Source: Flavobacteriales bacterium
Lineage (GTDB): Bacteria > Bacteroidota > Bacteroidia > Flavobacteriales_E > Vicingaceae
DNA length: 64,000 nucleotides
Reading direction: 5' to 3'
Assembly: GCA_018608405.1 (NCBI GenBank)
Contig: JABAZP010000024.1
Location: 1 to 64,000, forward strand
Of the stretch, positions 1-64,000 are shown in pieces. The notes below the pieces were generated by a model that saw only the letters and a program-made list of their open reading frames with translations, was not told where the DNA came from and made no database searches. How positions within the stretch are numbered: the first letter of the stretch is position 1; the number at the start of each line of letters is the position of its first letter. The translations under genes and the position numbers were made by a program.

Positions 1-48
1 TTTGTGAGGATTAATAACGAAACGATAAATGTTTACAAAAATTAAAAA

Positions 49-249
49 TCATGATATATGTTTCATCCATTCGCCAACTATCACAAACCTGCTTTTTTCA
101 TATTCTTTAAATAGAAGACATAAATTAAGTCCCCAATCTCCATAGCTGGGTTCATTGCCTTCCATTTCATAGCAATCTTGAACAGCCTGATCGTAATGTT
201 TGTAATTGTCATTTGCCAATGATGTAAAGTAGGTATAGCTAAAAGACAC
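49..249 (-). CDS. Small hypothetical protein or gene remnant
   Basis: This open frame of 66 codons begins with GTG; no ATG lies upstream, although the frame stays open for about 12 codons more before a TAG. The product is rich in aromatic and acidic residues (for example NYKHYDQAVQDCYEMEG) and shows no signal peptide, membrane segment or motif I recognise. It sits at the window edge next to other decayed-looking sequence, so it may be a fragment of a longer gene. No function can be assigned, and whether it is expressed is uncertain. Confidence 0.3.
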   Translation of the reverse strand: MSFSYTYFTSLANDNYKHYDQAVQDCYEMEGNEPSYGDWGLNLCLLFKEYEKSRFVIVGEWMKHIS

Positions 250-315
250 AGCAGTTTTTTTGTCTACGTAAATAAGATGAAATATACCAATCTACTTTAT
301 AGTTAAAAAAAATAA

Positions 316-405
316 TTGAGGCAATGGGCTTTAAACCATTATGGCGGAGCTGGAAAGGTGGATAAGGTACTAGGTATAGATTCTAGAAAGATGAGAAAAT
401 GGTAG
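316..405 (+). pseudogene. Possible remnant of a Fis-type helix-turn-helix tail
   Basis: A 29-codon plus-strand frame ends at TAG 403-405 and reads QWALNHYGGAGKVDKVLGID... . The spacing of AL, GG, K, K and LGI resembles the Fis-type helix-turn-helix at the C-terminus of sigma-54 response regulators (pattern AL..xGGN...AA..LGI). A stop lies immediately upstream, so only the tail is present. An intrinsic terminator follows about 100 nt later. The resemblance is by eye and weak; it could be chance. Confidence 0.25.
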
Positions 406-505
406 TAGTTCTTAAAAAATATCATTCTGATAATTGTGCTAATTGAACGACTTTATATCCTCCAAAAAGTTTGAACTTTCACTGCTTGAGGTCACAAGAG
501 AATAG

Positions 506-537
506 AAATCCATTTCGGAAACGAAATGGATTTTTTT
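506..537 (+). terminator. Rho-independent terminator
   Basis: A perfect 12-bp stem (506-517 with 522-533) closes a GAAA tetraloop, and the T-tract runs on to 537, so it works for plus-strand transcripts. No intact plus-strand gene precedes it, so it appears orphaned. Confidence 0.85.
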
Positions 538-730
538 ATACAATAAACTTTAGCTTGCTAAAAAGTGAAATTGAATAAAAAAATTCAAAAATCTGTGCAA
601 CAGATTTGGATTTATATTTTGATCTTGGAGCTCAAAGGATGGCCAAAGGCAAGCTTGCCTAAGTCTCTACTAATTAAGAACCGTCAACGCACAGACTACT
701 ATGATTTTACAAATATCTATCACCAATAGG

Positions 731-1489
731 TCATATAAAAAACAACTTTACTACTGCTAATAATAGTACTGCAACCAATACATAATAAGCAATCTGGTCT
801 GCCATTTTACTTTTAGTTGCAAATCGTGCGACTAAATAACCTCCCAGTGTTTGGCCAATGGCCATTATTCCTCCTAGTTTCCAGTCAATCATTCCCTGAA
901 AATGAAAAACAACAATAAGCACTAACGTGTACAGTCCAATTACAAAGCCCTTCAGTGCATTGCTTTCTGTAATGTTCATTCGCATGCCTAGGACCATAAT
1001 AATTAAAAAGAAAATGCCCATTCCCATTTGAATAAATCCACCATAAAAACCTAACGCCAACAGTAAGGGAAAATAAACATATGCTTTCGGCTTAAAGTCT
1101 ACCTCTGTTTTTCGTAGCCACCGTTTTGGCTTAACTAGCACGGCAACTAGCGTGAAAACCATCATAAACTTAAATACTGCTCTAAATTGCTCGTTACTCA
1201 CATTGATCGCCAACCAACCACCAATAATTGCACCTATAAGAATGGGAGTAAGGTACTTCTTGTTTTGAGCCACATTTAGCTTACCATTTTTATAAAAGAC
1301 CCAAGAGGTTGCGGTACATTGCGTAAACACCCCGATACGATTTGTACCATTAGCCACATTTGGAGGCAATCCAAGAACTTCGGTTAAAATGGTAAGCGTA
1401 ATAGCACTTCCGTTGCCAGCAAATGTGTTAATACCGCCTGCTATAAGCGATCCAACAACGGCAATTCCATACATTTCATAATCTGTCAT
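731..1489 (-). CDS. TSUP-family (TauE/SafE-type) membrane permease
   Basis: This 252-residue integral membrane protein has about eight hydrophobic segments and the glycine-rich N-terminal pattern GSLIAGGINTFAGNGSAITLT typical of TauE/SafE (TSUP) proteins. A repeated version in the second half (GGFIQMGMGIFFL) fits the two-repeat architecture of the family. Members are inner-membrane exporters or importers of sulfite, sulfoacetate or related anions; the substrate here cannot be told. The length is normal for the family. The gene stands alone. A TAnnTTTG promoter box lies 7 nt before the ATG, so the message may lack a leader; an alternative in-frame ATG is five codons in. Confidence 0.85.
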   Translation of the reverse strand: MTDYEMYGIAVVGSLIAGGINTFAGNGSAITLTILTEVLGLPPNVANGTNRIGVFTQCTATSWVFYKNGKLNVAQNKKYLTPILIGAIIGGWLAINVSNEQFRAVFKFMMVFTLVAVLVKPKRWLRKTEVDFKPKAYVYFPLLLALGFYGGFIQMGMGIFFLIIMVLGMRMNITESNALKGFVIGLYTLVLIVVFHFQGMIDWKLGGIMAIGQTLGGYLVARFATKSKMADQIAYYVLVAVLLLAVVKLFFI

Positions 1490-1496
1490 CTGGGTT

Positions 1497-1504
1497 CAAA
1501 AGTA
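1497..1504 (-). promoter_or_regulatory. Bacteroidota -7 box (TACTTTTG) for the TSUP gene
   Basis: The minus strand reads TACTTTTG, an exact TAnnTTTG match, ending 7 nt before the start codon at 1489. No well-spaced -33 TTG is evident. The predicted transcription start nearly coincides with the start codon. Confidence 0.5.
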
Positions 1505-1632
1505 ATTCAATTTGCAACTTCTATTTCGTTCAAACACATGTAAAATTCCAACTAAATCAATGTGAATGTTATGAATCTTAATTTGCTAATTTTAAACTGT
1601 AATTTTTAAAAAAAGTAGCTCCATTTTCACGC

Positions 1633-1812
1633 TTAAGCTTTTGTTAAAATACCGGTTAGATGAATGGCAATCTTAGAAAGTATCGTTGTTGTACTATAAC
1701 CCTTAACTATGGTTGCTTTTTCGTTCCACCACTCATAAAGACCTTGGGCCTTCTCGTTTACTCCTGTTTTTTCTTTGTCTTCCAAACGATTGGTTAAAAA
1801 GTACTCGGGTGC
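1633..1812 (-). CDS. Unassigned open frame following bshA (possible gene fragment)
   Basis: After the bshA stop, a different minus-strand frame stays open for 59 codons to a TAA at 1633-1635 and reads like real protein (APEYFLTNRLEDKEKTG..., then GLYEWWNEKA). It overlaps the bshA end by a few codons and contains no ATG; a TTG at about 1782 is the only plausible start. It could be a short translationally coupled gene, the tail of a frameshifted longer bshA, or a remnant of a deleted gene. I do not recognise the family. Confidence 0.25.
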   Translation of the reverse strand, partial: APEYFLTNRLEDKEKTGVNEKAQGLYEWWNEKATIVKGYSTTTILSKIAIHLTGILTKA

Positions 1813-2933
1813 TCAATTACCCTTTTGTATAATTTTTCATACAGCGGGAGAACGTTTAAAATATCAAACTTTTTAGCCTGACCAAAAGCCTGCTCTTTGA
1901 ACTGAGTCAACTTCTCCTCGTTTGACAGTAAACTGATTGCATTTTTAGCCATATCTTCAACATCTCCTACATTACTCAGAAACCCGGAAAAACCCTCCTT
2001 ATTTACTTCAGGAATTCCCCCGGTATTAGAAGATATTACGGGCACTCCTACAGCCATTGCCTCTAAAGCTGCTAAGCCAAAACTTTCAAATTCAGAAGGC
2101 AGTAAAAACAAATCTGCAATCCCTAAAACATGTTGCGTATCCTTTACCTTTCCCAATACTATTAAATCCTCACTAATCCCTCTTTCTCTGCAAAAAGTCT
2201 CCGCTACATGCCGATCAGGGCCGTCACCAATAAGTAATAACTTACAAGGCATTTTCTCTCTCACTTTAGCAAAGATTTTAACTACGTCACATACCCTTTT
2301 TACTGGTCTAAAATTAGAAACGTGAGCCAAAATTTTCTCACCATTGGGCGCTATGTTTCTGTGCAATTCAGAATCTATTTCGGGCGCTTCACAGCCATCA
2401 ATGCAAATAAAGTTTGGAATGGCTTCAATACTTCTATTAATTTTAAAGTGATCTAATGTATCTTTCTTTAAGCTTTCAGAAACAGCTGTAACTGCATTAC
2501 TCTGATTAATGGCGAATGTAATTACCGGTTCAAAAGAGGCATCTTTTCCCACCAAAGTAATGTCCGTGCCGTGCAGTGTAGTGATAAATGGAATATTAAT
2601 CCCTTCTGTTTTTAAAATTTGTTGAGCCATATAAGCTGCTGAAGCATGAGGAATAGCGTAGTGAACATGAAGTAAATCTAACTTTGCATACTTCACAACA
2701 TCCACTAACTTACTGGCTAAAACCAACTCATATGGCTGGTAATCGAAAAGAGGATAGTCGGAAACGTTAACCTCATGATACCAAATATTTTCATGAAAAG
2801 TATCTAGTCGTACTGGCTGCTGGTAGGAAATAAAATGAATTTGATGCCCTTTCAACGCTAATACTTTTCCTAGCTCAGTAGCTACAACCCCGCTCCCACC
2901 AAAGGTCGGATAACATACAATTCCAATATTCAT
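1794..2933 (-). CDS. bshA: N-acetyl-alpha-D-glucosaminyl L-malate synthase BshA
   Basis: BshA is a GT4-family retaining glycosyltransferase that joins UDP-GlcNAc to L-malate, the first step of bacillithiol synthesis in the cytoplasm. The 379-residue length is normal. The N-terminus MNIGIVCYPTFGGSGVVATELG, the HVHYAIPHA segment and the C-terminal donor site (PSEFESFGLAALEAMAVGVPVI, with the E-x7-E pattern) are characteristic of BshA rather than of generic GT4 enzymes. The gene starts 6 nt after the stop of the GH3/serine-hydrolase gene, so the two are probably cotranscribed. No bshB or bshC is seen in the window. Confidence 0.93.
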   Translation of the reverse strand: MNIGIVCYPTFGGSGVVATELGKVLALKGHQIHFISYQQPVRLDTFHENIWYHEVNVSDYPLFDYQPYELVLASKLVDVVKYAKLDLLHVHYAIPHASAAYMAQQILKTEGINIPFITTLHGTDITLVGKDASFEPVITFAINQSNAVTAVSESLKKDTLDHFKINRSIEAIPNFICIDGCEAPEIDSELHRNIAPNGEKILAHVSNFRPVKRVCDVVKIFAKVREKMPCKLLLIGDGPDRHVAETFCRERGISEDLIVLGKVKDTQHVLGIADLFLLPSEFESFGLAALEAMAVGVPVISSNTGGIPEVNKEGFSGFLSNVGDVEDMAKNAISLLSNEEKLTQFKEQAFGQAKKFDILNVLPLYEKLYKRVIEHPSTF

Positions 2934-2939
2934 TCTTCT

Positions 2940-5900
2940 TTAGTTTATGCTCGCCTGCGAAGTTCGGATTTTAGAATTGTTTATCGCCTCATAAATCTCC
3001 TCTTGAATTCGTGTTCGTATGTTCAGCGACAATAATTTTTTATTAGTAGCATCAGGATAAATTCGATTGCTTAAGAAAATATAAACTATTTCCTCATCAG
3101 GATCTGCCCATGCTAGCGTTCCTGTAAATCCGGAATGACCAAAACTGTTCATTGAGACACACTCACAAGTTGGTCCGGGATTTCCATGATACTGTGGTTT
3201 ATCAAACCCAGCTGCTCTCCGGTTTTCCTCTCCATCTTTTGGAATACTATCGGCACAAAATTGGCACTTGGCATACGTCGCAACTACACCTGCTTGTAGA
3301 TAACGTTCTCCCGCAAAAACGCCATCATCTAAATACATTTGCATCAATTTTCCTAAATCATTTGCATCTGCAAACAAACCTGCGTGTCCTCCAACTCCAC
3401 CTAACATTGCAGCTCCAGGATCATGCACATCTCCATGAATTAATTCTTGCCTAAAATATTTATCTTTTTCTGTTGGAACAATTTCAGTTAAAGGAAAGGT
3501 ATAGGTTGGTCTAAAGCTTGTTCGACTCATTCCTAGCGGAGAGTAAAAATTCTCAAAATTATATTGCTCAATCGGTTCTTTTGTTATCTTCTCAACAATC
3601 TCTTTCATAAAGTAATACCCCACGTCGCTGTATTTGTATTCCTTTTTATCACTCACTTGTGCGCGGTTTAAAATTCGCCAAAAAATAGTGTCTCGGTAAC
3701 TTGGTTTTATATACAGATTTGAGGTAACTCTCGTTGAGTAAGTAGCAGAAGAGTCTTTACTGTAAAACTCAGGTTTGGGTTGGCCTTTTGTAACCGTTTT
3801 GTTGTAGAAAGGAATCCAAGCAGCCAAGCCAGCTTGATGCGCTAAAATATCTCTTAGCACCAGCTTTTCATATGGTGTTCCCCGGGTAATTTTTAAATGC
3901 GTTCCCAATTCATCGTCTAATGACAGCTTTCCTTTTCCTTCTAAATCCATCAAAGCAAGCAAGGTAGATGTAATTTTAGTAACAGAAGCGATGTCGTACA
4001 AATCAGTATTCAACACTTTTTGTGCACCTTCATAGGTATGCTTTCCATAACTCTTATGAAAAATCACCTTACCCTCTTTCGCGATATACACTTGCGCTCC
4101 TGGAAACGCTTTTTCTCTCATTCCTTCCTGAACAATCGAATCAATACCTGCTAAATCGATAGAATGAATGCCAACTTCTTCAGGACTTGTATATTTCATT
4201 CGAAAAGCTTCAGCCGTTTCCAATCCCATACCGGCTTTCATTCTACTTGAAACCGAAACTGGTAATTGACCATTTGCTTTAACACCACCAAAAAATAACT
4301 GAGCTGTTAAGTTTTGAGCCGCTTCAGAATTTTGATACGCCACCACTAATACATCGGTAAACTCAGCAGCTAAGAAGTCTTGCAAGCAATACGCATTGCC
4401 AAACAACACTAAACTCACTTTCTTTTTTAGTCGAAGAATATTTAGAAAATTCTTAAACTCAGTATTTACCTCCGCCTTAATCCAAGGGTGTTTGTTTGAT
4501 TTATGCACACTCACAATCACCTCATCATAGGTCAATAGTGTATCCATAAGAGCTTTTTGATCAGATACTGGTAAGCTTGAAAAACTTAAAAGATCAACTC
4601 TAGTGTAGAGGTTTAAGCCTTCTTGAAAAGCACCAAAATCAACCTCGTCATCAGTAAAAGCTAAAGAAACGATACGCTTCTTTGCTAATTTTCTGAATGG
4701 TATTCTATTTTCTTTATTGCGAACGACCGTTAAACTTGCCTCAGAAAGTTGCCGGTTCAGAAAGTCATACTTTGGTTGATTTAAATCTTCGTAAAGATTT
4801 TTTAATTCTACTAAATCACCACGGTGAATTTTTAACCACTCTTTTGCCCGCAACACCTTCATGACCGATTTATCAATTGACTCTTGTACAAGTCGACCAT
4901 CGCTCAATGCTACTTTTATCAATTCAATGGCTTTCGGCGCATCTTGAGAAAGCAATAAAACGTCGTTACCCGCAATTAAAGCTTGTAAATCAATTTCTTC
5001 AGAAAGTTGGTATTTTGCTACTCCTCCCATATTTAACCCATCGGTAAAAATCAAACCTTCAAAGCCCAATTGCTGCTGCAGCATAGTGTCTACAATCTCT
5101 TTGGTTAAGGAGGAAGCTTTTTTCTCAGCAGTCAACTTCGGCAAATACAAATGAGCGGTCATCATACTTCCAATGCCACTTTTTATAATTTCCTTAAAAG
5201 GATATAATTCTATAGAATCTATTCGTGCCCCATCGTAATTCACAACAGGCAACGTTTTATGTGAATCTTGATCGGTATCTCCGTGCCCAGGAAAATGTTT
5301 GGCATTTGCTAATAAACCACCTGATTGCATCCCTTTCATATAGGCTACTCCTTTCCTCCCAACATTGTATTTATCCTCTCCAAATGATCTGGCAAAAATT
5401 ACAGGATTATTAGGGTTATTATTGACATCAACGACGGGGGCAAAATTCACATGAACCCCCAGTCTCCTAAATTGCTCAGCCACTTGCAAACCCATTTCAT
5501 AAATGAGACTGTCATTTTGGATAGCACCAAGGGTCATTTGCCATGGATATTTAACAGTACTGTCCAGTCGCATGGACAGGCCCCATTCCCCATCTATCGC
5601 AATCATTAATGGAATTTTTGCAGCTTTTTGATAGTCATTTGTTAAGATGGCCTGTCTTACCGGTCCTCCTTGGAAAAAAGTCAATCCTCCAACATGATGC
5701 TTTTCTATTAATTCGAGCACTTCTGCTCTATGCGCTTCATCTTTATTTGAATACGCTGCTACACTAAATAACTGTCCAATTTTTTCTTCCAAACTCATCG
5801 TTCTAAAAATAGAGTCTGCCCAAGGAGTGGCAATAGCGTTGAAAGGCGCTTTTTCTTTTAGGACAGCCTCTTGAGGAATATCAACTACATGTACCCCCAA

Positions 5901-5951
5901 CGAAACGCTAATTAGCGCAGCACTCAACAACAAAAACAGAATTTTTTTCAA
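2940..5951 (-). CDS. Exported GH3 beta-N-acetylglucosaminidase-like / serine hydrolase (class C beta-lactamase-like) fusion
   Basis: This is a two-domain exported protein of 1003 residues from the chosen TTG start. Residues 1-20 form a signal peptide (KKILFLLLSAALISVSLG). Residues 40-400 are a GH3 domain with the NagZ-type motif KHFPGHGDTDQDSH at 218-231 and the nucleophile context FTDGLNM (Asp304). Residues 400-570 resemble the GH3 C-terminal domain. Residues 595-1003 are a beta-lactamase/transpeptidase-like serine hydrolase with SVTK (Ser656, Lys659), a later YSD and HSG. This suggests cell-wall sugar or peptide turnover in the periplasm or at the surface. The frame extends upstream to an ATG at 6143, but that part overlaps the divergent gene and lacks a leader peptide; TTG 5975 is another option. 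Confidence 0.82.
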   Translation of the reverse strand: MKKILFLLLSAALISVSLGVHVVDIPQEAVLKEKAPFNAIATPWADSIFRTMSLEEKIGQLFSVAAYSNKDEAHRAEVLELIEKHHVGGLTFFQGGPVRQAILTNDYQKAAKIPLMIAIDGEWGLSMRLDSTVKYPWQMTLGAIQNDSLIYEMGLQVAEQFRRLGVHVNFAPVVDVNNNPNNPVIFARSFGEDKYNVGRKGVAYMKGMQSGGLLANAKHFPGHGDTDQDSHKTLPVVNYDGARIDSIELYPFKEIIKSGIGSMMTAHLYLPKLTAEKKASSLTKEIVDTMLQQQLGFEGLIFTDGLNMGGVAKYQLSEEIDLQALIAGNDVLLLSQDAPKAIELIKVALSDGRLVQESIDKSVMKVLRAKEWLKIHRGDLVELKNLYEDLNQPKYDFLNRQLSEASLTVVRNKENRIPFRKLAKKRIVSLAFTDDEVDFGAFQEGLNLYTRVDLLSFSSLPVSDQKALMDTLLTYDEVIVSVHKSNKHPWIKAEVNTEFKNFLNILRLKKKVSLVLFGNAYCLQDFLAAEFTDVLVVAYQNSEAAQNLTAQLFFGGVKANGQLPVSVSSRMKAGMGLETAEAFRMKYTSPEEVGIHSIDLAGIDSIVQEGMREKAFPGAQVYIAKEGKVIFHKSYGKHTYEGAQKVLNTDLYDIASVTKITSTLLALMDLEGKGKLSLDDELGTHLKITRGTPYEKLVLRDILAHQAGLAAWIPFYNKTVTKGQPKPEFYSKDSSATYSTRVTSNLYIKPSYRDTIFWRILNRAQVSDKKEYKYSDVGYYFMKEIVEKITKEPIEQYNFENFYSPLGMSRTSFRPTYTFPLTEIVPTEKDKYFRQELIHGDVHDPGAAMLGGVGGHAGLFADANDLGKLMQMYLDDGVFAGERYLQAGVVATYAKCQFCADSIPKDGEENRRAAGFDKPQYHGNPGPTCECVSMNSFGHSGFTGTLAWADPDEEIVYIFLSNRIYPDATNKKLLSLNIRTRIQEEIYEAINNSKIRTSQASIN

Positions 5952-6101
5952 AGATTTTAGACTTTTATGGTTCAACCTATAAATGTACCTATACAAAACA
6001 GTGCCAAGATTGGAATACCTGCTACTTTTGAACACCCCACGGTTAACGAAACAAACAACAATAAATTGGTTTTCTCCCTCGTTAATTCTATCAGAAAGTG
6101 T

Positions 6102-6109
6102 TAAATTTG
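6102..6109 (+). promoter_or_regulatory. -7 box (TAAATTTG) before the small membrane-protein gene
   Basis: An exact TAnnTTTG match ends 5 nt before the ATG at 6115. No good -33 element is visible. If it is used, the mRNA would be leaderless or nearly so. Confidence 0.45.
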
Positions 6110-6114
6110 AGATT

Positions 6115-6393
6115 ATGAGAATCAGTTCCATCACGACAACCAAAAAAGCAAAACAATTTTCTTTTACGCCAAGGTATTACAACCAGCAAAAAGAGGAGTT
6201 CGATGCTCGCCGCGCTGATATTGAGGCACGAATTACAGGCAAACGCGTCGAAGGTGGAGTTGCACTAGGCGGGTTAAAAGACAAATGGAAACGAAATAAG
6301 AACACGACTAATTTTGAAAAAAAGTCAAACATCCGATTAGCCTTTATCGTGTCCATTTTAGTTGGATTGTGCTATTGGATTTTGTTTAGCTAA
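6115..6393 (+). CDS. Small conserved membrane-anchored protein upstream of mutL
   Basis: This is a 92-residue protein. The N-terminal 70 residues are highly charged and basic (PRYYNQQKEEFDARRADIEARI, then KDKWKRNKN), and the C-terminus is a single hydrophobic segment (LAFIVSILVGLCYWILF), which suggests a tail-anchored inner-membrane protein. I recall similar small proteins just upstream of mutL in flavobacteria, sometimes mislabelled riboflavin synthase beta subunit; nothing here supports that enzyme. ATG 6115 is chosen over the ATG at 5983 because it follows a -7 box directly and the 44 upstream residues have no protein-like character. Function unknown. Confidence 0.75.
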   Translation: MRISSITTTKKAKQFSFTPRYYNQQKEEFDARRADIEARITGKRVEGGVALGGLKDKWKRNKNTTNFEKKSNIRLAFIVSILVGLCYWILFS

Positions 6394-6430
6394 AAGCATT
6401 TTTTAACTTTCTCCTTCGCTGCATTTGGAT

Positions 6431-6438
6431 TACCTTTG
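6431..6438 (+). promoter_or_regulatory. -7 box (TACCTTTG) for mutL
   Basis: An exact TAnnTTTG match lies 22 nt before the mutL ATG, giving a short normal leader. The -33 position lacks an obvious TTG. Confidence 0.5.
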
Positions 6439-6460
6439 TCTCCGAATTCAAGCTTTCTAA

Positions 6461-8284
6461 ATGCCCGACATTATTCAACTTTTACCAGATTCCGTAGCGA
6501 ATCAAATTGCAGCTGGCGAGGTCGTTCAACGACCGGCTTCAGCCGTTAAAGAATTATTGGAAAATGCCATTGACGCAAAAGCAACTGAAGTTAGCTTGAT
6601 TGTGAAGAATGCTGGAAAAACATTGATTCAAGTTATTGATAATGGTTCTGGGATGACTCCTACCGACGCAAGATTGTGCTTAGAGCGCCACGCCACGTCA
6701 AAAATTAAAAAAGTAGAAGATTTGTTCGCCTTGCGAACTATGGGTTTTCGCGGTGAAGCAGTACCTTCTATCGCGGCAGTTTCGCAAATGGAAATTAAGT
6801 CCAAACCTGAAGGAGTAGAGCTTGGTAGTCATTTAATTTTAGAAGGAAGTGAAGTCACCAGTCAAGAGGCTGCTCAATGCCCAAAAGGAACAAATATTTT
6901 AATCAAGAATCTTTTTTTTAACATACCTGCCCGCAGAAACTTTCTTAAAAGCAATCCAGTTGAAACCAAACACATCATTGAAGAGTTTTTAAGGGTTGCC
7001 ATGATTCACCCTGACGTTATGATGAACATGACGAGTGATGGTAATGAGGTATATCGTTTACCCAAAGGAAATTTCAGGCAACGAATTGTAAATATTTTCG
7101 GAAGTAAATATGATCAGCGTCTAGTTCCGGTAAATGAAACAACAGATATTGTTGCCATTTCAGGATTTGTAGGAAAGCCAGAGTTCGCTAAAAAAACAAG
7201 AGGAGAGCAGTACTTTTTCGTGAATGAGCGATTTATCAAAAGCCCATACTTAAATCACGCAATTCAAGCTGCATTTGACGAACTATTGCCAAAGGATCAA
7301 TTTCCTTCTTACTTCTTAAAATTAGAAATTGACCCTGCGAAGGTTGATATCAACATTCACCCAACAAAGACGGAGATAAAGTTTGAAGAAGAAAGAGCAA
7401 TTTACGCCATTATTCGAACAGCGGTAAAGCAAGCACTAGGAAAGTTTAACATTGCGCCAAGTATTGATTTTGAACAAGAATCAAGCTTTAACATACCAAT
7501 GCTTAAAAAAGGGCAAGGCGTTCCAATGCCAAGCATTGAGGTAGATACTAATTTTAATCCTTTTGAGAGCAAAAAGGAACACACTCAAAACTCCATCTCC
7601 TTTCCATTTAAACGAGACGAAAAACCAAACCCAAATTGGGAAAAGATTTATCAGCCTTCTACAAATCTTGAAGTAAGTACTGAAGAAGCACAAACAAAAT
7701 CCGAGCCTATAGCAGAAGGAAAAAAGGTATTTCAATTGCATAGCAAGTACATTTTAAGCCACATCCGATCTGGGTTCGTTGTGGTGCATCAAAAACGAGC
7801 GCACGAGAGAGTCTTAATAGATCGACTAAGCCAGCAATTAGAGAATCAAAAATCTAGCAGTCAACAACTGCTATTTCCTGAGGATATCGTGTTAAATGCT
7901 GAGGATAGTACATTAATATTAAGTCTTCTTGAAGAACTAAATGAATTAGGCTTTGACATGCGACCTTTCGGTAAAAATCATTTTATCATTCATGGAATTC
8001 CTGCTGAGGCTAACGGCCAAAATGGCGGCGAATTAATTGAAAGCCTTTTGGAAGAGTTTAAACAAAACTTGTCTGAACTGAAAAATAGTCCGAAAGAAAA
8101 TATGATTCGTTCTTTGGCACAAAGCATGAGTATCGGAAACGACAAAACGATGAGTCAGGGAGAAATGATTCATTTAATAGATGAACTTTTTGCATGCGAA
8201 ATGCCTTATAGTTTACCCAACGGAAAGCCAATTGTAATTAATTACTCTTTGGAAGATTTGGAAAAACAATTTAACAAACGATGA
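6461..8284 (+). CDS. mutL: DNA mismatch repair protein MutL
   Basis: MutL couples mismatch recognition by MutS to strand processing. The 607-residue protein has the N-terminal GHKL ATPase motifs: ELLENAIDA (metal-binding Asn), DNGSGM, and TMGFRGEAVPSIAAVS, followed by the GTNILIKNLFFNIPAR region. A variable linker occupies about residues 340-420 and a C-terminal dimerisation domain runs from about 425. The endonuclease motif DQHA-x2-E-x4-E is degenerate here: residues 443-454 read HQKRAHERVLID, so the metal-binding Asp and His are missing. The gene has its own promoter box and overlaps the next rhomboid gene by ATGA, indicating translational coupling. Confidence 0.96.
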   Translation: MPDIIQLLPDSVANQIAAGEVVQRPASAVKELLENAIDAKATEVSLIVKNAGKTLIQVIDNGSGMTPTDARLCLERHATSKIKKVEDLFALRTMGFRGEAVPSIAAVSQMEIKSKPEGVELGSHLILEGSEVTSQEAAQCPKGTNILIKNLFFNIPARRNFLKSNPVETKHIIEEFLRVAMIHPDVMMNMTSDGNEVYRLPKGNFRQRIVNIFGSKYDQRLVPVNETTDIVAISGFVGKPEFAKKTRGEQYFFVNERFIKSPYLNHAIQAAFDELLPKDQFPSYFLKLEIDPAKVDINIHPTKTEIKFEEERAIYAIIRTAVKQALGKFNIAPSIDFEQESSFNIPMLKKGQGVPMPSIEVDTNFNPFESKKEHTQNSISFPFKRDEKPNPNWEKIYQPSTNLEVSTEEAQTKSEPIAEGKKVFQLHSKYILSHIRSGFVVVHQKRAHERVLIDRLSQQLENQKSSSQQLLFPEDIVLNAEDSTLILSLLEELNELGFDMRPFGKNHFIIHGIPAEANGQNGGELIESLLEEFKQNLSELKNSPKENMIRSLAQSMSIGNDKTMSQGEMIHLIDELFACEMPYSLPNGKPIVINYSLEDLEKQFNKR

Positions 8285-9027
8285 ATTTCGGATCTAGAAA
8301 TCCTTTTGCAGACCTACCAGTAGTAGTAAAAAACTTACTGATTCTTAACGTGCTAATGCTTTTAGCAACTTTCGCAAGTTCGTCTGCAGGAATTAATTTG
8401 GCACAGATATTAGGTTTACATCATTGGTCAAGTGAGTTATTTCGACCACATCAATTGGTAACATACCTATTCATGCATGGCGGCATTGCCCATTTGTTTT
8501 TTAACATGTTTGCACTGTACATGTTTGGTAAAATACTGGAACAAGTTTGGGGACCTAAGCGGTTTCTAATTTATTATATGGTTACAGGAATTGGAGCAGG
8601 AATTATTCAATTATTAGTATCTGAACTTCGAATTCAATCGCTGATCAGTGAAATTGATCCGGCTATCTATCAACAAATTTTAGATGAAGGTTTATCCATC
8701 CGACAGATGGGGAAAAATTACACTAATCCGGTCGCCGCCGAAATAAACAATTTGATTAACATTTCTACAGTCGGTGCATCTGGTGCTGTTTTTGGAATTC
8801 TATTGGCGTTTGGAATGCTTTTTCCAAATACTCAGTTACTGCTCATTATCCCTCCTATTCCAATAAAAGCAAAGTATTTTGTATTGATTTACGGAGCAAT
8901 TGAGCTCTATCAGGGAATAGCAAACAATCCTAATGACAATGTCGCACACTTTGCTCATTTGGGTGGAATGCTTTTCGGTTTTGCTCTACTTAAATTTTGG
9001 AAAACAAACACAAACAATTTCTACTAA
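8281..9027 (+). CDS. Rhomboid family intramembrane serine protease
   Basis: This 248-residue polytopic inner-membrane protein carries rhomboid signatures: an HGGIAHLFFNMFALYMFG segment (membrane-embedded H and N), the nucleophile motif GASGAVFG, and the catalytic His in AHFAHLGG. These support an active serine/histidine dyad. An unusually long loop of about 50 residues with many isoleucines and glutamines lies between TM2/3 and the serine helix. The start overlaps the mutL stop by four bases, and the stop overlaps the next gene's ATG by one base. Substrates are unknown. Confidence 0.92.
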   Translation: MNFGSRNPFADLPVVVKNLLILNVLMLLATFASSSAGINLAQILGLHHWSSELFRPHQLVTYLFMHGGIAHLFFNMFALYMFGKILEQVWGPKRFLIYYMVTGIGAGIIQLLVSELRIQSLISEIDPAIYQQILDEGLSIRQMGKNYTNPVAAEINNLINISTVGASGAVFGILLAFGMLFPNTQLLLIIPPIPIKAKYFVLIYGAIELYQGIANNPNDNVAHFAHLGGMLFGFALLKFWKTNTNNFY

Positions 9028-9926
9028 TGCGATTCGGAAATCAAAATAACTTCAGTAGTAACTTCATGCAAAATAGCATGTTGGTAAAGTTGATTTATGC
9101 CAACTTAGTTCTCTTTGTTGCCATTAAACTACTGTACTTATTCTTTTGGCTATTTGTTGCAAATGGCTCTCCCAACCAATGGGCATTAGAATGGTTAGCT
9201 GTACCTTCAGACCCAAGCAAACTCATTTTTAAACCCTGGACCATAATTACTTACATGTTCTTGCATTTGGGCTTTTTCCACCTGTTCAGCAACATGTTAT
9301 GGCTTTATTTTTTAGGCACTTTATTTGTGCAATTCCTCGGTGAAAAAAAGCTTTACACGGTCTACATAGCAGGAGGTATCGCAGGTGCACTTTTGTACGT
9401 ATTGTTTTTCAATATTTTCCCAGTTTTCGAAAACGTTAATAGCAGTGCTATTGCCTTAGGTGCTTCAGCTTCTGTTATGGCAGTAGTTGTTGGTGTTGGA
9501 ACTTATTCACCTAATTACTCCATTCGGCTATTATTTTTAGGCGATGTAAAGCTTAAATACATTGCAATTTTCTCCTTCGTTATCGACGTGCTTAGTATTT
9601 CAAATTCAAATTCAGGTGGTCACATTGCTCACATAGGCGGCGCAGCTTTGGGCTTTTTATTTGCAAAGCAGTGGAGCAAGGGAAAAGACATTACGGCATG
9701 GGTCGGTTCAACCACTAACTTTTTATTAGCCTTGGTAAAACCAAGTAAAAAAAGTAAAATGAAGGTAAAATATAAAAGACCTTCTACCTCCGATTACGAA
9801 TACCAAGATCGAAAGAAAGAAGAACAGTCTGCAGTTGATGCTATTCTCGATAAAATTTCTCGTTCAGGTTATGATTCTTTGAGCAAAAAAGAAAAGGAGA
9901 TTTTGTTTAAGGCTAGTGGGAAGTAA
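9027..9926 (+). CDS. Rhomboid family protein, second copy
   Basis: A 299-residue rhomboid-like membrane protein. HLGFFHLFSNMLWLYFLG gives the conserved H/N segment, GASASVMA carries the serine in a GxSx context (Ala replacing the usual second Gly), and GGHIAHIGGAALGF supplies the catalytic His. Residues from about 240 form a soluble, lysine-rich tail ending in a short motif (DKISRSGYDSLSKKEKEILF) that is shared by many flavobacterial rhomboids. The start at 9027 is chosen because TAATG joins it to the preceding gene; the frame also opens at 8997 inside that gene. Confidence 0.9.
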   Translation: MRFGNQNNFSSNFMQNSMLVKLIYANLVLFVAIKLLYLFFWLFVANGSPNQWALEWLAVPSDPSKLIFKPWTIITYMFLHLGFFHLFSNMLWLYFLGTLFVQFLGEKKLYTVYIAGGIAGALLYVLFFNIFPVFENVNSSAIALGASASVMAVVVGVGTYSPNYSIRLLFLGDVKLKYIAIFSFVIDVLSISNSNSGGHIAHIGGAALGFLFAKQWSKGKDITAWVGSTTNFLLALVKPSKKSKMKVKYKRPSTSDYEYQDRKKEEQSAVDAILDKISRSGYDSLSKKEKEILFKASGK

Positions 9927-10012
9927 ATTGAGGTGAAAGACTGAGACAAAAGACTAAATCACCTTTTTCTAAATACAAACTAATTTCACCTTGTGCTTTT
10001 AGACTTTCATCT

Positions 10013-10753
10013 TTAGCTTTCATCCTTAGGCTTTGGTCTCTTTGCTTTTTTAGGTACGTAATAATAGACAACTTCGGGTGATTTAAACTCAGCTTTACTA
10101 GGTTTAGCAACATCCTCCTTAAAATCAACGTATTCTCCTAATACTTCCTCCTCCTCTTCATCTTCTTCAGGCCAAACGAACTCTTTACGTTGCGGACCTT
10201 GTTTACGATATACTACGGCTAGTATAAGACCAATCAAAAGCCCCCAAAAATGTCCTTCCCAACTAATACTTTTATCCCACGGTAGAATTCCCCAAATTAA
10301 ACTTCCGTATAAAAAAGCAACTAAAAAAGAAAGCGCTACTAGCGGAATATACTTTCTAAGAAAACCACTAATAAATAAAAACCCAAACAAAGCATATACC
10401 AAACCACTAGCACCAATGTGATAGGCTGTTCTAGCGGAAATCCAAGTATACAAACCAGCTAACAGGAAGGAAAGTAAAATAACTTTTGGAGCTAGCGACC
10501 TGTAAAAATAAAACATGGCCCAACCCAAAATTAGCAGTGGAAGTGAATTATTAAAAACATGATTCCAATCTCCATGAATAAAAGGTGAAAGCAGAACTCC
10601 TTTAAGCCCAGAAAACTCTCTTGGCAATATCCCAAATCTCACAAATGAAGTGTCGAAGTACAGTTCTATTGTTTTAACTAAAACAATGAATAGCACAAAA
10701 ATGAATGGAAATACCGCACTGTAAATAAATTTCTTCTTTTCGAAACTGTCCAT
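10013..10753 (-). CDS. Rhomboid family protein, third copy
   Basis: This 246-residue membrane protein is convergent to the other two rhomboids. It carries HGDWNHVFNNSLPLLILGW (H and N residues), the nucleophile motif GASGLVYALFG and a distal His in SWEGHFWGLLIG, so the dyad appears intact. The C-terminal 60 residues are soluble, with an acidic run (EEDEEEEE) and then a basic tail (PKKAKRPKPKDES). It differs from the other two in its spacing, so it is not a recent duplicate. No promoter box was recognised. Confidence 0.88.
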   Translation of the reverse strand: MDSFEKKKFIYSAVFPFIFVLFIVLVKTIELYFDTSFVRFGILPREFSGLKGVLLSPFIHGDWNHVFNNSLPLLILGWAMFYFYRSLAPKVILLSFLLAGLYTWISARTAYHIGASGLVYALFGFLFISGFLRKYIPLVALSFLVAFLYGSLIWGILPWDKSISWEGHFWGLLIGLILAVVYRKQGPQRKEFVWPEEDEEEEEVLGEYVDFKEDVAKPSKAEFKSPEVVYYYVPKKAKRPKPKDES

Positions 10754-10872
10754 TCAATTTTTTTAAATCAATTTGCTACTTGCCAAATCTTTGTTAAAAT
10801 TTTACCATACAAATAATTAGCCATTGTCATTTCGGCAGATATTGTTATTTTCAAATAACTAAAATTAAGCAT

Positions 10873-11163
10873 ATGAAAAAGTTAGTTCTTTCCGCCATTT
10901 TTACCGTTGGTTTCTGTGTTTTTGGATTTGCCACCAATAAGATTGAAATACAAATAGATAACCAACAAAAAGAAGAAACCCCAACGCAAAAAAAGAAAAT
11001 TGAGCGTTATGATTTTAGTTTATTTAAATTCGTTAAACCACTTCCAAAGAAACAAGAGAAGGACTCTACTAAAACAAGTGAAGAATTAATAAGGGGTAAA
11101 TCTCAAAAGCTTGAAACCGCTTATCATCAAGAAAAGCCTCTCGCCTTTTTAATGTTCTCATAG
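10873..11163 (+). CDS. Small exported protein of unknown function
   Basis: A 96-residue protein with a signal peptide ([20 protein letters not shown], cleavage likely before TNK), followed by a lysine/glutamate-rich hydrophilic region ([31 protein letters not shown]). No family recognised. It lies alone on the plus strand, and its last 37 bases overlap the convergent DnaJ-domain gene. The leader peptide makes it more likely a real periplasmic or secreted protein than a chance frame. Confidence 0.6.
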
Positions 11164-11882
11164 GCTTCCTGAACCTTTCTAAATTTTTCTTCTGCCTGAA
11201 CTTTTACTTCTTCGCCTAGGTGATTTACTTTATCGGGATGATATTTCATGGCCATTTTACGGTATGCCTTCTTAACCTCATCGTCAGATGCATCTTGTGT
11301 AATTTCTAAAATCTTAAAATCGCCACCGGTTTGTCTTACAAACATCGCCTTTATCGACTGAAAGTCTGCAGACCCAATTCCTAAAAATCCTGCTATTCGC
11401 TGAATAGTCAAAACTTCACTATCACTTATATGTCCGTCTGCTTTTGCAATTCCAAACATGTAGTGCAACAATTGCAATCGACTTGCGTATTGCATTTGAT
11501 ATCGAATTTGATGCCCAATGGTTCGGGCATCAACTGGACTCTTTAGTAAATCCCGCAAGGCTCGCATTTGCTCCCTTGTTTTCGCCTCGCCAAATTGCTG
11601 CGTATAAAAACGCTTAACATATTTTAATTCAGATTTCAAAACCTTCCCATCGGCTTTCATCACTGCTGCTGTCAGCACTAAAAGGCTAGCTGCAAAGTCC
11701 CCTGTGGCAGTTCTTTGATACGCTTGCTGACCTGTGTATCGATCTCCAGAAAAGCGCTCATCCCATTCAACAGAATTTCTTCGATCGAATAGACTGCCAA
11801 TAACAAAACCCAAAATTGCACCCGGAAATTTAAAAAATGAAAACCCAATTAACGCCCCAATCCATTTTGCCCAACCTTTCAT
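11127..11882 (-). CDS. TerB-like and DnaJ-domain protein (DjlA-like co-chaperone)
   Basis: A 251-residue protein with three parts. The N-terminus (residues 5-30) is a short hydrophobic, glycine-rich segment that may touch the membrane. The middle (about 65-170) is an all-helical TerB-type domain with two acidic repeats ([12 protein letters not shown] and [12 protein letters not shown]). The C-terminus (about 185-250) is a J domain with the HPD tripeptide in [10 protein letters not shown] that stimulates DnaK. This is the DjlA layout. The gene is monocistronic and its end overlaps the convergent small exported-protein gene. Confidence 0.88.
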
Positions 11883-11973
11883 AATATTTTAACGTTTAAG
11901 AAGTAATAAAATTAGGAAATTGAAGTTCCTTAAGATGTCGTTTAATAATATTTAAAATCTGCTTTTTATTAAT

Positions 11974-11981
11974 TAATTTTG
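11974..11981 (+). promoter_or_regulatory. -7 box (TAATTTTG) before the gene at 11986
   Basis: An exact TAnnTTTG match ends 4 nt before the proposed TTG start codon. No -33 TTG at the right distance is seen. Together these predict a leaderless message. Confidence 0.4.
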
Positions 11982-11985
11982 CCAA

Positions 11986-12429
11986 TTGAAATTGCGCGTT
12001 CTTCAACCAACATATGACTTTATACCCCCACCAATTGAGAGTGGCTCCGCTTACTATTTTACGACAGACAGCGGAATACAATATGAAGTAAAGTTTGGTA
12101 GAAAACAACACAACATTTTGAATACCTCCATTGTTTTCGGAGTGTTAAATGATGAGTTTGACGGCGAAGAGTATAGCATGACCAATAAATTTGAGGTTTA
12201 CAGAGTAATGTCGACCATAGTAAAAATAGTGGAACGCTACATAAAGTTGCATCCACATATTAACTGCTATGAGTTTACAGGAGAACCAACAGAAAAAGAA
12301 ATTGACAAAGAAGGAAGAGTTAGATTAATGCTGTACAACCGCTACTTACCTAACATATTTGGCGAGGAATGGGAAGTAAAGCACGAACATAGTAAAAGTG
12401 TGGTGTCAAAAAAGGTCGCTAATAATTAG
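11986..12429 (+). CDS. Conserved hypothetical protein upstream of rpoD
   Basis: A 147-residue soluble protein beginning at TTG (MKLRVLQPTYDFI...). It reads as an alpha/beta protein: YEVKFGRKQHNILNTSIVFGVLND, then MTNKFEVYRVMSTIVKIVERYIKLHPHINCYEFTGEP, ending in a charged tail. The pattern of a beta-strand-rich start followed by a TNxxxxYRVMxTIV helix and a short strand resembles small phage/DUF-type proteins, but I cannot name the family. No ATG occurs until residue 66, which would destroy the domain, so TTG is preferred. It may be cotranscribed with rpoD, 45 bases downstream. Confidence 0.7.
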   Translation: MKLRVLQPTYDFIPPPIESGSAYYFTTDSGIQYEVKFGRKQHNILNTSIVFGVLNDEFDGEEYSMTNKFEVYRVMSTIVKIVERYIKLHPHINCYEFTGEPTEKEIDKEGRVRLMLYNRYLPNIFGEEWEVKHEHSKSVVSKKVANN

Positions 12430-12474
12430 CATGATTATTGCTAGTAAAAAGTGTTGTAAAAAGAAAAAGAAAAT

Positions 12475-13338
12475 ATGAGACAACTAAAAATTAGTCAACA
12501 GATTACCAAACGAGAAAGCAAGTCTTTAGAGAAATATCTTCAAGATGTTTCAAAGGAAGAGATGATTACTGCCGAGGAAGAGGTAGAGTTGGCAATTAAA
12601 ATTCAGAGTGGCGATGAAAGAGCGTTGAACAGGTTGGTTAGAGCTAACTTGCGTTTCGTAATTTCTGTTGCTAAGCAATACCAAAATACCGGTCTGACGT
12701 TAGAAGATTTGATTAACGAAGGAAACTTAGGATTAATCGAAGCGGCAAAAAGGTATGATCATACAAAGGGGTTTAAATTTATCTCTTATGCAGTATGGTG
12801 GATTCGTCAAAGTATTTTGAAAGCCGCTGCTGATAATTCTAGAACCATTCGTTTACCACATAACCGATTGGGAGAGATCCAAAAAATCAGTAAAGCTTCA
12901 AATGAATTTGAGCAAAAGAATGAAAGAACTCCAACAGCAGACGAATTGTCAGACTTGACTGAAATGGATGTAGCAAAGGTTGAAATGTCTTTGAAGATGT
13001 CCAAAAAACAAGTTTCTATTGATGCTCCTATGAGCAACGATGACGACAATAACAGTTTAGTAAGCGTTCTTCAAAATTCTGATACTCCTGATCCTGCCGA
13101 CAACCTTTTACAAGAGTCTCTTTCTCAAGATTTAGAAAGAACCTTGGCATATTTGAAAGGAATGGAAGCTGAAGTTATTCGTTTATTCTACGGTTTAGGT
13201 GGAGCTAGCGAAATGACATTGGAAGAAATTGGAAATACTTTTGGCTTAACAAGAGAACGAATTCGTCAAATTAAAGAAAGAGGTTTAAGAAGACTAAGAA
13301 GAGTTTCGAATCAAACAAACCTTCAAACGTACTTGTGA
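12475..13338 (+). CDS. rpoD: Primary RNA polymerase sigma factor (RpoD/SigA, Bacteroidota short form)
   Basis: This 287-residue sigma-70 factor has region 1.2 (SLEKYLQDVSKEEMITAEEEVELA), region 2 (RANLRFVISVAKQYQNTGLTLEDLINEGNLGLIEAAKRYD, with FKFISYAVWWIRQSI for -10 recognition), region 3 (RLPHNRLGEI) and region 4 (LEEIGNTFGLTRERIRQIKERGLRRLRR). It lacks the long region 1.1 of proteobacterial RpoD, as expected in this phylum, where the factor recognises TAnnTTTG / TTG promoters such as those listed here. A strong terminator follows. Confidence 0.96.
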   Translation: MRQLKISQQITKRESKSLEKYLQDVSKEEMITAEEEVELAIKIQSGDERALNRLVRANLRFVISVAKQYQNTGLTLEDLINEGNLGLIEAAKRYDHTKGFKFISYAVWWIRQSILKAAADNSRTIRLPHNRLGEIQKISKASNEFEQKNERTPTADELSDLTEMDVAKVEMSLKMSKKQVSIDAPMSNDDDNNSLVSVLQNSDTPDPADNLLQESLSQDLERTLAYLKGMEAEVIRLFYGLGGASEMTLEEIGNTFGLTRERIRQIKERGLRRLRRVSNQTNLQTYL

Positions 13339-13361
13339 CACTTTCTTTTACTAGAAAATAC

Positions 13362-13392
13362 AACCGCCTCGAGAAATCGAGGCGGTTTTTTT
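13362..13392 (+). terminator. Rho-independent terminator of rpoD
   Basis: A perfect 11-bp GC-rich stem (13362-13372 with 13377-13387) with a GAAA loop is followed by a T-run. It lies 24 nt after the rpoD stop. Confidence 0.93.
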
Positions 13393-13481
13393 GTTCTTAT
13401 TTTAAATTGAAATCATACCGAATGGTAATCTATTTCCTATCTCAGAATTCTTAATTCGAGGATTTATAAATCGTAATCACT

Positions 13482-14288
13482 TTACCAACTACCTCCTGCT
13501 CCACCACCGCCAAAAGAGCCGCCGCCAAATCCACCAAAACCGCCACCTGATCCTCCAAATCCTCCTCGTCCACTTGTAAAGTTTCCAAAAGAACCTGAAT
13601 GTCTGCCCCTTAAAGACCCCATTAACATAAGCGCTAACCAAAGAGAGGTATCATTCCGATTGGCGTACCTTCTTGCTCTTCCAAAAGTTCCTGCAAACAT
13701 GATGATAATAAATACGATGACAAAAATAACAGGAATTACCGACCCTTTCTTTCCTCCTCTACCTCTAGAGTTATAGTTTTCAGCAGAATACTCTCCCCCT
13801 GTAATTTCCACAATTGTTTGAATTCCCTGAAGCAGGCCTTGCTCAGTTTGACCGTTCTTGAAGTAAGGAATCATTTCGTTCTCGACGATTCTCTTCCCTA
13901 TTGCATCTGGCAAAACTCCTTCTAGTCCATAACCTGTTGCAATAAAAACCTCTCCTTTGGAATTCGACTGCTTCGGTTTGAATAATAGAACTATACCATT
14001 GTCGAACTTTGCATTGCCTACCCCCCACTTTTCTCCCAAGTCAAATGCAAAAAAAGAAGGCTCTTCACCGCACAAATCTTGCACAGTTACCAAGGCGATC
14101 TGAGTTGATGTTGTATCGTTGAACCCAACTAAATAATTCTCTAACTGAGCTTCAAAAGAAGGCGAAAGAACATTAGCAAAATCATTTACCAATCTAGCCG
14201 GATTCTGCTTTTCAGGAATACAGCTTTGCCCAATCAGAGTTGAAAAAGTAACTACAGAAAGTAAAAAAGTAAGTAAGATTTTCCTCAT
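13482..14288 (-). CDS. TPM-domain protein with Gly-rich tail (YgcG-like)
   Basis: From the ATG at 14288 the protein has 268 residues: a signal peptide (MRKILLTFLLSVVTFSTLIGQ), a TPM domain (about 30-165; LVNDFANVLSPSFEAQLENYL, then IALVTVQDLCGEEP, GVLPDAIGKRI), one transmembrane helix (VIPVIFVIVFIIIMFAG) and a tail of Gly, Ser and Phe ending in GGGGAGGSW. This is the usual layout of the family. The periplasmic TPM domain has been linked to photosystem repair in plants and to membrane stress or protease partners in bacteria. ATG 14330 would put the leader peptide inside the protein, so 14288 is chosen. It is the last gene of the lemA-TPM-TPM cluster. Confidence 0.9.
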   Translation of the reverse strand: MRKILLTFLLSVVTFSTLIGQSCIPEKQNPARLVNDFANVLSPSFEAQLENYLVGFNDTTSTQIALVTVQDLCGEEPSFFAFDLGEKWGVGNAKFDNGIVLLFKPKQSNSKGEVFIATGYGLEGVLPDAIGKRIVENEMIPYFKNGQTEQGLLQGIQTIVEITGGEYSAENYNSRGRGGKKGSVIPVIFVIVFIIIMFAGTFGRARRYANRNDTSLWLALMLMGSLRGRHSGSFGNFTSGRGGFGGSGGGFGGFGGGSFGGGGAGGSW

Positions 14289-14292
14289 CGTG

Positions 14293-14730
14293 CTATTTTT
14301 TTCCAAATGAAATATCATCGGACAATTCATTAATATCTCCTTTCTGATACGGGAAATGAGCTTTTAATTGAAGACCCGCCTCTTTTGCTCCTGCAATAAG
14401 CCCTCCCTTAAAATCGCCTTTTTTAAAATGCTCTAACATGATTAGCGAGGTAGAATCCCAAAACCCTTCTGGAACTTTTTGATTAATTCCGACATCTCCT
14501 AAAATGGCGAATTCCTTTGATTCGATTGCTAAGTAAATCAATACTCCATTTCTTAGCTTGGTTTCATGCAATTCCAACTTTTCAAAAACGAAAGATGCTC
14601 GATCCATCACGTTTTCGCTCAACTTTCCCTCAATATGAATTTTAACCTCTCCAGAGGTATTTAATTCTGCCTCCTGAATGGCCTCTCTAATTTGCTGCTG
14701 ATCTGCTTCTGTAAATATATCTTTTGCCAT
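14293..14730 (-). CDS. TPM-domain protein (cytoplasmic-looking partner)
   Basis: A 145-residue protein consisting essentially of one TPM domain (EADQQQIREAIQEAELNTSGEVKIHIEGK, NGVLIYLAIESKEFAILGDVGI, FKKGDFKGGLIAGAKEAG). It has no leader peptide or membrane segment, unlike its neighbour. It starts 1 nt after the lemA stop and ends 4 nt before the next TPM gene, so the three genes form a tight operon. LemA-TPM-TPM clusters recur across Bacteroidota; the joint function is not settled. Confidence 0.88.
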   Translation of the reverse strand: MAKDIFTEADQQQIREAIQEAELNTSGEVKIHIEGKLSENVMDRASFVFEKLELHETKLRNGVLIYLAIESKEFAILGDVGINQKVPEGFWDSTSLIMLEHFKKGDFKGGLIAGAKEAGLQLKAHFPYQKGDINELSDDISFGKK

Positions 14731-14731
14731 A

Positions 14732-15310
14732 CTAAAATTCTACTTTTGGTGCTTTTTCTGAACCCGCTTCCGCTTCAAAATATCCTTTTTTCTCAAAATC
14801 AAACCAACCTGCATAAATGTTACGAGGGAACTGTTTGATGTATGTATTATAATCTTTGGTTACTTCATTGAACTTTCTGCGTTCCACCGAAATTCTATTC
14901 TCCGTTCCTTCCAATTGAGCTTGTAACTCTAAAAAGTTCTGATTGGCTTTCAGATCTGGATAACGTTCAAAAGTTGCCATTAATCGAGACAAAGAACCAC
15001 TCAACTGACTTTGCGCATTTTGAAATTTAGCCATATTTTCAGGTGTTAAATCCTCAACATTTATATTCATTGAGGTTGCTTTAGAGCGTGCTTCAGTTAC
15101 CTCAACAAAAGTTGATTTCTCAAACTCAGCATACCCCTTCACAGTTAACACTAAATTTGGAATTAAATCGGCTCTTCTTTGATAAGATGTTTCAACTTGA
15201 GCCCATTGACCTCCAACACTTTCCTGCTTTGCTACCATTTCATTGTATCCACAAGAACTTAAGGTGGCAACAGCAACAAATGCTATTATTATATTTTTAA
15301 TTTTTTTCAT
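14732..15310 (-). CDS. lemA: LemA family lipoprotein
   Basis: From the ATG at 15310 the product is 192 residues, with a lipoprotein leader (MKKIKNIIIAFVAVATLSSC, Cys20 in a typical LSSC lipobox) followed by the long helical LemA domain (WAQVETSYQRRADLIPNLVLTVKGYAEFE, then an N-rich amphipathic helix and the C-terminal YNTYIKQFPRNIYAGWFDFEKKGYF). LemA proteins form extended helical bundles at the membrane. The frame opens 10 codons earlier at 15340, but the leader peptide fixes the start at 15310. First gene of the lemA-TPM-TPM operon. Confidence 0.92.
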   Translation of the reverse strand: MKKIKNIIIAFVAVATLSSCGYNEMVAKQESVGGQWAQVETSYQRRADLIPNLVLTVKGYAEFEKSTFVEVTEARSKATSMNINVEDLTPENMAKFQNAQSQLSGSLSRLMATFERYPDLKANQNFLELQAQLEGTENRISVERRKFNEVTKDYNTYIKQFPRNIYAGWFDFEKKGYFEAEAGSEKAPKVEF

Positions 15311-15397
15311 TTTGGTTTTATTTATTGTTAAGTTAATCACAATTCTACTTCTTTATATTCTCAATTTATGAGCGGTGAAAATGTTCCTCAAAAGGTA

Positions 15398-15443
15398 TAA
15401 AAAATCCCCAACCTAATCTAAAAACAGATTAAAGATTGAGGAT
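15398..15443 (-). terminator. Terminator downstream of htpG
   Basis: An imperfect inverted repeat (AATCCCCAACCTAATCT versus AGATTAAAGATTGAGGATT) surrounds an A-rich loop. On the minus strand it is followed by a T-run, about 50 nt after the htpG stop. Confidence 0.7.
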
Positions 15444-15491
15444 TCTCTTTTTGTGCATTAAATATACTGCTTCAATTACTTGAAACGCAAT

Positions 15492-17396
15492 CTAAATAAG
15501 TGAAACACTTCTCTTAATAAACTTACTTAGCTCTTCTCCTTTTAGCAGGTTTTGAGATAGCAAAGCTAAATCAGCAGCTTGTTTAGCCATGTCTTTTTTC
15601 TTTGCTTCGTCCTTTTCACCTAAAATTTTACTAATCAGTGGGTGATTAGAATTGACAGACAAGTTATACATGTCAGGCATGTTGCCCATGCCCATCATTC
15701 CGCCACCACCCATGGCGCTCATGTCCTTCATTCTTCTCATAAATTCGGCTTGCGTAACCGTCATTGGAGCGTCTGTTTCTGCTAGACTTACAAAGTTCAC
15801 AGTAAAGGTATCCTTATTAACTACTTCTTCAAAAACAGGTTTCAAGGTATTTTGATCTTCTTCAGTTAATTTAGAAGTAATCTCTTCATCTTTTTGAATC
15901 AATTTGTCAATGGTATCTCCATCCACTCTTGTAAACGTTGTATTTGAGTCCGCCTGCTCTAACTTTCCAACAAGGTGAGCTGTTAACGGTGAATCCATTA
16001 ACAATACATCATACCCTTTGGATTTCGCCGCATCAATGTAACTGTACTGCAAATCTTTATCAGAGCTGTACAAGTAAACAACTTTCGAATTTTTGTCAGT
16101 TTGGTTTACTTCAATTTTTGTTTTGTACTCATCTGCAGTGAAGTATTCTCCATCTACATTTTTATACAACATAAATTTCTCCGCTTTCTTTGCAAACTTT
16201 TCATCCGAAAGAATACCGTATTCAATGAAGATCTTAATGTCGTCCCACTTAGACTCAAATGCTTTTCTATCCTTCTTGAATAACTCTTCTAGTTTGTCCG
16301 CTACCTTCTTAGAAATGTAATTTGAAATTTTCTTCACATTTCCATCCGCTTGTAAATAAGATCTAGAGACATTTAAAGGAATGTCTGGAGAGTCAATTAC
16401 ACCGTGCAACAAGGTTAAGAAATCAGGTACAATTCCTTCTACAGAGTCCGTTACAAAAACCTGGTTACTATATAACTGAATCTTGTCTTTTTGAACTTCT
16501 AGGTTTTTCTTCAACTTAGGAAAATACAATATACCTGTCAAGTTGAATGGGTAATCTACATTCAAATGAATGTGAAATAAAGACTCCTCGAAATTCATTG
16601 GATACAACTCACGGTAGAAGTTCTTATAGTCTTCTTCACTTAAGTCAGCAGGCATTTTAGTCCAAGCCGGTTCCGGGTTATTGATGATGTTGTCAACAGT
16701 AATTTGTCTGTGATCTTCTTTCGTTTCTTTTCCATCCTTGTCTTTCGTAGTTTTCGGTTCGTGCTCCGGATCATTAATCTCTTTGGTTCCAAACTTAATT
16801 GGCACGGCCATGAACTTACAGTACTTGTCAAGTAATTCTTTGATTTTATGCTCACCTAAGTACTCTTTTGAATCATCAGAAATATGCAAGACAATGTCAG
16901 TTCCACGTTCCTTTCTGGTATCATCTTCTTCAAGGGTAAAGTTTGGACTCCCGTCACATTCCCATTTCACTGCTTTACTCCCTTCCTTGTACGATTTTGA
17001 GAAAATCTCAACTTTGTCTGCTACCATAAAAGAAGAATAGAATCCCAGCCCAAAGTGACCAATTACACTTGCCTTGTCTTTGTATTTCTCTAAAAATTCT
17101 TCTGCACCTGAAAAAGCAATCTGATTGATATATTTATCAACCTCCTCCTCAGTCATTCCAATTCCTCTATCCGAAAAAGTAAGTGTTTTTGCTTTTTCGT
17201 CAACCTTCACTTCCATTTGCGTTTCACCGATGTCGCCTTTCACTTCGCCAATGTTGCTCAATGTTTTCAATTTCTGAGTTGCATCAGTTGCATTCGAAAC
17301 CAACTCTCTCAAGAATATCTCCTGATCAGAATATAAAAATTGCTTGATAATTGGAAAGATATTCTCCGTTTGAACGTTAATCTGTCCTTTTGCCAT
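15492..17396 (-). CDS. htpG: Molecular chaperone HtpG (Hsp90)
   Basis: A 634-residue Hsp90 ATPase. The N-terminal GHKL domain shows FLRELVSNATDA (metal-binding Asn), FSDRGIGMTEEEV and GHFGLGFYSSFMVADKV. The middle domain includes the catalytic-loop region DIPLNVSRSYLQ, and a C-terminal dimerisation domain follows. A Met/Gly-rich stretch (MSAMGGGGMMGMGNMPDM) near residue 560 is usual in Bacteroidota HtpG. A charged linker (EPKTTKDKDGKETKEDH) lies between N and middle domains. The gene is monocistronic with its own terminator. Confidence 0.97.
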   Translation of the reverse strand: MAKGQINVQTENIFPIIKQFLYSDQEIFLRELVSNATDATQKLKTLSNIGEVKGDIGETQMEVKVDEKAKTLTFSDRGIGMTEEEVDKYINQIAFSGAEEFLEKYKDKASVIGHFGLGFYSSFMVADKVEIFSKSYKEGSKAVKWECDGSPNFTLEEDDTRKERGTDIVLHISDDSKEYLGEHKIKELLDKYCKFMAVPIKFGTKEINDPEHEPKTTKDKDGKETKEDHRQITVDNIINNPEPAWTKMPADLSEEDYKNFYRELYPMNFEESLFHIHLNVDYPFNLTGILYFPKLKKNLEVQKDKIQLYSNQVFVTDSVEGIVPDFLTLLHGVIDSPDIPLNVSRSYLQADGNVKKISNYISKKVADKLEELFKKDRKAFESKWDDIKIFIEYGILSDEKFAKKAEKFMLYKNVDGEYFTADEYKTKIEVNQTDKNSKVVYLYSSDKDLQYSYIDAAKSKGYDVLLMDSPLTAHLVGKLEQADSNTTFTRVDGDTIDKLIQKDEEITSKLTEEDQNTLKPVFEEVVNKDTFTVNFVSLAETDAPMTVTQAEFMRRMKDMSAMGGGGMMGMGNMPDMYNLSVNSNHPLISKILGEKDEAKKKDMAKQAADLALLSQNLLKGEELSKFIKRSVSLI

Positions 17397-17590
17397 AATG
17401 TGTTAATTTTTGAATATTATTTTTACGAAAAACCTATTTTCAAAGGATGTGCCAAGGGTTTTTATGTGACATTTTGGCGCTAGCTATGGTCCCTTATGAT
17501 TCAATACGAGGAAAGTTTTCCAGGCTAACTTTAACTAGAAAGGAGACATCCATAATAAATTTACGAACTTAACAGGACAAAAAATAATTT

Positions 17591-17830
17591 ATGTCAAACT
17601 GGAAGGAACAAGATAATACACTGTATCAAAAATTTAAATTCAACAACTTTATTGAGGCGTGGGCCTTCATGAGTAAAGTGGCAATTTTAGCAGAAAAGGC
17701 AAATCACCACCCCGAGTGGAAGAATGTATATAACACGGTCGAAATTTGGCTAACAACGCACGATGAAGGGAACACGATTACAGAGAAAGATAAAGCATTG
17801 GCAGAAAAAATAACTGCAGTGTTAGCGTAA
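17591..17830 (+). CDS. 4a-hydroxytetrahydrobiopterin (pterin-4a-carbinolamine) dehydratase
   Basis: This 79-residue protein covers the compact PCD fold. The active-site signature is present: [24 protein letters not shown], with the histidine pair, the Pro-Glu-Trp and the second-strand Thr-His-Asp. The enzyme dehydrates carbinolamine pterin to regenerate BH4 for aromatic amino-acid hydroxylases or a related folate/pterin step. The gene is short, and a slightly shortened N-terminus is common in bacterial members. It converges on pheT with only 3 nt between stops and no terminator between them. Confidence 0.9.
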
Positions 17831-17833
17831 ACC

Positions 17834-20239
17834 CTACCTTAATTCTGCCCCTAATTGAGTCTTCAACGATTCAATCATTTTGTCCATAATTTTATCAATG
17901 TACTTATCTGTTAGTGTCTTTTGCTCATCTTGAAAGGTGAAACTAACAGCATAAGATTTCTTGCCAGATGTAAGGTTTTTACCTTCATAAACGTCAAACA
18001 AGTTGATCTCTTTTAGTAATCGTTGTTCTACTTTTTTCGCAATGGTTTTAATATCATCAAAACCAACAGATTCATCTATTAATAATGCTAAGTCTCTGCG
18101 CACCGACGGAAACTTAGTTACAGGTTTGTACTGAACGTCTTTTCCACTCATTAATTTTAGAACAACAGACCAATTGAACGTTGCAAAAAAAACCTCATTT
18201 TTACCTCCAAACTTAGCTACCTCTGAAGTCGCTATTTTACCAAATGTCACTAAATTGAACTTTCCTTTTGTAAAGGAAGTAGCATATTCAAATTTAGAAT
18301 CCTCGCTGGTTTCCAACTTATATTTTTCAATCCCCACGCGCTGCAAAACAGCTCCTATTTCTTGCTTTAAAGAATAATAGCTAGTTGACTCAGACTTCTC
18401 CTCCCAACTCTCTTCTTGAACATCTCCACTAAGCCACAAGGCTAACCTTTTGGTTTCTTCAAACTTTGACTCTCCCAAAGCTTTATAAATTGAGCCAAAT
18501 TCGTAGAATTTTAGATTTTTACGTTTCCTCTTTTGGTTATAAACTATCGACTCTAAGCCACCGTATAGCATAGAGGCTCTCATAACTTCTGTTTCTTTAC
18601 TCAAGGGGTTTACCATGCTCACCAATGAGGTAGAGTCAGCATAATATGAAGGGTTGGTTAAGGAGTTGTTGAATATCTCTGCGTAACCAACACTGCTCAA
18701 AAAGTCAGCAATGGTGTTCTCCACCTTATGTGGAATAACCTTAGGGTTTGGAGTCAAATTGGACTTCATGAATGTTGGTAGAACAACATTGTTGTATCCG
18801 TAAATTCGAAGAATCTCCTCGATTACATCGACATCTCGCTGAACGTCTACTCGGTAAGCCGGTACCTGAAGTGTTAAGTGGTCGCCTTCCTCTTTGATAA
18901 TTTTTATATCTAAGTTTCTAAGAATATCTCTTACTATACCTTTGGGCAATGCGTTTCCAATAAGGCTATCCACTTTGCTATAAGTTAACTCTACTGTAGC
19001 ATCTTCAATCGGCTGAGGGTATAGATCAGTAATTGCAGAAGTAATTTCTCCTCCCGCAATTTCTTTAATTAGAAGCGCTGCTCTTTTTAAAGCATAAACT
19101 GTGATATTTGGATCAATCCCTCTTTCAAAACGAAAAGAGGCATCTGTGTTTAACCCATGTCGTTTCGCAGTTTTTCGTACACTTACCGGATTAAAGTAGG
19201 CCGATTCTAAAAAAACTGAAGTAGTAACTTCAGACACGCCAGAAGAAATTCCGCCAAAAACACCGGCGATGCACATTGGCTTTTCTCCATCGCAAATCAT
19301 CAAGTCTTGATTCGACAACTCTCTTTCTACTCCATCAAGGGTAGTGAATTTAGTAGCTTCTTTCGCACACTTAACAACTACCTTACCTCCTGAAATTTTA
19401 TCTAAATCAAATGCATGCAATGGCTGCGCCAATTCGTGAAGCACAAAATTGGTTATGTCAACCACATTGTTAATAGGCTTCACGCCAATTGCTTTTAAGT
19501 TGTTTTGCAACCAATCAGGAGAAGCTTGAACTTTCACATTTTTGATTTCTACACCACAATACCTTGGTGCAAGGGTTGCGTCTTCTACCTCTATTTTTAT
19601 GGAATTAGATGACCCTGCCTTAAATTCAGAGACATCCGGTAAAATCAACTCATGTTTACTGGACAAGTTTAAATAAGCCGCTAAATCTCTTGCGACTCCA
19701 TAATGAGAGGCAGCATCAATTCTATTAGGCGTCAATCCAATTTCAAAAACCGTGTCAGAGGTTAAGTTAAAAAATTCCGATGCCGGAGTTCCAATAACAG
19801 CCTTGTTATCCAATACCATAATCCCATCATGAGAAGTTCCTAAGCCAATCTCATCTTCCGCACAAATCATTCCTTCAGAAACTTCGCCTCTTATTTTTGA
19901 TTTTTTAATCTTAAAAGACTCGTCACCATTATACAAAACCGTACCAACAGTTGCAACAATTACCTTCTGACCTTCAGCTACATTTGGAGCTCCACAAACA
20001 ATATCTAGTGCTTCTGAAGTACCAACATTCACTTTGGTAACTTTTAGTTTATCTGCATTCTCGTGCTGAACACAGCTAATTACCTCCCCTACTACTAATC
20101 CTTTCAATCCACCTTTGACTGACTCCACTTCCTCTATACCTTCAACTTCAAGACCAATATCTGTCAAAATAGTTGAAATCTCATCAATGCTTAACTCTGT
20201 TTGAATGTAATTCTGTAGCCAGTTGTAAGAAATTTTCAT
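17834..20239 (-). CDS. pheT: Phenylalanine--tRNA ligase beta subunit
   Basis: This 801-residue subunit has the bacterial domain order: N-terminal EMAP/tRNA-binding OB fold (about 40-150; GLVVGEVISCVQHENADKLKVTKVNVG), B3/B4 editing domain (about 210-380), B5 domain, catalytic-like core, and a C-terminal anticodon-binding FDX domain (KFPSVRRDLALLIDESVGFDDIK). It forms an alpha2-beta2 enzyme with PheS, which is not in this window. The length is normal and there are no disruptions. Confidence 0.97.
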   Translation of the reverse strand: MKISYNWLQNYIQTELSIDEISTILTDIGLEVEGIEEVESVKGGLKGLVVGEVISCVQHENADKLKVTKVNVGTSEALDIVCGAPNVAEGQKVIVATVGTVLYNGDESFKIKKSKIRGEVSEGMICAEDEIGLGTSHDGIMVLDNKAVIGTPASEFFNLTSDTVFEIGLTPNRIDAASHYGVARDLAAYLNLSSKHELILPDVSEFKAGSSNSIKIEVEDATLAPRYCGVEIKNVKVQASPDWLQNNLKAIGVKPINNVVDITNFVLHELAQPLHAFDLDKISGGKVVVKCAKEATKFTTLDGVERELSNQDLMICDGEKPMCIAGVFGGISSGVSEVTTSVFLESAYFNPVSVRKTAKRHGLNTDASFRFERGIDPNITVYALKRAALLIKEIAGGEITSAITDLYPQPIEDATVELTYSKVDSLIGNALPKGIVRDILRNLDIKIIKEEGDHLTLQVPAYRVDVQRDVDVIEEILRIYGYNNVVLPTFMKSNLTPNPKVIPHKVENTIADFLSSVGYAEIFNNSLTNPSYYADSTSLVSMVNPLSKETEVMRASMLYGGLESIVYNQKRKRKNLKFYEFGSIYKALGESKFEETKRLALWLSGDVQEESWEEKSESTSYYSLKQEIGAVLQRVGIEKYKLETSEDSKFEYATSFTKGKFNLVTFGKIATSEVAKFGGKNEVFFATFNWSVVLKLMSGKDVQYKPVTKFPSVRRDLALLIDESVGFDDIKTIAKKVEQRLLKEINLFDVYEGKNLTSGKKSYAVSFTFQDEQKTLTDKYIDKIMDKMIESLKTQLGAELR

Positions 20240-20322
20240 GCGGTAATATTTTGGTGTGCGAAGTTAATCTTCAATTACCGAATACCAATTAAAACATCCG
20301 TAATTATATAACTCGTACATTC

Positions 20323-21222
20323 TTAATTTACTTCCCAAATTCTAATTATCTTATCATCTCCGGCTGTAATTAAGTAATTGTTGAAACTTGACCAGAGTGC
20401 TGTATTTACCGAATGTGTGTGACCCCGATCTTTAAATCCTTCGAAACGCTTTAGTACTTTTAGTGTATCCGGGTTCCATATTTTCACTGTTTTATCGCGG
20501 CTTGCTGATGCGAGTAAATCTAACTCTTCATTGTAAACCAAATCATAGACAGCCCAATTATGAGCAGCTATGCCCTCTTCCTTTATATTTGTCTTTAAAT
20601 CAAATTGATGTAAGTGAGCATCTTTGGTTCCAATAATCAATTTTTCCTTTACATAGCATAAACTATTTGCTCCTGACTCTAACCGGTTTATCACAAATTT
20701 TTCACTCAAATCTTCCGTATTCAATATTTGTACAAAACCATCTGCCGACGCAACAGCTAGTTCATTTCTATCAGGAGAATAGGCCACCTTTCGATTTTTT
20801 CCTTTTCCTATTTGCTTCTGAAATAAAAGTTTAAAATCATCTGCCGACCAAACACTTATACTTCCGTCACCTGATGAAAATACAAGTTCCTTCTTTTCCT
20901 TAATAAGTTGAATGTCGAAAATATATCCTTTATGGACTTTAAGGTATTTTACTTCCTTATTGTTCGTTAAGTCAATTACATGAACACCTCCTTCAATCTG
21001 ACCAATCAGCAAAATGTTTTGATCTTTCAAATAGAGCACACTTACAATGGTTGTAGGCGACTTTGAAACAACCTTCTCTGCTTCCATACGTTTTAAGTCC
21101 CACTTAATAACGAAGCGATCGGAGCCCCCAGAGTAAAAAGTGTGATTATCCTCTCCTTCACAAATGGCGTAGATTGCCGCCTTGTGCTCATTCAACATTG
21201 CTTTTTGACTAAATTTCATCAT
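20323..21222 (-). CDS. WD40 repeat beta-propeller protein
   Basis: A 299-residue protein made of about seven WD40 blades with no leader peptide, so probably cytoplasmic. Clear blades are HKAAIYAICEG...FYSGGSDRFVIKWDL, HKGYIFDIQ...SSGDGSISVWSAD, HNWAVYDLVYN...LASASRDKTVKIWNPD and HTHSVNTALW...LITAGDDKIIRIWEVN. The first ATG overlaps the recG stop by four bases, so translation is probably coupled to recG. WD40 scaffolds bind proteins; no partner can be inferred beyond the genetic link to RecG. Confidence 0.9.
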   Translation of the reverse strand: MMKFSQKAMLNEHKAAIYAICEGEDNHTFYSGGSDRFVIKWDLKRMEAEKVVSKSPTTIVSVLYLKDQNILLIGQIEGGVHVIDLTNNKEVKYLKVHKGYIFDIQLIKEKKELVFSSGDGSISVWSADDFKLLFQKQIGKGKNRKVAYSPDRNELAVASADGFVQILNTEDLSEKFVINRLESGANSLCYVKEKLIIGTKDAHLHQFDLKTNIKEEGIAAHNWAVYDLVYNEELDLLASASRDKTVKIWNPDTLKVLKRFEGFKDRGHTHSVNTALWSSFNNYLITAGDDKIIRIWEVN

Positions 21223-23324
21223 GATATGCTACTCCAATTCACTTTTCCTCTATTCTTTTCTCTTAAATACATCAACAATTCCCTGTTCTCCTGCTGTTCT
21301 AAATTTGGGTCCTTCTTCAACAATTGAATTGCAGCACCCCTTGCCTTTTCAATTAGTTCTCCATCAGTTGCTAAATTCGCCAACTTCAAATTAATGGGTG
21401 TTCCACTTTGTTGAGTTCCTCTTAAATCTCCGGGGCCTCTTAACTTTAAATCAACCTCGGCAATCTGAAATCCATCATTTGTGCCAGTCATGGTTTTCAT
21501 ACGTAGTCTACCATCACTAGAAAGTTTATTCCCAGTCATAAGCACACAGTATGACTGCTCTGCCCCACGTCCAACTCTTCCCCTTAATTGGTGTAGCTGA
21601 GACAATCCAAATCGTTCAGCACTTTCAATGATCATAACAGATGCGTTAGGAACATTCACACCCACTTCAATTACAGTCGTAGAAACCATTATATCCGTTT
21701 CACCATTCACAAACCGGTCCATTTCGAACTGTTTTACGTCGGCTTTCATCTTTCCGTGAACGATACTCACCTTGTATTTAGGCGCAGGAAATCGTTTAAA
21801 AATATGCTGATATCCTTCTTCTAAGGTGGCGTAATCTAATTTCTCCGACTCTTCAATCAATGGATAAACAATGTAAATCTGTCTTCCTTTTGCAATTTCT
21901 CCCTCCATAAAACCGAAGAGTCGCAAACGTTTATTCTCATACCAATGAAGAGTTTGAATCGCCTTTCTACCTGGTGGCAGTTCATCAATCACTGAAACAT
22001 CCAAGTCTCCATATAAGGTCATTGCAAGTGTTCTTGGGATAGGAGTTGCAGTCATAATCAACACATGAGGAAGCACTGAATTCTTTTTATAAAGCTTTGC
22101 TCTTTGAGCTACTCCGAAGCGATGTTGCTCATCAATAACAGCAATCCCTAAGTTCTTAAACTTTACTTTATCTTCTATTAAGGCATGTGTTCCAATTAGA
22201 ATATGAAGCGATCCATCTTCTAACTTTTCGTGAGTTTCTCTTCGCTTTTTTGCTCTTACAGAACCGGTCAGCAACTCCACTTCAACGTCCATACCTTTTA
22301 AGAGCTCTTTAAGACCTTCATAATGTTGCGTTGCTAATATTTCTGTTGGCGCCATCAAGGCTGCTTGAAAACCATTATCAAGCCCAATCAAAATCGACAT
22401 TAATGCAACAATGGTCTTACCACTGCCCACATCACCCTGCAGCAACCGATTCATTTGTTTTCCGCGCTTTAAATCAATCCGAATTTCTTTAAGTACCCGT
22501 TTCTGTGCACCGGTTAATTCAAATGGTAATTTTTCTGTGTAGAAACCATTGAACTTATCACCGATGTTGCCAAACACAAATCCTCTAGATTTTTCAAGTT
22601 TTACCAATTTCAACTTCAAAAGCTCCAATTGAATCAAAAACAATTCCTCAAACTTAATTCGTGCAATAGAACGTTTCAATAACTCTACTGATGTGGGAAA
22701 GTGAATATTGAATAGTGCGGACTCTCGATCCAACAGCTGATAATCTGCAATCATAGTAGCAGGCAAGTTCTCGTTCAACTTGTATTTCAGCTGTGGCAAA
22801 AGAGTTTTTAACAAACGCGAAATACTTTTTGAGCTTAAGTTAAATTTAGAAAGCTTCTCTGTAGAGGCATAAACTGCCTGCAATTTTGATTGAACGGAAT
22901 TTTTGAACTCCACTAGGGTCTCCATTTCTGGATGAACGAGATTTATCTTTCGGTTAAATTCATTTGGTTTCGCAAAAACGACATACTTATCACCAACTTT
23001 TAAGTTCTTGGCAAAGTAGCTTACACCCTTGAACCAAACCAACTCTATGGTTCCAGTCTCATCTCGCAGTTTTGCAACAAGTCTCTTTTTGAACTTTGCT
23101 CCAATCTCTTCTAGGTGAACTAACTCACCTACTAGTTGAACGTAAGGTAAGTCTGCATTAACCTCTGATACTTTGTAAAATTTTGTACGATCCTCGTATC
23201 GGAAGGGAAAATGATGCAGCAAGCCTCCATAAGTTCTTATGCCCAGCTCAGCGGCTAAAATTTCAGCACGTTTTGGCCCAACACCTTTCAGATACTCAAT
23301 GGATGTAGATAGAAGTTGACTCAT
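21219..23324 (-). CDS. recG: ATP-dependent DNA helicase RecG
   Basis: A 701-residue SF2 helicase. The N-terminal wedge/OB region (GVGPKRAEILAAELGIRTYGGLLHHFPFRYEDR) binds branched DNA. Walker A is in QGDVGSGKTIVALM, the DEAH-like box reads DEQHRFGVAQR, motif III is MTATPIPRTLAMT, and motifs V/VI appear in STTVIEVGVNVPNA and SQLHQLRGRVGRG. The C-terminal TRG region GPGDLRGTQQSG is present. RecG regresses stalled forks and processes recombination intermediates. The gene is coupled to the downstream WD40 gene. Confidence 0.97.
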   Translation of the reverse strand: MSQLLSTSIEYLKGVGPKRAEILAAELGIRTYGGLLHHFPFRYEDRTKFYKVSEVNADLPYVQLVGELVHLEEIGAKFKKRLVAKLRDETGTIELVWFKGVSYFAKNLKVGDKYVVFAKPNEFNRKINLVHPEMETLVEFKNSVQSKLQAVYASTEKLSKFNLSSKSISRLLKTLLPQLKYKLNENLPATMIADYQLLDRESALFNIHFPTSVELLKRSIARIKFEELFLIQLELLKLKLVKLEKSRGFVFGNIGDKFNGFYTEKLPFELTGAQKRVLKEIRIDLKRGKQMNRLLQGDVGSGKTIVALMSILIGLDNGFQAALMAPTEILATQHYEGLKELLKGMDVEVELLTGSVRAKKRRETHEKLEDGSLHILIGTHALIEDKVKFKNLGIAVIDEQHRFGVAQRAKLYKKNSVLPHVLIMTATPIPRTLAMTLYGDLDVSVIDELPPGRKAIQTLHWYENKRLRLFGFMEGEIAKGRQIYIVYPLIEESEKLDYATLEEGYQHIFKRFPAPKYKVSIVHGKMKADVKQFEMDRFVNGETDIMVSTTVIEVGVNVPNASVMIIESAERFGLSQLHQLRGRVGRGAEQSYCVLMTGNKLSSDGRLRMKTMTGTNDGFQIAEVDLKLRGPGDLRGTQQSGTPINLKLANLATDGELIEKARGAAIQLLKKDPNLEQQENRELLMYLREKNRGKVNWSSIS

Positions 23325-23387
23325 CTTCTTACAAAAATGGGCAAAAGTTAGTTTTGTTTTAAGTGAATTAAATCTTTTTCATTAACA

Positions 23388-23420
23388 ACAAAAAAAGCCC
23401 GTATCTTCCGATACGGGCTT
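23388..23420 (-). terminator. Terminator after the repeat-bearing T9SS protein gene
   Basis: A perfect 11-bp stem (23395-23405 with 23410-23420) with a 4-nt loop is followed on the minus strand by a run of T. It lies 32 nt after the stop codon at 23452. Confidence 0.93.
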
Positions 23421-23451
23421 CCCGTTGTTTGAAATAACTGTATGTGAACTC

Positions 23452-25815
23452 TTATTTCGTAACCATGAATTTAGATGTCTTCATTCCTGATTCAGTAGAT
23501 AAAATCATGAAATAAACTCCATTCTCAAAGTTTGCTACGTTTAATTTGTTATCAATCGCTGAAACATTCTTTTGTAAAACAACCTGTCCAACGGCGTTTG
23601 TTACTACTACTTGATTCACTTCATTCAATAAAGTTGCATCGATCGTAATAACGTCATTCGCTGGATTAGGGTAAACTTTAAATGTTGGATTAGCATTGTA
23701 TTCAGAAATCCCTGTAACCAGTGGTCCGAAAGAAACATTATCTACATAATATGTTTCAAGTGCTGATGGAGCAACATTAAAGTTAAAAAAGATAGATACT
23801 ACATCATATGTACTAGAAAAGTTCAATGCTTGAGTATTTGGACCAGGGTTTGCAAAATCGAAAGTCAATGTATCCCAACCGACTTTAGTAGTCGTTGCTA
23901 GTGTTTCTACAAAAATTGCAGCATTTGTTTGATCTTCTACTTTCAATAAAACAGGAATACCGCTCGCTGCAGACCATACTTTCGCTTGTAATACCGTATT
24001 AGATGATGCAAATGGTATTGCTGTTGCCAGTGAAGAAGTTCCTAAAGTAGTTCCTGCCCATGTTTGAGCTGTAGCAGGTTTGTCAATTTGTAATACCAAG
24101 TTAGAGGCATTTGTAGGGTCAACAACCACTGTAGAAATATTTCCACCGAAAGGTGTTACACCATAGCTTACATTTGAAGTATCGTCCCAACTAATTGGCA
24201 AGTCAATTTGTGCTTTTGACGGACCTGAAGCAGAACCTCCAAACCATACATCATCAGTATAGTACGTCTCAGTAGCTGAAGGCACAACGTTAAAGTTAAA
24301 AAACAAAGAAACTTTATCGTAGGTGTTTGCAAAATTTAGTGCTTGATTGTTTGGACCAGGATTCGAAAAGTCAAAAGATAAGGTATCCCATCCTATTCTA
24401 CTAGTATTGGTCAAAGTTTCTACAAAAATTGCTGCGTTTGTTTGGTCCTCTACTTTCATCAAAACAGGAATACCTGCAGCTGCAGACCATATTCTAGCTT
24501 CAATAATTGTATTAGATGCAGAAAAAGGAATAGATGTTGCTAAAGCAGTTCCTAATGTTGTTCCTGCCCAAGTTTGTGCAGTTGTAGGTTTATCTGTCTG
24601 TAGCACTAAGTTAGAAGCATTTGTTGGATCAACTACTGAAGAAGATACATTTCCTCCAAAATCAATTATTGCATAATTAACGTTGGCCGTATCGTCCCAA
24701 CTAATTGGCAAGTCAATTTGTGCTTTTGACGGACCTGAAGCAGAACCTCCAAACCATACATCATCAGTATAGTACGTCTCAGTAGCTGAAGGCACAACGT
24801 TAAAGTTAAAAAACAAAGAAACTTTATCGTAGGTGTTTGCAAAATTTAGTGCTTGATTGTTTGGACCAGGATTCGAAAAGTCAAAAGATAAGGTATCCCA
24901 TCCTATTCTACTAGTATTGGTCAAAGTTTCTACAAAAATTGCTGCGTTTGTTTGGTCCTCTACTTTCATCAAAACAGGAATACCTGCAGCTGCAGACCAT
25001 ATTCTAGCTTCAATAATTGTATTAGATGCAGAAAAAGGAATAGATGTTGCTAAAGCAGTTCCTAATGTTGTTCCTGCCCAAGTTTGTGCAGTTGTAGGTT
25101 TATCTGTCTGTAGCACTAAGTTAGAAGCATTTGTTGGATCAACTACTGAAGAAGATACATTTCCTCCAAAATCAATTATTGCATAATTAACGTTGGCCGT
25201 ATCGTCCCAAGTAATTGGTAAATCTATTTGAGCCTTCGTTGGCCCTGAACTACCACCTGTGAAGGCAACGTAATCAATGTAATACGTTTCGTTTACTGCT
25301 GGAACTGTTCCAAAATTTGGAAAAAATACAATCTTATCGTATGTATTTGTAAAAACGATTCCAGGAGCACCAGTTACAGGAGTAGAAAAATCAAACGCTA
25401 GAGTGTCCCAACCAACGACGGTGGTATTCACTTCCGTTTCTGAGAAAATTCCTGCGTTAGACTCGTTTTCAACCTTTAACCTCATCGGAATACCTATCGC
25501 TGAAGAGTAAACTCTTGCGATAATTGTTGTATTTCCTGCTGAGAAAGGGATAGCAGAAGCTAAAGAATCGTTTCCCAAAACAACCCCAGCCCATGTTTGA
25601 GTTGCAGAACCAGAAGGCTTAATAATTTCAAGTACAATATTTGAAGCGCTAGTTGGGTCAGCAGCTAAATATGCAGTGTCATTTCCAAAAGGAATAACAG
25701 AGTAATCCACGTTTACCGTGTCATCCCATGTTATAGGCAAATCAATCTGAGCCTTTTGACTCATTCCAACAAGACAAATCGTTGAAAATAAAATAGAAAG
25801 TATAATTTTTTTCAT
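23452..25815 (-). CDS. Secreted four-repeat glycan-binding-like protein with T9SS sorting domain
   Basis: A 787-residue protein with a signal peptide (1-20), four tandem modules of about 170 residues starting near residues 21, 194, 364 and 534 (each beginning KAQIDLPI-WDDT), and a C-terminal type A type IX sorting domain (about 705-787; FKVYPNPANDVITIDA, then NGVYFMILSTESGMKTSKFMV). The modules look like beta-sandwiches of the carbohydrate-binding kind, and a related module ends the PKD lipoprotein at 27081. No catalytic domain is visible. Placed at the end of the glucan-binding arm, it is probably a surface-attached or released glucan-binding protein. Modules 2 and 3 are identical in DNA. 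Confidence 0.8.
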   Translation of the reverse strand: MKKIILSILFSTICLVGMSQKAQIDLPITWDDTVNVDYSVIPFGNDTAYLAADPTSASNIVLEIIKPSGSATQTWAGVVLGNDSLASAIPFSAGNTTIIARVYSSAIGIPMRLKVENESNAGIFSETEVNTTVVGWDTLAFDFSTPVTGAPGIVFTNTYDKIVFFPNFGTVPAVNETYYIDYVAFTGGSSGPTKAQIDLPITWDDTANVNYAIIDFGGNVSSSVVDPTNASNLVLQTDKPTTAQTWAGTTLGTALATSIPFSASNTIIEARIWSAAAGIPVLMKVEDQTNAAIFVETLTNTSRIGWDTLSFDFSNPGPNNQALNFANTYDKVSLFFNFNVVPSATETYYTDDVWFGGSASGPSKAQIDLPISWDDTANVNYAIIDFGGNVSSSVVDPTNASNLVLQTDKPTTAQTWAGTTLGTALATSIPFSASNTIIEARIWSAAAGIPVLMKVEDQTNAAIFVETLTNTSRIGWDTLSFDFSNPGPNNQALNFANTYDKVSLFFNFNVVPSATETYYTDDVWFGGSASGPSKAQIDLPISWDDTSNVSYGVTPFGGNISTVVVDPTNASNLVLQIDKPATAQTWAGTTLGTSSLATAIPFASSNTVLQAKVWSAASGIPVLLKVEDQTNAAIFVETLATTTKVGWDTLTFDFANPGPNTQALNFSSTYDVVSIFFNFNVAPSALETYYVDNVSFGPLVTGISEYNANPTFKVYPNPANDVITIDATLLNEVNQVVVTNAVGQVVLQKNVSAIDNKLNVANFENGVYFMILSTESGMKTSKFMVTK
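24179..25210 (-). repeat. Perfect 510-bp tandem duplication inside a coding region
   Basis: Line-by-line comparison shows that 24179-24700 and 24689-25210 are the same sequence offset by 510 bp (170 codons, in frame). The outer two modules have clearly diverged. Identity at synonymous sites shows a recent duplication or gene conversion of modules 2 and 3. Confidence 0.95.
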
Positions 25816-25901
25816 AGTGTTTATTATTTAATAATTTAAACAAGTATAAGAAGAAATAGTAAAATACACCATAAGTAAATGTTTTTTATTTTAAAGGGCT
25901 T

Positions 25902-25934
25902 AAAAAAAGCACCTTACAAATATGCAAAGTGCTT
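25902..25934 (-). terminator. Putative terminator after the SusC-to-GH16 arm
   Basis: An inverted repeat AAGCAC...GTGCTT (25907-25912 with 25929-25934, extended with one bulge) is followed on the minus strand by a T-run. It lies in the 142-bp gap between the GH16 gene and the downstream repeat-protein gene, so it may reduce or separate expression of the latter. Confidence 0.65.
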
Positions 25935-25957
25935 CCAAAGATCACAATAAATCTGTT

Positions 25958-27079
25958 TTATTGAAAAACCCTTACATAATCTACAAACATGTATTGTGGA
26001 AACTGCGTAGAACTATTTGGTGATCCCGGCAAGTCGCCACCTACAGCTATGTTAAACAGGAAAAAAAACTTATTCTGAAACGCACTTAATCCAGACGGTG
26101 TGATGTCCAATGTTTGGTATTTTATATCATCTCTATACCACTCAATCTTTTGACTATCCCATACAATTGAAAATACGTGAAATTCATGTGCAAAAGTTCC
26201 TCGTTGGAGTCTGTTCGTGCCGCCAAACTGAACTCTTGAGCCATTAAACTCCCAGTGAGCCGTTCCTAGTATTTTGTCATCTGTATTGTCACCACCAACC
26301 AACTCCATGATGTCGATTTCTCCGCACGATGGCCAACCTACTGTAGATATATTATCCCCTAACATCCACAAAGCAGGCCACAAACCCTGTCCAAATGGAA
26401 GAGCCGCTCTTATATCTATGCGGCCATACTTGAAGCTCTTTTTATTTTCCGTGGTGATTCGAGACGAAGTGTAGGCACTCGCATTAAAAAATTCCTTCTT
26501 TGCCTGAATAGTTAAAACGCCATTACCCACAGAAACATTTTCTTGTCGATAGTACTGCAACTCATTATTGCCCCAACCACCATTTCCAGTTCCAATTTCA
26601 TAGTTCCAATCTGAAGTTGAGAGTGACGTTCCATCAAACTCATCACTCCATACCAATGTGTAACCAGGGTATGAGACAGGTGTTGTATAACCTGTGGTTG
26701 GTGGTGTTCCATCGTTATTTGGCAAACCGATATAGACAGTAACTTTTACATTCTTCTCTATATAATTATCTCCCGATGCATGAGCCCTAACATTAACGTT
26801 ATATGTTCCTGAAGCATTATATGTATACTCTTCCTCTCCATTTTTAGATTCCTTAGAAACAATATTACTTCCTTCCGTAAAGGTAATTACATAGTAATTT
26901 GCATTTACTGCACTTGACTTAACACTAACCAACCCTTCAACGAGCGTATCCGCATTTACTTCTACCTGCAAATTTGAGGGAAGCACTATTTCAGCTACAG
27001 ACTCTTCCTCTTCACAACCACTAAATAAAAGCAGAATACTACAAGATAAAAAAAATGAAATTGATATAAAAGCCTTCAT
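25958..27079 (-). CDS. GH16 endo-beta-1,3-glucanase (laminarinase-type) lipoprotein
   Basis: A 373-residue surface lipoprotein: a lipobox ending FSGC (Cys22) followed by an acidic EEEE stretch that fits a lipoprotein export signal, a PKD/Ig-like domain (about 30-120), and a GH16 domain (about 140-373). Catalytic residues appear in GEIDIMELVGG (Glu254, Asp256, Glu259), and the region WGNNELQYY is typical of bacterial laminarinases. It would cut beta-1,3-glucan at the cell surface. It lies 1 nt after the PKD lipoprotein gene in the SusCD operon. Substrate assignment rests on subfamily look plus its neighbours (GH17, GH30, phosphorylase). Confidence 0.92.
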   Translation of the reverse strand: MKAFISISFFLSCSILLLFSGCEEEESVAEIVLPSNLQVEVNADTLVEGLVSVKSSAVNANYYVITFTEGSNIVSKESKNGEEEYTYNASGTYNVNVRAHASGDNYIEKNVKVTVYIGLPNNDGTPPTTGYTTPVSYPGYTLVWSDEFDGTSLSTSDWNYEIGTGNGGWGNNELQYYRQENVSVGNGVLTIQAKKEFFNASAYTSSRITTENKKSFKYGRIDIRAALPFGQGLWPALWMLGDNISTVGWPSCGEIDIMELVGGDNTDDKILGTAHWEFNGSRVQFGGTNRLQRGTFAHEFHVFSIVWDSQKIEWYRDDIKYQTLDITPSGLSAFQNKFFFLFNIAVGGDLPGSPNSSTQFPQYMFVDYVRVFQ

Positions 27080-27080
27080 A

Positions 27081-28436
27081 TTACTTCTGCTCTATGTCGT
27101 CTAAGTTATAAGTATCCGTTCCAGTAGTTCCCCAACCAGGAAAAAATACTATACGATCGTATTGGCCTGACGCAGATCCAGTGAAATCTGCCTCATACTG
27201 AATCCACGCAGGAGTTGCCACTAAACTCACATCTACCTCAACGCTATTTTGTGGATCCGTTGTGTCTTCCAATTTTACTCTGCAAGTTCCACCTAAGAAT
27301 GGATTCGTAGAATTAAATAGTTTAAATGCAATTTTTGTATTCGCAGAAAAGTCCAACTTGGAATCTAAATCAACATAAATTCCTGCATCGTTGCTAGCAC
27401 CTTTAATTGTTTCTAAAACATTAGAACTAGTATTCACGCCTACGGCATTGGGATTGTTAACAATTGAGGCAGTACTACCGTTAAAACTTGTGAAACCAGG
27501 ATCTGCACCCTCAAAGTCTATTGGTAATGCAACACCGGTTGTTCCACCGCCGCCTCCGCTAGTAGGAACGTAACCTTCAGGAATCAATCGGATATACCAT
27601 TGTAAAAATGCATTACTAGCATCTGTGTATCTGAGGTATAATTCGTTTTCAGTAAGATTGAGGATTTTATATACCCTAACTCCGGTATAAAACCCCATGA
27701 ATGATCTACCGGAAACAGTAAGCGTTGTATCGACTCCCTTTGTTATGGTCCAATTCTCTCCAATTTGATTGGGTAAAGGAGCAATGTAGTCCTCTGATCC
27801 GCTAATCTGAGTTGCCCCGGGAAAGTTACCAGCTTGTAAGTTATCAATACAAACATTGCCGTTAGTAATCATGTTAAATTGGAATCCCTGCAAATTAAAA
27901 TTGTAACGATCGTCATACATCCCCCAACCGTTATGGTTATTGCCGGGTGCACTATAATCATTTGGTAGATATCCAAAAGCTCCAACTTCACTATAAGTAA
28001 CACCGTAATGCCCTGCATTCGCGGAATCTAAAACCCAAGTTTTTCCATTAACACTATCTATCCCACCAGAAAGAAGTCTAAATAAAGGATCGTTCAGCAA
28101 TGCAAAATCATCCGCAGCTATAACTATACTGTCAGTTCTTTTTGCACTTCCTCCTTTGGTAAATACGGTTAATGTAACTGCATATACCCCTTTGTTTGGA
28201 TACGTTCCAGTTCCAGTTGGGCCTTCGGCACTTGTTCCATTTCCAAAGTCCCAAATTGCCACAACATCAGTACGTGCAGCTTTAAATTCAAGAATATTAG
28301 GACTTGTTGATGAAGCAGAATATGTAAATGCTGCATCTGCCAAGGTCGGCGCAGGACCTAGAGTTGGGTCATCTTCTCTACAAGATGAGAACACCAATAT
28401 TACAGCTGTAACGAGAAATAAAATACTTTTTTTCAT
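27081..28436 (-). CDS. PKD-domain surface glycan-binding lipoprotein (SusE/F position)
   Basis: A 451-residue lipoprotein: lipobox VFSSC (Cys19), a PKD domain at about 30-110 (FEFKAARTD-like start, then WDFGNGTSAEGPTGTGTYPNKGVYAVTLTV), a central domain of about 180 residues with many aromatic residues, and a C-terminal beta-sandwich (about 310-451) resembling the repeats of the protein at 23452 (LPIDFEG..., RVKLEDTTDPQN, YDRIVFFPGWG). It has no enzyme motif. It lies directly after SusD, where glycan utilisation loci usually encode a second surface glycan-binding protein, so that role is inferred. Confidence 0.82.
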   Translation of the reverse strand: MKKSILFLVTAVILVFSSCREDDPTLGPAPTLADAAFTYSASSTSPNILEFKAARTDVVAIWDFGNGTSAEGPTGTGTYPNKGVYAVTLTVFTKGGSAKRTDSIVIAADDFALLNDPLFRLLSGGIDSVNGKTWVLDSANAGHYGVTYSEVGAFGYLPNDYSAPGNNHNGWGMYDDRYNFNLQGFQFNMITNGNVCIDNLQAGNFPGATQISGSEDYIAPLPNQIGENWTITKGVDTTLTVSGRSFMGFYTGVRVYKILNLTENELYLRYTDASNAFLQWYIRLIPEGYVPTSGGGGGTTGVALPIDFEGADPGFTSFNGSTASIVNNPNAVGVNTSSNVLETIKGASNDAGIYVDLDSKLDFSANTKIAFKLFNSTNPFLGGTCRVKLEDTTDPQNSVEVDVSLVATPAWIQYEADFTGSASGQYDRIVFFPGWGTTGTDTYNLDDIEQK

Positions 28437-28448
28437 ATCCTTTATTTT

Positions 28449-29930
28449 TTAATATCCTTGATTTTGGCTCCAATTCCCACCTGCTAATGCAATTTCAATT
28501 TGTGGGATCGCAAATAGTTCATGTTTCCCTACTTGAAATCCACTTATTCTTGACGCAGCCTGTCCGGTTCGTACCAAATCAAAAAAACGATGACCTTCAC
28601 CTGATAACTCATATCTTCTTTCCGCCCATATTGCATCTGTTAGAGCTTGCCCTGCTGCACTTACTGCAGACAGTGACACTCTAGACCGGACCTGGTTCAA
28701 ATAAATCAACGCTTGCCCATCATTGTTCGACCGATTATGTGCTTCTGCTGCCATTAACAAAACATCTGCATACCGTATTACAATGTTATTTACCGGGCTT
28801 GTTAAATCATTATCCGGCAAACCTAATTCCCCTTGTTTTTTGATGTACTTGTTATTGTACAGTCCTGTGTGGCCACCACCTCCAATGGCGTAAGATATAT
28901 TTGCTGGATTCGGCTGCTGTGAAATAAACGAATCTATATCCAAAATTGTTGCATTTCTCCTAATATCGTCTGCAGATTCGAATGAATTGTAAAGGTCTTG
29001 AGTCGGCAGGTTATAGCTATTCCCATCTGAATAAATTGGTCCGGTATATTGACGAATTCCTTGAAACCCAACGGCTGCATTCCCTTCTAGACAAATTAAG
29101 CAATCATAACTTCCCCCTTCTAGTCCGCTATATTGAACGTCAAAAACAGCCTCTGAGTGACCCTCATTACCAACTAAAAACAAATTTCTATAATCACCAA
29201 TCAACTGATACTGCATAGAGTTAATCACTTGGTCTAAATTTACTGCACTTTGTGAGAACTTATTTTGATAAAGTTGAACCTTGCCCAGTAATGCTAATGC
29301 TGCCCATTTATTAACTCTTCCTTTTACAGGATTTACCGGATTCAAATTGGAAGCAGCAAAGCTTAAGTCTGCTTCAATTTGAGCATATACATCAGCAGTG
29401 CTGCTTCTTTTAATTTCTGTTACTTCGTCAGCACCCAATCTCTTATCAATAATTAATGGTACTTCTCCAAAATATTTAACTAATTGAAAATAATAGTATC
29501 CTCTCAAAAACGTAGCTTCCGCCAGAATTTGATCCTTTCCATCAAAATTAATATTGTTCCTATTCTCTAAAATAAAATTAGCTCTGCTTACTCCTGCATA
29601 GTTCCACTGAAATACACTTCTTAATTCCCTATTGACTGCTCCATGTGTCATTGCCTCAATTTCATGCAGTCCTTGAGAGTCGGTAACACTTTCTCCACCG
29701 GCAATAGCATTGTCTGAGGCGATTTCTCCAATCCATAAATTAATAAATGATCCTTGCAGCAAATCGTATGCTCCTATCAATGCTAATTCATAATGGGAAG
29801 GCTCTGTAAAATAGTTATCAGCATCTTGACTAAATGGCGGCTCTAGGTCTAGGAACTTCTCACAAGCTGTTAAAGAAAATAACATTGCAACCAAGACTAT
29901 TCCAATGTTTTTGTAGTTAAACTTTCTCAT
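28449..29930 (-). CDS. SusD/RagB family outer-membrane nutrient-binding lipoprotein
   Basis: A 493-residue SusD-like lipoprotein with lipobox SLTAC (Cys23) followed by EKFLDLEPP, the hallmark start of the family. TPR-like helices follow (AEATFLRGYYYFQLVKYFGEVPLI is a family signature), as does the C-terminal RYADVLLMAAEAHNRSNN...ALIYLNQVRSR and WAERRYELSGEGHRFFDLVRTG. It acts as the lid over the SusC porin and binds the oligosaccharide. It lies 5 nt downstream of SusC. Substrate, beta-1,3-glucan, is inferred from the adjoining enzymes. Confidence 0.95.
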   Translation of the reverse strand: MRKFNYKNIGIVLVAMLFSLTACEKFLDLEPPFSQDADNYFTEPSHYELALIGAYDLLQGSFINLWIGEIASDNAIAGGESVTDSQGLHEIEAMTHGAVNRELRSVFQWNYAGVSRANFILENRNNINFDGKDQILAEATFLRGYYYFQLVKYFGEVPLIIDKRLGADEVTEIKRSSTADVYAQIEADLSFAASNLNPVNPVKGRVNKWAALALLGKVQLYQNKFSQSAVNLDQVINSMQYQLIGDYRNLFLVGNEGHSEAVFDVQYSGLEGGSYDCLICLEGNAAVGFQGIRQYTGPIYSDGNSYNLPTQDLYNSFESADDIRRNATILDIDSFISQQPNPANISYAIGGGGHTGLYNNKYIKKQGELGLPDNDLTSPVNNIVIRYADVLLMAAEAHNRSNNDGQALIYLNQVRSRVSLSAVSAAGQALTDAIWAERRYELSGEGHRFFDLVRTGQAASRISGFQVGKHELFAIPQIEIALAGGNWSQNQGY

Positions 29931-29935
29931 ATTTC

Positions 29936-32900
29936 TTAAAATTTAAAATTAAATCCTCCCATCACTGTTCGAGCTTGGGGATAAAAGCCGTAGTCAACAC
30001 CTGCTGCAAGAGCTCCTCCAACAGATCCAATCTCAGGATCAAATCCTCTGTATTGTGTAACCGTTAAAAGATTATTTACTGAAACGTATAGGCGTATAGA
30101 ATTTGATTTGATCTTTTTCGATAGTTTTTCAGGCAGTGTATACCCTAATTGAATATTTTTAATTCTCATAAAAGCCCCATTTTCAACAAAATAATCTGAA
30201 AACTCTCCATTTCTGTTTGCCTCTGTTGTCAACCTAGGATTATCATTAGAAGTCCCTGTTCCTACCCATCTATCAATAACATAATCTAACTGATTAGCGA
30301 AAGGTTGCTGACGTTCATAGTTTCTAATTATTTCTTGTCCTACTGCGGCAAAAACATTCATTGAAAAGTCAAAGTTTTTGTACTCAGCACTCAAATTTAG
30401 ACCAAAGGTAAAGTCTGGAATAGCAGAACCAATTTCTTTACGATCCGAATCATCATTGAAACTGATTACTCCATCTCCATTTTGATCCACATATCTAATA
30501 TCTCCCGGCTTTGCACCTTCCTGAACCACTGTAGCGTTATCGATTTCTTCTTGTGACTGGAAAATTCCATCCGTTTCAAATCCATGGAAATAACCAATTG
30601 CAAAACCTTCTTCAAACCTAGTAGCAACTCCTCCACCAACTCCAAAAGCAGCTCCAGGAATGAATTCAACACCGTCCGGTGTTTTAAGCACTTCGTTTCT
30701 CAAGTAGGTTGTGTTAAAGTTAATTGCATATTTCAACTCCTTATTACGATCTGAATAATACGCTAATTCTAACTCAATACCCTTATTGGATACATCTCCT
30801 GCATTTACAATTGGAGATTGCCCCCCTGGACCAGTCGTTCCTAATATACCGGAGACCTCTGGCTGAAATAATAAATCCTTTGTATTCTTGATAAAATAGT
30901 TTGTTGTGATGTTAAAATTATCCCCTATTACTAAGTCTAACCCTAAATTGAATTGACGCGTACTTTCCCATTTCAAATCAGGATTTGAGGCTCTACCAAT
31001 AGCAACACCTTGCACAATCACGTCATCAAAAACGTATACACCTTCACCATCAAGCTGAGCTCGATAAGCAAAGTTTTGAATTTGATCATTCCCGGACACT
31101 CCATAACTTCCTCGTAGTTTTGCAAAAGTTATTTTTTCGAACTTAAAGAATTCCTCTTCTGAAATTAACCAAGCTGCTGAAACAGTAGGAAATGTTCCAA
31201 ATCTATTATTAGGACCAAACTTCGATGAACCATCTCTTCGTATTATTACAGAACCTAAATATTTTCCCTTAAATCCATACTCCCCCCTAAAGAAGGTCGA
31301 TAATAAGCGCTCTTCGAATTCGAAAGAACCTGTATTATTTAGAAACCCTCCAGGTGCGAGATTTGCAGAAATATCAGCAAAATCGACTGAATTGCCTGGA
31401 ATATTAAAGGCTGAACCATTCAGTTGATTTCCTGTCCGCTGAAATACGGAAACTCCGATGGTTCCTTTTACAGAGTGATCTTCGTTAAATATTCGGTCAT
31501 AGTTCAGGTAACTCTCGCCGTTCAAATCCACAAAAGTAGATCTCGATTCAAATACGCTTGCTCCTCTATCAATGAATACGCTGTCTGCAATTTCTACCCT
31601 TGTTGGATCTAAATTAGCATTCAACGCTGTATTCTGTGCTTTTCCTTGTCCGTACCAAACTAAAGGAGAAAATGCTTTAAAATCTACAGAAGCATAATTA
31701 TAATTTAGACGATTAGTAAATGTAAAATTGTCGTTAATTTCAAATACTAATTCCTCTTTTCCAACAATTTTATTTACAATTGCCTGGTTTTGGCTATTCT
31801 CTATTTGTGCTAATGGATTAATTATATCACTCACCTCCTCTAAATAGGAGTAATTCCCGTCTGCTGTTTTCACAGATTCATTTGGGAATGCATTTATCGT
31901 ATTATATAAAACAGAGCCAATTCCATTCTCTGGCAGTGCTCGTCTCTTTTCGTTAGTATACAAAATAACTGAATTCAACTTCACTTTGTCATTTAATTGA
32001 TTTCCCAAATTCAAGCGAGCATTAATCCGTTCAAAGTTAGATTTATCGCCACCTACGATTCCATCTTGTGTGAAATACGACGCACCTGCCGAGTATGTAG
32101 AATTTTTATTACCACCTAAAACTGAAAAATTGTAATTCTGGATTAAAGCAGATTGAAAGACTTCATCTTGCCAATCGGTTCCTTCCCCTATGGATGTATT
32201 GCCAAATGGAATTGCATCTCCGGCTGATCCAAATATTTCATTTTTGATAACTGCATACTCGGTTGCATTCAATAAATCTAATCTTCTAGCCGTATTCTGC
32301 ACACCTAAATAAGAGCTAAACTCAACCTTTGGAGCTGAATTTAGAGCTCCCTTTTTGGTCTCAATTATTATAACCCCGTTTGCGGCTCTCACCCCATAAA
32401 TACCGGCCGTTGCATCTTTCAGAACATTTACAGAGGCGATGTCATTGGGGTTTAGTGCATTCAAGCCTTCTGAATCATAAACAACACCGTCTACTAATAT
32501 TAAAGGATCATTATCTCCAAAAGTTGAAAGCCCTCTAATTCTAATGCTTGACGCTCCACCAGGTGAACCAGAATTTGTATTAATCGCTACACCTGACACT
32601 TGTCCTTGTAATGCTTGGTCTACTCTTGCAACATTTAATTTTTCAACCTCTTCACCACCAACTTGACTCGTTGCGCCTGTTAATGTTTTCTTTGTTGAAG
32701 TTCCATATCCAACAACAACTACCTCGTCAATTTCTTTACTAGCTTCCTTTAAGACAATGTCAATCTTCTTTCGACCTGCTACTGCAATTTCCTGAGTAGC
32801 ATAACCCAAATAAGAAAATTTTAGAATAGCTGTCTTCAGATCCGATACCTTAATCAAATAATTTCCATCAATATCTGTGGCGACTCCATTTGTAGTCCCT

Positions 32901-33031
32901 TTAACAATAACACTAGCTCCAGGAATTGTGAAGCCGTCACTACCTTTTACCTGTCCGGTAATTGTGCCCTCTTGACAAAAGGTGTTACCCCAGATCATAA
33001 ACGAAGCTAGAAAAAATAAATATCTCATCAT
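29936..33031 (-). CDS. SusC/RagA TonB-dependent outer-membrane receptor
   Basis: A 1031-residue receptor: signal peptide (1-19), a carboxypeptidase-D-like beta-sandwich (about 20-100; GTITGQVKGSDGFTIPGASVIVKGTTNGVATDIDGNY), a plug domain with VVVGYGTSTKKTLTGA and the SusC signature GSPGGASSIRIRGLSTFGDNDPLILVDG, then a 22-strand barrel ending in an aromatic residue (GGFNFKF). It imports oligosaccharides using TonB energy. First gene of the minus-strand arm, divergent from the Nudix regulator. No obvious TAnnTTTG box was found in its upstream region. Confidence 0.96.
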   Translation of the reverse strand: MMRYLFFLASFMIWGNTFCQEGTITGQVKGSDGFTIPGASVIVKGTTNGVATDIDGNYLIKVSDLKTAILKFSYLGYATQEIAVAGRKKIDIVLKEASKEIDEVVVVGYGTSTKKTLTGATSQVGGEEVEKLNVARVDQALQGQVSGVAINTNSGSPGGASSIRIRGLSTFGDNDPLILVDGVVYDSEGLNALNPNDIASVNVLKDATAGIYGVRAANGVIIIETKKGALNSAPKVEFSSYLGVQNTARRLDLLNATEYAVIKNEIFGSAGDAIPFGNTSIGEGTDWQDEVFQSALIQNYNFSVLGGNKNSTYSAGASYFTQDGIVGGDKSNFERINARLNLGNQLNDKVKLNSVILYTNEKRRALPENGIGSVLYNTINAFPNESVKTADGNYSYLEEVSDIINPLAQIENSQNQAIVNKIVGKEELVFEINDNFTFTNRLNYNYASVDFKAFSPLVWYGQGKAQNTALNANLDPTRVEIADSVFIDRGASVFESRSTFVDLNGESYLNYDRIFNEDHSVKGTIGVSVFQRTGNQLNGSAFNIPGNSVDFADISANLAPGGFLNNTGSFEFEERLLSTFFRGEYGFKGKYLGSVIIRRDGSSKFGPNNRFGTFPTVSAAWLISEEEFFKFEKITFAKLRGSYGVSGNDQIQNFAYRAQLDGEGVYVFDDVIVQGVAIGRASNPDLKWESTRQFNLGLDLVIGDNFNITTNYFIKNTKDLLFQPEVSGILGTTGPGGQSPIVNAGDVSNKGIELELAYYSDRNKELKYAINFNTTYLRNEVLKTPDGVEFIPGAAFGVGGGVATRFEEGFAIGYFHGFETDGIFQSQEEIDNATVVQEGAKPGDIRYVDQNGDGVISFNDDSDRKEIGSAIPDFTFGLNLSAEYKNFDFSMNVFAAVGQEIIRNYERQQPFANQLDYVIDRWVGTGTSNDNPRLTTEANRNGEFSDYFVENGAFMRIKNIQLGYTLPEKLSKKIKSNSIRLYVSVNNLLTVTQYRGFDPEIGSVGGALAAGVDYGFYPQARTVMGGFNFKF

Positions 33032-33291
33032 AATTATTTGATTTTAAGGAGACAAAACAAACAAATAGAATCTTTTAGTTCATTTTACCATAACAATAGT
33101 AATAACTTTATTTTAAAATTCCTTAACAGTTATTAAAAAAATAAGTTGTGATACATCGACTAACGAATCAATAAAATTAACTTAAGTAATTGATATTTAT
33201 ATTAAAACAGAATGCAATCGAACCAAAATAATTTATTCCAAAAAAATGAGAAACATTAAGACCCTATCTTTTTTGACTTACTTAAGAATGC

Positions 33292-33299
33292 TATCTTTG
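33292..33299 (+). promoter_or_regulatory. -7 box (TATCTTTG) for the Nudix regulator
   Basis: An exact TAnnTTTG match lies 30 nt before the ATG at 33330. A TTTG at 33272-33275 gives a spacing of 16 nt, close to the 17-23 nt normally seen in this phylum. Confidence 0.6.
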
Positions 33300-33329
33300 C
33301 CCTCCAAACGTTTTTGAGAAATCTGATTT

Positions 33330-34082
33330 ATGAACAAAAAAAGATCTTCTTCGACAGAAGATATTTTAGGACACCAATTTGGGGCCTTTTATAAAATTCC
33401 AATAGAAAAATTCTTTCAGTTTGCACTTTCCGTTGATTGCGTAATTCTAGGTTATCACGAGAATGGTTTAAAACTTCTTATGATTGAAAGAGGAACTGAG
33501 CCTCACAAAGGTAAAAAGGCATTGCCCGGAGATCTAGTTTACCCAACTGAAGATATGGAGTTGGCTGCCGACCGAGTTTTAAAGGACCTAACTGGCTTAG
33601 AAGATGTGTACATGACCCAGTCAAAATCGTATGGTCAGGTTGATCGACATCCAATCGGAAGAGTTGTTACAGTAGGCTATTACTCTTTAATTAGTGTAGA
33701 TCGGTATCAGCCACTAGCCAGCTCATGGGCATCTAACGTAGTGTGGGTTGATGTAAAAGAACTTCCCCAACTTTCCTTCGATCACAATCAAATTGTCGAC
33801 CAAGTACTTACAACACTCCGGGAACGAGTCCGGCTGCAACCAATAGGGTTTGAGCTTCTCCCAAAAAAATTTACTCTTGGCCAGTTACAAGAACTATACG
33901 AGGCCATATTGAACACAACCTTCGATAAAGCCAACTTTAGGAAAAAAATATTGGGAATGAACCTACTTAATGACACAAAAGAACTCCAAACCCAAGTCTC
34001 TCATCGCCCGGCAAAACTGTTTTCATTCGACAAAGACAAATACGAAAGCTTATTAAAAAAAGGCTTTAGCTTCGAAATGTAA
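33330..34082 (+). CDS. Nudix-related transcriptional regulator (NrtR/AraR-like)
   Basis: A 250-residue protein with an N-terminal Nudix fold (about 30-165) and a C-terminal winged-helix domain (about 175-250; FTLGQLQELYEAIL...FRKKILGMNLL). The Nudix box starts at Gly67 and keeps Glu74 and Arg82, but the catalytic REUxEE is changed to RVLKDL, so hydrolysis is unlikely. This two-domain design with a dead or altered Nudix box is that of NrtR and of the Bacteroidota sugar regulator AraR. It lies between the two arms of the glucan locus, so it is the natural candidate for their regulator, sensing a sugar or sugar phosphate. The ligand is unknown. Confidence 0.85.
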   Translation: MNKKRSSSTEDILGHQFGAFYKIPIEKFFQFALSVDCVILGYHENGLKLLMIERGTEPHKGKKALPGDLVYPTEDMELAADRVLKDLTGLEDVYMTQSKSYGQVDRHPIGRVVTVGYYSLISVDRYQPLASSWASNVVWVDVKELPQLSFDHNQIVDQVLTTLRERVRLQPIGFELLPKKFTLGQLQELYEAILNTTFDKANFRKKILGMNLLNDTKELQTQVSHRPAKLFSFDKDKYESLLKKGFSFEM

Positions 34083-34192
34083 TATTCTTAAATCAAGACA
34101 GCTTACCGGTCTCATCGGTATTATTGACCGCTGAAAAGTTTTCGAATTTGTCAAATCAAAACCCCTTATTGTAAATATTACTTTAAGTGTCT

Positions 34193-34200
34193 TATATTTG
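34193..34200 (+). promoter_or_regulatory. -7 box (TATATTTG) for zwf and the catabolic operon
   Basis: An exact TAnnTTTG match with a TTG at 34169-34171, spacing 21 nt, gives the best two-part promoter in the window. It ends 6 nt before the zwf ATG, so the transcript may start at or next to the start codon. Confidence 0.6.
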
Positions 34201-34206
34201 TTTCTG

Positions 34207-35709
34207 ATGAAAAACCTTGCCTCAGAAATTAAAACACACTTCGATCTCGTCATATTTGGTGGAGATGGAGATTTGTCGTTCAGGAAAATATACCCTGCAT
34301 TATACTACAGATTGCTTGAAAATCAAATTAGTACAGATGATCGAATATTAGCATTAGCTAGAAAGAAGCGAACAAATGAAGAATTTGGAGCTGTTCTGAA
34401 AGTAGAGTTAAGTAAACATGTTGAGAGTCTTAATGAGAAAATTTTAACCGATTTATTGTCCATAATTACCTACGAGGTAGTTGACATAAATAATTCAAAA
34501 GAAGCAACCGGCATTAAAAAGTATTTTAACAAAACAGGAGATAGAGTTCGTGCCTTTTATTTGGCTACTCCTGCAAGTATATTTGGTCAAATCTCTTCTT
34601 TTCTACATGAACTTGGTTTAATTAACGACAATTCTAGGGTCGTATTGGAAAAACCATTAGGCACAGACTTAATAAGTTCTGAAGAAATAAACGTTAAAGT
34701 TGCTCAATACTTTAAAGAAAGTCAGATCTATCGAATCGACCATTATTTGGGTAAGGAAACTGTTCAGAATTTAATGGTTTTGCGGTTTGCAAACAATATT
34801 TTTGAACGCTCTTGGAATGCTCAAGAAATTGACAACATACAAATTACTGTAGCTGAGTCATTAGGTGTTGGAACAAGAGGGAATTTCTATGATAAGTACG
34901 GTGCATTAAAGGACATGGTTCAAAACCATCTTTTACAACTCCTTTGCTTGATAGCTATGGAACCTCCTATCACACTAGACGCAGATCAGGTGAGAGATGA
35001 GAAGTTAAAGGTTTTAAAAGCCTTAAGACCATTTACAAAAGAAACAATTTCTACAGATACCGTTAGAGGTCAATATACTAGAGGCAAGACTAAAGAAGGT
35101 CATCTTCCCTCTTATCTAGAAGATATCGATAAATATGACTCTAGCACCGAAACTTTTGTAGCCTTAAAAACATATATCGATAATTGGAGATGGGGCGGAG
35201 TCCCAATTTATTTGAGAACAGGCAAGAGATTGCCGCATCGTTTTTCAGAAATTGTAATTAACTTCAAACACGTCCCCCACAATATATTTCCTGAAAAAAA
35301 GGACATCGATAATAATAAGTTGACAATTCGATTACAACCAGAAGAAAGAATTGAACTACAACAGATGGTAAAAATTCCTGGACCAGGAGGATACCGTTAC
35401 AAACCATTTTCTTTAGAATTAGATTATGCGGATCACTTTAACGACCGCTTTCCAGATGCCTATGAACGACTTTTAATGGATGTAGTTCGAGGAAATCAAA
35501 CACTTTTTATGAGACGAGACGAAGTAAAGGCGTCTTGGGAGTGGGTTGAGTCTATTCTAAAAAACTGGAAATCAGAAAAGGTTCCCAATATCTTATATGA
35601 AGCAGGGACAAAAGGCCCGGGAGATCTAATTATGGATGAAGCTAGAAACTGGGTAAAGTCTCGGCATGTAATTAAAGTTCAACAAACAAAAAAAGCAGAT
35701 GAAGACTAG
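34207..35709 (+). CDS. zwf: Glucose-6-phosphate 1-dehydrogenase
   Basis: A 500-residue enzyme that oxidises glucose-6-phosphate to 6-phosphogluconolactone with NAD(P)+. The N-terminal dinucleotide-binding loop reads IFGGDGDLSFRKIYPALYYRLL, and the substrate/active-site signature RIDHYLGKE (catalytic His region) is intact. ATG 34207 is preferred to the TTG at 34198, which lies inside the promoter box. It heads a ten-gene operon and overlaps pgl by 11 bases. Its placement with edd and eda shows it feeds the Entner-Doudoroff route. Confidence 0.96.
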   Translation: MKNLASEIKTHFDLVIFGGDGDLSFRKIYPALYYRLLENQISTDDRILALARKKRTNEEFGAVLKVELSKHVESLNEKILTDLLSIITYEVVDINNSKEATGIKKYFNKTGDRVRAFYLATPASIFGQISSFLHELGLINDNSRVVLEKPLGTDLISSEEINVKVAQYFKESQIYRIDHYLGKETVQNLMVLRFANNIFERSWNAQEIDNIQITVAESLGVGTRGNFYDKYGALKDMVQNHLLQLLCLIAMEPPITLDADQVRDEKLKVLKALRPFTKETISTDTVRGQYTRGKTKEGHLPSYLEDIDKYDSSTETFVALKTYIDNWRWGGVPIYLRTGKRLPHRFSEIVINFKHVPHNIFPEKKDIDNNKLTIRLQPEERIELQQMVKIPGPGGYRYKPFSLELDYADHFNDRFPDAYERLLMDVVRGNQTLFMRRDEVKASWEWVESILKNWKSEKVPNILYEAGTKGPGDLIMDEARNWVKSRHVIKVQQTKKADED

Positions 35710-36373
35710 ATCTGAGTTAGAAATAGAACTTGCAACTTTAATTTGCCAAAAGTTAGAAGGGTCAATTAAAGATCATGGTCAAGCTAGTCTATTAGTATCC
35801 GGAGGTTCAACTCCAATTCATTTATTTCACCTGCTTTCAACGAAAAATATTGACTGGAATAAGGTTACTGTTGTGCCGGTAGATGACCGTTTTTTGCCAG
35901 ATGGACATCCCGACCAAAACGGTACGTTAATAAAAGAAAGATTACTCATTAATAATGCTTCAAAGGCTAATTTCATCCCTTTGGTTGTGAATTCAACAGA
36001 TGCTCAATTAAACTTAGAATTAGTTGAAAATACAATTGCAAAGATTGTTCGACCATTTACAGTTGTTATTTTAGGAATGGGTGCAGATGGGCATACTGCA
36101 TCTCTCTTTCCAAGCTGCAAAGAATTGCAGCTTGGGCTAAACTTGAACAATACGGATAGTCTGATTATAACCAATCCTACAACCGCTCCCTATCAGCGTA
36201 TCTCCTTTACTAGAAGTGCGCTTTTAAATACTGAAAATTTATACCTTCATTGTTATGGAGAAGAAAAAAAAGAAATATTAGATGCATTGGAGGTGAGTAC
36301 TGAAAAAGAGTATCCAATCAAAGCATTTATCAATCAAAATAATATTAAACCAGAAATATTCTGGAGTAAATAA
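35699..36373 (+). CDS. pgl: 6-phosphogluconolactonase (DevB type)
   Basis: A 224-residue enzyme of the glucosamine-6-phosphate isomerase-like fold that hydrolyses 6-phosphogluconolactone. Family motifs are SLLVSGGSTPIHLF near the N-terminus, VPVDDRFLPDGHPDQNG, and the signature VILGMGADGHTASLFP. The ATG lies within the last codons of zwf, and edd begins 4 nt after its stop, so expression is coupled. Length is typical. Confidence 0.94.
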   Translation: MKTRSELEIELATLICQKLEGSIKDHGQASLLVSGGSTPIHLFHLLSTKNIDWNKVTVVPVDDRFLPDGHPDQNGTLIKERLLINNASKANFIPLVVNSTDAQLNLELVENTIAKIVRPFTVVILGMGADGHTASLFPSCKELQLGLNLNNTDSLIITNPTTAPYQRISFTRSALLNTENLYLHCYGEEKKEILDALEVSTEKEYPIKAFINQNNIKPEIFWSK

Positions 36374-36377
36374 CACC

Positions 36378-38180
36378 ATGAATAAAACGATAGTAGAAAT
36401 AACTAGACGAATAAAGGAACGATCGAAAGCATCTAGGAAAGAGTACTTAGATTTGATGAAAACCGTTCACAACAATAAAGTAACAAGGGCTGATTTAGCT
36501 TGTGGAAATTTAGCTCATGCATTTGCCGCATGTGCAGATGACGAAAAGGTAGATTTAAGTGCAGAAGTAAAATCAAACTTAGCCATTATAACAGCATATA
36601 ATGACATGCTAAGCGCTCACAAAACCTATGAAGACTATCCACCAAAGTTAAAAGCTTCCGCTAAAAAATACGGTGGAGTTGCTCAAGTTGCCTCTGGAGT
36701 TCCGGCCATGTGCGACGGTGTGACACAAGGGCAAGCAGGAATGGAGCTTTCACTTTTTAGTAGAGATGTTATTGCGCTTTCTACTGCAGTTGGTATGTCA
36801 CATCAAATGTTTGATGGAGGTTTATGTTTGGGAATTTGCGATAAAATAGTGCCAGGAATGATGATTGGTGCGCTCCGGTTTGGTCATTTGCCTTACATTT
36901 TTGTACCAGGTGGTCCGATGGAATCAGGAATTACGAATGATGAAAAAGCTCAATTCAGAAGAGACTATGCGGATGGGAAAATTGGAAGAGCAGAGCTATT
37001 AAAAGCTGAATCTGCATCATACCACTCTGCAGGAACTTGCACGTTTTACGGAACTGCGAACAGTAATCAAATGTTAATGGAGATTATGGGAGTTCATCTC
37101 CCCGGCGCTTCATTTATTACTCCCGGAACTGAGTTAAGAGAAAAGCTAAATGACTATGCTGTAAAGCGTTTGTTGGAAATTACTCCTCAAAAAGAAAGCT
37201 ATACCCCGCTTTACGAAATAATTAGCCCTGAAAGCATTGTAAATGCATTAGTTGGTTTAGTAGCTACAGGTGGTAGCACTAATCTCACCATTCATATTAT
37301 TGCTATCGCTAAAAGTGCCGGAATAATTGTGAATTGGGACGACTTTAATGATGTTTCTGATGTGGTACCATCCATCACAAAAGTATACCCAAATGGCACT
37401 GCAGATATTAATCACTTCCAGGCATGCGGAGGAATGGGTTTCCTAATGAAAACTTTGAATGACGGAGGATTCTTAAACAGTAATGTGAAAACAAATATGG
37501 GCGATGGCTTGGAACATTACTTTAAAGAACCATTTATTGAGAATGGAGAATTGAAATGGAGACCTGTACCGGAAAATTCGCTCGATGAAAATATTTTAAG
37601 ACCTGTTAATAACCCTTTTACCAGCACAGGAGGACTGAAAGTTTTAAAAGGCAACCTTGGACGTTCTGTAATAAAAATTTCAGCAGTTAAGCCTGAACAC
37701 AGGTATGTGAAGGCTAAGGCGGTTGTATTTGATGATCAGGATGAAGTAATTGCAGCATTTAAAAGAAAAGAATTAAATAAAGATGTGGTAGTTGTAGTAA
37801 AAAATCAAGGAGCTCATAGTATTGGAATGCCTGAACTTCATAAACTTACTCCAACGCTAAGTCTACTTCAATTTGCAGGCCATCGCGTTGCGCTTGTTAC
37901 AGATGGTAGAATGTCAGGAGCATCAGGAAAGGTTCCTGCGGCAATTCACTTAAGTCCTGAAGCAGCGAAAGGAGGAATGATTTCTAAACTACAAACTGGT
38001 GATTTCATTGAATTAGATCCTGAAAATGGAATTTTAAACTGTTTAAATATTGAAGAAGTTGAGGCCAGAGAAAGCAACTTGGCAGAAAATCAAAATTCAT
38101 ACGGTGTAGGTAGAGAACTCTTTAATCAACTAAAAACATTGGTTAGCGAAAGTGAAGAAGGAGCATCATTTATAATTTAA
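36378..38180 (+). CDS. edd: Phosphogluconate dehydratase
   Basis: A 600-residue IlvD/Edd family iron-sulfur dehydratase that converts 6-phosphogluconate to 2-keto-3-deoxy-6-phosphogluconate. Cluster-binding cysteines appear in GVPAMCDGVTQG, CLGICDKIVPG and SAGTCTFYGTANSNQ. The length and the neighbours (pgl before, eda after) favour Edd over dihydroxy-acid dehydratase IlvD. The C-terminal domain contains VTDGRMSGASGKVPAAIHLSPE. Gaps to neighbours are 4 and 3 nt. Confidence 0.95.
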   Translation: MNKTIVEITRRIKERSKASRKEYLDLMKTVHNNKVTRADLACGNLAHAFAACADDEKVDLSAEVKSNLAIITAYNDMLSAHKTYEDYPPKLKASAKKYGGVAQVASGVPAMCDGVTQGQAGMELSLFSRDVIALSTAVGMSHQMFDGGLCLGICDKIVPGMMIGALRFGHLPYIFVPGGPMESGITNDEKAQFRRDYADGKIGRAELLKAESASYHSAGTCTFYGTANSNQMLMEIMGVHLPGASFITPGTELREKLNDYAVKRLLEITPQKESYTPLYEIISPESIVNALVGLVATGGSTNLTIHIIAIAKSAGIIVNWDDFNDVSDVVPSITKVYPNGTADINHFQACGGMGFLMKTLNDGGFLNSNVKTNMGDGLEHYFKEPFIENGELKWRPVPENSLDENILRPVNNPFTSTGGLKVLKGNLGRSVIKISAVKPEHRYVKAKAVVFDDQDEVIAAFKRKELNKDVVVVVKNQGAHSIGMPELHKLTPTLSLLQFAGHRVALVTDGRMSGASGKVPAAIHLSPEAAKGGMISKLQTGDFIELDPENGILNCLNIEEVEARESNLAENQNSYGVGRELFNQLKTLVSESEEGASFII

Positions 38181-38183
38181 GCA

Positions 38184-38762
38184 ATGGGAAATCAATCAAT
38201 CTATAAAATATTAAAGAATAATCCTCTGGTTCCCGTTGTTACCTTCAACAAAGAAGATGACCCTGAAGATTTTATGGATTATTTAATCAAGCGTAACGTT
38301 TTTTGTATTGAAATCACTTTACGAACAGAATATGGCTTGAAAGCCATTGAGTTGTTAAAAAAGAAATTCAGTGATACAATTCAAGTTGGTGCAGGAACGG
38401 TTATTAGCTCCTTACAGGTAAATCAATTAAAATCAATAGGTGCAGATTTTATGGTAAGTCCAGGCTTAACTGTTGATTTATTCGAATGTATGATAAACTC
38501 GAAAATCCCATTTCTGCCGGGAGTTGCTACTCCAAGCGAAATAATAAAGGCTCAAGAATTAGGATTAGAATACCTTAAATTTTTTCCAGCTAATTTATAC
38601 GGAGGAATTGATGCTTTAAAAATGTTTGGAGGTTTATTTCCAGCCTTGAAGTTTTGCCCGACCGGAGGAATATCAGAAGCAACAAGCCAAGAGTATTTAG
38701 CGCTGAACAACGTAATAGCAGTAGGTGGATCTTGGTTTCAAAAAAACTATAAAACAAAATAA
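38184..38762 (+). CDS. eda: 2-dehydro-3-deoxyphosphogluconate (KDPG) aldolase
   Basis: A 192-residue class I aldolase that splits KDPG into pyruvate and glyceraldehyde-3-phosphate. The Schiff-base lysine is in YLKFFPANLYGG, the catalytic Glu in CIEITLRTEYG, and the phosphate-binding FCPTGGIS and AVGGSWF loops are present. Size is slightly short (usual about 205) but complete. The kinase gene starts 2 nt after its stop. Confidence 0.95.
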   Translation: MGNQSIYKILKNNPLVPVVTFNKEDDPEDFMDYLIKRNVFCIEITLRTEYGLKAIELLKKKFSDTIQVGAGTVISSLQVNQLKSIGADFMVSPGLTVDLFECMINSKIPFLPGVATPSEIIKAQELGLEYLKFFPANLYGGIDALKMFGGLFPALKFCPTGGISEATSQEYLALNNVIAVGGSWFQKNYKTK

Positions 38763-38764
38763 AG

Positions 38765-39670
38765 ATGACAGCAATTGCAGAAAGCGGCTCAACCAAGTGT
38801 GAATGGGTTATCTTAAACGATGAAGGTTTAGTAGAAAGTAATTTTAAAACACAAGGGTTTAATCCTGACTTTCATAGCACCGAATACGTAGCTGAAACAC
38901 TTAGTCAGTGTGTTGATTTATTTGCTTCGAAAGATAAAATAAAAAACGTCTATTTCTACGGGGCCAGTTGTTCTAGTGCAAAATTAAAGCAACGAATTGT
39001 TAATGGCTTAATACAGGTATTCAGAAATGCAGAAATCGTTGTTGACCATGACCTTTTGGCAGCTGCATATTCTTTATATGATGACCAACCACTTATTAGT
39101 TGCATAATAGGCACTGGGTCCAATTCATGTTACTTTGATGGAGAAAACTTAATTGAAAAAATTCCTGCATTAGGTTTTGTAATGGGAGATGAAGCGGGCG
39201 GTGGATATTTCGGAAAGCAACTTTTATCTGACTTTTTTTATAAAAGACTACCACAAACCATACATGAAGATTTTGAAGCTACCTACCAATTAACTTGGGG
39301 GGAAGCTAGGGAAAAGATTTATGGCAACATACATGCGAATGTTTACCTAGCATCTTTCATGCCTTTTATAGCGAAACACAAACAAGAGAAATACGTTATC
39401 GACTTATTAAGTGATGGCTTTGCCAAATTTATTAAAATCCATGTAGGTTGTTTTTCAGAATACAAGTCTAAACAAGTTGGATTCGTGGGAAGTCTCGCCT
39501 TTATTTTCAAGGACATTCTAATTGAAGAATTAAAAAAACAAGGTTACAAACCCGGCAGAATAATAAAGAGCCCAATCAATGAATTGGTAAATTATCATCG
39601 TAATTACTTAAATATTTTATCGGACACTAAGAGCGAAAAATTAAAAAGTGCTAAAGGATTCGAGGCTTAA
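38765..39670 (+). CDS. BadF/BcrA-type sugar kinase (N-acetylglucosamine/glucose kinase-like)
   Basis: A 301-residue ASKHA-fold kinase. The phosphate-1 loop reads AESGSTKCEW, phosphate-2 is CIIGTGSNSCYFDG, and GFVMGDEAGGGYFG matches the family of Bacteroidota proteins usually annotated N-acetylglucosamine kinase. Position between eda and GH17 suggests it phosphorylates glucose released from beta-glucan to glucose-6-phosphate for Zwf; GlcNAc or glucosamine remain possible. The C-terminal 15 residues (SDTKSEKLKSAKGFEA) extend past the usual end. GH17 starts 1 nt downstream. Confidence 0.82.
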   Translation: MTAIAESGSTKCEWVILNDEGLVESNFKTQGFNPDFHSTEYVAETLSQCVDLFASKDKIKNVYFYGASCSSAKLKQRIVNGLIQVFRNAEIVVDHDLLAAAYSLYDDQPLISCIIGTGSNSCYFDGENLIEKIPALGFVMGDEAGGGYFGKQLLSDFFYKRLPQTIHEDFEATYQLTWGEAREKIYGNIHANVYLASFMPFIAKHKQEKYVIDLLSDGFAKFIKIHVGCFSEYKSKQVGFVGSLAFIFKDILIEELKKQGYKPGRIIKSPINELVNYHRNYLNILSDTKSEKLKSAKGFEA

Positions 39671-39671
39671 G

Positions 39672-40937
39672 ATGAATTATTTCATTAAAATATCTTTGTC
39701 ATTTATAGTTTTGGCTGTGCTGTCTTGCTCTACCCCTGCAGACAAGACAACAACAAAAGACATTATGACTGCAGAAGACATTTTAGGGAATCCAAATTTT
39801 CAGGCAATCTCATTTGGTGGATACAGAGAACAGACGAGAAAGTTGTGCCCTTCCATTGAAGAGTTAAAGGAGGACATGAAAGTTTTATCCGCTATTGATA
39901 TTAAAATTATTCGGACCTATTACACTCAACAGTTTCCACATGCTGAAAGAGTGTTGCAAGCAATACGCGAATTAAAGCAAGAAAATCCCTCATTTGAAAT
40001 GTACGTGATGTTAGGTGCTTGGATTGAATGTGACCAAGCATTTACTCCATTCCGCGATCATTCGAAAGAAAACTTTAAACAAAATCGCGCTGAAATAAAT
40101 AAAGCAATTGAACTCTCAAAAGTGTATCCCGATATTATTAAAATTATAGCGGTTGGGAATGAATCAATGGTGCATTGGGCAGAAATGTATTCAGTATATC
40201 CTAAGGTTATTTTAAACTATGTAAAGCAACTTCAAAAACTAAAGAAAGAAGGAGAACTAAGTTCAAACCTATGGATTACCAGTTCAGATAACTTTGCCTC
40301 TTGGGGGGGCGGTTCAGCGGAATATCATTCAAGTCACTTGTCTGAATTGATTAAGGTTGTTGACTTTGTTTCAATGCATACCTACCCATTTCACGATACG
40401 CATTACAATTCGGAGTTTTGGGAATTTGACTCGTTGGGTTCTTCAAAAAGCAAGATTCAACATGCAAAAGAAGGAATAATAAGAGCTAAGGATTACGCAA
40501 TTTCACAATATGAGTCAACTAAGAGGTACGTCCAATCTATCTCACCAGAAAAACCCATCCATATTGGGGAAACAGGTTGGGCAACTTCTGACCATACCAA
40601 ATATGGAGCTAAAGGATCACATGCGGCGGATGAGTTCAAACAGAAATTGTATTATGATTACATGAGAGAATGGTCAAATGAAAATGAGCTATCTTGCTTC
40701 TTTTTTGAAGCTTTCGATGAGCCTTGGAAAGATACTAACGATATCAACGCTTCTGAAAACCATTTTGGTCTTATAACCACGAGGGGTAAAGCCAAGTATG
40801 CATTGTGGAGCGCTGTAGACTCAGGTAAATTTGCAGGGCTTACTCGAAATGGAAATCCAATTTCAAAAACATATAGCGGGAACGAAAAAGAATTATTCCA
40901 AACTGTTTTAATTCCCTCCAAAAAACTAACAAACTAA
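39672..40937 (+). CDS. GH17 beta-1,3-glucanase-like lipoprotein
   Basis: From ATG 39672 this is a 421-residue lipoprotein with lipobox VLSC (Cys19). The (beta/alpha)8 GH17 fold shows ISFGGYREQTRKLCPS at strand 1, the acid/base in VGNESM (Glu164), HTYPFHD, and the nucleophile in IGETGW (Glu300). Bacterial GH17 enzymes cleave or transfer beta-1,3-glucan chains. Because it follows only 1 nt after the kinase gene, the upstream ATG at 39648, inside that gene, is rejected. Cellular side: periplasm or outer membrane. Confidence 0.92.
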   Translation: MNYFIKISLSFIVLAVLSCSTPADKTTTKDIMTAEDILGNPNFQAISFGGYREQTRKLCPSIEELKEDMKVLSAIDIKIIRTYYTQQFPHAERVLQAIRELKQENPSFEMYVMLGAWIECDQAFTPFRDHSKENFKQNRAEINKAIELSKVYPDIIKIIAVGNESMVHWAEMYSVYPKVILNYVKQLQKLKKEGELSSNLWITSSDNFASWGGGSAEYHSSHLSELIKVVDFVSMHTYPFHDTHYNSEFWEFDSLGSSKSKIQHAKEGIIRAKDYAISQYESTKRYVQSISPEKPIHIGETGWATSDHTKYGAKGSHAADEFKQKLYYDYMREWSNENELSCFFFEAFDEPWKDTNDINASENHFGLITTRGKAKYALWSAVDSGKFAGLTRNGNPISKTYSGNEKELFQTVLIPSKKLTN

Positions 40938-40944
40938 AACCCCC

Positions 40945-42483
40945 ATGTCTAAAAAAGTAATTTTAATCGCATTCGTAGTTTCTTTAGGTGGTTTTCTATT
41001 TGGTTTTGATGCAGGTATTATTTCAGGTGTAATGTCTTACGCAGGTCCTGAATTTGATTTAAACGACTGGCAGTCGGGTTGGGTGGTAAGTTCGCCATCC
41101 TTCGCGGCAATGATTGCCATGTTGCTAGCAGGGAGACTTAGTGACATTATAGGCCGTAAGAAAATATTGATTGTAGTAGCATTTTTGTATGCTGTATCTG
41201 CTCTTTTTTCAGCATTTGCCTATTCTTATGAGATGCTTTACATAGCTAGAATGATTGGAGGCGTTGGGTTTGGTGCAGCCTTAGTTCTAGCCCCTACTTA
41301 CATTGCTGAAATTTCTTCTGCGAAAAATAGAGGAAAGCTTGTTTCATTGCAACAACTAAACATCGTACTTGGCTTCTTTGCAGCCTTTCTAAGTAATTAT
41401 TATTTAAATAAAATTAATACCTCAGGAAGTGACTTATTTACCGACGAGACTGTTTGGAGATGGATGTTGGGCATTGAGTTTTTCCCGGCTATTCTTTATT
41501 TTATATTCATGTTTTTCGTTCCTAAAAGCCCCCGATGGTTGTATACAAAAAATATGGTTGAAGAAGCAAAAGTGATTTTAAATAGAATTTACGGAACAGA
41601 AATAGCTTCTGAAGAAATTAAAGCTATTGAAAACGCTACAAAATCAAAAGACGATTCAAAGGTTTCGCTTTTATCATTACTCAAACCTTCGTTAAGGTTT
41701 ATTCTCTTAGTTGGTTTAGTAATTGGAGTATTACAACAAATAACAGGAATAAATGCTGTATATTTTTACGCAACTTCAATATTTAAGCAAACAGGTATAG
41801 GCACCGATGCTGCATTTTCTTCAGGAGTACTACTTAGCTTTATTACCGTTTTATTCACCTTTGTTGCAATCTTTTTAATTGATAAAATGGGTAGAAGACC
41901 CTTACTGTTAATTGGAATTGCGGGGGTATCAATAAGTTTGATCCTTTGTGCATATGGCTTTAATGAGGCAACTTACAAATTAACAGAGCAAGACCTTCAA
42001 GAAATTGAGTTAACAGGTATGGAAGCCAGTCAATTGTCATTTGCTGTTGACAAGGTCTATGAAAATGATTTAGATTTTAAAAATGATATGAAAGCCTCCT
42101 TGGGGACACAGCTTTATGCAAAAAATGAAGGTGCCATTCTAGAATATGCAACAACTATTAATGCAACTTTAATATTGTTTGGAATTCTTGGATTTATTGC
42201 CTGTTTTGCCTTTTCACTTGGACCAGTGATGTGGGTTCTGCTTTCAGAACTATACCCAATTAAATATCGAGGTCTAGCAATTGGTGCAATTGGATTTGTA
42301 AACTCTTTCACGAGCTGGTTGGTTCAGCAGGTTTTTCCGTGGGAGCTATCTAATTTAGGTAATGCGCTAAGTTTTTTAATATTTGGATTGATAGCCCTTG
42401 CTGGGTTTATTGTCTTATTGAAAATTTTACCGGAAACCAAAGGCAAGTCTCTTGAAGAAATTGAAGCAAAATATGTAAAGTAA
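40945..42483 (+). CDS. MFS sugar porter (sugar:H+ symporter type)
   Basis: A 512-residue inner-membrane transporter with 12 predicted helices. Sugar-porter motifs are visible: GRLSDIIGRKK (loop 2-3), KNRGKLVSLQQLNI (loop 4-5), PKSPRWLY, GVLQQITGINAVYFYATSIF (helix 7 sugar-binding QQxxGxN), DKMGRRPLL and PETKGKSLEEIE at the end. An insertion of about 60 residues sits before helix 10 (TEQDLQEIELTGMEASQ...), as in other Bacteroidota members. It probably brings glucose or a short glucan into the cytoplasm for the kinase or phosphorylase. Confidence 0.93.
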   Translation: MSKKVILIAFVVSLGGFLFGFDAGIISGVMSYAGPEFDLNDWQSGWVVSSPSFAAMIAMLLAGRLSDIIGRKKILIVVAFLYAVSALFSAFAYSYEMLYIARMIGGVGFGAALVLAPTYIAEISSAKNRGKLVSLQQLNIVLGFFAAFLSNYYLNKINTSGSDLFTDETVWRWMLGIEFFPAILYFIFMFFVPKSPRWLYTKNMVEEAKVILNRIYGTEIASEEIKAIENATKSKDDSKVSLLSLLKPSLRFILLVGLVIGVLQQITGINAVYFYATSIFKQTGIGTDAAFSSGVLLSFITVLFTFVAIFLIDKMGRRPLLLIGIAGVSISLILCAYGFNEATYKLTEQDLQEIELTGMEASQLSFAVDKVYENDLDFKNDMKASLGTQLYAKNEGAILEYATTINATLILFGILGFIACFAFSLGPVMWVLLSELYPIKYRGLAIGAIGFVNSFTSWLVQQVFPWELSNLGNALSFLIFGLIALAGFIVLLKILPETKGKSLEEIEAKYVK

Positions 42484-42489
42484 GAATTT

Positions 42490-43686
42490 ATGAAACCTAA
42501 CCTTAATAGTTTATTATTTGCTATACTCATCACCAGTGTAACTTCTTGCTCAAGTTCTTTAGATAAAAAAAGTACGGGAGATAGCACTAAAATTGAAGCG
42601 GTAGAGCGTGAATCAATTTTAGTGCTACCTGACTCAACTGAGTTCCTTTTAAATATTCCACGAACAGGTCGCTACAAGGTACACATCCAGGGAAAGCCAG
42701 ACAGTTCAACAAAAGTTTGGATTGAAGATTATATTAATAATACCGACGATCGTACTTATGATATAACCGGACTGATCTATTTAGATGAATCAGGCAAAGG
42801 AACTATTGACGGCTCACCTTTAGCAAAAGGAGAACGGAAGATGAGGATTAATTTTATGAAAGGTAATTCTATAGATAGCATTCGCTTCGAATTAATTCAA
42901 CCACACATAGAAACAGATAGTTTTTTGACTCAAAAGATGAATGGCAACGAATGGTCTCTAATCTGGTCTGATGAGTTCAATGGTTCCGGGCTAGTCGATG
43001 AATCAAAGTGGAATTATAATGTTGGCGATTGGGGCTGGGGTAATAACGAATTACAATATTACACCCCAAAAAACACACAAAATGCTAGACAAGAGAATGG
43101 CTCTTTAATCATTGAGGCACACAAAAATAAAACTGGCAACAAGTGGACCTCGGCTCGATTAACCACACAGGGTAAAGTCTCTTTCAAATATGGGAGAATT
43201 GAATTTAGGGCAAAAGTTCCGGTCGGAAGAGGAACGTGGGCAGCAGGGTGGTTACTAGGAGACAGCTATAAAGATGAACTTTCTTGGCCTTATTGTGGTG
43301 AAATTGATGTATTAGAGTCTGTTGGTTATGAAACAAACGACACTACCGGAAATGGAATTAACCACGCTACTTGCCATACTAGAGCTTATTACTTCAAGCA
43401 AGGAAATCAAATCGGTAGTGAAATTAAAGTTGATAGTATGAACTCAAAATTCCATACATATGCTGTTGAATGGTATCCCACAAAGATTGAAGGTTACTTA
43501 GATGATGAATTGTATTATACGTATGACAAAATTGCTGACGAGTTTGAGTGGCCATTTAACCAACCTCAAAACCTAGTTTTAAATTTAGCTATTGGCGGTG
43601 GCTGGGGAGGTGCTAAGGGAGTTGACAGCAGCTTTACTTCCCATCAATATATTCTAGATTACGTTAGAGTCTACGAGAAAAAATGA
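42490..43686 (+). CDS. Second GH16 endo-beta-glucanase lipoprotein with N-terminal sandwich domain
   Basis: A 398-residue lipoprotein: lipobox SVTSC (Cys20), an N-terminal beta-sandwich of CBM6-like character (about 40-140; FLLNIPRTGRYKVHIQGKP), and a GH16 domain (about 155-398). Catalytic residues lie in GEIDVLESVG (Glu271, Asp273, Glu276); WGNNELQYY is shared with the GH16 at 25958, though the proteins otherwise differ. It overlaps the GH30 gene by ATGA. Likely another beta-1,3-glucanase, possibly acting on different chain lengths. Confidence 0.92.
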   Translation: MKPNLNSLLFAILITSVTSCSSSLDKKSTGDSTKIEAVERESILVLPDSTEFLLNIPRTGRYKVHIQGKPDSSTKVWIEDYINNTDDRTYDITGLIYLDESGKGTIDGSPLAKGERKMRINFMKGNSIDSIRFELIQPHIETDSFLTQKMNGNEWSLIWSDEFNGSGLVDESKWNYNVGDWGWGNNELQYYTPKNTQNARQENGSLIIEAHKNKTGNKWTSARLTTQGKVSFKYGRIEFRAKVPVGRGTWAAGWLLGDSYKDELSWPYCGEIDVLESVGYETNDTTGNGINHATCHTRAYYFKQGNQIGSEIKVDSMNSKFHTYAVEWYPTKIEGYLDDELYYTYDKIADEFEWPFNQPQNLVLNLAIGGGWGGAKGVDSSFTSHQYILDYVRVYEKK

Positions 43687-45182
43687 ACATCAAAATCAGC
43701 ATTATAATCATTCTATTAGCGGTCGTTTTGTTTAACAAAAAAGAACAAGAGAAACTAAAAGTGCAAGTATTTCAGACTTCTGCTCAAGGAAATCAGTTTG
43801 AAGTGATGGAGCTAAACGTTCAAAAAGTTCAGAGCAAGGATACGTTAATCCTTTATCCAAAGCACACTTTTCAAAAAATAACAGGTTTTGGAGGAGCATT
43901 TACTGAAGCATCAGCTTCCTTACTAAATCAAATGAGTAACGCGAAAAGAAAAGAAATTTTAAACGCATATTTTGCAGAAGACGGAGCGAATTATTCGTTA
44001 ACAAGAACCCACATTAATTCATGTGACTTTTCCTTGAGCAATTACTCCTATGCTGAATTTGCAGAAGACACCCTTTTAAAACATTTCTCAATAAAAAGAG
44101 ATAAATCGGCTTTAATTCCAATGATTCTTGAAGCTCAAGAAATTTCTCAGGAAGGATTCAAAATTATCGCATCACCATGGACTGCCCCACCCTGGATGAA
44201 AACCAACAACGCGTGGAATGGAGGCAAATTAAAAAAGGAATACTACGACACATGGGCCAATTATTTTTTAAAATATATTTCAGCTTACCGGAAAGAGGGA
44301 ATTGATATTTGGGCAGTTACAGTAGAAAATGAACCTTTAGGCAACGATTCCAACTGGGAAAGCATGCATTACACACCCGAAGAGATGGGAGAGTTCGTAA
44401 AAAATCATTTAGGACCAAAGTTCGAAGCTGAAAAGTTGCACCAGAGAATTCTAGTTTACGACCAAAACCGCGGTAAAGAGTTAGAGGAGTGGGCTGACGT
44501 GCTGCTGAAAGACAAAGATTTAGACAAGTACATCTACGGTACCGCCGTGCATTGGTATACCAGCACCAACAATGTGCTAGAAGAGTCCTTGAATTATACA
44601 CATTCTATCGCTCCTTCCAAATCCATTATTCAAACAGAAGGGTGTATCGATTCAGAAGTTCCTCATTGGAATGAAGATTCATGGTATTGGAGTAAAGAGG
44701 CCACTGACTGGGGATATGATTGGGCTCTAGAAGAAAATAAAAAAAATCACCCAAAATACGTACCTGTATATAGATACGCAAGAGATATGATTGGCTGCCT
44801 CAACAACTGGGTAGAAGGTTGGGTAGATTGGAACATGGTATTAGACCGACAGGGAGGGCCTAATTTGGCAAAAAACTGGTGCATTGCTCCAGTTATTGTT
44901 GACGTAGAAAAAGACGAAGTCTATTATACTCCACTCTATTATACTATGATGCACTTTAGCAAGTATATTCGACCGGAAGCGAAAAGAATTAAAATTGCTC
45001 TGTCAGATAAAAAACTTCTAGCAACTGCCGCAATCAATGAAGATGGGAGTATTGTTTTGGTTGTCTTGAATATGACAACAGATGCCCGAAGTTTTTTATT
45101 ACGGCTAGAAAATCGAGAACAGCCTATTCAAATAGCAGCACAAGGATTACAAACAATATTAATAAAAGCAGAAAACATTTAG
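43683..45182 (+). CDS. GH30 beta-glucosidase/beta-1,6-glucanase-type enzyme
   Basis: A 499-residue GH30 enzyme: TGFGGAFTEASA at strand 1, SPWTAPPWMKTN, the acid/base Glu217 in TVENEPLG, and the nucleophile Glu319 in IQTEGC, followed by the C-terminal beta-sandwich. Family members include glucosylceramidases and endo-beta-1,6-glucanases; in a beta-1,3-glucan locus, removal of beta-1,6 branches is the likely role. The N-terminus is a hydrophobic segment (IKISIIIILLAVVLF) with no lipobox Cys, so it is periplasmic or membrane-anchored rather than a lipoprotein. Confidence 0.92.
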   Translation: MNIKISIIIILLAVVLFNKKEQEKLKVQVFQTSAQGNQFEVMELNVQKVQSKDTLILYPKHTFQKITGFGGAFTEASASLLNQMSNAKRKEILNAYFAEDGANYSLTRTHINSCDFSLSNYSYAEFAEDTLLKHFSIKRDKSALIPMILEAQEISQEGFKIIASPWTAPPWMKTNNAWNGGKLKKEYYDTWANYFLKYISAYRKEGIDIWAVTVENEPLGNDSNWESMHYTPEEMGEFVKNHLGPKFEAEKLHQRILVYDQNRGKELEEWADVLLKDKDLDKYIYGTAVHWYTSTNNVLEESLNYTHSIAPSKSIIQTEGCIDSEVPHWNEDSWYWSKEATDWGYDWALEENKKNHPKYVPVYRYARDMIGCLNNWVEGWVDWNMVLDRQGGPNLAKNWCIAPVIVDVEKDEVYYTPLYYTMMHFSKYIRPEAKRIKIALSDKKLLATAAINEDGSIVLVVLNMTTDARSFLLRLENREQPIQIAAQGLQTILIKAENI

Positions 45183-45190
45183 TTTTAAAG

Positions 45191-48100
45191 ATGGGAAAGG
45201 AATCTATATATTTTGGGGATGCCAAACTTGGCTTTGGCAAAAAAGAAGTTACAGGAAAGTACACAACGGTCGACGGTGAAGATTTTTTCCTAATTGAGAA
45301 CTATTCTAAAATGCGCCCCTTCTTTATGACAATTGTGAGTGCAAATGACCATTGGCTATTCATTGCTAGTAATGGTGGACTCTCTGCAGGAAGAAAGAAC
45401 CCGGAACAATCATTATTCCCTTACTACTCTGATGACAAAATCATCAACTCAACAAGTGATACAGGCTCAAAAACTATATTACGCGTAAAAGAGGATAAAG
45501 GAATAAAACTTTGGGAGCCATTTACTGAAGCTTTCGAAGGCATCTACGATATCACTTCTAACCTTTATAAAAATCGAGAAGGTAATAAAATAATCTTTGA
45601 AGAAACAAATCACGACTTAGGCTTGTGCTTTCGTTATGGTTGGATGTTTTCTGAAAAGTATGGCATAGTAAAGAAGTCACAACTCATCAATTTAACAACT
45701 AAAAGCATAGATGTAGAAATCATAGATGGTATTCGAAACATTCTTCCGTATGGTGTTAGTAGTGCGCTGCAAGATATTAGAAGTACACTAGTAGACGCCT
45801 ACAAAAGATGTGAATTAGATGCAGATACTAATCTGGGAATTTATTCCTTGAGCTCTATGATTGTTGATAAAGCTGAGCCTAGCGAAGCATTAAAAGCTAC
45901 CACCGTATGGCCAGTTGGAATTGAAATAAACTCAATTCTTCTATCCACTTTACAATTAAAGAATTTTAGAAACGGAACTGGCACTACATCAGAAATTGAT
46001 ATTAAAGCCGAAAAAGGAGCTTTTTTCATTACCTCAAAACAATCCTTAGGTGCGAAGAAAACAGTAACATGGGCTATCGTCGCAGAAGTTAACCAATCTG
46101 TAACAAAAATAGCACTACTTCAAGCGGAACTCTCAAGTCAGGATAATATTCTTAAAAAAGTATTAGACGATATTGACAAAAACAAGCAAGACTTACGCAA
46201 AAAGATTGGCCTGACTGATGGGATTCAACTTTCGAAAGACCGATTATCAACAGGTCGTCATTTTTCTAATGTTCTGTTTAATATCATGCGTGGAGGAACT
46301 TTTGATGACCAGTACGAAATTGAAACTGCTGACTTTTTATTGCACATCAAGCAAATGAATATGCAGGATTATCAGCGTTTAAAGCCCGTTTTACAGGCAA
46401 TCCCTGAATATATATCGTATCACCAACTCAGGCATTTCTTAGTAGCCTCCAAGCACCAACATACCATGAGGTATTATTTGGAGTATTTGCCGCTTTCTTT
46501 TAGTAGAAGACATGGAGACCCAAGTAGACCTTGGAACCATTTCTCAATTGAAACTAAAGATGAATACGGTCAAAAACTAAGAAACTTTGAAGGCAACTGG
46601 CGTGACATTTTTCAAAACTGGGAGGCATTAGCATTTAGCTACCCTGAGTTTGCTCTTGGTATGGTCGCAAAGTTTGTGAACGCCTCAACTATTGACGGAT
46701 ATAATCCATATCGAATTTCAAGAGATGGAATTGACTGGGAAATTGTAGAGCCAAATGATCCTTGGTCACACATCGGTTATTGGGGTGATCACCAGGTTAT
46801 TTACTTATGTAAGTTGTTAGAAATTTCATTGCATTATCAACCTGAACGGCTGAGAAGTATGTTAAGTAACAAAATCTTTACATATGCTAATGTTCCTTAT
46901 AGAATAAAAGGTTACGATGCAATAGCAATTAACCCCAAAGACACAATTGACTTTGATCATGAACTAGAATCTTCAATAAAAGAAAGGGTTAGCAGAGTCG
47001 GTTCCGATGGTAAACTAATTTGGAATAAACACAACCAATTAAAGCGAGTGAACCTTACTGAGAAAATTCTGGTAATGGTTCTTACGAAACTTTACAACTT
47101 CATACCTGATGCCGGAATTTGGCTGAATACACAAAGACCCGAGTGGAATGATGCGAATAATGCACTAGTAGGTAACGGAGTTTCTATGGTTACCCTCTAT
47201 TATTTGAGAAGACTATTGAGCTTTGCAAGTGACATTTACAAAGAACAAGAAGGACTAACAACAGAGGTAAATAAACCTGTGGTTGATCTTATGGAAGCCT
47301 TAAAAAGAGGTTTCTTATTTCACAGTGCTAATCTTGGTAAACCTTTCAATGACAAACAGCGTCGCCAATTTATGGATGATTTTGGTGTAGCAGGAGAACA
47401 CTATAGAACAACTGCCTACGCCGGGTTCACTGGTGAAAAAAGAAAACTAAAGCATCAGGATATGCTGGACTTCTATACCCTGTCATTGAAGTTTATAGAG
47501 GACACCATAGACAAAAACTCAAGAGAAGACGGATTGTACCATTCATATAATTTGATAGAGTTGACTGAAGGTAAAGCCAGTTATACACATTTGTATGAAA
47601 TGTTAGAAGGTCAAGTTTCTGCCTTAAGCGCTAATTATTTAAATCCAGAACAAGCACTGCATGTATTGGACTCACTTAGAACTAGTGAAATGTTTCGCCC
47701 AGATCAGTACAGTTATATGCTCTATCCTGACAGGGAATTATCTCACTTTTTAGATAAAAATATAATTGATCCAGAGCTTTTAAAAGGATCGGAATTACTT
47801 GAAAAGTTGTTGTCAAAAGGAAATACTGAGATTATCGAAAGAGATGTCGAAGGAAAATTTCACTTCAATGGAAACTTTCACAATGTATCCGATCTTAAGA
47901 AAGCCTTATTATCTATAAAAGATTTTGAACTAAAGAGGATTGCAAAAAAAGAAACGAAGCAATTTCTTTCTGCATTTGAAGCTGTATTTGATCACAAAGC
48001 TTTTACAGGTCGCTCGGGTGCATTTTATGGCTATGAAGGCTTAGGTAGTATCTATTGGCACATGGTATCAAAACTATTATTAGCCATCCAAGAAAATATT

Positions 48101-48655
48101 TATGCTGCAAAAAAGGCTAATTCTTCTGAAGGTACTATTGGTAGACTAATAGAGCACTATTACGAAATAAGAGCCGGAATAGGAGTAAATAAATCACCTG
48201 AGCTATACGGAGCATTTCCTACAGATGCCTACTCTCATACTCCTAAATATGCAGGTGCTAAACAGCCAGGCATGACAGGACAAGTAAAAGAAGATATTAT
48301 TAATCGGTGGGCTGAGTTAGGAATTCAAGTGGCTGATGGATGTTTAACTTTTGAGCCATTCATTTTAAGAAGATTAGAATTCATTGATCAGCCTGATTCC
48401 TTGTCGTACTACAATCACGATGGAGATGCCTGTAAAATTGAAGTTCCTGCTAATGCAATTGCATTTACTTACTGCCAGATTCCAATCATTTATGAAATTG
48501 GAGCCAAAAGAAAAGTCGTTGTTAATTATTCTGACGGAACAAATAATGTTATTCCTAAAAACGCGTTGAGTTTTCTGGAGTCAAAAGACGTATTCAAGCG
48601 ATCTGGTAAAATTCAATCTATTTTAGTTAGGATTCAAGAAGCAGATTTAATTTAA
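45191..48655 (+). CDS. Putative beta-1,3-glucan (oligosaccharide) phosphorylase, GH94-clan (GH149/GH161-like)
   Basis: A 1154-residue protein with no signal peptide, hence cytoplasmic. It has an N-terminal beta-sandwich (about 1-300), a linker, and an (alpha/alpha)6 barrel holding DPWSHIGYWGDHQVIY and RPEWNDANNALVGNG; the Asp of the WND motif corresponds to the general acid of GH94 phosphorylases. Length and neighbours fit the beta-1,3-glucan phosphorylase families GH149 or GH161, which split (Glc)n with phosphate into glucose-1-phosphate. It would work on imported laminari-oligosaccharides. I cannot decide between the two families by eye; a glucoside hydrolase function is less likely. Confidence 0.75.
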   Translation: MGKESIYFGDAKLGFGKKEVTGKYTTVDGEDFFLIENYSKMRPFFMTIVSANDHWLFIASNGGLSAGRKNPEQSLFPYYSDDKIINSTSDTGSKTILRVKEDKGIKLWEPFTEAFEGIYDITSNLYKNREGNKIIFEETNHDLGLCFRYGWMFSEKYGIVKKSQLINLTTKSIDVEIIDGIRNILPYGVSSALQDIRSTLVDAYKRCELDADTNLGIYSLSSMIVDKAEPSEALKATTVWPVGIEINSILLSTLQLKNFRNGTGTTSEIDIKAEKGAFFITSKQSLGAKKTVTWAIVAEVNQSVTKIALLQAELSSQDNILKKVLDDIDKNKQDLRKKIGLTDGIQLSKDRLSTGRHFSNVLFNIMRGGTFDDQYEIETADFLLHIKQMNMQDYQRLKPVLQAIPEYISYHQLRHFLVASKHQHTMRYYLEYLPLSFSRRHGDPSRPWNHFSIETKDEYGQKLRNFEGNWRDIFQNWEALAFSYPEFALGMVAKFVNASTIDGYNPYRISRDGIDWEIVEPNDPWSHIGYWGDHQVIYLCKLLEISLHYQPERLRSMLSNKIFTYANVPYRIKGYDAIAINPKDTIDFDHELESSIKERVSRVGSDGKLIWNKHNQLKRVNLTEKILVMVLTKLYNFIPDAGIWLNTQRPEWNDANNALVGNGVSMVTLYYLRRLLSFASDIYKEQEGLTTEVNKPVVDLMEALKRGFLFHSANLGKPFNDKQRRQFMDDFGVAGEHYRTTAYAGFTGEKRKLKHQDMLDFYTLSLKFIEDTIDKNSREDGLYHSYNLIELTEGKASYTHLYEMLEGQVSALSANYLNPEQALHVLDSLRTSEMFRPDQYSYMLYPDRELSHFLDKNIIDPELLKGSELLEKLLSKGNTEIIERDVEGKFHFNGNFHNVSDLKKALLSIKDFELKRIAKKETKQFLSAFEAVFDHKAFTGRSGAFYGYEGLGSIYWHMVSKLLLAIQENIYAAKKANSSEGTIGRLIEHYYEIRAGIGVNKSPELYGAFPTDAYSHTPKYAGAKQPGMTGQVKEDIINRWAELGIQVADGCLTFEPFILRRLEFIDQPDSLSYYNHDGDACKIEVPANAIAFTYCQIPIIYEIGAKRKVVVNYSDGTNNVIPKNALSFLESKDVFKRSGKIQSILVRIQEADLI

Positions 48656-48684
48656 GTTATATTTCTAAAATTCTATTAATAAAA

Positions 48685-48713
48685 AAAGCCACGCTTTTCA
48701 GCGTGGCTTTGTA
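48685..48713. terminator. Bidirectional terminator between convergent operons
   Basis: A perfect 11-bp stem (48685-48695 with 48700-48710) with a TTTC loop is flanked by an A-run on the left and T-rich sequence on the right. It can stop both the glucan operon (plus) and the rpoC-DUF3467 transcript (minus). Confidence 0.93.
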
Positions 48714-48731
48714 TTTTCATTCAAATAAGAA

Positions 48732-49058
48732 TTAAGCTTCTCCTTGAGGGCCTCCGAAGTTCATCGGAAAGTGAGGTTGATCACTTTCTTTAATCGCTCC
48801 ATTCAGCTGTTCAAATTTTTGAATATTGTCTTGTAGCGCTCTCACCAAACGTTTTGCATGCTGCGGTGTCATCATTATTCTAGATTTCACTTTTGCTTTT
48901 GGTAAGCCGGGCATCACTTTAATAAAATCCAAAACAAATTCTGAGCTTGAATGACTTATGATCGCTAAATTGGAATACGTTCCTTCAGCTACTTCTTCAG
49001 TTAATTCAATGTTTAATTTGCCATCCTTGATTTGAGGATTGTTATTATCGTCAGCCAT
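48732..49058 (-). CDS. DUF3467 domain-containing protein
   Basis: A 108-residue protein with the DUF3467 core: LNIELTEEVAEGTYSNLAIISHSSSEFVLDFIKVMPGLPKAKVKSRIMMTPQHAKRLVRALQDNIQKFE. It begins 1 nt after the rpoC stop, a placement conserved in Bacteroidota, and is the last gene before the terminator. It has no leader peptide and no catalytic motif. The genetic link suggests a role around RNA polymerase or its expression, but the function is not established. Confidence 0.92.
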   Translation of the reverse strand: MADDNNNPQIKDGKLNIELTEEVAEGTYSNLAIISHSSSEFVLDFIKVMPGLPKAKVKSRIMMTPQHAKRLVRALQDNIQKFEQLNGAIKESDQPHFPMNFGGPQGEA

Positions 49059-49059
49059 C

Positions 49060-52000
49060 TTATTCTGCGTTTTCTACTTCGTCAATCTCAACTTCTGCTA
49101 CTTCTTCTTTTCCTGATTTTAACATTTCGTATTCTTCGTTAGAACCAACAACATACTCTTGGTAATCGTCTAAACCTGTTCCTGCTGGAATTAGGTGTCC
49201 AACAATAACGTTCTCTTTCAAGCCCATTAATGTGTCTTGCTTACCATTTACTGCTGCTTCATTCAACACTTTCGTAGTTTCCTGGAAAGATGCTGCAGAA
49301 ATGAAACTATCAGTTTGTAAAGATGCTCTTGTAATTCCTTGAAGAACTGAATTTGATGTCGCTGGAACAGCATCTCTTGCATCTACCGTCTTCTTATCCT
49401 GACGCTTCAACATAGAGTTCTCCTCCCTCAACTTACGTGGAGAGATGATTTGTCCTGCTTTCAAGCTTTCAGATTCACCCGGTTCAACTACAATCTTCTT
49501 TCCAAAAATCCAATCGTTCTCAACTGCAAAGTCAGATTTGTTAGCAATTTGCTTCTCTAAGAATCTAGTATCGCCCGGATCTTCAATGATTACTTTACGC
49601 ATCATTTGTCTAACAATTACTTCAAAGTGCTTATCATTAATCTTCACCCCTTGTAATCGGTAAACTTCTTGAACTTCGTTTACTAAGTATTCTTGAACTT
49701 GTGTAGGACCTTTAATCGCTAAGATATCAGCAGGAGTAATGGCTCCATCTGATAATGGAACTCCAGCTCTTACGAAATCATTCTCTTGAACCAAGATATG
49801 CTTAGAAAGATTGATTAAGTATTTCTTAACCTCACCTGTTCTAGACTCGATGATAACTTCTCTATTACCTCTCTTGATTTTACCGAAAGAAACAATACCG
49901 TCAATTTCAGAAACAACTGCAGGGTTTGAAGGATTTCTCGCTTCAAACAATTCAGTTACTCTTGGAAGACCACCTGTAATATCACCAGACTTACCTGAAG
50001 TCCTTGGTATTTTAACTAATGTTCTACCACTATCAATCTTATCCCCTTCCTTTACAACAATATGAGCCCCTACCGGTAAGTTATACGTTTTAATAACTTC
50101 CTTCTTAGCGTTCAATAATTTAATTTCAGGAATTAACTTCTTATCTCTAGATTCAATAATTACTTTCTCAGTAAAACCTGTTTGTTCATCAGACTCTTCT
50201 TTGTAAGTAATACTGTCAACTAAGTTTTCAAAAGCAATTGTTCCAGGAACTTCAGCAATGATCAATGCGTTATATGGATCCCAATAACAAATCATCTCAC
50301 CTTTTTTCACCTTAGCTCCTTCTTTCGCCACTAATACTGAACCGTAAGGAATTACAGCAGTCATTAATGCAATATTGGTCTTTGGATCTAAAATTCGTGC
50401 TTCAGCTGAACGTCCAACAACGATTGAAATCTTCTTTCCATCTCTGTCTTCGCCCGCAACTGTTCGCAATTCATCTACTTCTAATATACCGTCATATTTT
50501 GCTTCAACTCTAGAGTCATCAGCAATCTTAGATGCCGTACCCCCAACGTGGAACGTACGTAATGTTAACTGTGTACCCGGCTCTCCAATCGACTGTGCTG
50601 CAATAACACCAACAGACTCACCTTTTTGTGTCATTCGACCCGTTGCCAAACTTCTACCGTAACATTTAGAACAAACTCCTCTTTTTAATTCACAAGAAAG
50701 TACAGACCTCATTTCAACCTCATCAATAGGAGAGTCTTCAATAATTTTTGCCACCTCTTCTTTAACTTCTTCTCCTGACCCAATGATTAAGTCACCGGTA
50801 TTTGGATGATAAACATCGTGAACAGTAACCCTACCAAGAATTCGATCATAAAGTGATTCTACTTCATCGTCATTCTTCATCAAGGCAGAAATTGTAACAC
50901 CTCTTAAAGTTCCACAATCTACCTCTGAAATAACAACATCTTGAGATACATCTACTAATCTTCTAGTTAAGTAACCCGCATCTGCTGTTTTCAGCGCTGT
51001 ATCGGCCAAACCTTTACGTGCACCGTGTGTAGAAATAAAGTACTCTAGAATCGAAAGTCCTTCTTTAAAGTTAGAAAGAATTGGGTTTTCAATAATTTCT
51101 TGACCTGTAGATCCTGATTTCTGTGGCTTAGCCATCAACCCTCTCATTCCTGAAAGCTGACGAATTTGCTCTTTCGAACCCCTTGCTCCAGAATCAAACA
51201 TCATGTAAACTGAGTTGAAACCTTGGTTATCGTTCTTCAAACGACTCATTACCGTGTTTGTCAGTCGCGTGTTAGTATGTGTCCAAATATCAATAATTTG
51301 GTTATAACGCTCGTTATTCGTAATGAATCCCATGTTATAGTTGTCCCAAACCTCTTTTACTTGCTGGTTCGCCTTATCCATCATTTCTTCTTTCTCTGGT
51401 GGAACAATTACGTCCTCCAAATTAAATGATAGACCACCTTTAAATGACATATTATATCCTAGCGTCTTAATCTCATCTAAGAAGTTTGCTGTTTTAGCTG
51501 TACCGGCAACTTTTAATATATCTCCAATAATGTCTCTTAAGGACTTCTTAGTCAACAATTCGTTAATATATGGGACCTCTTCTGGAACTCGCTCATTGAA
51601 AATAACTCTACCACAAGTGGTTTCAATTAATTTCGATTCACCATTCTTCGTGATATTCACTTTTATCTTAGCGTGAATGTCTAATCTCCCTTCGTTATTC
51701 GCAATAATAACTTCTTCTGGAGAATAGAAAGACTTGCCCTCACCTTTAATAGTCTTTGTTTCATCTGTAACTCTTTCTTTGGTTAAGTAGTAAAGACCCA
51801 AAACCATATCCTGAGATGGAACCGTAATCGGTGAACCATTCGCAGGGTTAAGAATATTGTGAGAAGCTAGCATTAATAGTTGAGCCTCTAGAATTGCAGC
51901 ATTACCCAAAGGTAAGTGAACTGCCATCTGATCACCATCAAAATCCGCGTTAAAGGCAGTACAAACTAATGGGTGAAGACGAATTGCCTTACCTTCAATA

Positions 52001-53373
52001 AGCTTTGGCTGAAACGCTTGAATACCTAATCTGTGCAGAGTTGGGGCCCTGTTCAATAGGATTGGGTGCCCTTTCAATACACTTTCTAAAATATCCCAAA
52101 CAACAGGCTCCTTCTTATCAACGATTTTCTTTGCAGATTTAACCGTCTTAACAATACCTCGTTCAATTAATTTACGAATTACAAAAGGCTTGTATAGTTC
52201 AGCAGCCATATCTTTTGGCATACCACACTCATGCAACTTTAAGTCCGGTCCAACAACAATTACTGATCGAGCAGAGTAATCAACCCTTTTACCCAGCAAG
52301 TTTTGTCTAAAACGACCTGACTTACCTTTCAAACTATCAGATAACGATTTTAACGCTCTGTTAGAATCAGTTTTAACAGCAGAAGATTTTCTTGAGTTAT
52401 CAAACAAAGAATCTACAGCTTCCTGCAACATTCTTTTTTCGTTTCTTAAAATTACTTCCGGTGCTTTAATCTCCATCAATCGTTTTAAACGATTGTTTCT
52501 GATAATTACTCTTCTGTATAAATCGTTCAGATCAGAAGTTGCAAATCGACCACCATCTAGTGGTACTAAAGGACGTAATTCCGGCGGAATAACAGGAACT
52601 ACTTTCACAATCATCCACTCAGGTCTATTCTCAATGTGTCCGTTTGCAGCTCTAAAGGCTTCAACAACCTGAAGTCTTTTTAAAGCTTCATTCTTTCTTT
52701 GTTGAGATGTTTCTGTATTTGCTTTGTGTCTTAAATCGTAAGAAAGTGAATCTAAATCTAATCTTTTCAGCAATTCAAATAGTGCTTCAGCACCCATCTT
52801 TGCGATGAATTTGTTCGGATCGTTATCATCTAAATACATGTTTTCTTTTGGCATCGTATCCAAAATATCTAAGTATTCTTCTTCCGTTAAAAAGTCCAAA
52901 TATTCTACAGGCTCACCCTCAGCGTTTTTGGCCTCACCTGCATTAATTACAACGTATCGCTCGTAATAAATGATGGTATCCAATTTCTTGGTAGGCAACC
53001 CTAATAGGTACCCGATTTTGTTTGGTAACGACTTAAAGTACCATATGTGAGCAACAGGAACCACTAAAGAAATGTGTCCCATTCTCTCTCTTCGTACTTT
53101 TTTCTCTGTTACTTCAACACCACAACGGTCACAAACGATTCCCTTATATCGGATTCTCTTGTATTTTCCACAGTGACACTCGTAATCTTTTACCGGACCA
53201 AAAATTCTTTCACAGAACAAACCGTCTCTCTCTGGTTTATACGTTCTATAGTTGATTGTCTCCGGCTTCAATACTTCTCCATTTGATTTTTCTAAAATCA
53301 TTTCTGGAGAAGCAAGGCTTATCGTAATCATAGAGAATCTACTTGTTTCCTTATTATCTCTTCTAAAAGCCAT
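49060..53373 (-). CDS. rpoC: DNA-directed RNA polymerase subunit beta'
   Basis: A 1437-residue catalytic subunit. The N-terminal zinc ribbon is [23 protein letters not shown], the catalytic metal-binding loop is [15 protein letters not shown], and a second zinc site is [16 protein letters not shown]. The trigger loop region [21 protein letters not shown] is intact. Length is typical for the phylum. The gene lies 40 nt downstream of rpoB and 1 nt before the DUF3467 gene. Confidence 0.98.
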
Positions 53374-53413
53374 AATTATATTATTATGTTAATAATCTCT
53401 TTAAATTGTTGAA

Positions 53414-56400
53414 CTAAACGCTTACTTTATCTTTGTCAGACAGTGTAAGGTTTAAGCACAGACCCCTAAGTTCATGAAGTAATACGTTAAACGACTCCGG
53501 AATACCAGGAACTGGCATACTTTCACCTTTCACAATTGCTTCATAAGCTTTTGCTCTACCCATAACGTCATCAGACTTAATTGTCAAGATTTCTTGTAGG
53601 ATATTAGCTGCACCAAATGCCTCTAATGCCCAAACTTCCATCTCTCCAAAACGCTGACCACCAAACTGAGCCTTACCACCAAGTGGTTGCTGAGTAATTA
53701 ATGAGTATGGTCCGATAGATCTAGCGTGCATCTTATCTTCAACCATGTGGCCTAATTTCAACATGTAAATGATACCTACTGTTGCCGGCTGATCGAATGG
53801 CTCGCCTGTTCCACCGTCTTTCAAGAATGTTCTTCCTGATCGAGGTACACCTGCTTTGTCCGTATAGCTATTAATCTCGTCTGCAGTTGCTCCATCAAAA
53901 ATTGGAGTTGCAAAGTTAACACCTAGCTTTTCGCCTGCCCAACCTAACACAGTTTCGTAAATCTGTCCAAGGTTCATTCTAGAAGGTACACCAAGTGGGT
54001 TCAATACTATATCAACCGGAGTTCCATCGTCTAAGAATGGCATGTCTTCATGACGAACGATTCTTGCAACAATACCTTTGTTACCGTGACGTCCTGCCAT
54101 CTTATCACCTACCTTCAACTTACGTTTCTTAGCCAAATACACTTTAGCCAATTTCATAATTCCAACAGGAAGTTCATCTCCAACAGTTAACGCATATTTC
54201 TTACGCTTATACTTTCCTTGAATTTCTGTTGCTTTCATATTATGATTGTGCAACATGGTCTTAATCGTCTGGTTTAATTCATCAGATGTCGTCCAGTTTT
54301 TGTAATCAATAAAAGCAAAATCATCAATCCTTTGAAGTACTTTTTGAGTAAATTTCGTTCCTTTAGGAATTAATTCTTCATTATAGTAATTCTGAATTCC
54401 CTGAGCTGTCTTTCCGTTTACAACAGAGTATAATTTCTCAACTAATCTTTCTTTCAACTGAGCAATTTCTTTATTCTGCTCTTCGTCTAACTTTAAGATT
54501 AGGTTTTTCTCATCAGCTCTAGATTTCCTATCCTTCAGTGCTCTTTCAAACAACTTCTTACCAACAACAACACCTTTTGTCGATGGTGGTACTTTCAATG
54601 AAGCATCTTTCACGTCTCCGGCTTTATCACCAAATATTGCTCTCAACAACTTCTCTTCCGGGGTGGGATCAGATTCTCCTTTAGGGGTAATCTTACCAAT
54701 CAAAATGTCACCTTCTTTAACTTTAGCGCCAATTCTAATTAATCCGTTTTCATCTAAATCAGCTGTAGCTTCTTCACTTACGTTTGGAATATCTGCAGTT
54801 AATTCTTCAACACCTCTTTTTGTATCTCTAACTTCAAGCGTAAATTCATCTACATGTACTGAAGTAAATAAGTCTTCTGAAACGACTTTCTCAGAGATTA
54901 CAATCGCATCCTCAAAGTTGTAACCTTTCCATGGCATAAAGGCCACTTTCAAATTCCTACCTAAGGCAAGCTCACCACCTTGAGTAGCATAACCTTCACA
55001 AAGTACTTGACCTTTGGTTACCCTATCTCCCTTCATCACGATAGGGTTCAAGTTGATGGTGGTACTCTGATTCGTTTTCTTGTATTTTGTAAGAACGTAA
55101 GTTTTAGTAGGCTCAGTAAATGAAACTAATTCCTCTTCATCTGATCTTTTGTAAGTAACAATGATTTTGTTTGCATCAACGTATTCAACAACCCCTGTTC
55201 CTTCGGCATTAATCAATACTCTTGAATCAACAGCAACTTGCTTTTCTAAACCGGTTCCTACAATTGGAGCGCTTGGCTGCAATAAAGGAACAGCTTGACG
55301 TTGCATGTTAGACCCCATCAGGGCTCTGTTCGCATCATCATGCTCTAGGAAAGGAATAAGAGATGCAGCTATTGATGCAATCTGGTTAGGAGATACATCC
55401 ATTAATGTTACATCCTCAGCCTTAGCTAAAGGAAAATCACCTTCGTATCTTGCTTTAACTACTTCCGTTTCAAACTTTCCTCCTTCACCTACAATTGCAT
55501 TTGCTTGGGCAATGGTTTGAGAGTCTTCTTCTTCAGCACTTAAATAAATAACTTCTTTATCACTTAAACCAACTGTACTATTTGCTACTTTTCGGTAAGG
55601 TGTCTCAATGAAACCAAGTCTGTTCACTTTTGCGTAAACACACAAAGAAGAAATCAAACCAATGTTTGGACCTTCCGGTGTTTCAATTGGACAAAGTCGC
55701 CCGTAGTGCGTATAGTGAACATCACGAACCTCAAAACCTGCTCTTTCTCTAGAGAGGCCGCCGGGTCCTAAAGCAGACATTCGTCGTTTGTGAGTTACCT
55801 CAGACAGAGGATTCGTCTGATCCATAAACTGTGACAATTGATTCGTTCCGAAGAATGAATTAATTACGGCAGATAGTGTTTTAGCATTAATCAAATCGGC
55901 AGGGGTAAATACTTCGTTATCTCTAACGTTCATTCGCTCTCTTATTGTTCTAGCCATTCTAGCTAAACCAACACCAAACTGATTGTACAACTGTTCTCCA
56001 ACAGTTCTTACTCTTCTATTTGATAAGTGATCAATATCATCTACATCCGCCTTTGAATTGATTAGCTCAATCAAATACTTAATGATAGAGATGATATCCT
56101 CTCTTGTTAATATTTTTGTATTAGGCTCAATGTTCAAACCTAATTTCTTATTGATTCTGTAACGGCCTACCTCTCCTAAGTCATATCGAGTTTCTGAGAA
56201 AAATAGCTTATCAATAACGCCTCTTGCAGTTTCCTCATCTGGTGGCTCAGAATTTCTAAGTTGACGATAAATATGCTCTACAGCTTCCTTTTCTGAATTC
56301 GAAGGATCTTTTTGTAATGTATTGTAAATGATCGCAAAATCAGCAGAATTAACATCTTCCTTGTGCAGGATAATTGTTTTTGTTCCAGACTCTAAAATTG

Positions 56401-57259
56401 CCTCAATGTGCTCTTTCTCTATAATTGTTTCCCGATCGATAACAACTTCGTTTCTTTCGATTGAAACAACCTCTCCTGTATCTTCATCCACAAAATCCTC
56501 TACCCAAGTTCGAAGAACTCTAGCAGCTAACTTTCTTCCCTGAACTCTTTTTACTGCAGCCTTACTTACTTTGATTTCATCAGCTAGGTTGAAAATATCA
56601 AGGATATCTTTGTCCAATTCATAACCGATGGCTCTTAGTAATGTGGTAACCGGAAGCTTCTTCTTTCTATCGATGTAGGCATACATTACATTATTAATGT
56701 CTGTAGCAAATTCAATCCAAGAACCCTTGAAAGGAATTACTCTAGCAGAATATAATTTCGTACCGTTAGCGTGGCGCGATTGACCAAAGAAGACTCCAGG
56801 TGATCTGTGCAGTTGAGAAACAATAACTCTTTCAGCTCCATTAACAAGGAAGGTTCCTTTTGGAGTCATGTAAGGAATAGTACCTAGATAAACATCTTGC
56901 ACAATTGTCTCAAAATCCTCATGCTCTGGGTCTGTACAGTATAATTTCAGCTTCGCTTTTAAAGGGACGCTATACGTTAACCCTCTGTCTATACATTCTT
57001 CAATACTATATCTTGGAGGGTCAACAAAGTAATCTAAAAACTCCAAGACAAACTGATTTCTAGCATCAGTAATTGGAAAGTTTTCACTGAAAACTCTATA
57101 TAGACCTTCTGTATCCCTAAATTCAGGAGAAGTATCTAATTGGAAGAAATCCTGAAAAGACTGTAATTGTATATCTAGAAAATCAGGATACTCTAATTTA
57201 TTTTTTATGGATGCAAAACTTACTCTATTTTGCAATTTTGATAATGATGCGTTAGCCAT
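53414..57259 (-). CDS. rpoB: DNA-directed RNA polymerase subunit beta
   Basis: A 1281-residue subunit. The rifampicin-binding region [20 protein letters not shown] followed by [12 protein letters not shown] keeps the Asp, His and Ser found in sensitive enzymes (Escherichia coli positions 516, 526, 531), so no known resistance change is seen there. C-terminal [16 protein letters not shown] and [21 protein letters not shown] segments interface with beta'. A large hairpin lies between rplL and this gene. Confidence 0.98.
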
Positions 57260-57300
57260 CTGAAGGAGTGTTTATTAGTACTTAGATATAAACGTAAAAG

Positions 57301-57345
57301 GGTTTAGTCCTCACCCCGACTATTTGTCGGGGTGAGATCTAAACC
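57301..57345 (-). promoter_or_regulatory. Long hairpin between rplL and rpoB (attenuator or RNA-processing site)
   Basis: An 11-bp GC-rich stem (57310-57320 with 57326-57336) extends, after a 2x2 internal loop, through 7 more pairs (57301-57307 with 57339-57345). The minus-strand side is followed by only about four T, so it is at best a partial terminator. In Escherichia coli the same gap holds an attenuator and an RNase III site; a similar role is inferred. Confidence 0.6.
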
Positions 57346-57370
57346 TAAATATTACTAGTTGAAGCTTTTA

Positions 57371-57745
57371 TTACTTAAGCTCAACTTCAGCTCCAGCCTC
57401 TTCTAATTGAGATTTAAGACCTTCTGCTTCGTCTTTAGAAACACCTTCTTTCAATGCTTTTGGTGCTCCGTCAACTAATTCTTTTGCTTCTTTAAGACCT
57501 AAACCAGTTAATTCCTTAACCAATTTTACAACTGCTAATTTAGATCCACCTGCAGCTTTCAAGATCACATCAAATTCAGTTTTCTCTTCAGAAGCAGCGT
57601 CACCACCTGCAGCAGGACCAGCCACCGCTACAGCAGCAGCAGCAGGCTCAATGCCATACTCATCCTTAAGGATAGTTGCTAATTCGTTTACATCTTTTAC
57701 TGTTAAGTTTACTAACTCTTCAGCGAGCGCTTTTAAATCCGCCAT
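57371..57745 (-). CDS. rplL: 50S ribosomal protein L7/L12
   Basis: A 124-residue stalk protein: N-terminal dimerisation helix ([26 protein letters not shown]), an Ala/Gly-rich hinge ([18 protein letters not shown]), and the C-terminal factor-binding domain ([40 protein letters not shown]). It is present as multiple dimers on L10 and recruits EF-Tu and EF-G. Confidence 0.98.
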
Positions 57746-57798
57746 TTTATTTTGTTTTTGTTTGTTTAATTTATATGAATTGAGAGTGCGTACACAAT

Positions 57799-58320
57799 TT
57801 AGGCTTTCTTCTCAGAAAGTGTTTGAACTAGTCCTGCGATAGTTGATCCGCCTGATTGAAGGGCAGAAAGTACATTTTTCGCAGGAGATTGAAGAAGGGT
57901 AATGATATCTCCAACAAGCTCTTCTTTAGATTTAATCTGAGCAAGTGTGTCAATTTTATCATCACCAATAAAAATAGCTTCTTCAATATAAGCTCCTTTT
58001 AATATCGGCTTTTTATTTTTCTTTCTAAACTCTTGAATCAGTTTTGCCGGAGCATTACCTACTTCAGAAAATAGAATAGATGTATTACCTTTCAATACAT
58101 CATAAAATTCTTCGTAGCTGCCTTCTGCAGCTTCTAAAGCTTTTCTTAGTAATGTATTCTTTACAACGTTTAAAGAAACATCTCTTTTAAACGCCATTCT
58201 TCTAAGTTTTGTAGAAGTTTCTGCATCTAACTCTGAGATATCAGCTAAATAGAAAATATTATTTTCATTCAACTTAGCTAATAGGTTCTTTACGATTTCG
58301 TGCTTTTCTTGTTTTGTCAT
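57799..58320 (-). CDS. rplJ: 50S ribosomal protein L10
   Basis: A 173-residue stalk base protein. The N-terminal rRNA-binding domain starts [28 protein letters not shown] and includes [24 protein letters not shown]; the C-terminal helix carries the L7/L12 dimers. Only 35 nt separate it from rplA, so the long L10 leader known in Escherichia coli is absent. Confidence 0.97.
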
Positions 58321-58355
58321 TTCTAAATAGAATAGAATGATGAATAATTAGTCGT

Positions 58356-59045
58356 CTAAATGTCTTTTGGATCAACGTGAATACCTGGAGTCATTGTTCC
58401 TGACACACAAATACTTTTTACGTAAACTCCTTTTGAAGCTGCAGGCTTTAACTTATTAATAGTCTGAAGCATTTCAGTAGCGTTTTCCTTTATTTGATCA
58501 GCATCAAATGAAACTCTCCCAACTGATGAGTGTATGATACCATACTTATCAACCTTGAAGTCAATTTTACCACCTTTGACGTCAGCAACAGCTTTACCTA
58601 CATCCATAGTTACAGTTCCTGATTTTGGGTTAGGCATTAAACCTCTTGGCCCTAATACTCGACCTAAAGCTCCAACTTTGCCCATCACACTTGGCATGGT
58701 TACAATAACATCAACGTCAGTCCAACCACCTTTGATCTTATCGACATACTCATCCAATCCTACGTAATCAGCTCCAGCTTCTTTCGCTTCTGCTTCTTTG
58801 TCTGGGGTAACCAGTGCAAGAACAGTTACTGTTTTACCTACACCATGAGGTAAAGTAACAGTACCTCTCACCATTTGATTCGCTTTTCTAGGGTCTACAC
58901 CTAGTCTCACACTTAAATCAACTGATGAATCAAAATTAGTAGAAGCTAATTCCTTTACTAAGGAAGAGGCTTCTTTTAAAGAATATAACTTATCCTTTTC
59001 AATTTTTGCTAGAGCGTCTTTACGCTTTTTAGTCAATGTTGCCAT
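58356..59045 (-). CDS. rplA: 50S ribosomal protein L1
   Basis: A 229-residue protein with the L1 signature ([25 protein letters not shown]) and the N-terminal [21 protein letters not shown]. It binds the 23S L1 stalk and often represses its own operon. Cotranscribed with rplK, 19 nt upstream. Confidence 0.98.
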
Positions 59046-59064
59046 GTTGTTTTATTTTAACCTA

Positions 59065-59502
59065 CTATGCAGGTTTTGGTCCTTTAACTGTAATACCCAT
59101 ACTTCTAGCTGTTCCAGCTACCATTCTCATAGCAGACTCAACTTTGAAAGCATTAAGATCTTCCATTTTATCCTCTGCAATTTCCTTAACTTGATCCCAA
59201 GTTACAGATGCGACTTTTTTTCTGTTTGGTTCTGGAGAACCAGACTTCAATTTAGCTTTCTCTAACAACTGAACCGCAGCTGGAGGAGTTTTGATAACAA
59301 AATCAAAAGATTTATCACCATAAACAGTAATGACCACAGGTAAAACCTTTCCAGCTTTATCTTGAGTTCGTCCGTTGAACTGCTTACAGAAATCCATAAT
59401 ATTTACACCTTTTGCACCTAAAGCAGGTCCAACTGGTGGAGATGGATTCGCTGCTCCACCTCTGATCTGTAATTTGATTATTCCACTAATTTCTTTAGCC
59501 AT
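59065..59502 (-). CDS. rplK: 50S ribosomal protein L11
   Basis: A 145-residue protein with the N-terminal proline-rich [29 protein letters not shown] thiostrepton-contact region and the C-terminal rRNA-binding segment ([23 protein letters not shown]). It forms the GTPase-associated centre with 23S rRNA. Confidence 0.98.
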
Positions 59503-59524
59503 TGCTTGCTATTTATAATATCAA

Positions 59525-60079
59525 TTATGATTCTTTTTCTACTTGAAGGAAACTTAATTCTAACGGTTGCTTTCTTCCGAAAATCTTTACCATCACCATT
59601 AACTTTTTCTTCTCTTCATTAATTTCTTCGATACTACCATTAAATCCATTGAATGGTCCATCTATAACTTTAACAGATTCGCCTACAATGAACGGTATAT
59701 TCATTTCTTCCTCACTCTCTGCTAACTCATCAACCTTACCTAAGATTCGATTCACCTCAGACTGTCTTAATGGAAGAGGCTCCCCTCTTTTTTCAGCACC
59801 TAAGAAACCAATTACGTTGGTCGTTTTCTGAATCAGGTGAGGAATTTCTCCAACCAAATTCGCTTCAATAAGAATGTAACCCGGGAAAAAACTCCTTTCC
59901 TTACTTACTTTCTTTCCATTTCTAATCTGATAAACCTTTTCTGTTGGAATCAAGATTTGACTAACATAGTCTCCTAATTTCAATCGATTGATTTCGTCTT
60001 CGATATAAAGTTTTACCTTTTTCTCTTTTCCACTAATCGCTCTTACGACGTACCACTTTTTGTTGTTATTCTCGCTCAT
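59525..60079 (-). CDS. nusG: Transcription termination/antitermination protein NusG
   Basis: A 184-residue protein with the NGN domain (KWYVVRAISGKEKKVKLYIEDEI, FFPGYILIEANLVGEIPHLIQKTTNVIGFLG) and a C-terminal KOW domain (VGESVKVIDGPFNGFNGSIEEINEEKKKLMVMVKIFGRKQPLELSF). It binds RNA polymerase and links it to Rho or the ribosome. Neighbours secE and rplK are in the standard order. Confidence 0.97.
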   Translation of the reverse strand: MSENNNKKWYVVRAISGKEKKVKLYIEDEINRLKLGDYVSQILIPTEKVYQIRNGKKVSKERSFFPGYILIEANLVGEIPHLIQKTTNVIGFLGAEKRGEPLPLRQSEVNRILGKVDELAESEEEMNIPFIVGESVKVIDGPFNGFNGSIEEINEEKKKLMVMVKIFGRKQPLELSFLQVEKES

Positions 60080-60097
60080 GTTTATCTCGTATCAGTC

Positions 60098-60289
60098 TTA
60101 AATGATTTCGTAGATCTTTTCCATCAACGTACTAAAAGTAGAGTCCATCAAAAAAATAATCAGAGAAATGATAATCGAAGCAATCATCACTACAACTCCA
60201 CTACTTTGAAGTTCGCTCCAAGTTGGCCAGCTTACCTTGTTCAGTAATTCGTCAGTTGATTCTTCTATGTATGTTCTTAACTTCGACAT
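60098..60289 (-). CDS. secE: Preprotein translocase subunit SecE
   Basis: From ATG 60289 the protein has 63 residues: an amphipathic N-terminal helix (LRTYIEESTDELLNKVSWPTWSELQSS, containing the conserved KVSWPTW) and one transmembrane helix (GVVVMIASIIISLIIFLMDS). It stabilises SecY. The frame extends to 60337, but that part overlaps tRNA-Trp, so the internal ATG is chosen. Confidence 0.95.
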   Translation of the reverse strand: MSKLRTYIEESTDELLNKVSWPTWSELQSSGVVVMIASIIISLIIFLMDSTFSTLMEKIYEII

Positions 60290-60306
60290 AATTTTATTAT
60301 TCTCTG

Positions 60307-60379
60307 CACGGGTGGAGAGACTCGAACTCCCAGCCAATGGTTTTGGAGACCACTACTCTACCAATTGAGCTACACCCGT
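60307..60379 (-). tRNA. tRNA-Trp (CCA anticodon)
   Basis: A complete cloverleaf with acceptor ACGGGTG/CACCCGT, anticodon loop CTCCAAA (anticodon CCA), and T-loop TTCGAGT. CCA is not encoded at the 3' end. It lies between tuf and secE, the common position in this phylum. Confidence 0.97.
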
Positions 60380-60396
60380 AAATTTTAAAAGTCGCG

Positions 60397-60428
60397 AAAA
60401 GGTGTTGACCAAAAGACCAACACCTTTT
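60397..60428 (-). terminator. Hairpin after tuf (weak terminator or processing site)
   Basis: An 11-bp stem (60397-60407 with 60418-60428) has a 10-nt loop. The T-run is only four long, so partial termination or a processing stem before tRNA-Trp is likely; the downstream genes need read-through unless they have their own promoter. Confidence 0.6.
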
Positions 60429-60450
60429 CTAACTTTATTTTATTTACTGA

Positions 60451-61638
60451 TTACTCAATAATTTCTGTAACCTGACCAGCTCCTACTGTTCTACCACCTT
60501 CTCTGATCGCGAACTGAAGACCTTTATTGATCGCAACTTTGTTAATCAAGTTAACAGTAATTGTTACGTTATCACCAGGCATTACCATCTCTCTTCCTTC
60601 TTCTAAGAAGATTTCACCTGTTACATCAGTTGTTCTTAAGTAAAACTGTGGACGGTATTTATTTTGGAATGGAGTGTGACGTCCACCTTCTTCTTTTTTC
60701 AAAATATATACCTCAGCTTTGAATTTAGTATGAGGAGTAATTGATCCTGGCTTAGCCATTACCATTCCTCTACCAATTTGAGATTTCTCAATACCTCTAA
60801 GTAACAAACCAACGTTATCTCCTGCTTCTCCTCTATCTAGAATCTTTCTAAACATTTCAACACCTGTAACTACTGACTTTAATCCTTCAGCACCCATACC
60901 CATGATTTGAACTTCTTCACCAGAGTTAATTACACCAGTTTCGATTCTACCAGTTGCAACTGTACCTCTACCAGTAATTGAAAATACATCTTCAATTGGC
61001 ATTAAGAAAGGCTTATCTGTATCTCTTGGAGGGATTGGAATATAGCTATCAACAGCATCCATCAATTCCATTACTTTATCTTCCCACTGAGCTTCTCCGT
61101 TCAATGCACCTAATGCAGAACCAGAAATGATAGGAGTATTGTCTCCATCAAAATCATAGAATGATAATAATTCTCTAATTTCCATTTCAACTAATTCTAA
61201 CAACTCTTCATCATCAACCATGTCAGCCTTGTTCATGAAAACAACGATTGTAGGAACTCCTACCTGACGTGCTAATAAGATGTGCTCTCTTGTTTGAGGC
61301 ATTGGACCATCCGTAGAAGCTACTACCAATATTGCTCCATCCATTTGAGCAGCACCAGTTACCATATTCTTTACGTAATCAGCGTGACCTGGACAGTCAA
61401 CGTGAGCGTAGTGTCTATTCTCTGTAGAGTACTCAACGTGAGAAGAGTTAATTGTAATTCCTCTCTCTTTTTCTTCAGGAGCGTTATCGATTTTATCGAA
61501 TGCTACCATGTCAGAGTATCCTTTTTTTGCCAAAACGGTAGTAATGGCAGCAGTTAATGTAGTCTTTCCGTGATCAACGTGACCAATTGTACCAATATTT
61601 AAATGTGGTTTAGACCGGTCAAAATTTTCTTTAGCCAT
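60451..61638 (-). CDS. tuf: Elongation factor Tu
   Basis: A 395-residue GTPase: P-loop GHVDHGKTT, switch I ([15 protein letters not shown]), DCPGHADY, and NKAD nucleotide-specificity motif. Domains II and III follow ([30 protein letters not shown] at the end). It delivers aminoacyl-tRNA to the ribosome. The gene follows four tRNA genes and is probably cotranscribed with them. Confidence 0.98.
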
Positions 61639-61694
61639 GACTTGTTGCTTTTATTTGTTATTATAATTAATTAATAGGTTCAATCTATATCTAG

Positions 61695-61766
61695 AGCCAA
61701 TGAGGGGAATTGAACCCCTGACCTCTTCCTTACCAAGGAAACGCTCTACCCCTGAGCTACATCGGC
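61695..61766 (-). tRNA. tRNA-Thr (GGU anticodon)
   Basis: A complete 72-nt cloverleaf. The acceptor GCCGATG pairs with CATTGGC (one G-U), the anticodon loop is TTGGTAA (anticodon GGT), and the T-loop is TTCAATT. CCA is not encoded. Confidence 0.97.
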
Positions 61767-61801
61767 AATGATGTTATTTTTTTTATCGATGAGAATAAAA
61801 G

Positions 61802-61875
61802 AGCGGGAAACCGGATTCGAACCGGCGACCCTCAGCTTGGAAGGCTGATGCTCTAGCCAGCTGAGCTACTCCCGC
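61802..61875 (-). tRNA. tRNA-Gly (UCC anticodon)
   Basis: A 74-nt cloverleaf. The acceptor GCGGGAG pairs with TTCCCGC, the anticodon loop is CTTCCAA (anticodon TCC), and the T-loop is TTCGAAT. CCA is not encoded. Confidence 0.97.
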
Positions 61876-61907
61876 TTTTTAGATTCATCAATATTTTCGA
61901 AAGAATG

Positions 61908-61989
61908 TGGGGGGAGCAGGATTCGAACCTGCGAAGACGTAGTCAACAGATTTACAGTCTGTCCTCGTTGGCCGCTTGAGTATCTCCCC
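61908..61989 (-). tRNA. tRNA-Tyr (GUA anticodon)
   Basis: An 82-nt class II tRNA with a long variable arm and anticodon GTA within ACTGTAAAT. The acceptor GGGGAGA pairs with TCCCCCC except for one A-C mismatch at position 5:68. The T-stem/loop GCAGG-TTCGAAT-CCTGC is perfect. CCA is not encoded. Confidence 0.95.
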
Positions 61990-62010
61990 ATCTATCAAAG
62001 AACTAATATG

Positions 62011-62084
62011 AGCTAGTGGAGGGATTCGAACCCCCGACCCGCTGATTACAAATCAGCTGCTCTGGCCAACTGAGCTACATCGGC
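62011..62084 (-). tRNA. tRNA-Thr (UGU anticodon), acceptor stem poorly paired
   Basis: The body is normal: D-arm, anticodon loop TTTGTAA (anticodon TGT), T-loop TTCGAAT. The acceptor strands GCCGATG and CACTAGC pair badly, with mismatches at 3:70 (C-A) and 5:68 (A-C) and a G-U at 4:69. The first 15 nt equal those of tRNA-Thr(GGU) in the same cluster. Confidence 0.85.
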
Positions 62085-62134
62085 AAAAATTTCGACCTTT
62101 CCCATGACTACAAAATAGCCCTGAAAAAGGTCTG

Positions 62135-62142
62135 CAAATTTA
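62135..62142 (-). promoter_or_regulatory. -7 box (TAAATTTG) for the tRNA-tuf operon
   Basis: An exact TAnnTTTG match lies about 50 nt upstream of tRNA-Thr(UGU), in the 148-bp gap after hpf. No TTG at the normal -33 distance is visible. It is a plausible promoter for the tRNA cluster, tuf and perhaps the genes beyond. Confidence 0.55.
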
Positions 62143-62232
62143 TGAAAGATTATAATATCCTAAAATAAATTCTAAACTTTTTTTCAAAGTCTTTTCACTT
62201 AAGCGCTAAAGACCTTAAAAACAAGCCGAAAA

Positions 62233-62538
62233 CTACCTCATTCTTTCTTTTTCTTTGTGCTTTTTAGCCTGTCTTCGCAACGCTTCCGTTACTTCGTCCG
62301 TAGCTGCCTCAAAATTTTTGGAAGTTTTCTTCGCAAATAGGTCGTGTCCCGGAATAAATAATCGAATTTCAACTTCCTTGTTTTGCGTTTCATGATTATT
62401 GTCTACTTTCAAGTAAACATCAGCGCTAACAATCTTGTCAAAAAAATGAGTTAGCTTATTGATTTTCTCTTGTATGAAATCGATTAATTTTTGATCTGCA
62501 TCAAAGTTGACTGATCTTACATTCAATTTTACGTTCAT
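62233..62538 (-). CDS. hpf: Ribosome hibernation-promoting factor (HPF/RaiA family, short form)
   Basis: A 101-residue protein covering the beta-alpha-beta-beta-beta-alpha HPF fold: VRSVNFDADQKLIDFIQEKINKL, DVYLKVDNNHETQNKEVEIRLFIPGHDLFA, then a basic C-terminal helix (ALRRQAKKHKEKER). It lacks the extra dimerisation domain of long HPF, so it is a short form. It binds idle 30S subunits. The gene starts 12 nt after the xerC stop. Confidence 0.93.
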   Translation of the reverse strand: MNVKLNVRSVNFDADQKLIDFIQEKINKLTHFFDKIVSADVYLKVDNNHETQNKEVEIRLFIPGHDLFAKKTSKNFEAATDEVTEALRRQAKKHKEKERMR

Positions 62539-62550
62539 AAATAGTTGGTT

Positions 62551-63423
62551 TTATGCCCTAGGGTGGGCTTGTTTGTATATGTTTTTCAATTTCTCTATTG
62601 TGTTATGCGTATAAACTTGCGTCGCTGACAAGTTTGCATGACCCAATATTTCTTTAATTGTATTTAACTCGGCACCATTATTTAACATGTGTGTGGCAAA
62701 TGTATGCCTTAGAACATGAGGGCTTTTTTTACTTGAGGTTGTTACTTGTCCAAGGTAATAATTAACCTTTCGGTAAACAAACTTTGGATACATTCTTTTA
62801 CCGGAATCAGATAACAGTAAATAAGGCTCCAAAGCAACTTTTTCTCTCTCAAATAAGTAGCTTTTCATCGTCCTTATTAATGCTTGATGAAGCGGTATAA
62901 TCCTTTCTTTATTTCGCTTCCCAACCACTTTTATTTGACTATCAACTAAATCTAAGTCAGAAACTTGAAGATTTACCAACTCAATTAATCGAATTCCTGA
63001 AGAATAAAGTAGCTCTATTATCATTTTATCCCGAACTCCTTTAAACGACTCTTCAAACTGAAACTCGTCTAATAAGTTATCCATCTCCACTTCTCGCACA
63101 AACTGAGGTAAAGAGGACGCTACCTTCGGCGAAATAAGCTTATCAGTTGGATTCAACGAAATGTAACCTTCCTTCATTAGAAACTTGTAGAAAGATTTCA
63201 AGGTAGAGATTTTTCTATTCACACTTTTGTTCTGAGTGCCCGTTTCTAACAACTCTATAACCCAAGAGCGCAAACTAGCGGAGTTTGCCTCAGCTACCTC
63301 CAGATCATACTGTTTCTTGAGATATTTCTGTAATTGAGCTAAATCTGATTCATAAGCTGTTATCGTATGTAACGAATAGCGCCTATTCTTTTTTAGATGA
63401 TCTAGAAACTCAATTATTAACAT
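62551..63423 (-). CDS. xerC: Tyrosine recombinase XerC/XerD-type
   Basis: A 290-residue site-specific recombinase. The N-terminal SAM-like domain reads FLDHLKKNRRYSLHTITAYESDLAQL. The catalytic domain carries Arg in SSGIRLIELV, Lys in VVGKRNKER, HVLRHTFATHML, and LGHANLSATQVYTH with the nucleophile Tyr. There are no mobile-element neighbours; genomic position beside rpsU and hpf is that of the housekeeping enzyme for chromosome dimer resolution. The ATG abuts the U-tract of the terminator after rpsU, so it has no leader of its own on a read-through message. Confidence 0.92.
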   Translation of the reverse strand: MLIIEFLDHLKKNRRYSLHTITAYESDLAQLQKYLKKQYDLEVAEANSASLRSWVIELLETGTQNKSVNRKISTLKSFYKFLMKEGYISLNPTDKLISPKVASSLPQFVREVEMDNLLDEFQFEESFKGVRDKMIIELLYSSGIRLIELVNLQVSDLDLVDSQIKVVGKRNKERIIPLHQALIRTMKSYLFEREKVALEPYLLLSDSGKRMYPKFVYRKVNYYLGQVTTSSKKSPHVLRHTFATHMLNNGAELNTIKEILGHANLSATQVYTHNTIEKLKNIYKQAHPRA

Positions 63424-63475
63424 AAAAAAACCACGTTAAATACTACTGCAAGTTAGGCAATAGTATTTAACGTGG
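63424..63475 (-). terminator. Intrinsic terminator/attenuator between rpsU and xerC
   Basis: A perfect 15-bp inverted repeat (63431-63445 with 63461-63475) with a 15-nt loop is followed on the minus strand by seven T, directly touching the xerC ATG at 63423. It should end rpsU transcripts and limit xerC to read-through. Confidence 0.92.
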
Positions 63476-63505
63476 AACTATATTTAAAGATAAAAAAACT
63501 TAAAA

Positions 63506-63700
63506 TTAAGCCTCTTCCTCTCTTTGCATTTTTTCTACGTAGATCGCTTTTTTAATTTGCTCTCTTCTAATGATAGAAGGTTTATCAAATTGCTGTCTGG
63601 CTCTTAACTGCCTTACAGTTCCGGTTCTTTCAAACTTTTTCTTGAACTTTTTTAAAGCTCTTTCTATGTTCTCGCCTTCTTTTACAGGTACTATTAGCAT
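63506..63700 (-). CDS. rpsU: 30S ribosomal protein S21
   Basis: A 64-residue basic protein with the S21 pattern: MLIVPVKEGENIERALKKFKKKFERTGTVRQLRARQQFDKPS followed by a basic helix. In this phylum S21 matters for recognition of translation starts because the anti-Shine-Dalgarno is occluded. A promoter box and a strong terminator flank the gene. Confidence 0.96.
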   Translation of the reverse strand: MLIVPVKEGENIERALKKFKKKFERTGTVRQLRARQQFDKPSIIRREQIKKAIYVEKMQREEEA

Positions 63701-63723
63701 GCGTCTTAATTTTTATTGGTGTG

Positions 63724-63731
63724 CAAAAGTA
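63724..63731 (-). promoter_or_regulatory. -7 box (TACTTTTG) for rpsU
   Basis: An exact TAnnTTTG match ends 23 nt before the rpsU ATG, giving a short normal leader. No clear -33 TTG is visible in the AT-rich upstream sequence. Confidence 0.5.
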
Positions 63732-63752
63732 ATACTTTTTATTAAATTATAA

Positions 63753-64000
63753 TTAGCTTTTTAAAATATCTCGCGATATTACTAATTTTTGAATCTCAGA
63801 GGTTCCCTCACCTATAGTACAGAGCTTCGAATCCCTGTAAAATTTCTCTACTGGAAACTCTTTGGTGTATCCGTATCCTCCAAATATTTGCACAGCCTCG
63901 TTGGCTACTGCAACACAAACTTCAGATGCTTTATACTTAGCAATAGCTGATTCCTTGGTCATCTTTAGCCCTTTGTTTTTCATGTCTGCTGCTTGGTGTG
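63753..64000 (-). CDS. Acyl-CoA dehydrogenase, C-terminal part (cut by window edge)
   Basis: Only the last 81 codons are in the window; the frame continues past 64000. The C-terminal helical domain is clear: [58 protein letters not shown]. The [17 protein letters not shown] segment is the second acyl-CoA dehydrogenase signature and IGEGTSEIQ the usual end. It oxidises acyl-CoA with FAD; chain-length preference cannot be told. The full gene lies beyond the window. Confidence 0.93.

Follow-up and report, generated by a model that had tools for sequence, protein, structure and literature searches.

A regulator of the NrtR family at a laminarin and Entner-Doudoroff locus of Flavobacteriales, and its predicted operators

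What does a protein with a damaged Nudix domain sense, and which genes does it control, when its gene stands between a glucan uptake system and a route of sugar breakdown? The question is raised by a stretch of 64,000 nucleotides from a Flavobacteriales bacterium (called the window below), in which such a gene separates two divergent arms, one headed by susC and lying wholly on the minus strand, the other headed by zwf and lying wholly on the plus strand (Table 1). Laminarin is a major marine carbon pool. Matches of the GH17 gene and the phosphorylase gene to solved structures lead to the reading of the arms as a laminarin locus that includes its own Entner-Doudoroff route; Pfam gave no match to the GH17 gene at 0.001. 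It is held here to be probable that the gene encodes a glucose-relieved repressor of the NrtR family, of the AraR type, that governs both arms. Confidence is limited because a shuffle test cannot separate the operator forms, and because the pocket residues are common to NAD-type proteins.

Table 1. Genes and predicted control elements of the locus, with positions in the window
Feature	Position	Strand	Remark
Repetitive secreted protein, type IX sorting tail	23452..25815	-	left-arm end
GH16	25958..27079	-	left arm
PKD-domain protein, likely surface glycan binding	27081..28436	-	function inferred
SusD-like glycan-binding protein	28449..29930	-	
SusC-like TonB-dependent transporter	29936..33031	-	first left-arm gene; by sequence reading
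Predicted degenerate operator TTATGGTAAAATGAACTAAAA	33073..33093	-	about 42 nt from susC start
Candidate -7 element TATCTTTG	33292..33299	+	regulator's own promoter
NrtR/AraR-family regulator, 250 aa	33330..34082	+	degenerate Nudix about 31-155, winged helix about 170-246
Predicted operator TTATTGTAAATATTACTTTAA	34166..34186	+	overlaps -33-like TTG (34169-34171) and zwf promoter spacer
Bacteroidetes-type -7 element TATATTTG	34193..34200	+	zwf operon
zwf, glucose-6-phosphate dehydrogenase	34207..35709	+	by sequence reading
pgl, 6-phosphogluconolactonase	35699..36373	+	by sequence reading
edd, 6-phosphogluconate dehydratase	36378..38180	+	by sequence reading
eda, KDPG aldolase	38184..38762	+	by sequence reading
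BadF/BcrAD-type sugar kinase, probable glucokinase	38765..39670	+	21.1 bits, below Pfam cut-off 31.5
GH17	39648..40937	+	matches solved GH17 6fcg, E 7.5e-148
MFS sugar transporter	40945..42483	+	
GH16	42490..43686	+	right arm
GH30	43683..45182	+	
Beta-1,3-oligosaccharide phosphorylase, 1154 aa	45191..48655	+	matches 6hq6, E 0

Family, fold and the altered Nudix box

By its sequence, the product of the reading frame belongs to the NrtR family. Pfam places a NUDIX domain at residues 33-155 (E 6e-7, 29.9 bits against a cut-off of 21.1), NrtR_WHD at 173-233 (E 2e-26, 92.2 bits against a cut-off of 27) and AraR_C at 170-246 (E 6e-16, above cut-off), and the succession of a Nudix domain and a winged helix proposed in the preliminary description is borne out by all three models. 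The closest solved structure is that of BtAraR (5bs6; phmmer, E 2e-51), with SoNrtR second. An AlphaFold2 model, built with an alignment of 60 of 81 proteins, has a mean pLDDT of 87.3. Its top six Foldseek matches are chains of BtAraR, with TM scores of at most 0.84 by target length, and among PDB entries both the arabinose-free and the arabinose-bound forms of BtAraR rank ahead of SoNrtR. A single NrtR-type protein was found in the window's genome, which is 93% complete.

The Nudix signature is given as GX5EX7REUXEEXGU in the accessible text of its source (PMC4666351). Compared with it, the regulator lacks an intact hydrolase signature and reads D68-x5-E74-x7-R82, followed by V83, L84, K85, D86, L87, T88, G89 and L90. 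The catalytic glutamates are replaced (E83V, E86D and E87L), and the earlier statement that RVLKDL stands in place of REUxEE is correct. Glu74 and Arg82 are kept, as had also been claimed, whereas the supposedly retained Gly67 only precedes the box: the box glycine corresponds to position 68, which is Asp here.

The loss of the glutamates is no sequencing accident, since residue 83 is Val or Ile and residue 87 is Leu in all 63 'glucan-type' proteins, a label coined in this analysis for the Ala201 proteins of Bacteroidota (17 in the window's own group, 20 Crocinitomicaceae-like, 7 in the group of L017-L021, L024 and L043, and 19 Cryomorphaceae-like). The same constancy makes it exceedingly improbable that the protein is a Nudix hydrolase with residual activity, even though the protein retains the fold and 61 of the 63 have Asp or Glu at residue 86.

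Recurrence of the gene with glucan loci

Of 106 relatives found, 80 were kept, and 74 (L002-L075) were taken as Bacteroidota. In the flanks inspected, which reached 8 kb at most and were often shorter at contig ends, at least one homologue of the window's glucan genes is present at 47 of the 74 Bacteroidota loci, susC and susD homologues together at 36, and zwf or edd at 11. A divergent susC, as in the window, is found at 15 loci (L002-L014, L016 and L042), while at 19 of the 20 loci L045-L064 the regulator lies before susC on the same strand. This association with SusCD/GH16 loci of laminarin type, in either gene order, is a new computational result, and so are the predicted operators, the pairing at residue 201 and the exact copies in other genomes described below. 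Other neighbours are a Na+/solute symporter (L025, by Pfam; L035, by reading, and also L006, L009 and L013, by reading, where a GH3-like gene is adjacent too), a GH3 gene (L034), and weakly GH2-like and outer-membrane-like genes (L018 and L020; by reading, L024 and L043).

In a set of 46 genomes from the window's order, which all belong to one family, 6 have the regulator (E <= 1e-30) and 5 have susD (E <= 1e-60), all 5 within these 6; edd (E <= 1e-100) is found in 7, namely the 6 with the regulator and one other. The genome that has the regulator and lacks susD is fragmented (about 380 contigs) and matches L005, whose contig stops inside susC. By this co-occurrence, the regulator, the polysaccharide utilisation locus (PUL) and the Entner-Doudoroff genes are mostly present or absent jointly. 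Separately, as six of the seven genomes with edd are those with the regulator, the Entner-Doudoroff pathway itself seems to be brought in along with the laminarin cassette.

In a tree of 48 rows, in which 45 of the 80 loci are included, the window's regulator clade takes up 33 rows with support of 98/96, and BtAraR, on a long branch, lies outside it. By sequence, then, the regulator's branch is distinct from BtAraR.

Two further points concern the sample itself. L015 has two copies of the regulator (7962-8714 and 10507-11262) with a secreted protein in between. The titles of L030, L050, L051 and L066 name Aquiluna, Polynucleobacter or Chryseobacterium gleum, while their regulators resemble those of uncultured Flavobacteriales; they are probably mislabelled metagenome-assembled genomes.

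Predicted operators and residue 201

The preliminary description had named the two gaps beside the regulator (33032-33329 and 34083-34206) as places where it might bind, and comparison of orthologous loci does yield a predicted operator in each. The predicted palindrome, TTAT-N-GTA-N5-TAC-N-ATAA, is 21 bp long and has the spacing of the AraR operator. An alignment of the nrtR-zwf gap from nine loci (L006 and L008 being excluded for their intervening genes) contains a single conserved island, which reads TTATTGTAAATATTACTTTAA in the window; TATATTTG and the ATG of zwf come after it. The Bacteroidetes -7 consensus is TAnnTTTG. As the ATG at 34207 is only 6 nt past this element, the zwf mRNA may be leaderless; the listed TTG start at 34198 falls inside the element and, on this reading of the sequence, is probably wrong. 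In the nrtR-susC gap of loci with the co-directional order, the same palindrome occurs twice in 13 of 19 cases and once in 6, and the weaker form in the window sits in a block conserved among close relatives. No operator was found in the window next to the TATCTTTG of the regulator itself; other clades have sites 52-162 nt before nrtR.

When up to 2 mismatches were allowed, the degenerate pattern matched the window 5 times against a mean of 2.6; as a count this does not exceed chance, 15 of 100 shuffles reaching it. Only the two matches with 1 mismatch are notable, by their location: they are exactly the two operators of Table 1, both imperfect, with 3 and 4 of 10 pairs asymmetric. In a test with local dinucleotide shuffles (300 per locus), which is partly circular in that the pattern was partly derived from the same loci, the best palindrome was equalled by at most 5% of shuffles at 56 of 69 Ala201 loci (50 of 63 glucan-type and 6 of 6 NAD-type Microbacterium loci), these loci being related and hence not independent events; in the window it was equalled by none of 300. 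The AraR-type pattern also passes at 41 of the 69 Ala201 loci, and of the 10 Arg201 loci, 3 pass with the Ala-type pattern and 6 with the AraR-type. Since the two patterns share most positions, the test shows the class of palindrome and not which form is present. At 14 of the 63 glucan-type loci no site was found in the stretch examined, 12 of these belonging to the Cryomorphaceae-like group (n = 19).

In the accessible text of PMC4666351, Lys179, Arg180, Asn181, Lys184, Lys204 and Arg205 of BtAraR contact DNA and are absolutely conserved among AraR orthologues. They correspond to K200, A201, N202, K205, H225 and R226 here, such that the recognition residues Lys179, Asn181 and Lys184 are kept and the set is incomplete, Arg180 and Lys204 being replaced. 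The operators differ as well, AGTGT in BtAraR against ATNGTA here; when the left half is aligned by its centre with the BtAraR crystal operator, as far as the source gives it, the two agree at positions 8, 6, 5 and 4 and differ at 7 and 3.

Arg180 of BtAraR, which corresponds to residue 201, intercalates in DNA within the GTGT element, according to the accessible part of the same source (PMC4666351). At residue 201, the glucan-type and Microbacterium proteins have Ala, whereas L044, L065-L072 and L074 have Arg and L073 and L075 have Gly. When position 7 of the operator was counted in sites with at most 2 mismatches, positions 6 and 7 being left free, countable sites were present at 49 of 69 Ala201 loci (49 of the 63 glucan-type) and at 5 of 10 Arg201 loci. 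Position 7 of the left half is T in 47 of the 49 and G in 5 of the 5. Over both halves, the Ala201 loci are T-type in 89 and G-type in 2 of 98 cases, against 3 and 7 of 10 for the Arg201 loci, where the right half has A and not C in 3 of 5 sites and where L072 was counted on a poor, probably spurious site tied with a clear AGTGTA palindrome. The 54 loci are related and so do not count as independent events, but the pairing points to this very protein as the one that reads the palindromes, and would give a specificity rule in a family with few solved DNA complexes.

Some Arg201-type relatives have neighbours of another kind. A BadF-type kinase homologue is nearby in L065, L069 and L072, L065 is also near a phosphofructokinase and GH65, and L070 is near GH94. 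The neighbours in L065, L069 and L072 suggest that a sister regulator governs the use of alpha-glucan or maltose.

Probable ligand, sign of control and possible targets beyond the locus

The residues that contact arabinose in BtAraR, given as Arg34, Arg86 and His131 in the accessible text of PMC4666351, are kept as R54, R106 and H152. They are also present in the NAD-type Microbacterium proteins and so do not, by themselves, indicate a sugar. R54, D68, R106, H107, F150 and H152 occur in all 63 glucan-type proteins, while in the Arg201 group Asp68 is found in 7 of 10 and His107 in 1 of 10. Phe36, Gly48 and Phe49 of the BtAraR pocket are Thr, Asp and Leu here.

SoNrtR (3gz5, 3gz6 and 3gz8), an ADP-ribose-responsive repressor of NAD genes, has the same fold and domain order as the regulator, and the nearest NCBIfam model is likewise that of an ADP-ribose repressor (NF050029), at 133 bits far below its cut-off of 400. 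The regulator might therefore be an ordinary NrtR of NAD metabolism that is merely located here, but this is very improbable. The ADP contacts of SoNrtR, Asn43, Lys76 and Arg98, are replaced by Thr56, Leu87 and Ile109 (in an alignment through AraR), which disfavours ADP-ribose as the ligand; the target genes are others, no NAD gene lies beside the regulator in the window, and the linkage to a glucan locus holds across lineages. The Microbacterium relatives are placed elsewhere in the tree, with SoNrtR, on long branches.

The neighbouring symporters, sugar kinase and glucan enzymes make free glucose the best guess at the ligand, with about an even chance. HexR-type control of the Entner-Doudoroff pathway has a phosphorylated intermediate as its effector, and the same regulator and operators could answer in this way to glucose-6-phosphate, glucose-1-phosphate, 6-phosphogluconate or KDPG. 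These are metabolites that enzymes of the regulated operon would produce and consume, its phosphorylase would yield glucose-1-phosphate, and the conserved R54, R106, H107 and R111 could hold a phosphate. Against this, R54, R106 and H152 match contacts to unphosphorylated arabinose in BtAraR, as far as these are described, and relatives adjoin the Na+/solute symporters noted above. By pocket comparison, phosphorylated ligands appear less likely than a free sugar, and a phosphorylated effector is considered rather unlikely overall.

Family, fold, loss of the catalytic residues, synteny, conserved palindromes and covariation with residue 201 are supported by computation. The earlier view of a ligand-sensing regulator over a laminarin and Entner-Doudoroff locus stands as far as family, fold, synteny and the predicted operators in both gaps carry it. 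The rest of the preferred reading, a glucose-relieved repressor, is drawn by analogy with BtAraR: that the protein is a dimer, that it represses, that glucose is its ligand, and how the DNA is released. Without inducer, the dimer would lay its winged helices on the 21-bp palindrome over the -33 element and spacer of the operon zwf-pgl-edd-eda-kinase-GH17-MFS-GH16-GH30-phosphorylase, and on the degenerate copy before susC, so that both arms would be off or low. Once laminarin is degraded, free sugar, most likely glucose, would enter the cytoplasm and settle in the former Nudix pocket, held by Arg54, Arg106, His152 and perhaps the clade-invariant Asp68 and His107. Its binding would turn the winged helices and release the DNA, and uptake, hydrolysis, phosphorolysis and the Entner-Doudoroff route would be induced jointly.

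Across the whole genome, the degenerate pattern at 2 mismatches has 112 matches, against 150 for a reversed control; as it is not enriched, a regulon defined by pattern alone was rejected. Among the matches listed, 12 places in the window's own genome have 0 or 1 mismatch. Five are intergenic and precede a start codon, namely that of zwf, of susC, of pckA and of two genes whose products are read as secreted; seven lie within or at the edge of reading frames. A scan of 36 genomes for the exact consensus found 6 sites, spread over 5 of the genomes, while the reversed control gave 3. These sites lie before nrtR-GH (L112), 36 nt before a GH17 gene (L114; by Pfam and PDB, with a second GH17-like gene next to it by reading), before two alike secreted proteins (L115 and L116), and before the orthologue of a secreted protein (L117) whose copy in the window's genome (L084; 72% identity) also has a site; L113 has no clear target. 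An exact operator precedes the one orthologue of the C10 secreted protein among 15 genomes searched. No glucan role is claimed for the C10 protein, its likeness to the protein at the end of the left arm residing mainly in the sorting tail. The stretch upstream of pfkA has no site (the best has 4 mismatches), and control of pfkA by the regulator was rejected on this ground.

In L114-L116 the site and an imperfect -7-like element are arranged much like those of zwf, and in L084 and L117 the site comes immediately after TATATTTG; both placements agree with repression through blocking of the polymerase. The sign of control cannot be read off sequence, and a ligand-bound regulator might instead recruit polymerase at both arms. 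Such activation is quite improbable, as the sites of L084 and L117 and the overlap of the zwf operator with the -33 element and spacer fit occlusion, and as arabinose is a negative effector of BtAraR binding in the accessible text of PMC4666351.

The predicted pckA site (G000:C27:199090-199110, L082) lies 148-168 nt before the start of the gene, which encodes PEPCK by Pfam, and about 65 nt upstream of a TACCTTTG element. It is one of two perfect matches to a broader pattern in the window's genome, among the matches listed. The site is present in this genome, G001 and G003, where 20 of its 21 columns are identical and the sequence upstream of it has diverged; 27 of 338 windows of the alignment are equally conserved, including the site's own overlaps and stretches near the gene. 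It is absent in the congener G004, and the contig of G002 ends there. The 15 more distant genomes have no pckA site with 2 mismatches or fewer, and three of them (L101, L104 and L110) have one with 3. A pckA operator as a general feature was therefore rejected. Separately, in L106 and L110, which have several NrtR-like proteins, palindromes of the AGTGTA type (the AraR form) lie 114 and 139 nt before pckA, which hints at control of this gene by an Arg201-type paralogue.

A wider proposal is a Cra-like switch built on the Nudix fold and travelling as one cassette, in which the apo form would repress laminarin uptake and the Entner-Doudoroff route and activate pckA. It is considered unlikely; if true, free glucose would flip the cell between glycolytic and gluconeogenic modes. 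Cra itself is of the LacI family and unrelated to the regulator. In E. coli, Cra (FruR) represses zwf and edd-eda and activates pckA (accessible text of PMC4393010); similar targets are predicted here, the pckA site in three genomes only.

Among known systems, BtAraR (BT0354; 5bs6, 5dd4, 5ddg and 5deq) is alike in domain order, fold, dead Nudix box, operator spacing and the three pocket residues, and AraR too governs SusCD loci, as far as its source relates. AraR is clustered with arabinose genes, the present regulator with laminarin and Entner-Doudoroff genes instead. AraR and XylR of Bacteroides are described as NrtR-family sugar regulators in the accessible text of PMC4666351, and XylR (BT0791), the xylose regulator, likened here by description only, is also a sugar-type NrtR beside catabolic genes. 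Given these published cases, and the 74 Bacteroidota loci with relatives gathered here, a Nudix regulator of a glycan locus is not as unusual as had been suggested earlier. The locus does differ from the beta-1,3-glucan PUL of Bacteroides uniformis, which is alike in SusC, SusD, a second glycan-binding protein and GH16, but is run by a hybrid two-component sensor rather than a soluble Nudix-type regulator, and for which the accessible text names no Entner-Doudoroff operon (PMC7157763).

Searches of the open-licence literature for laminarin with NrtR or with Nudix, and for a Nudix-type glucan regulator, returned no paper. The family is known, but the branch looks hitherto undescribed for control of laminarin use. 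If the preferred reading is true, a soluble, sugar-sensing repressor couples an outer-membrane glycan system to the Entner-Doudoroff pathway.
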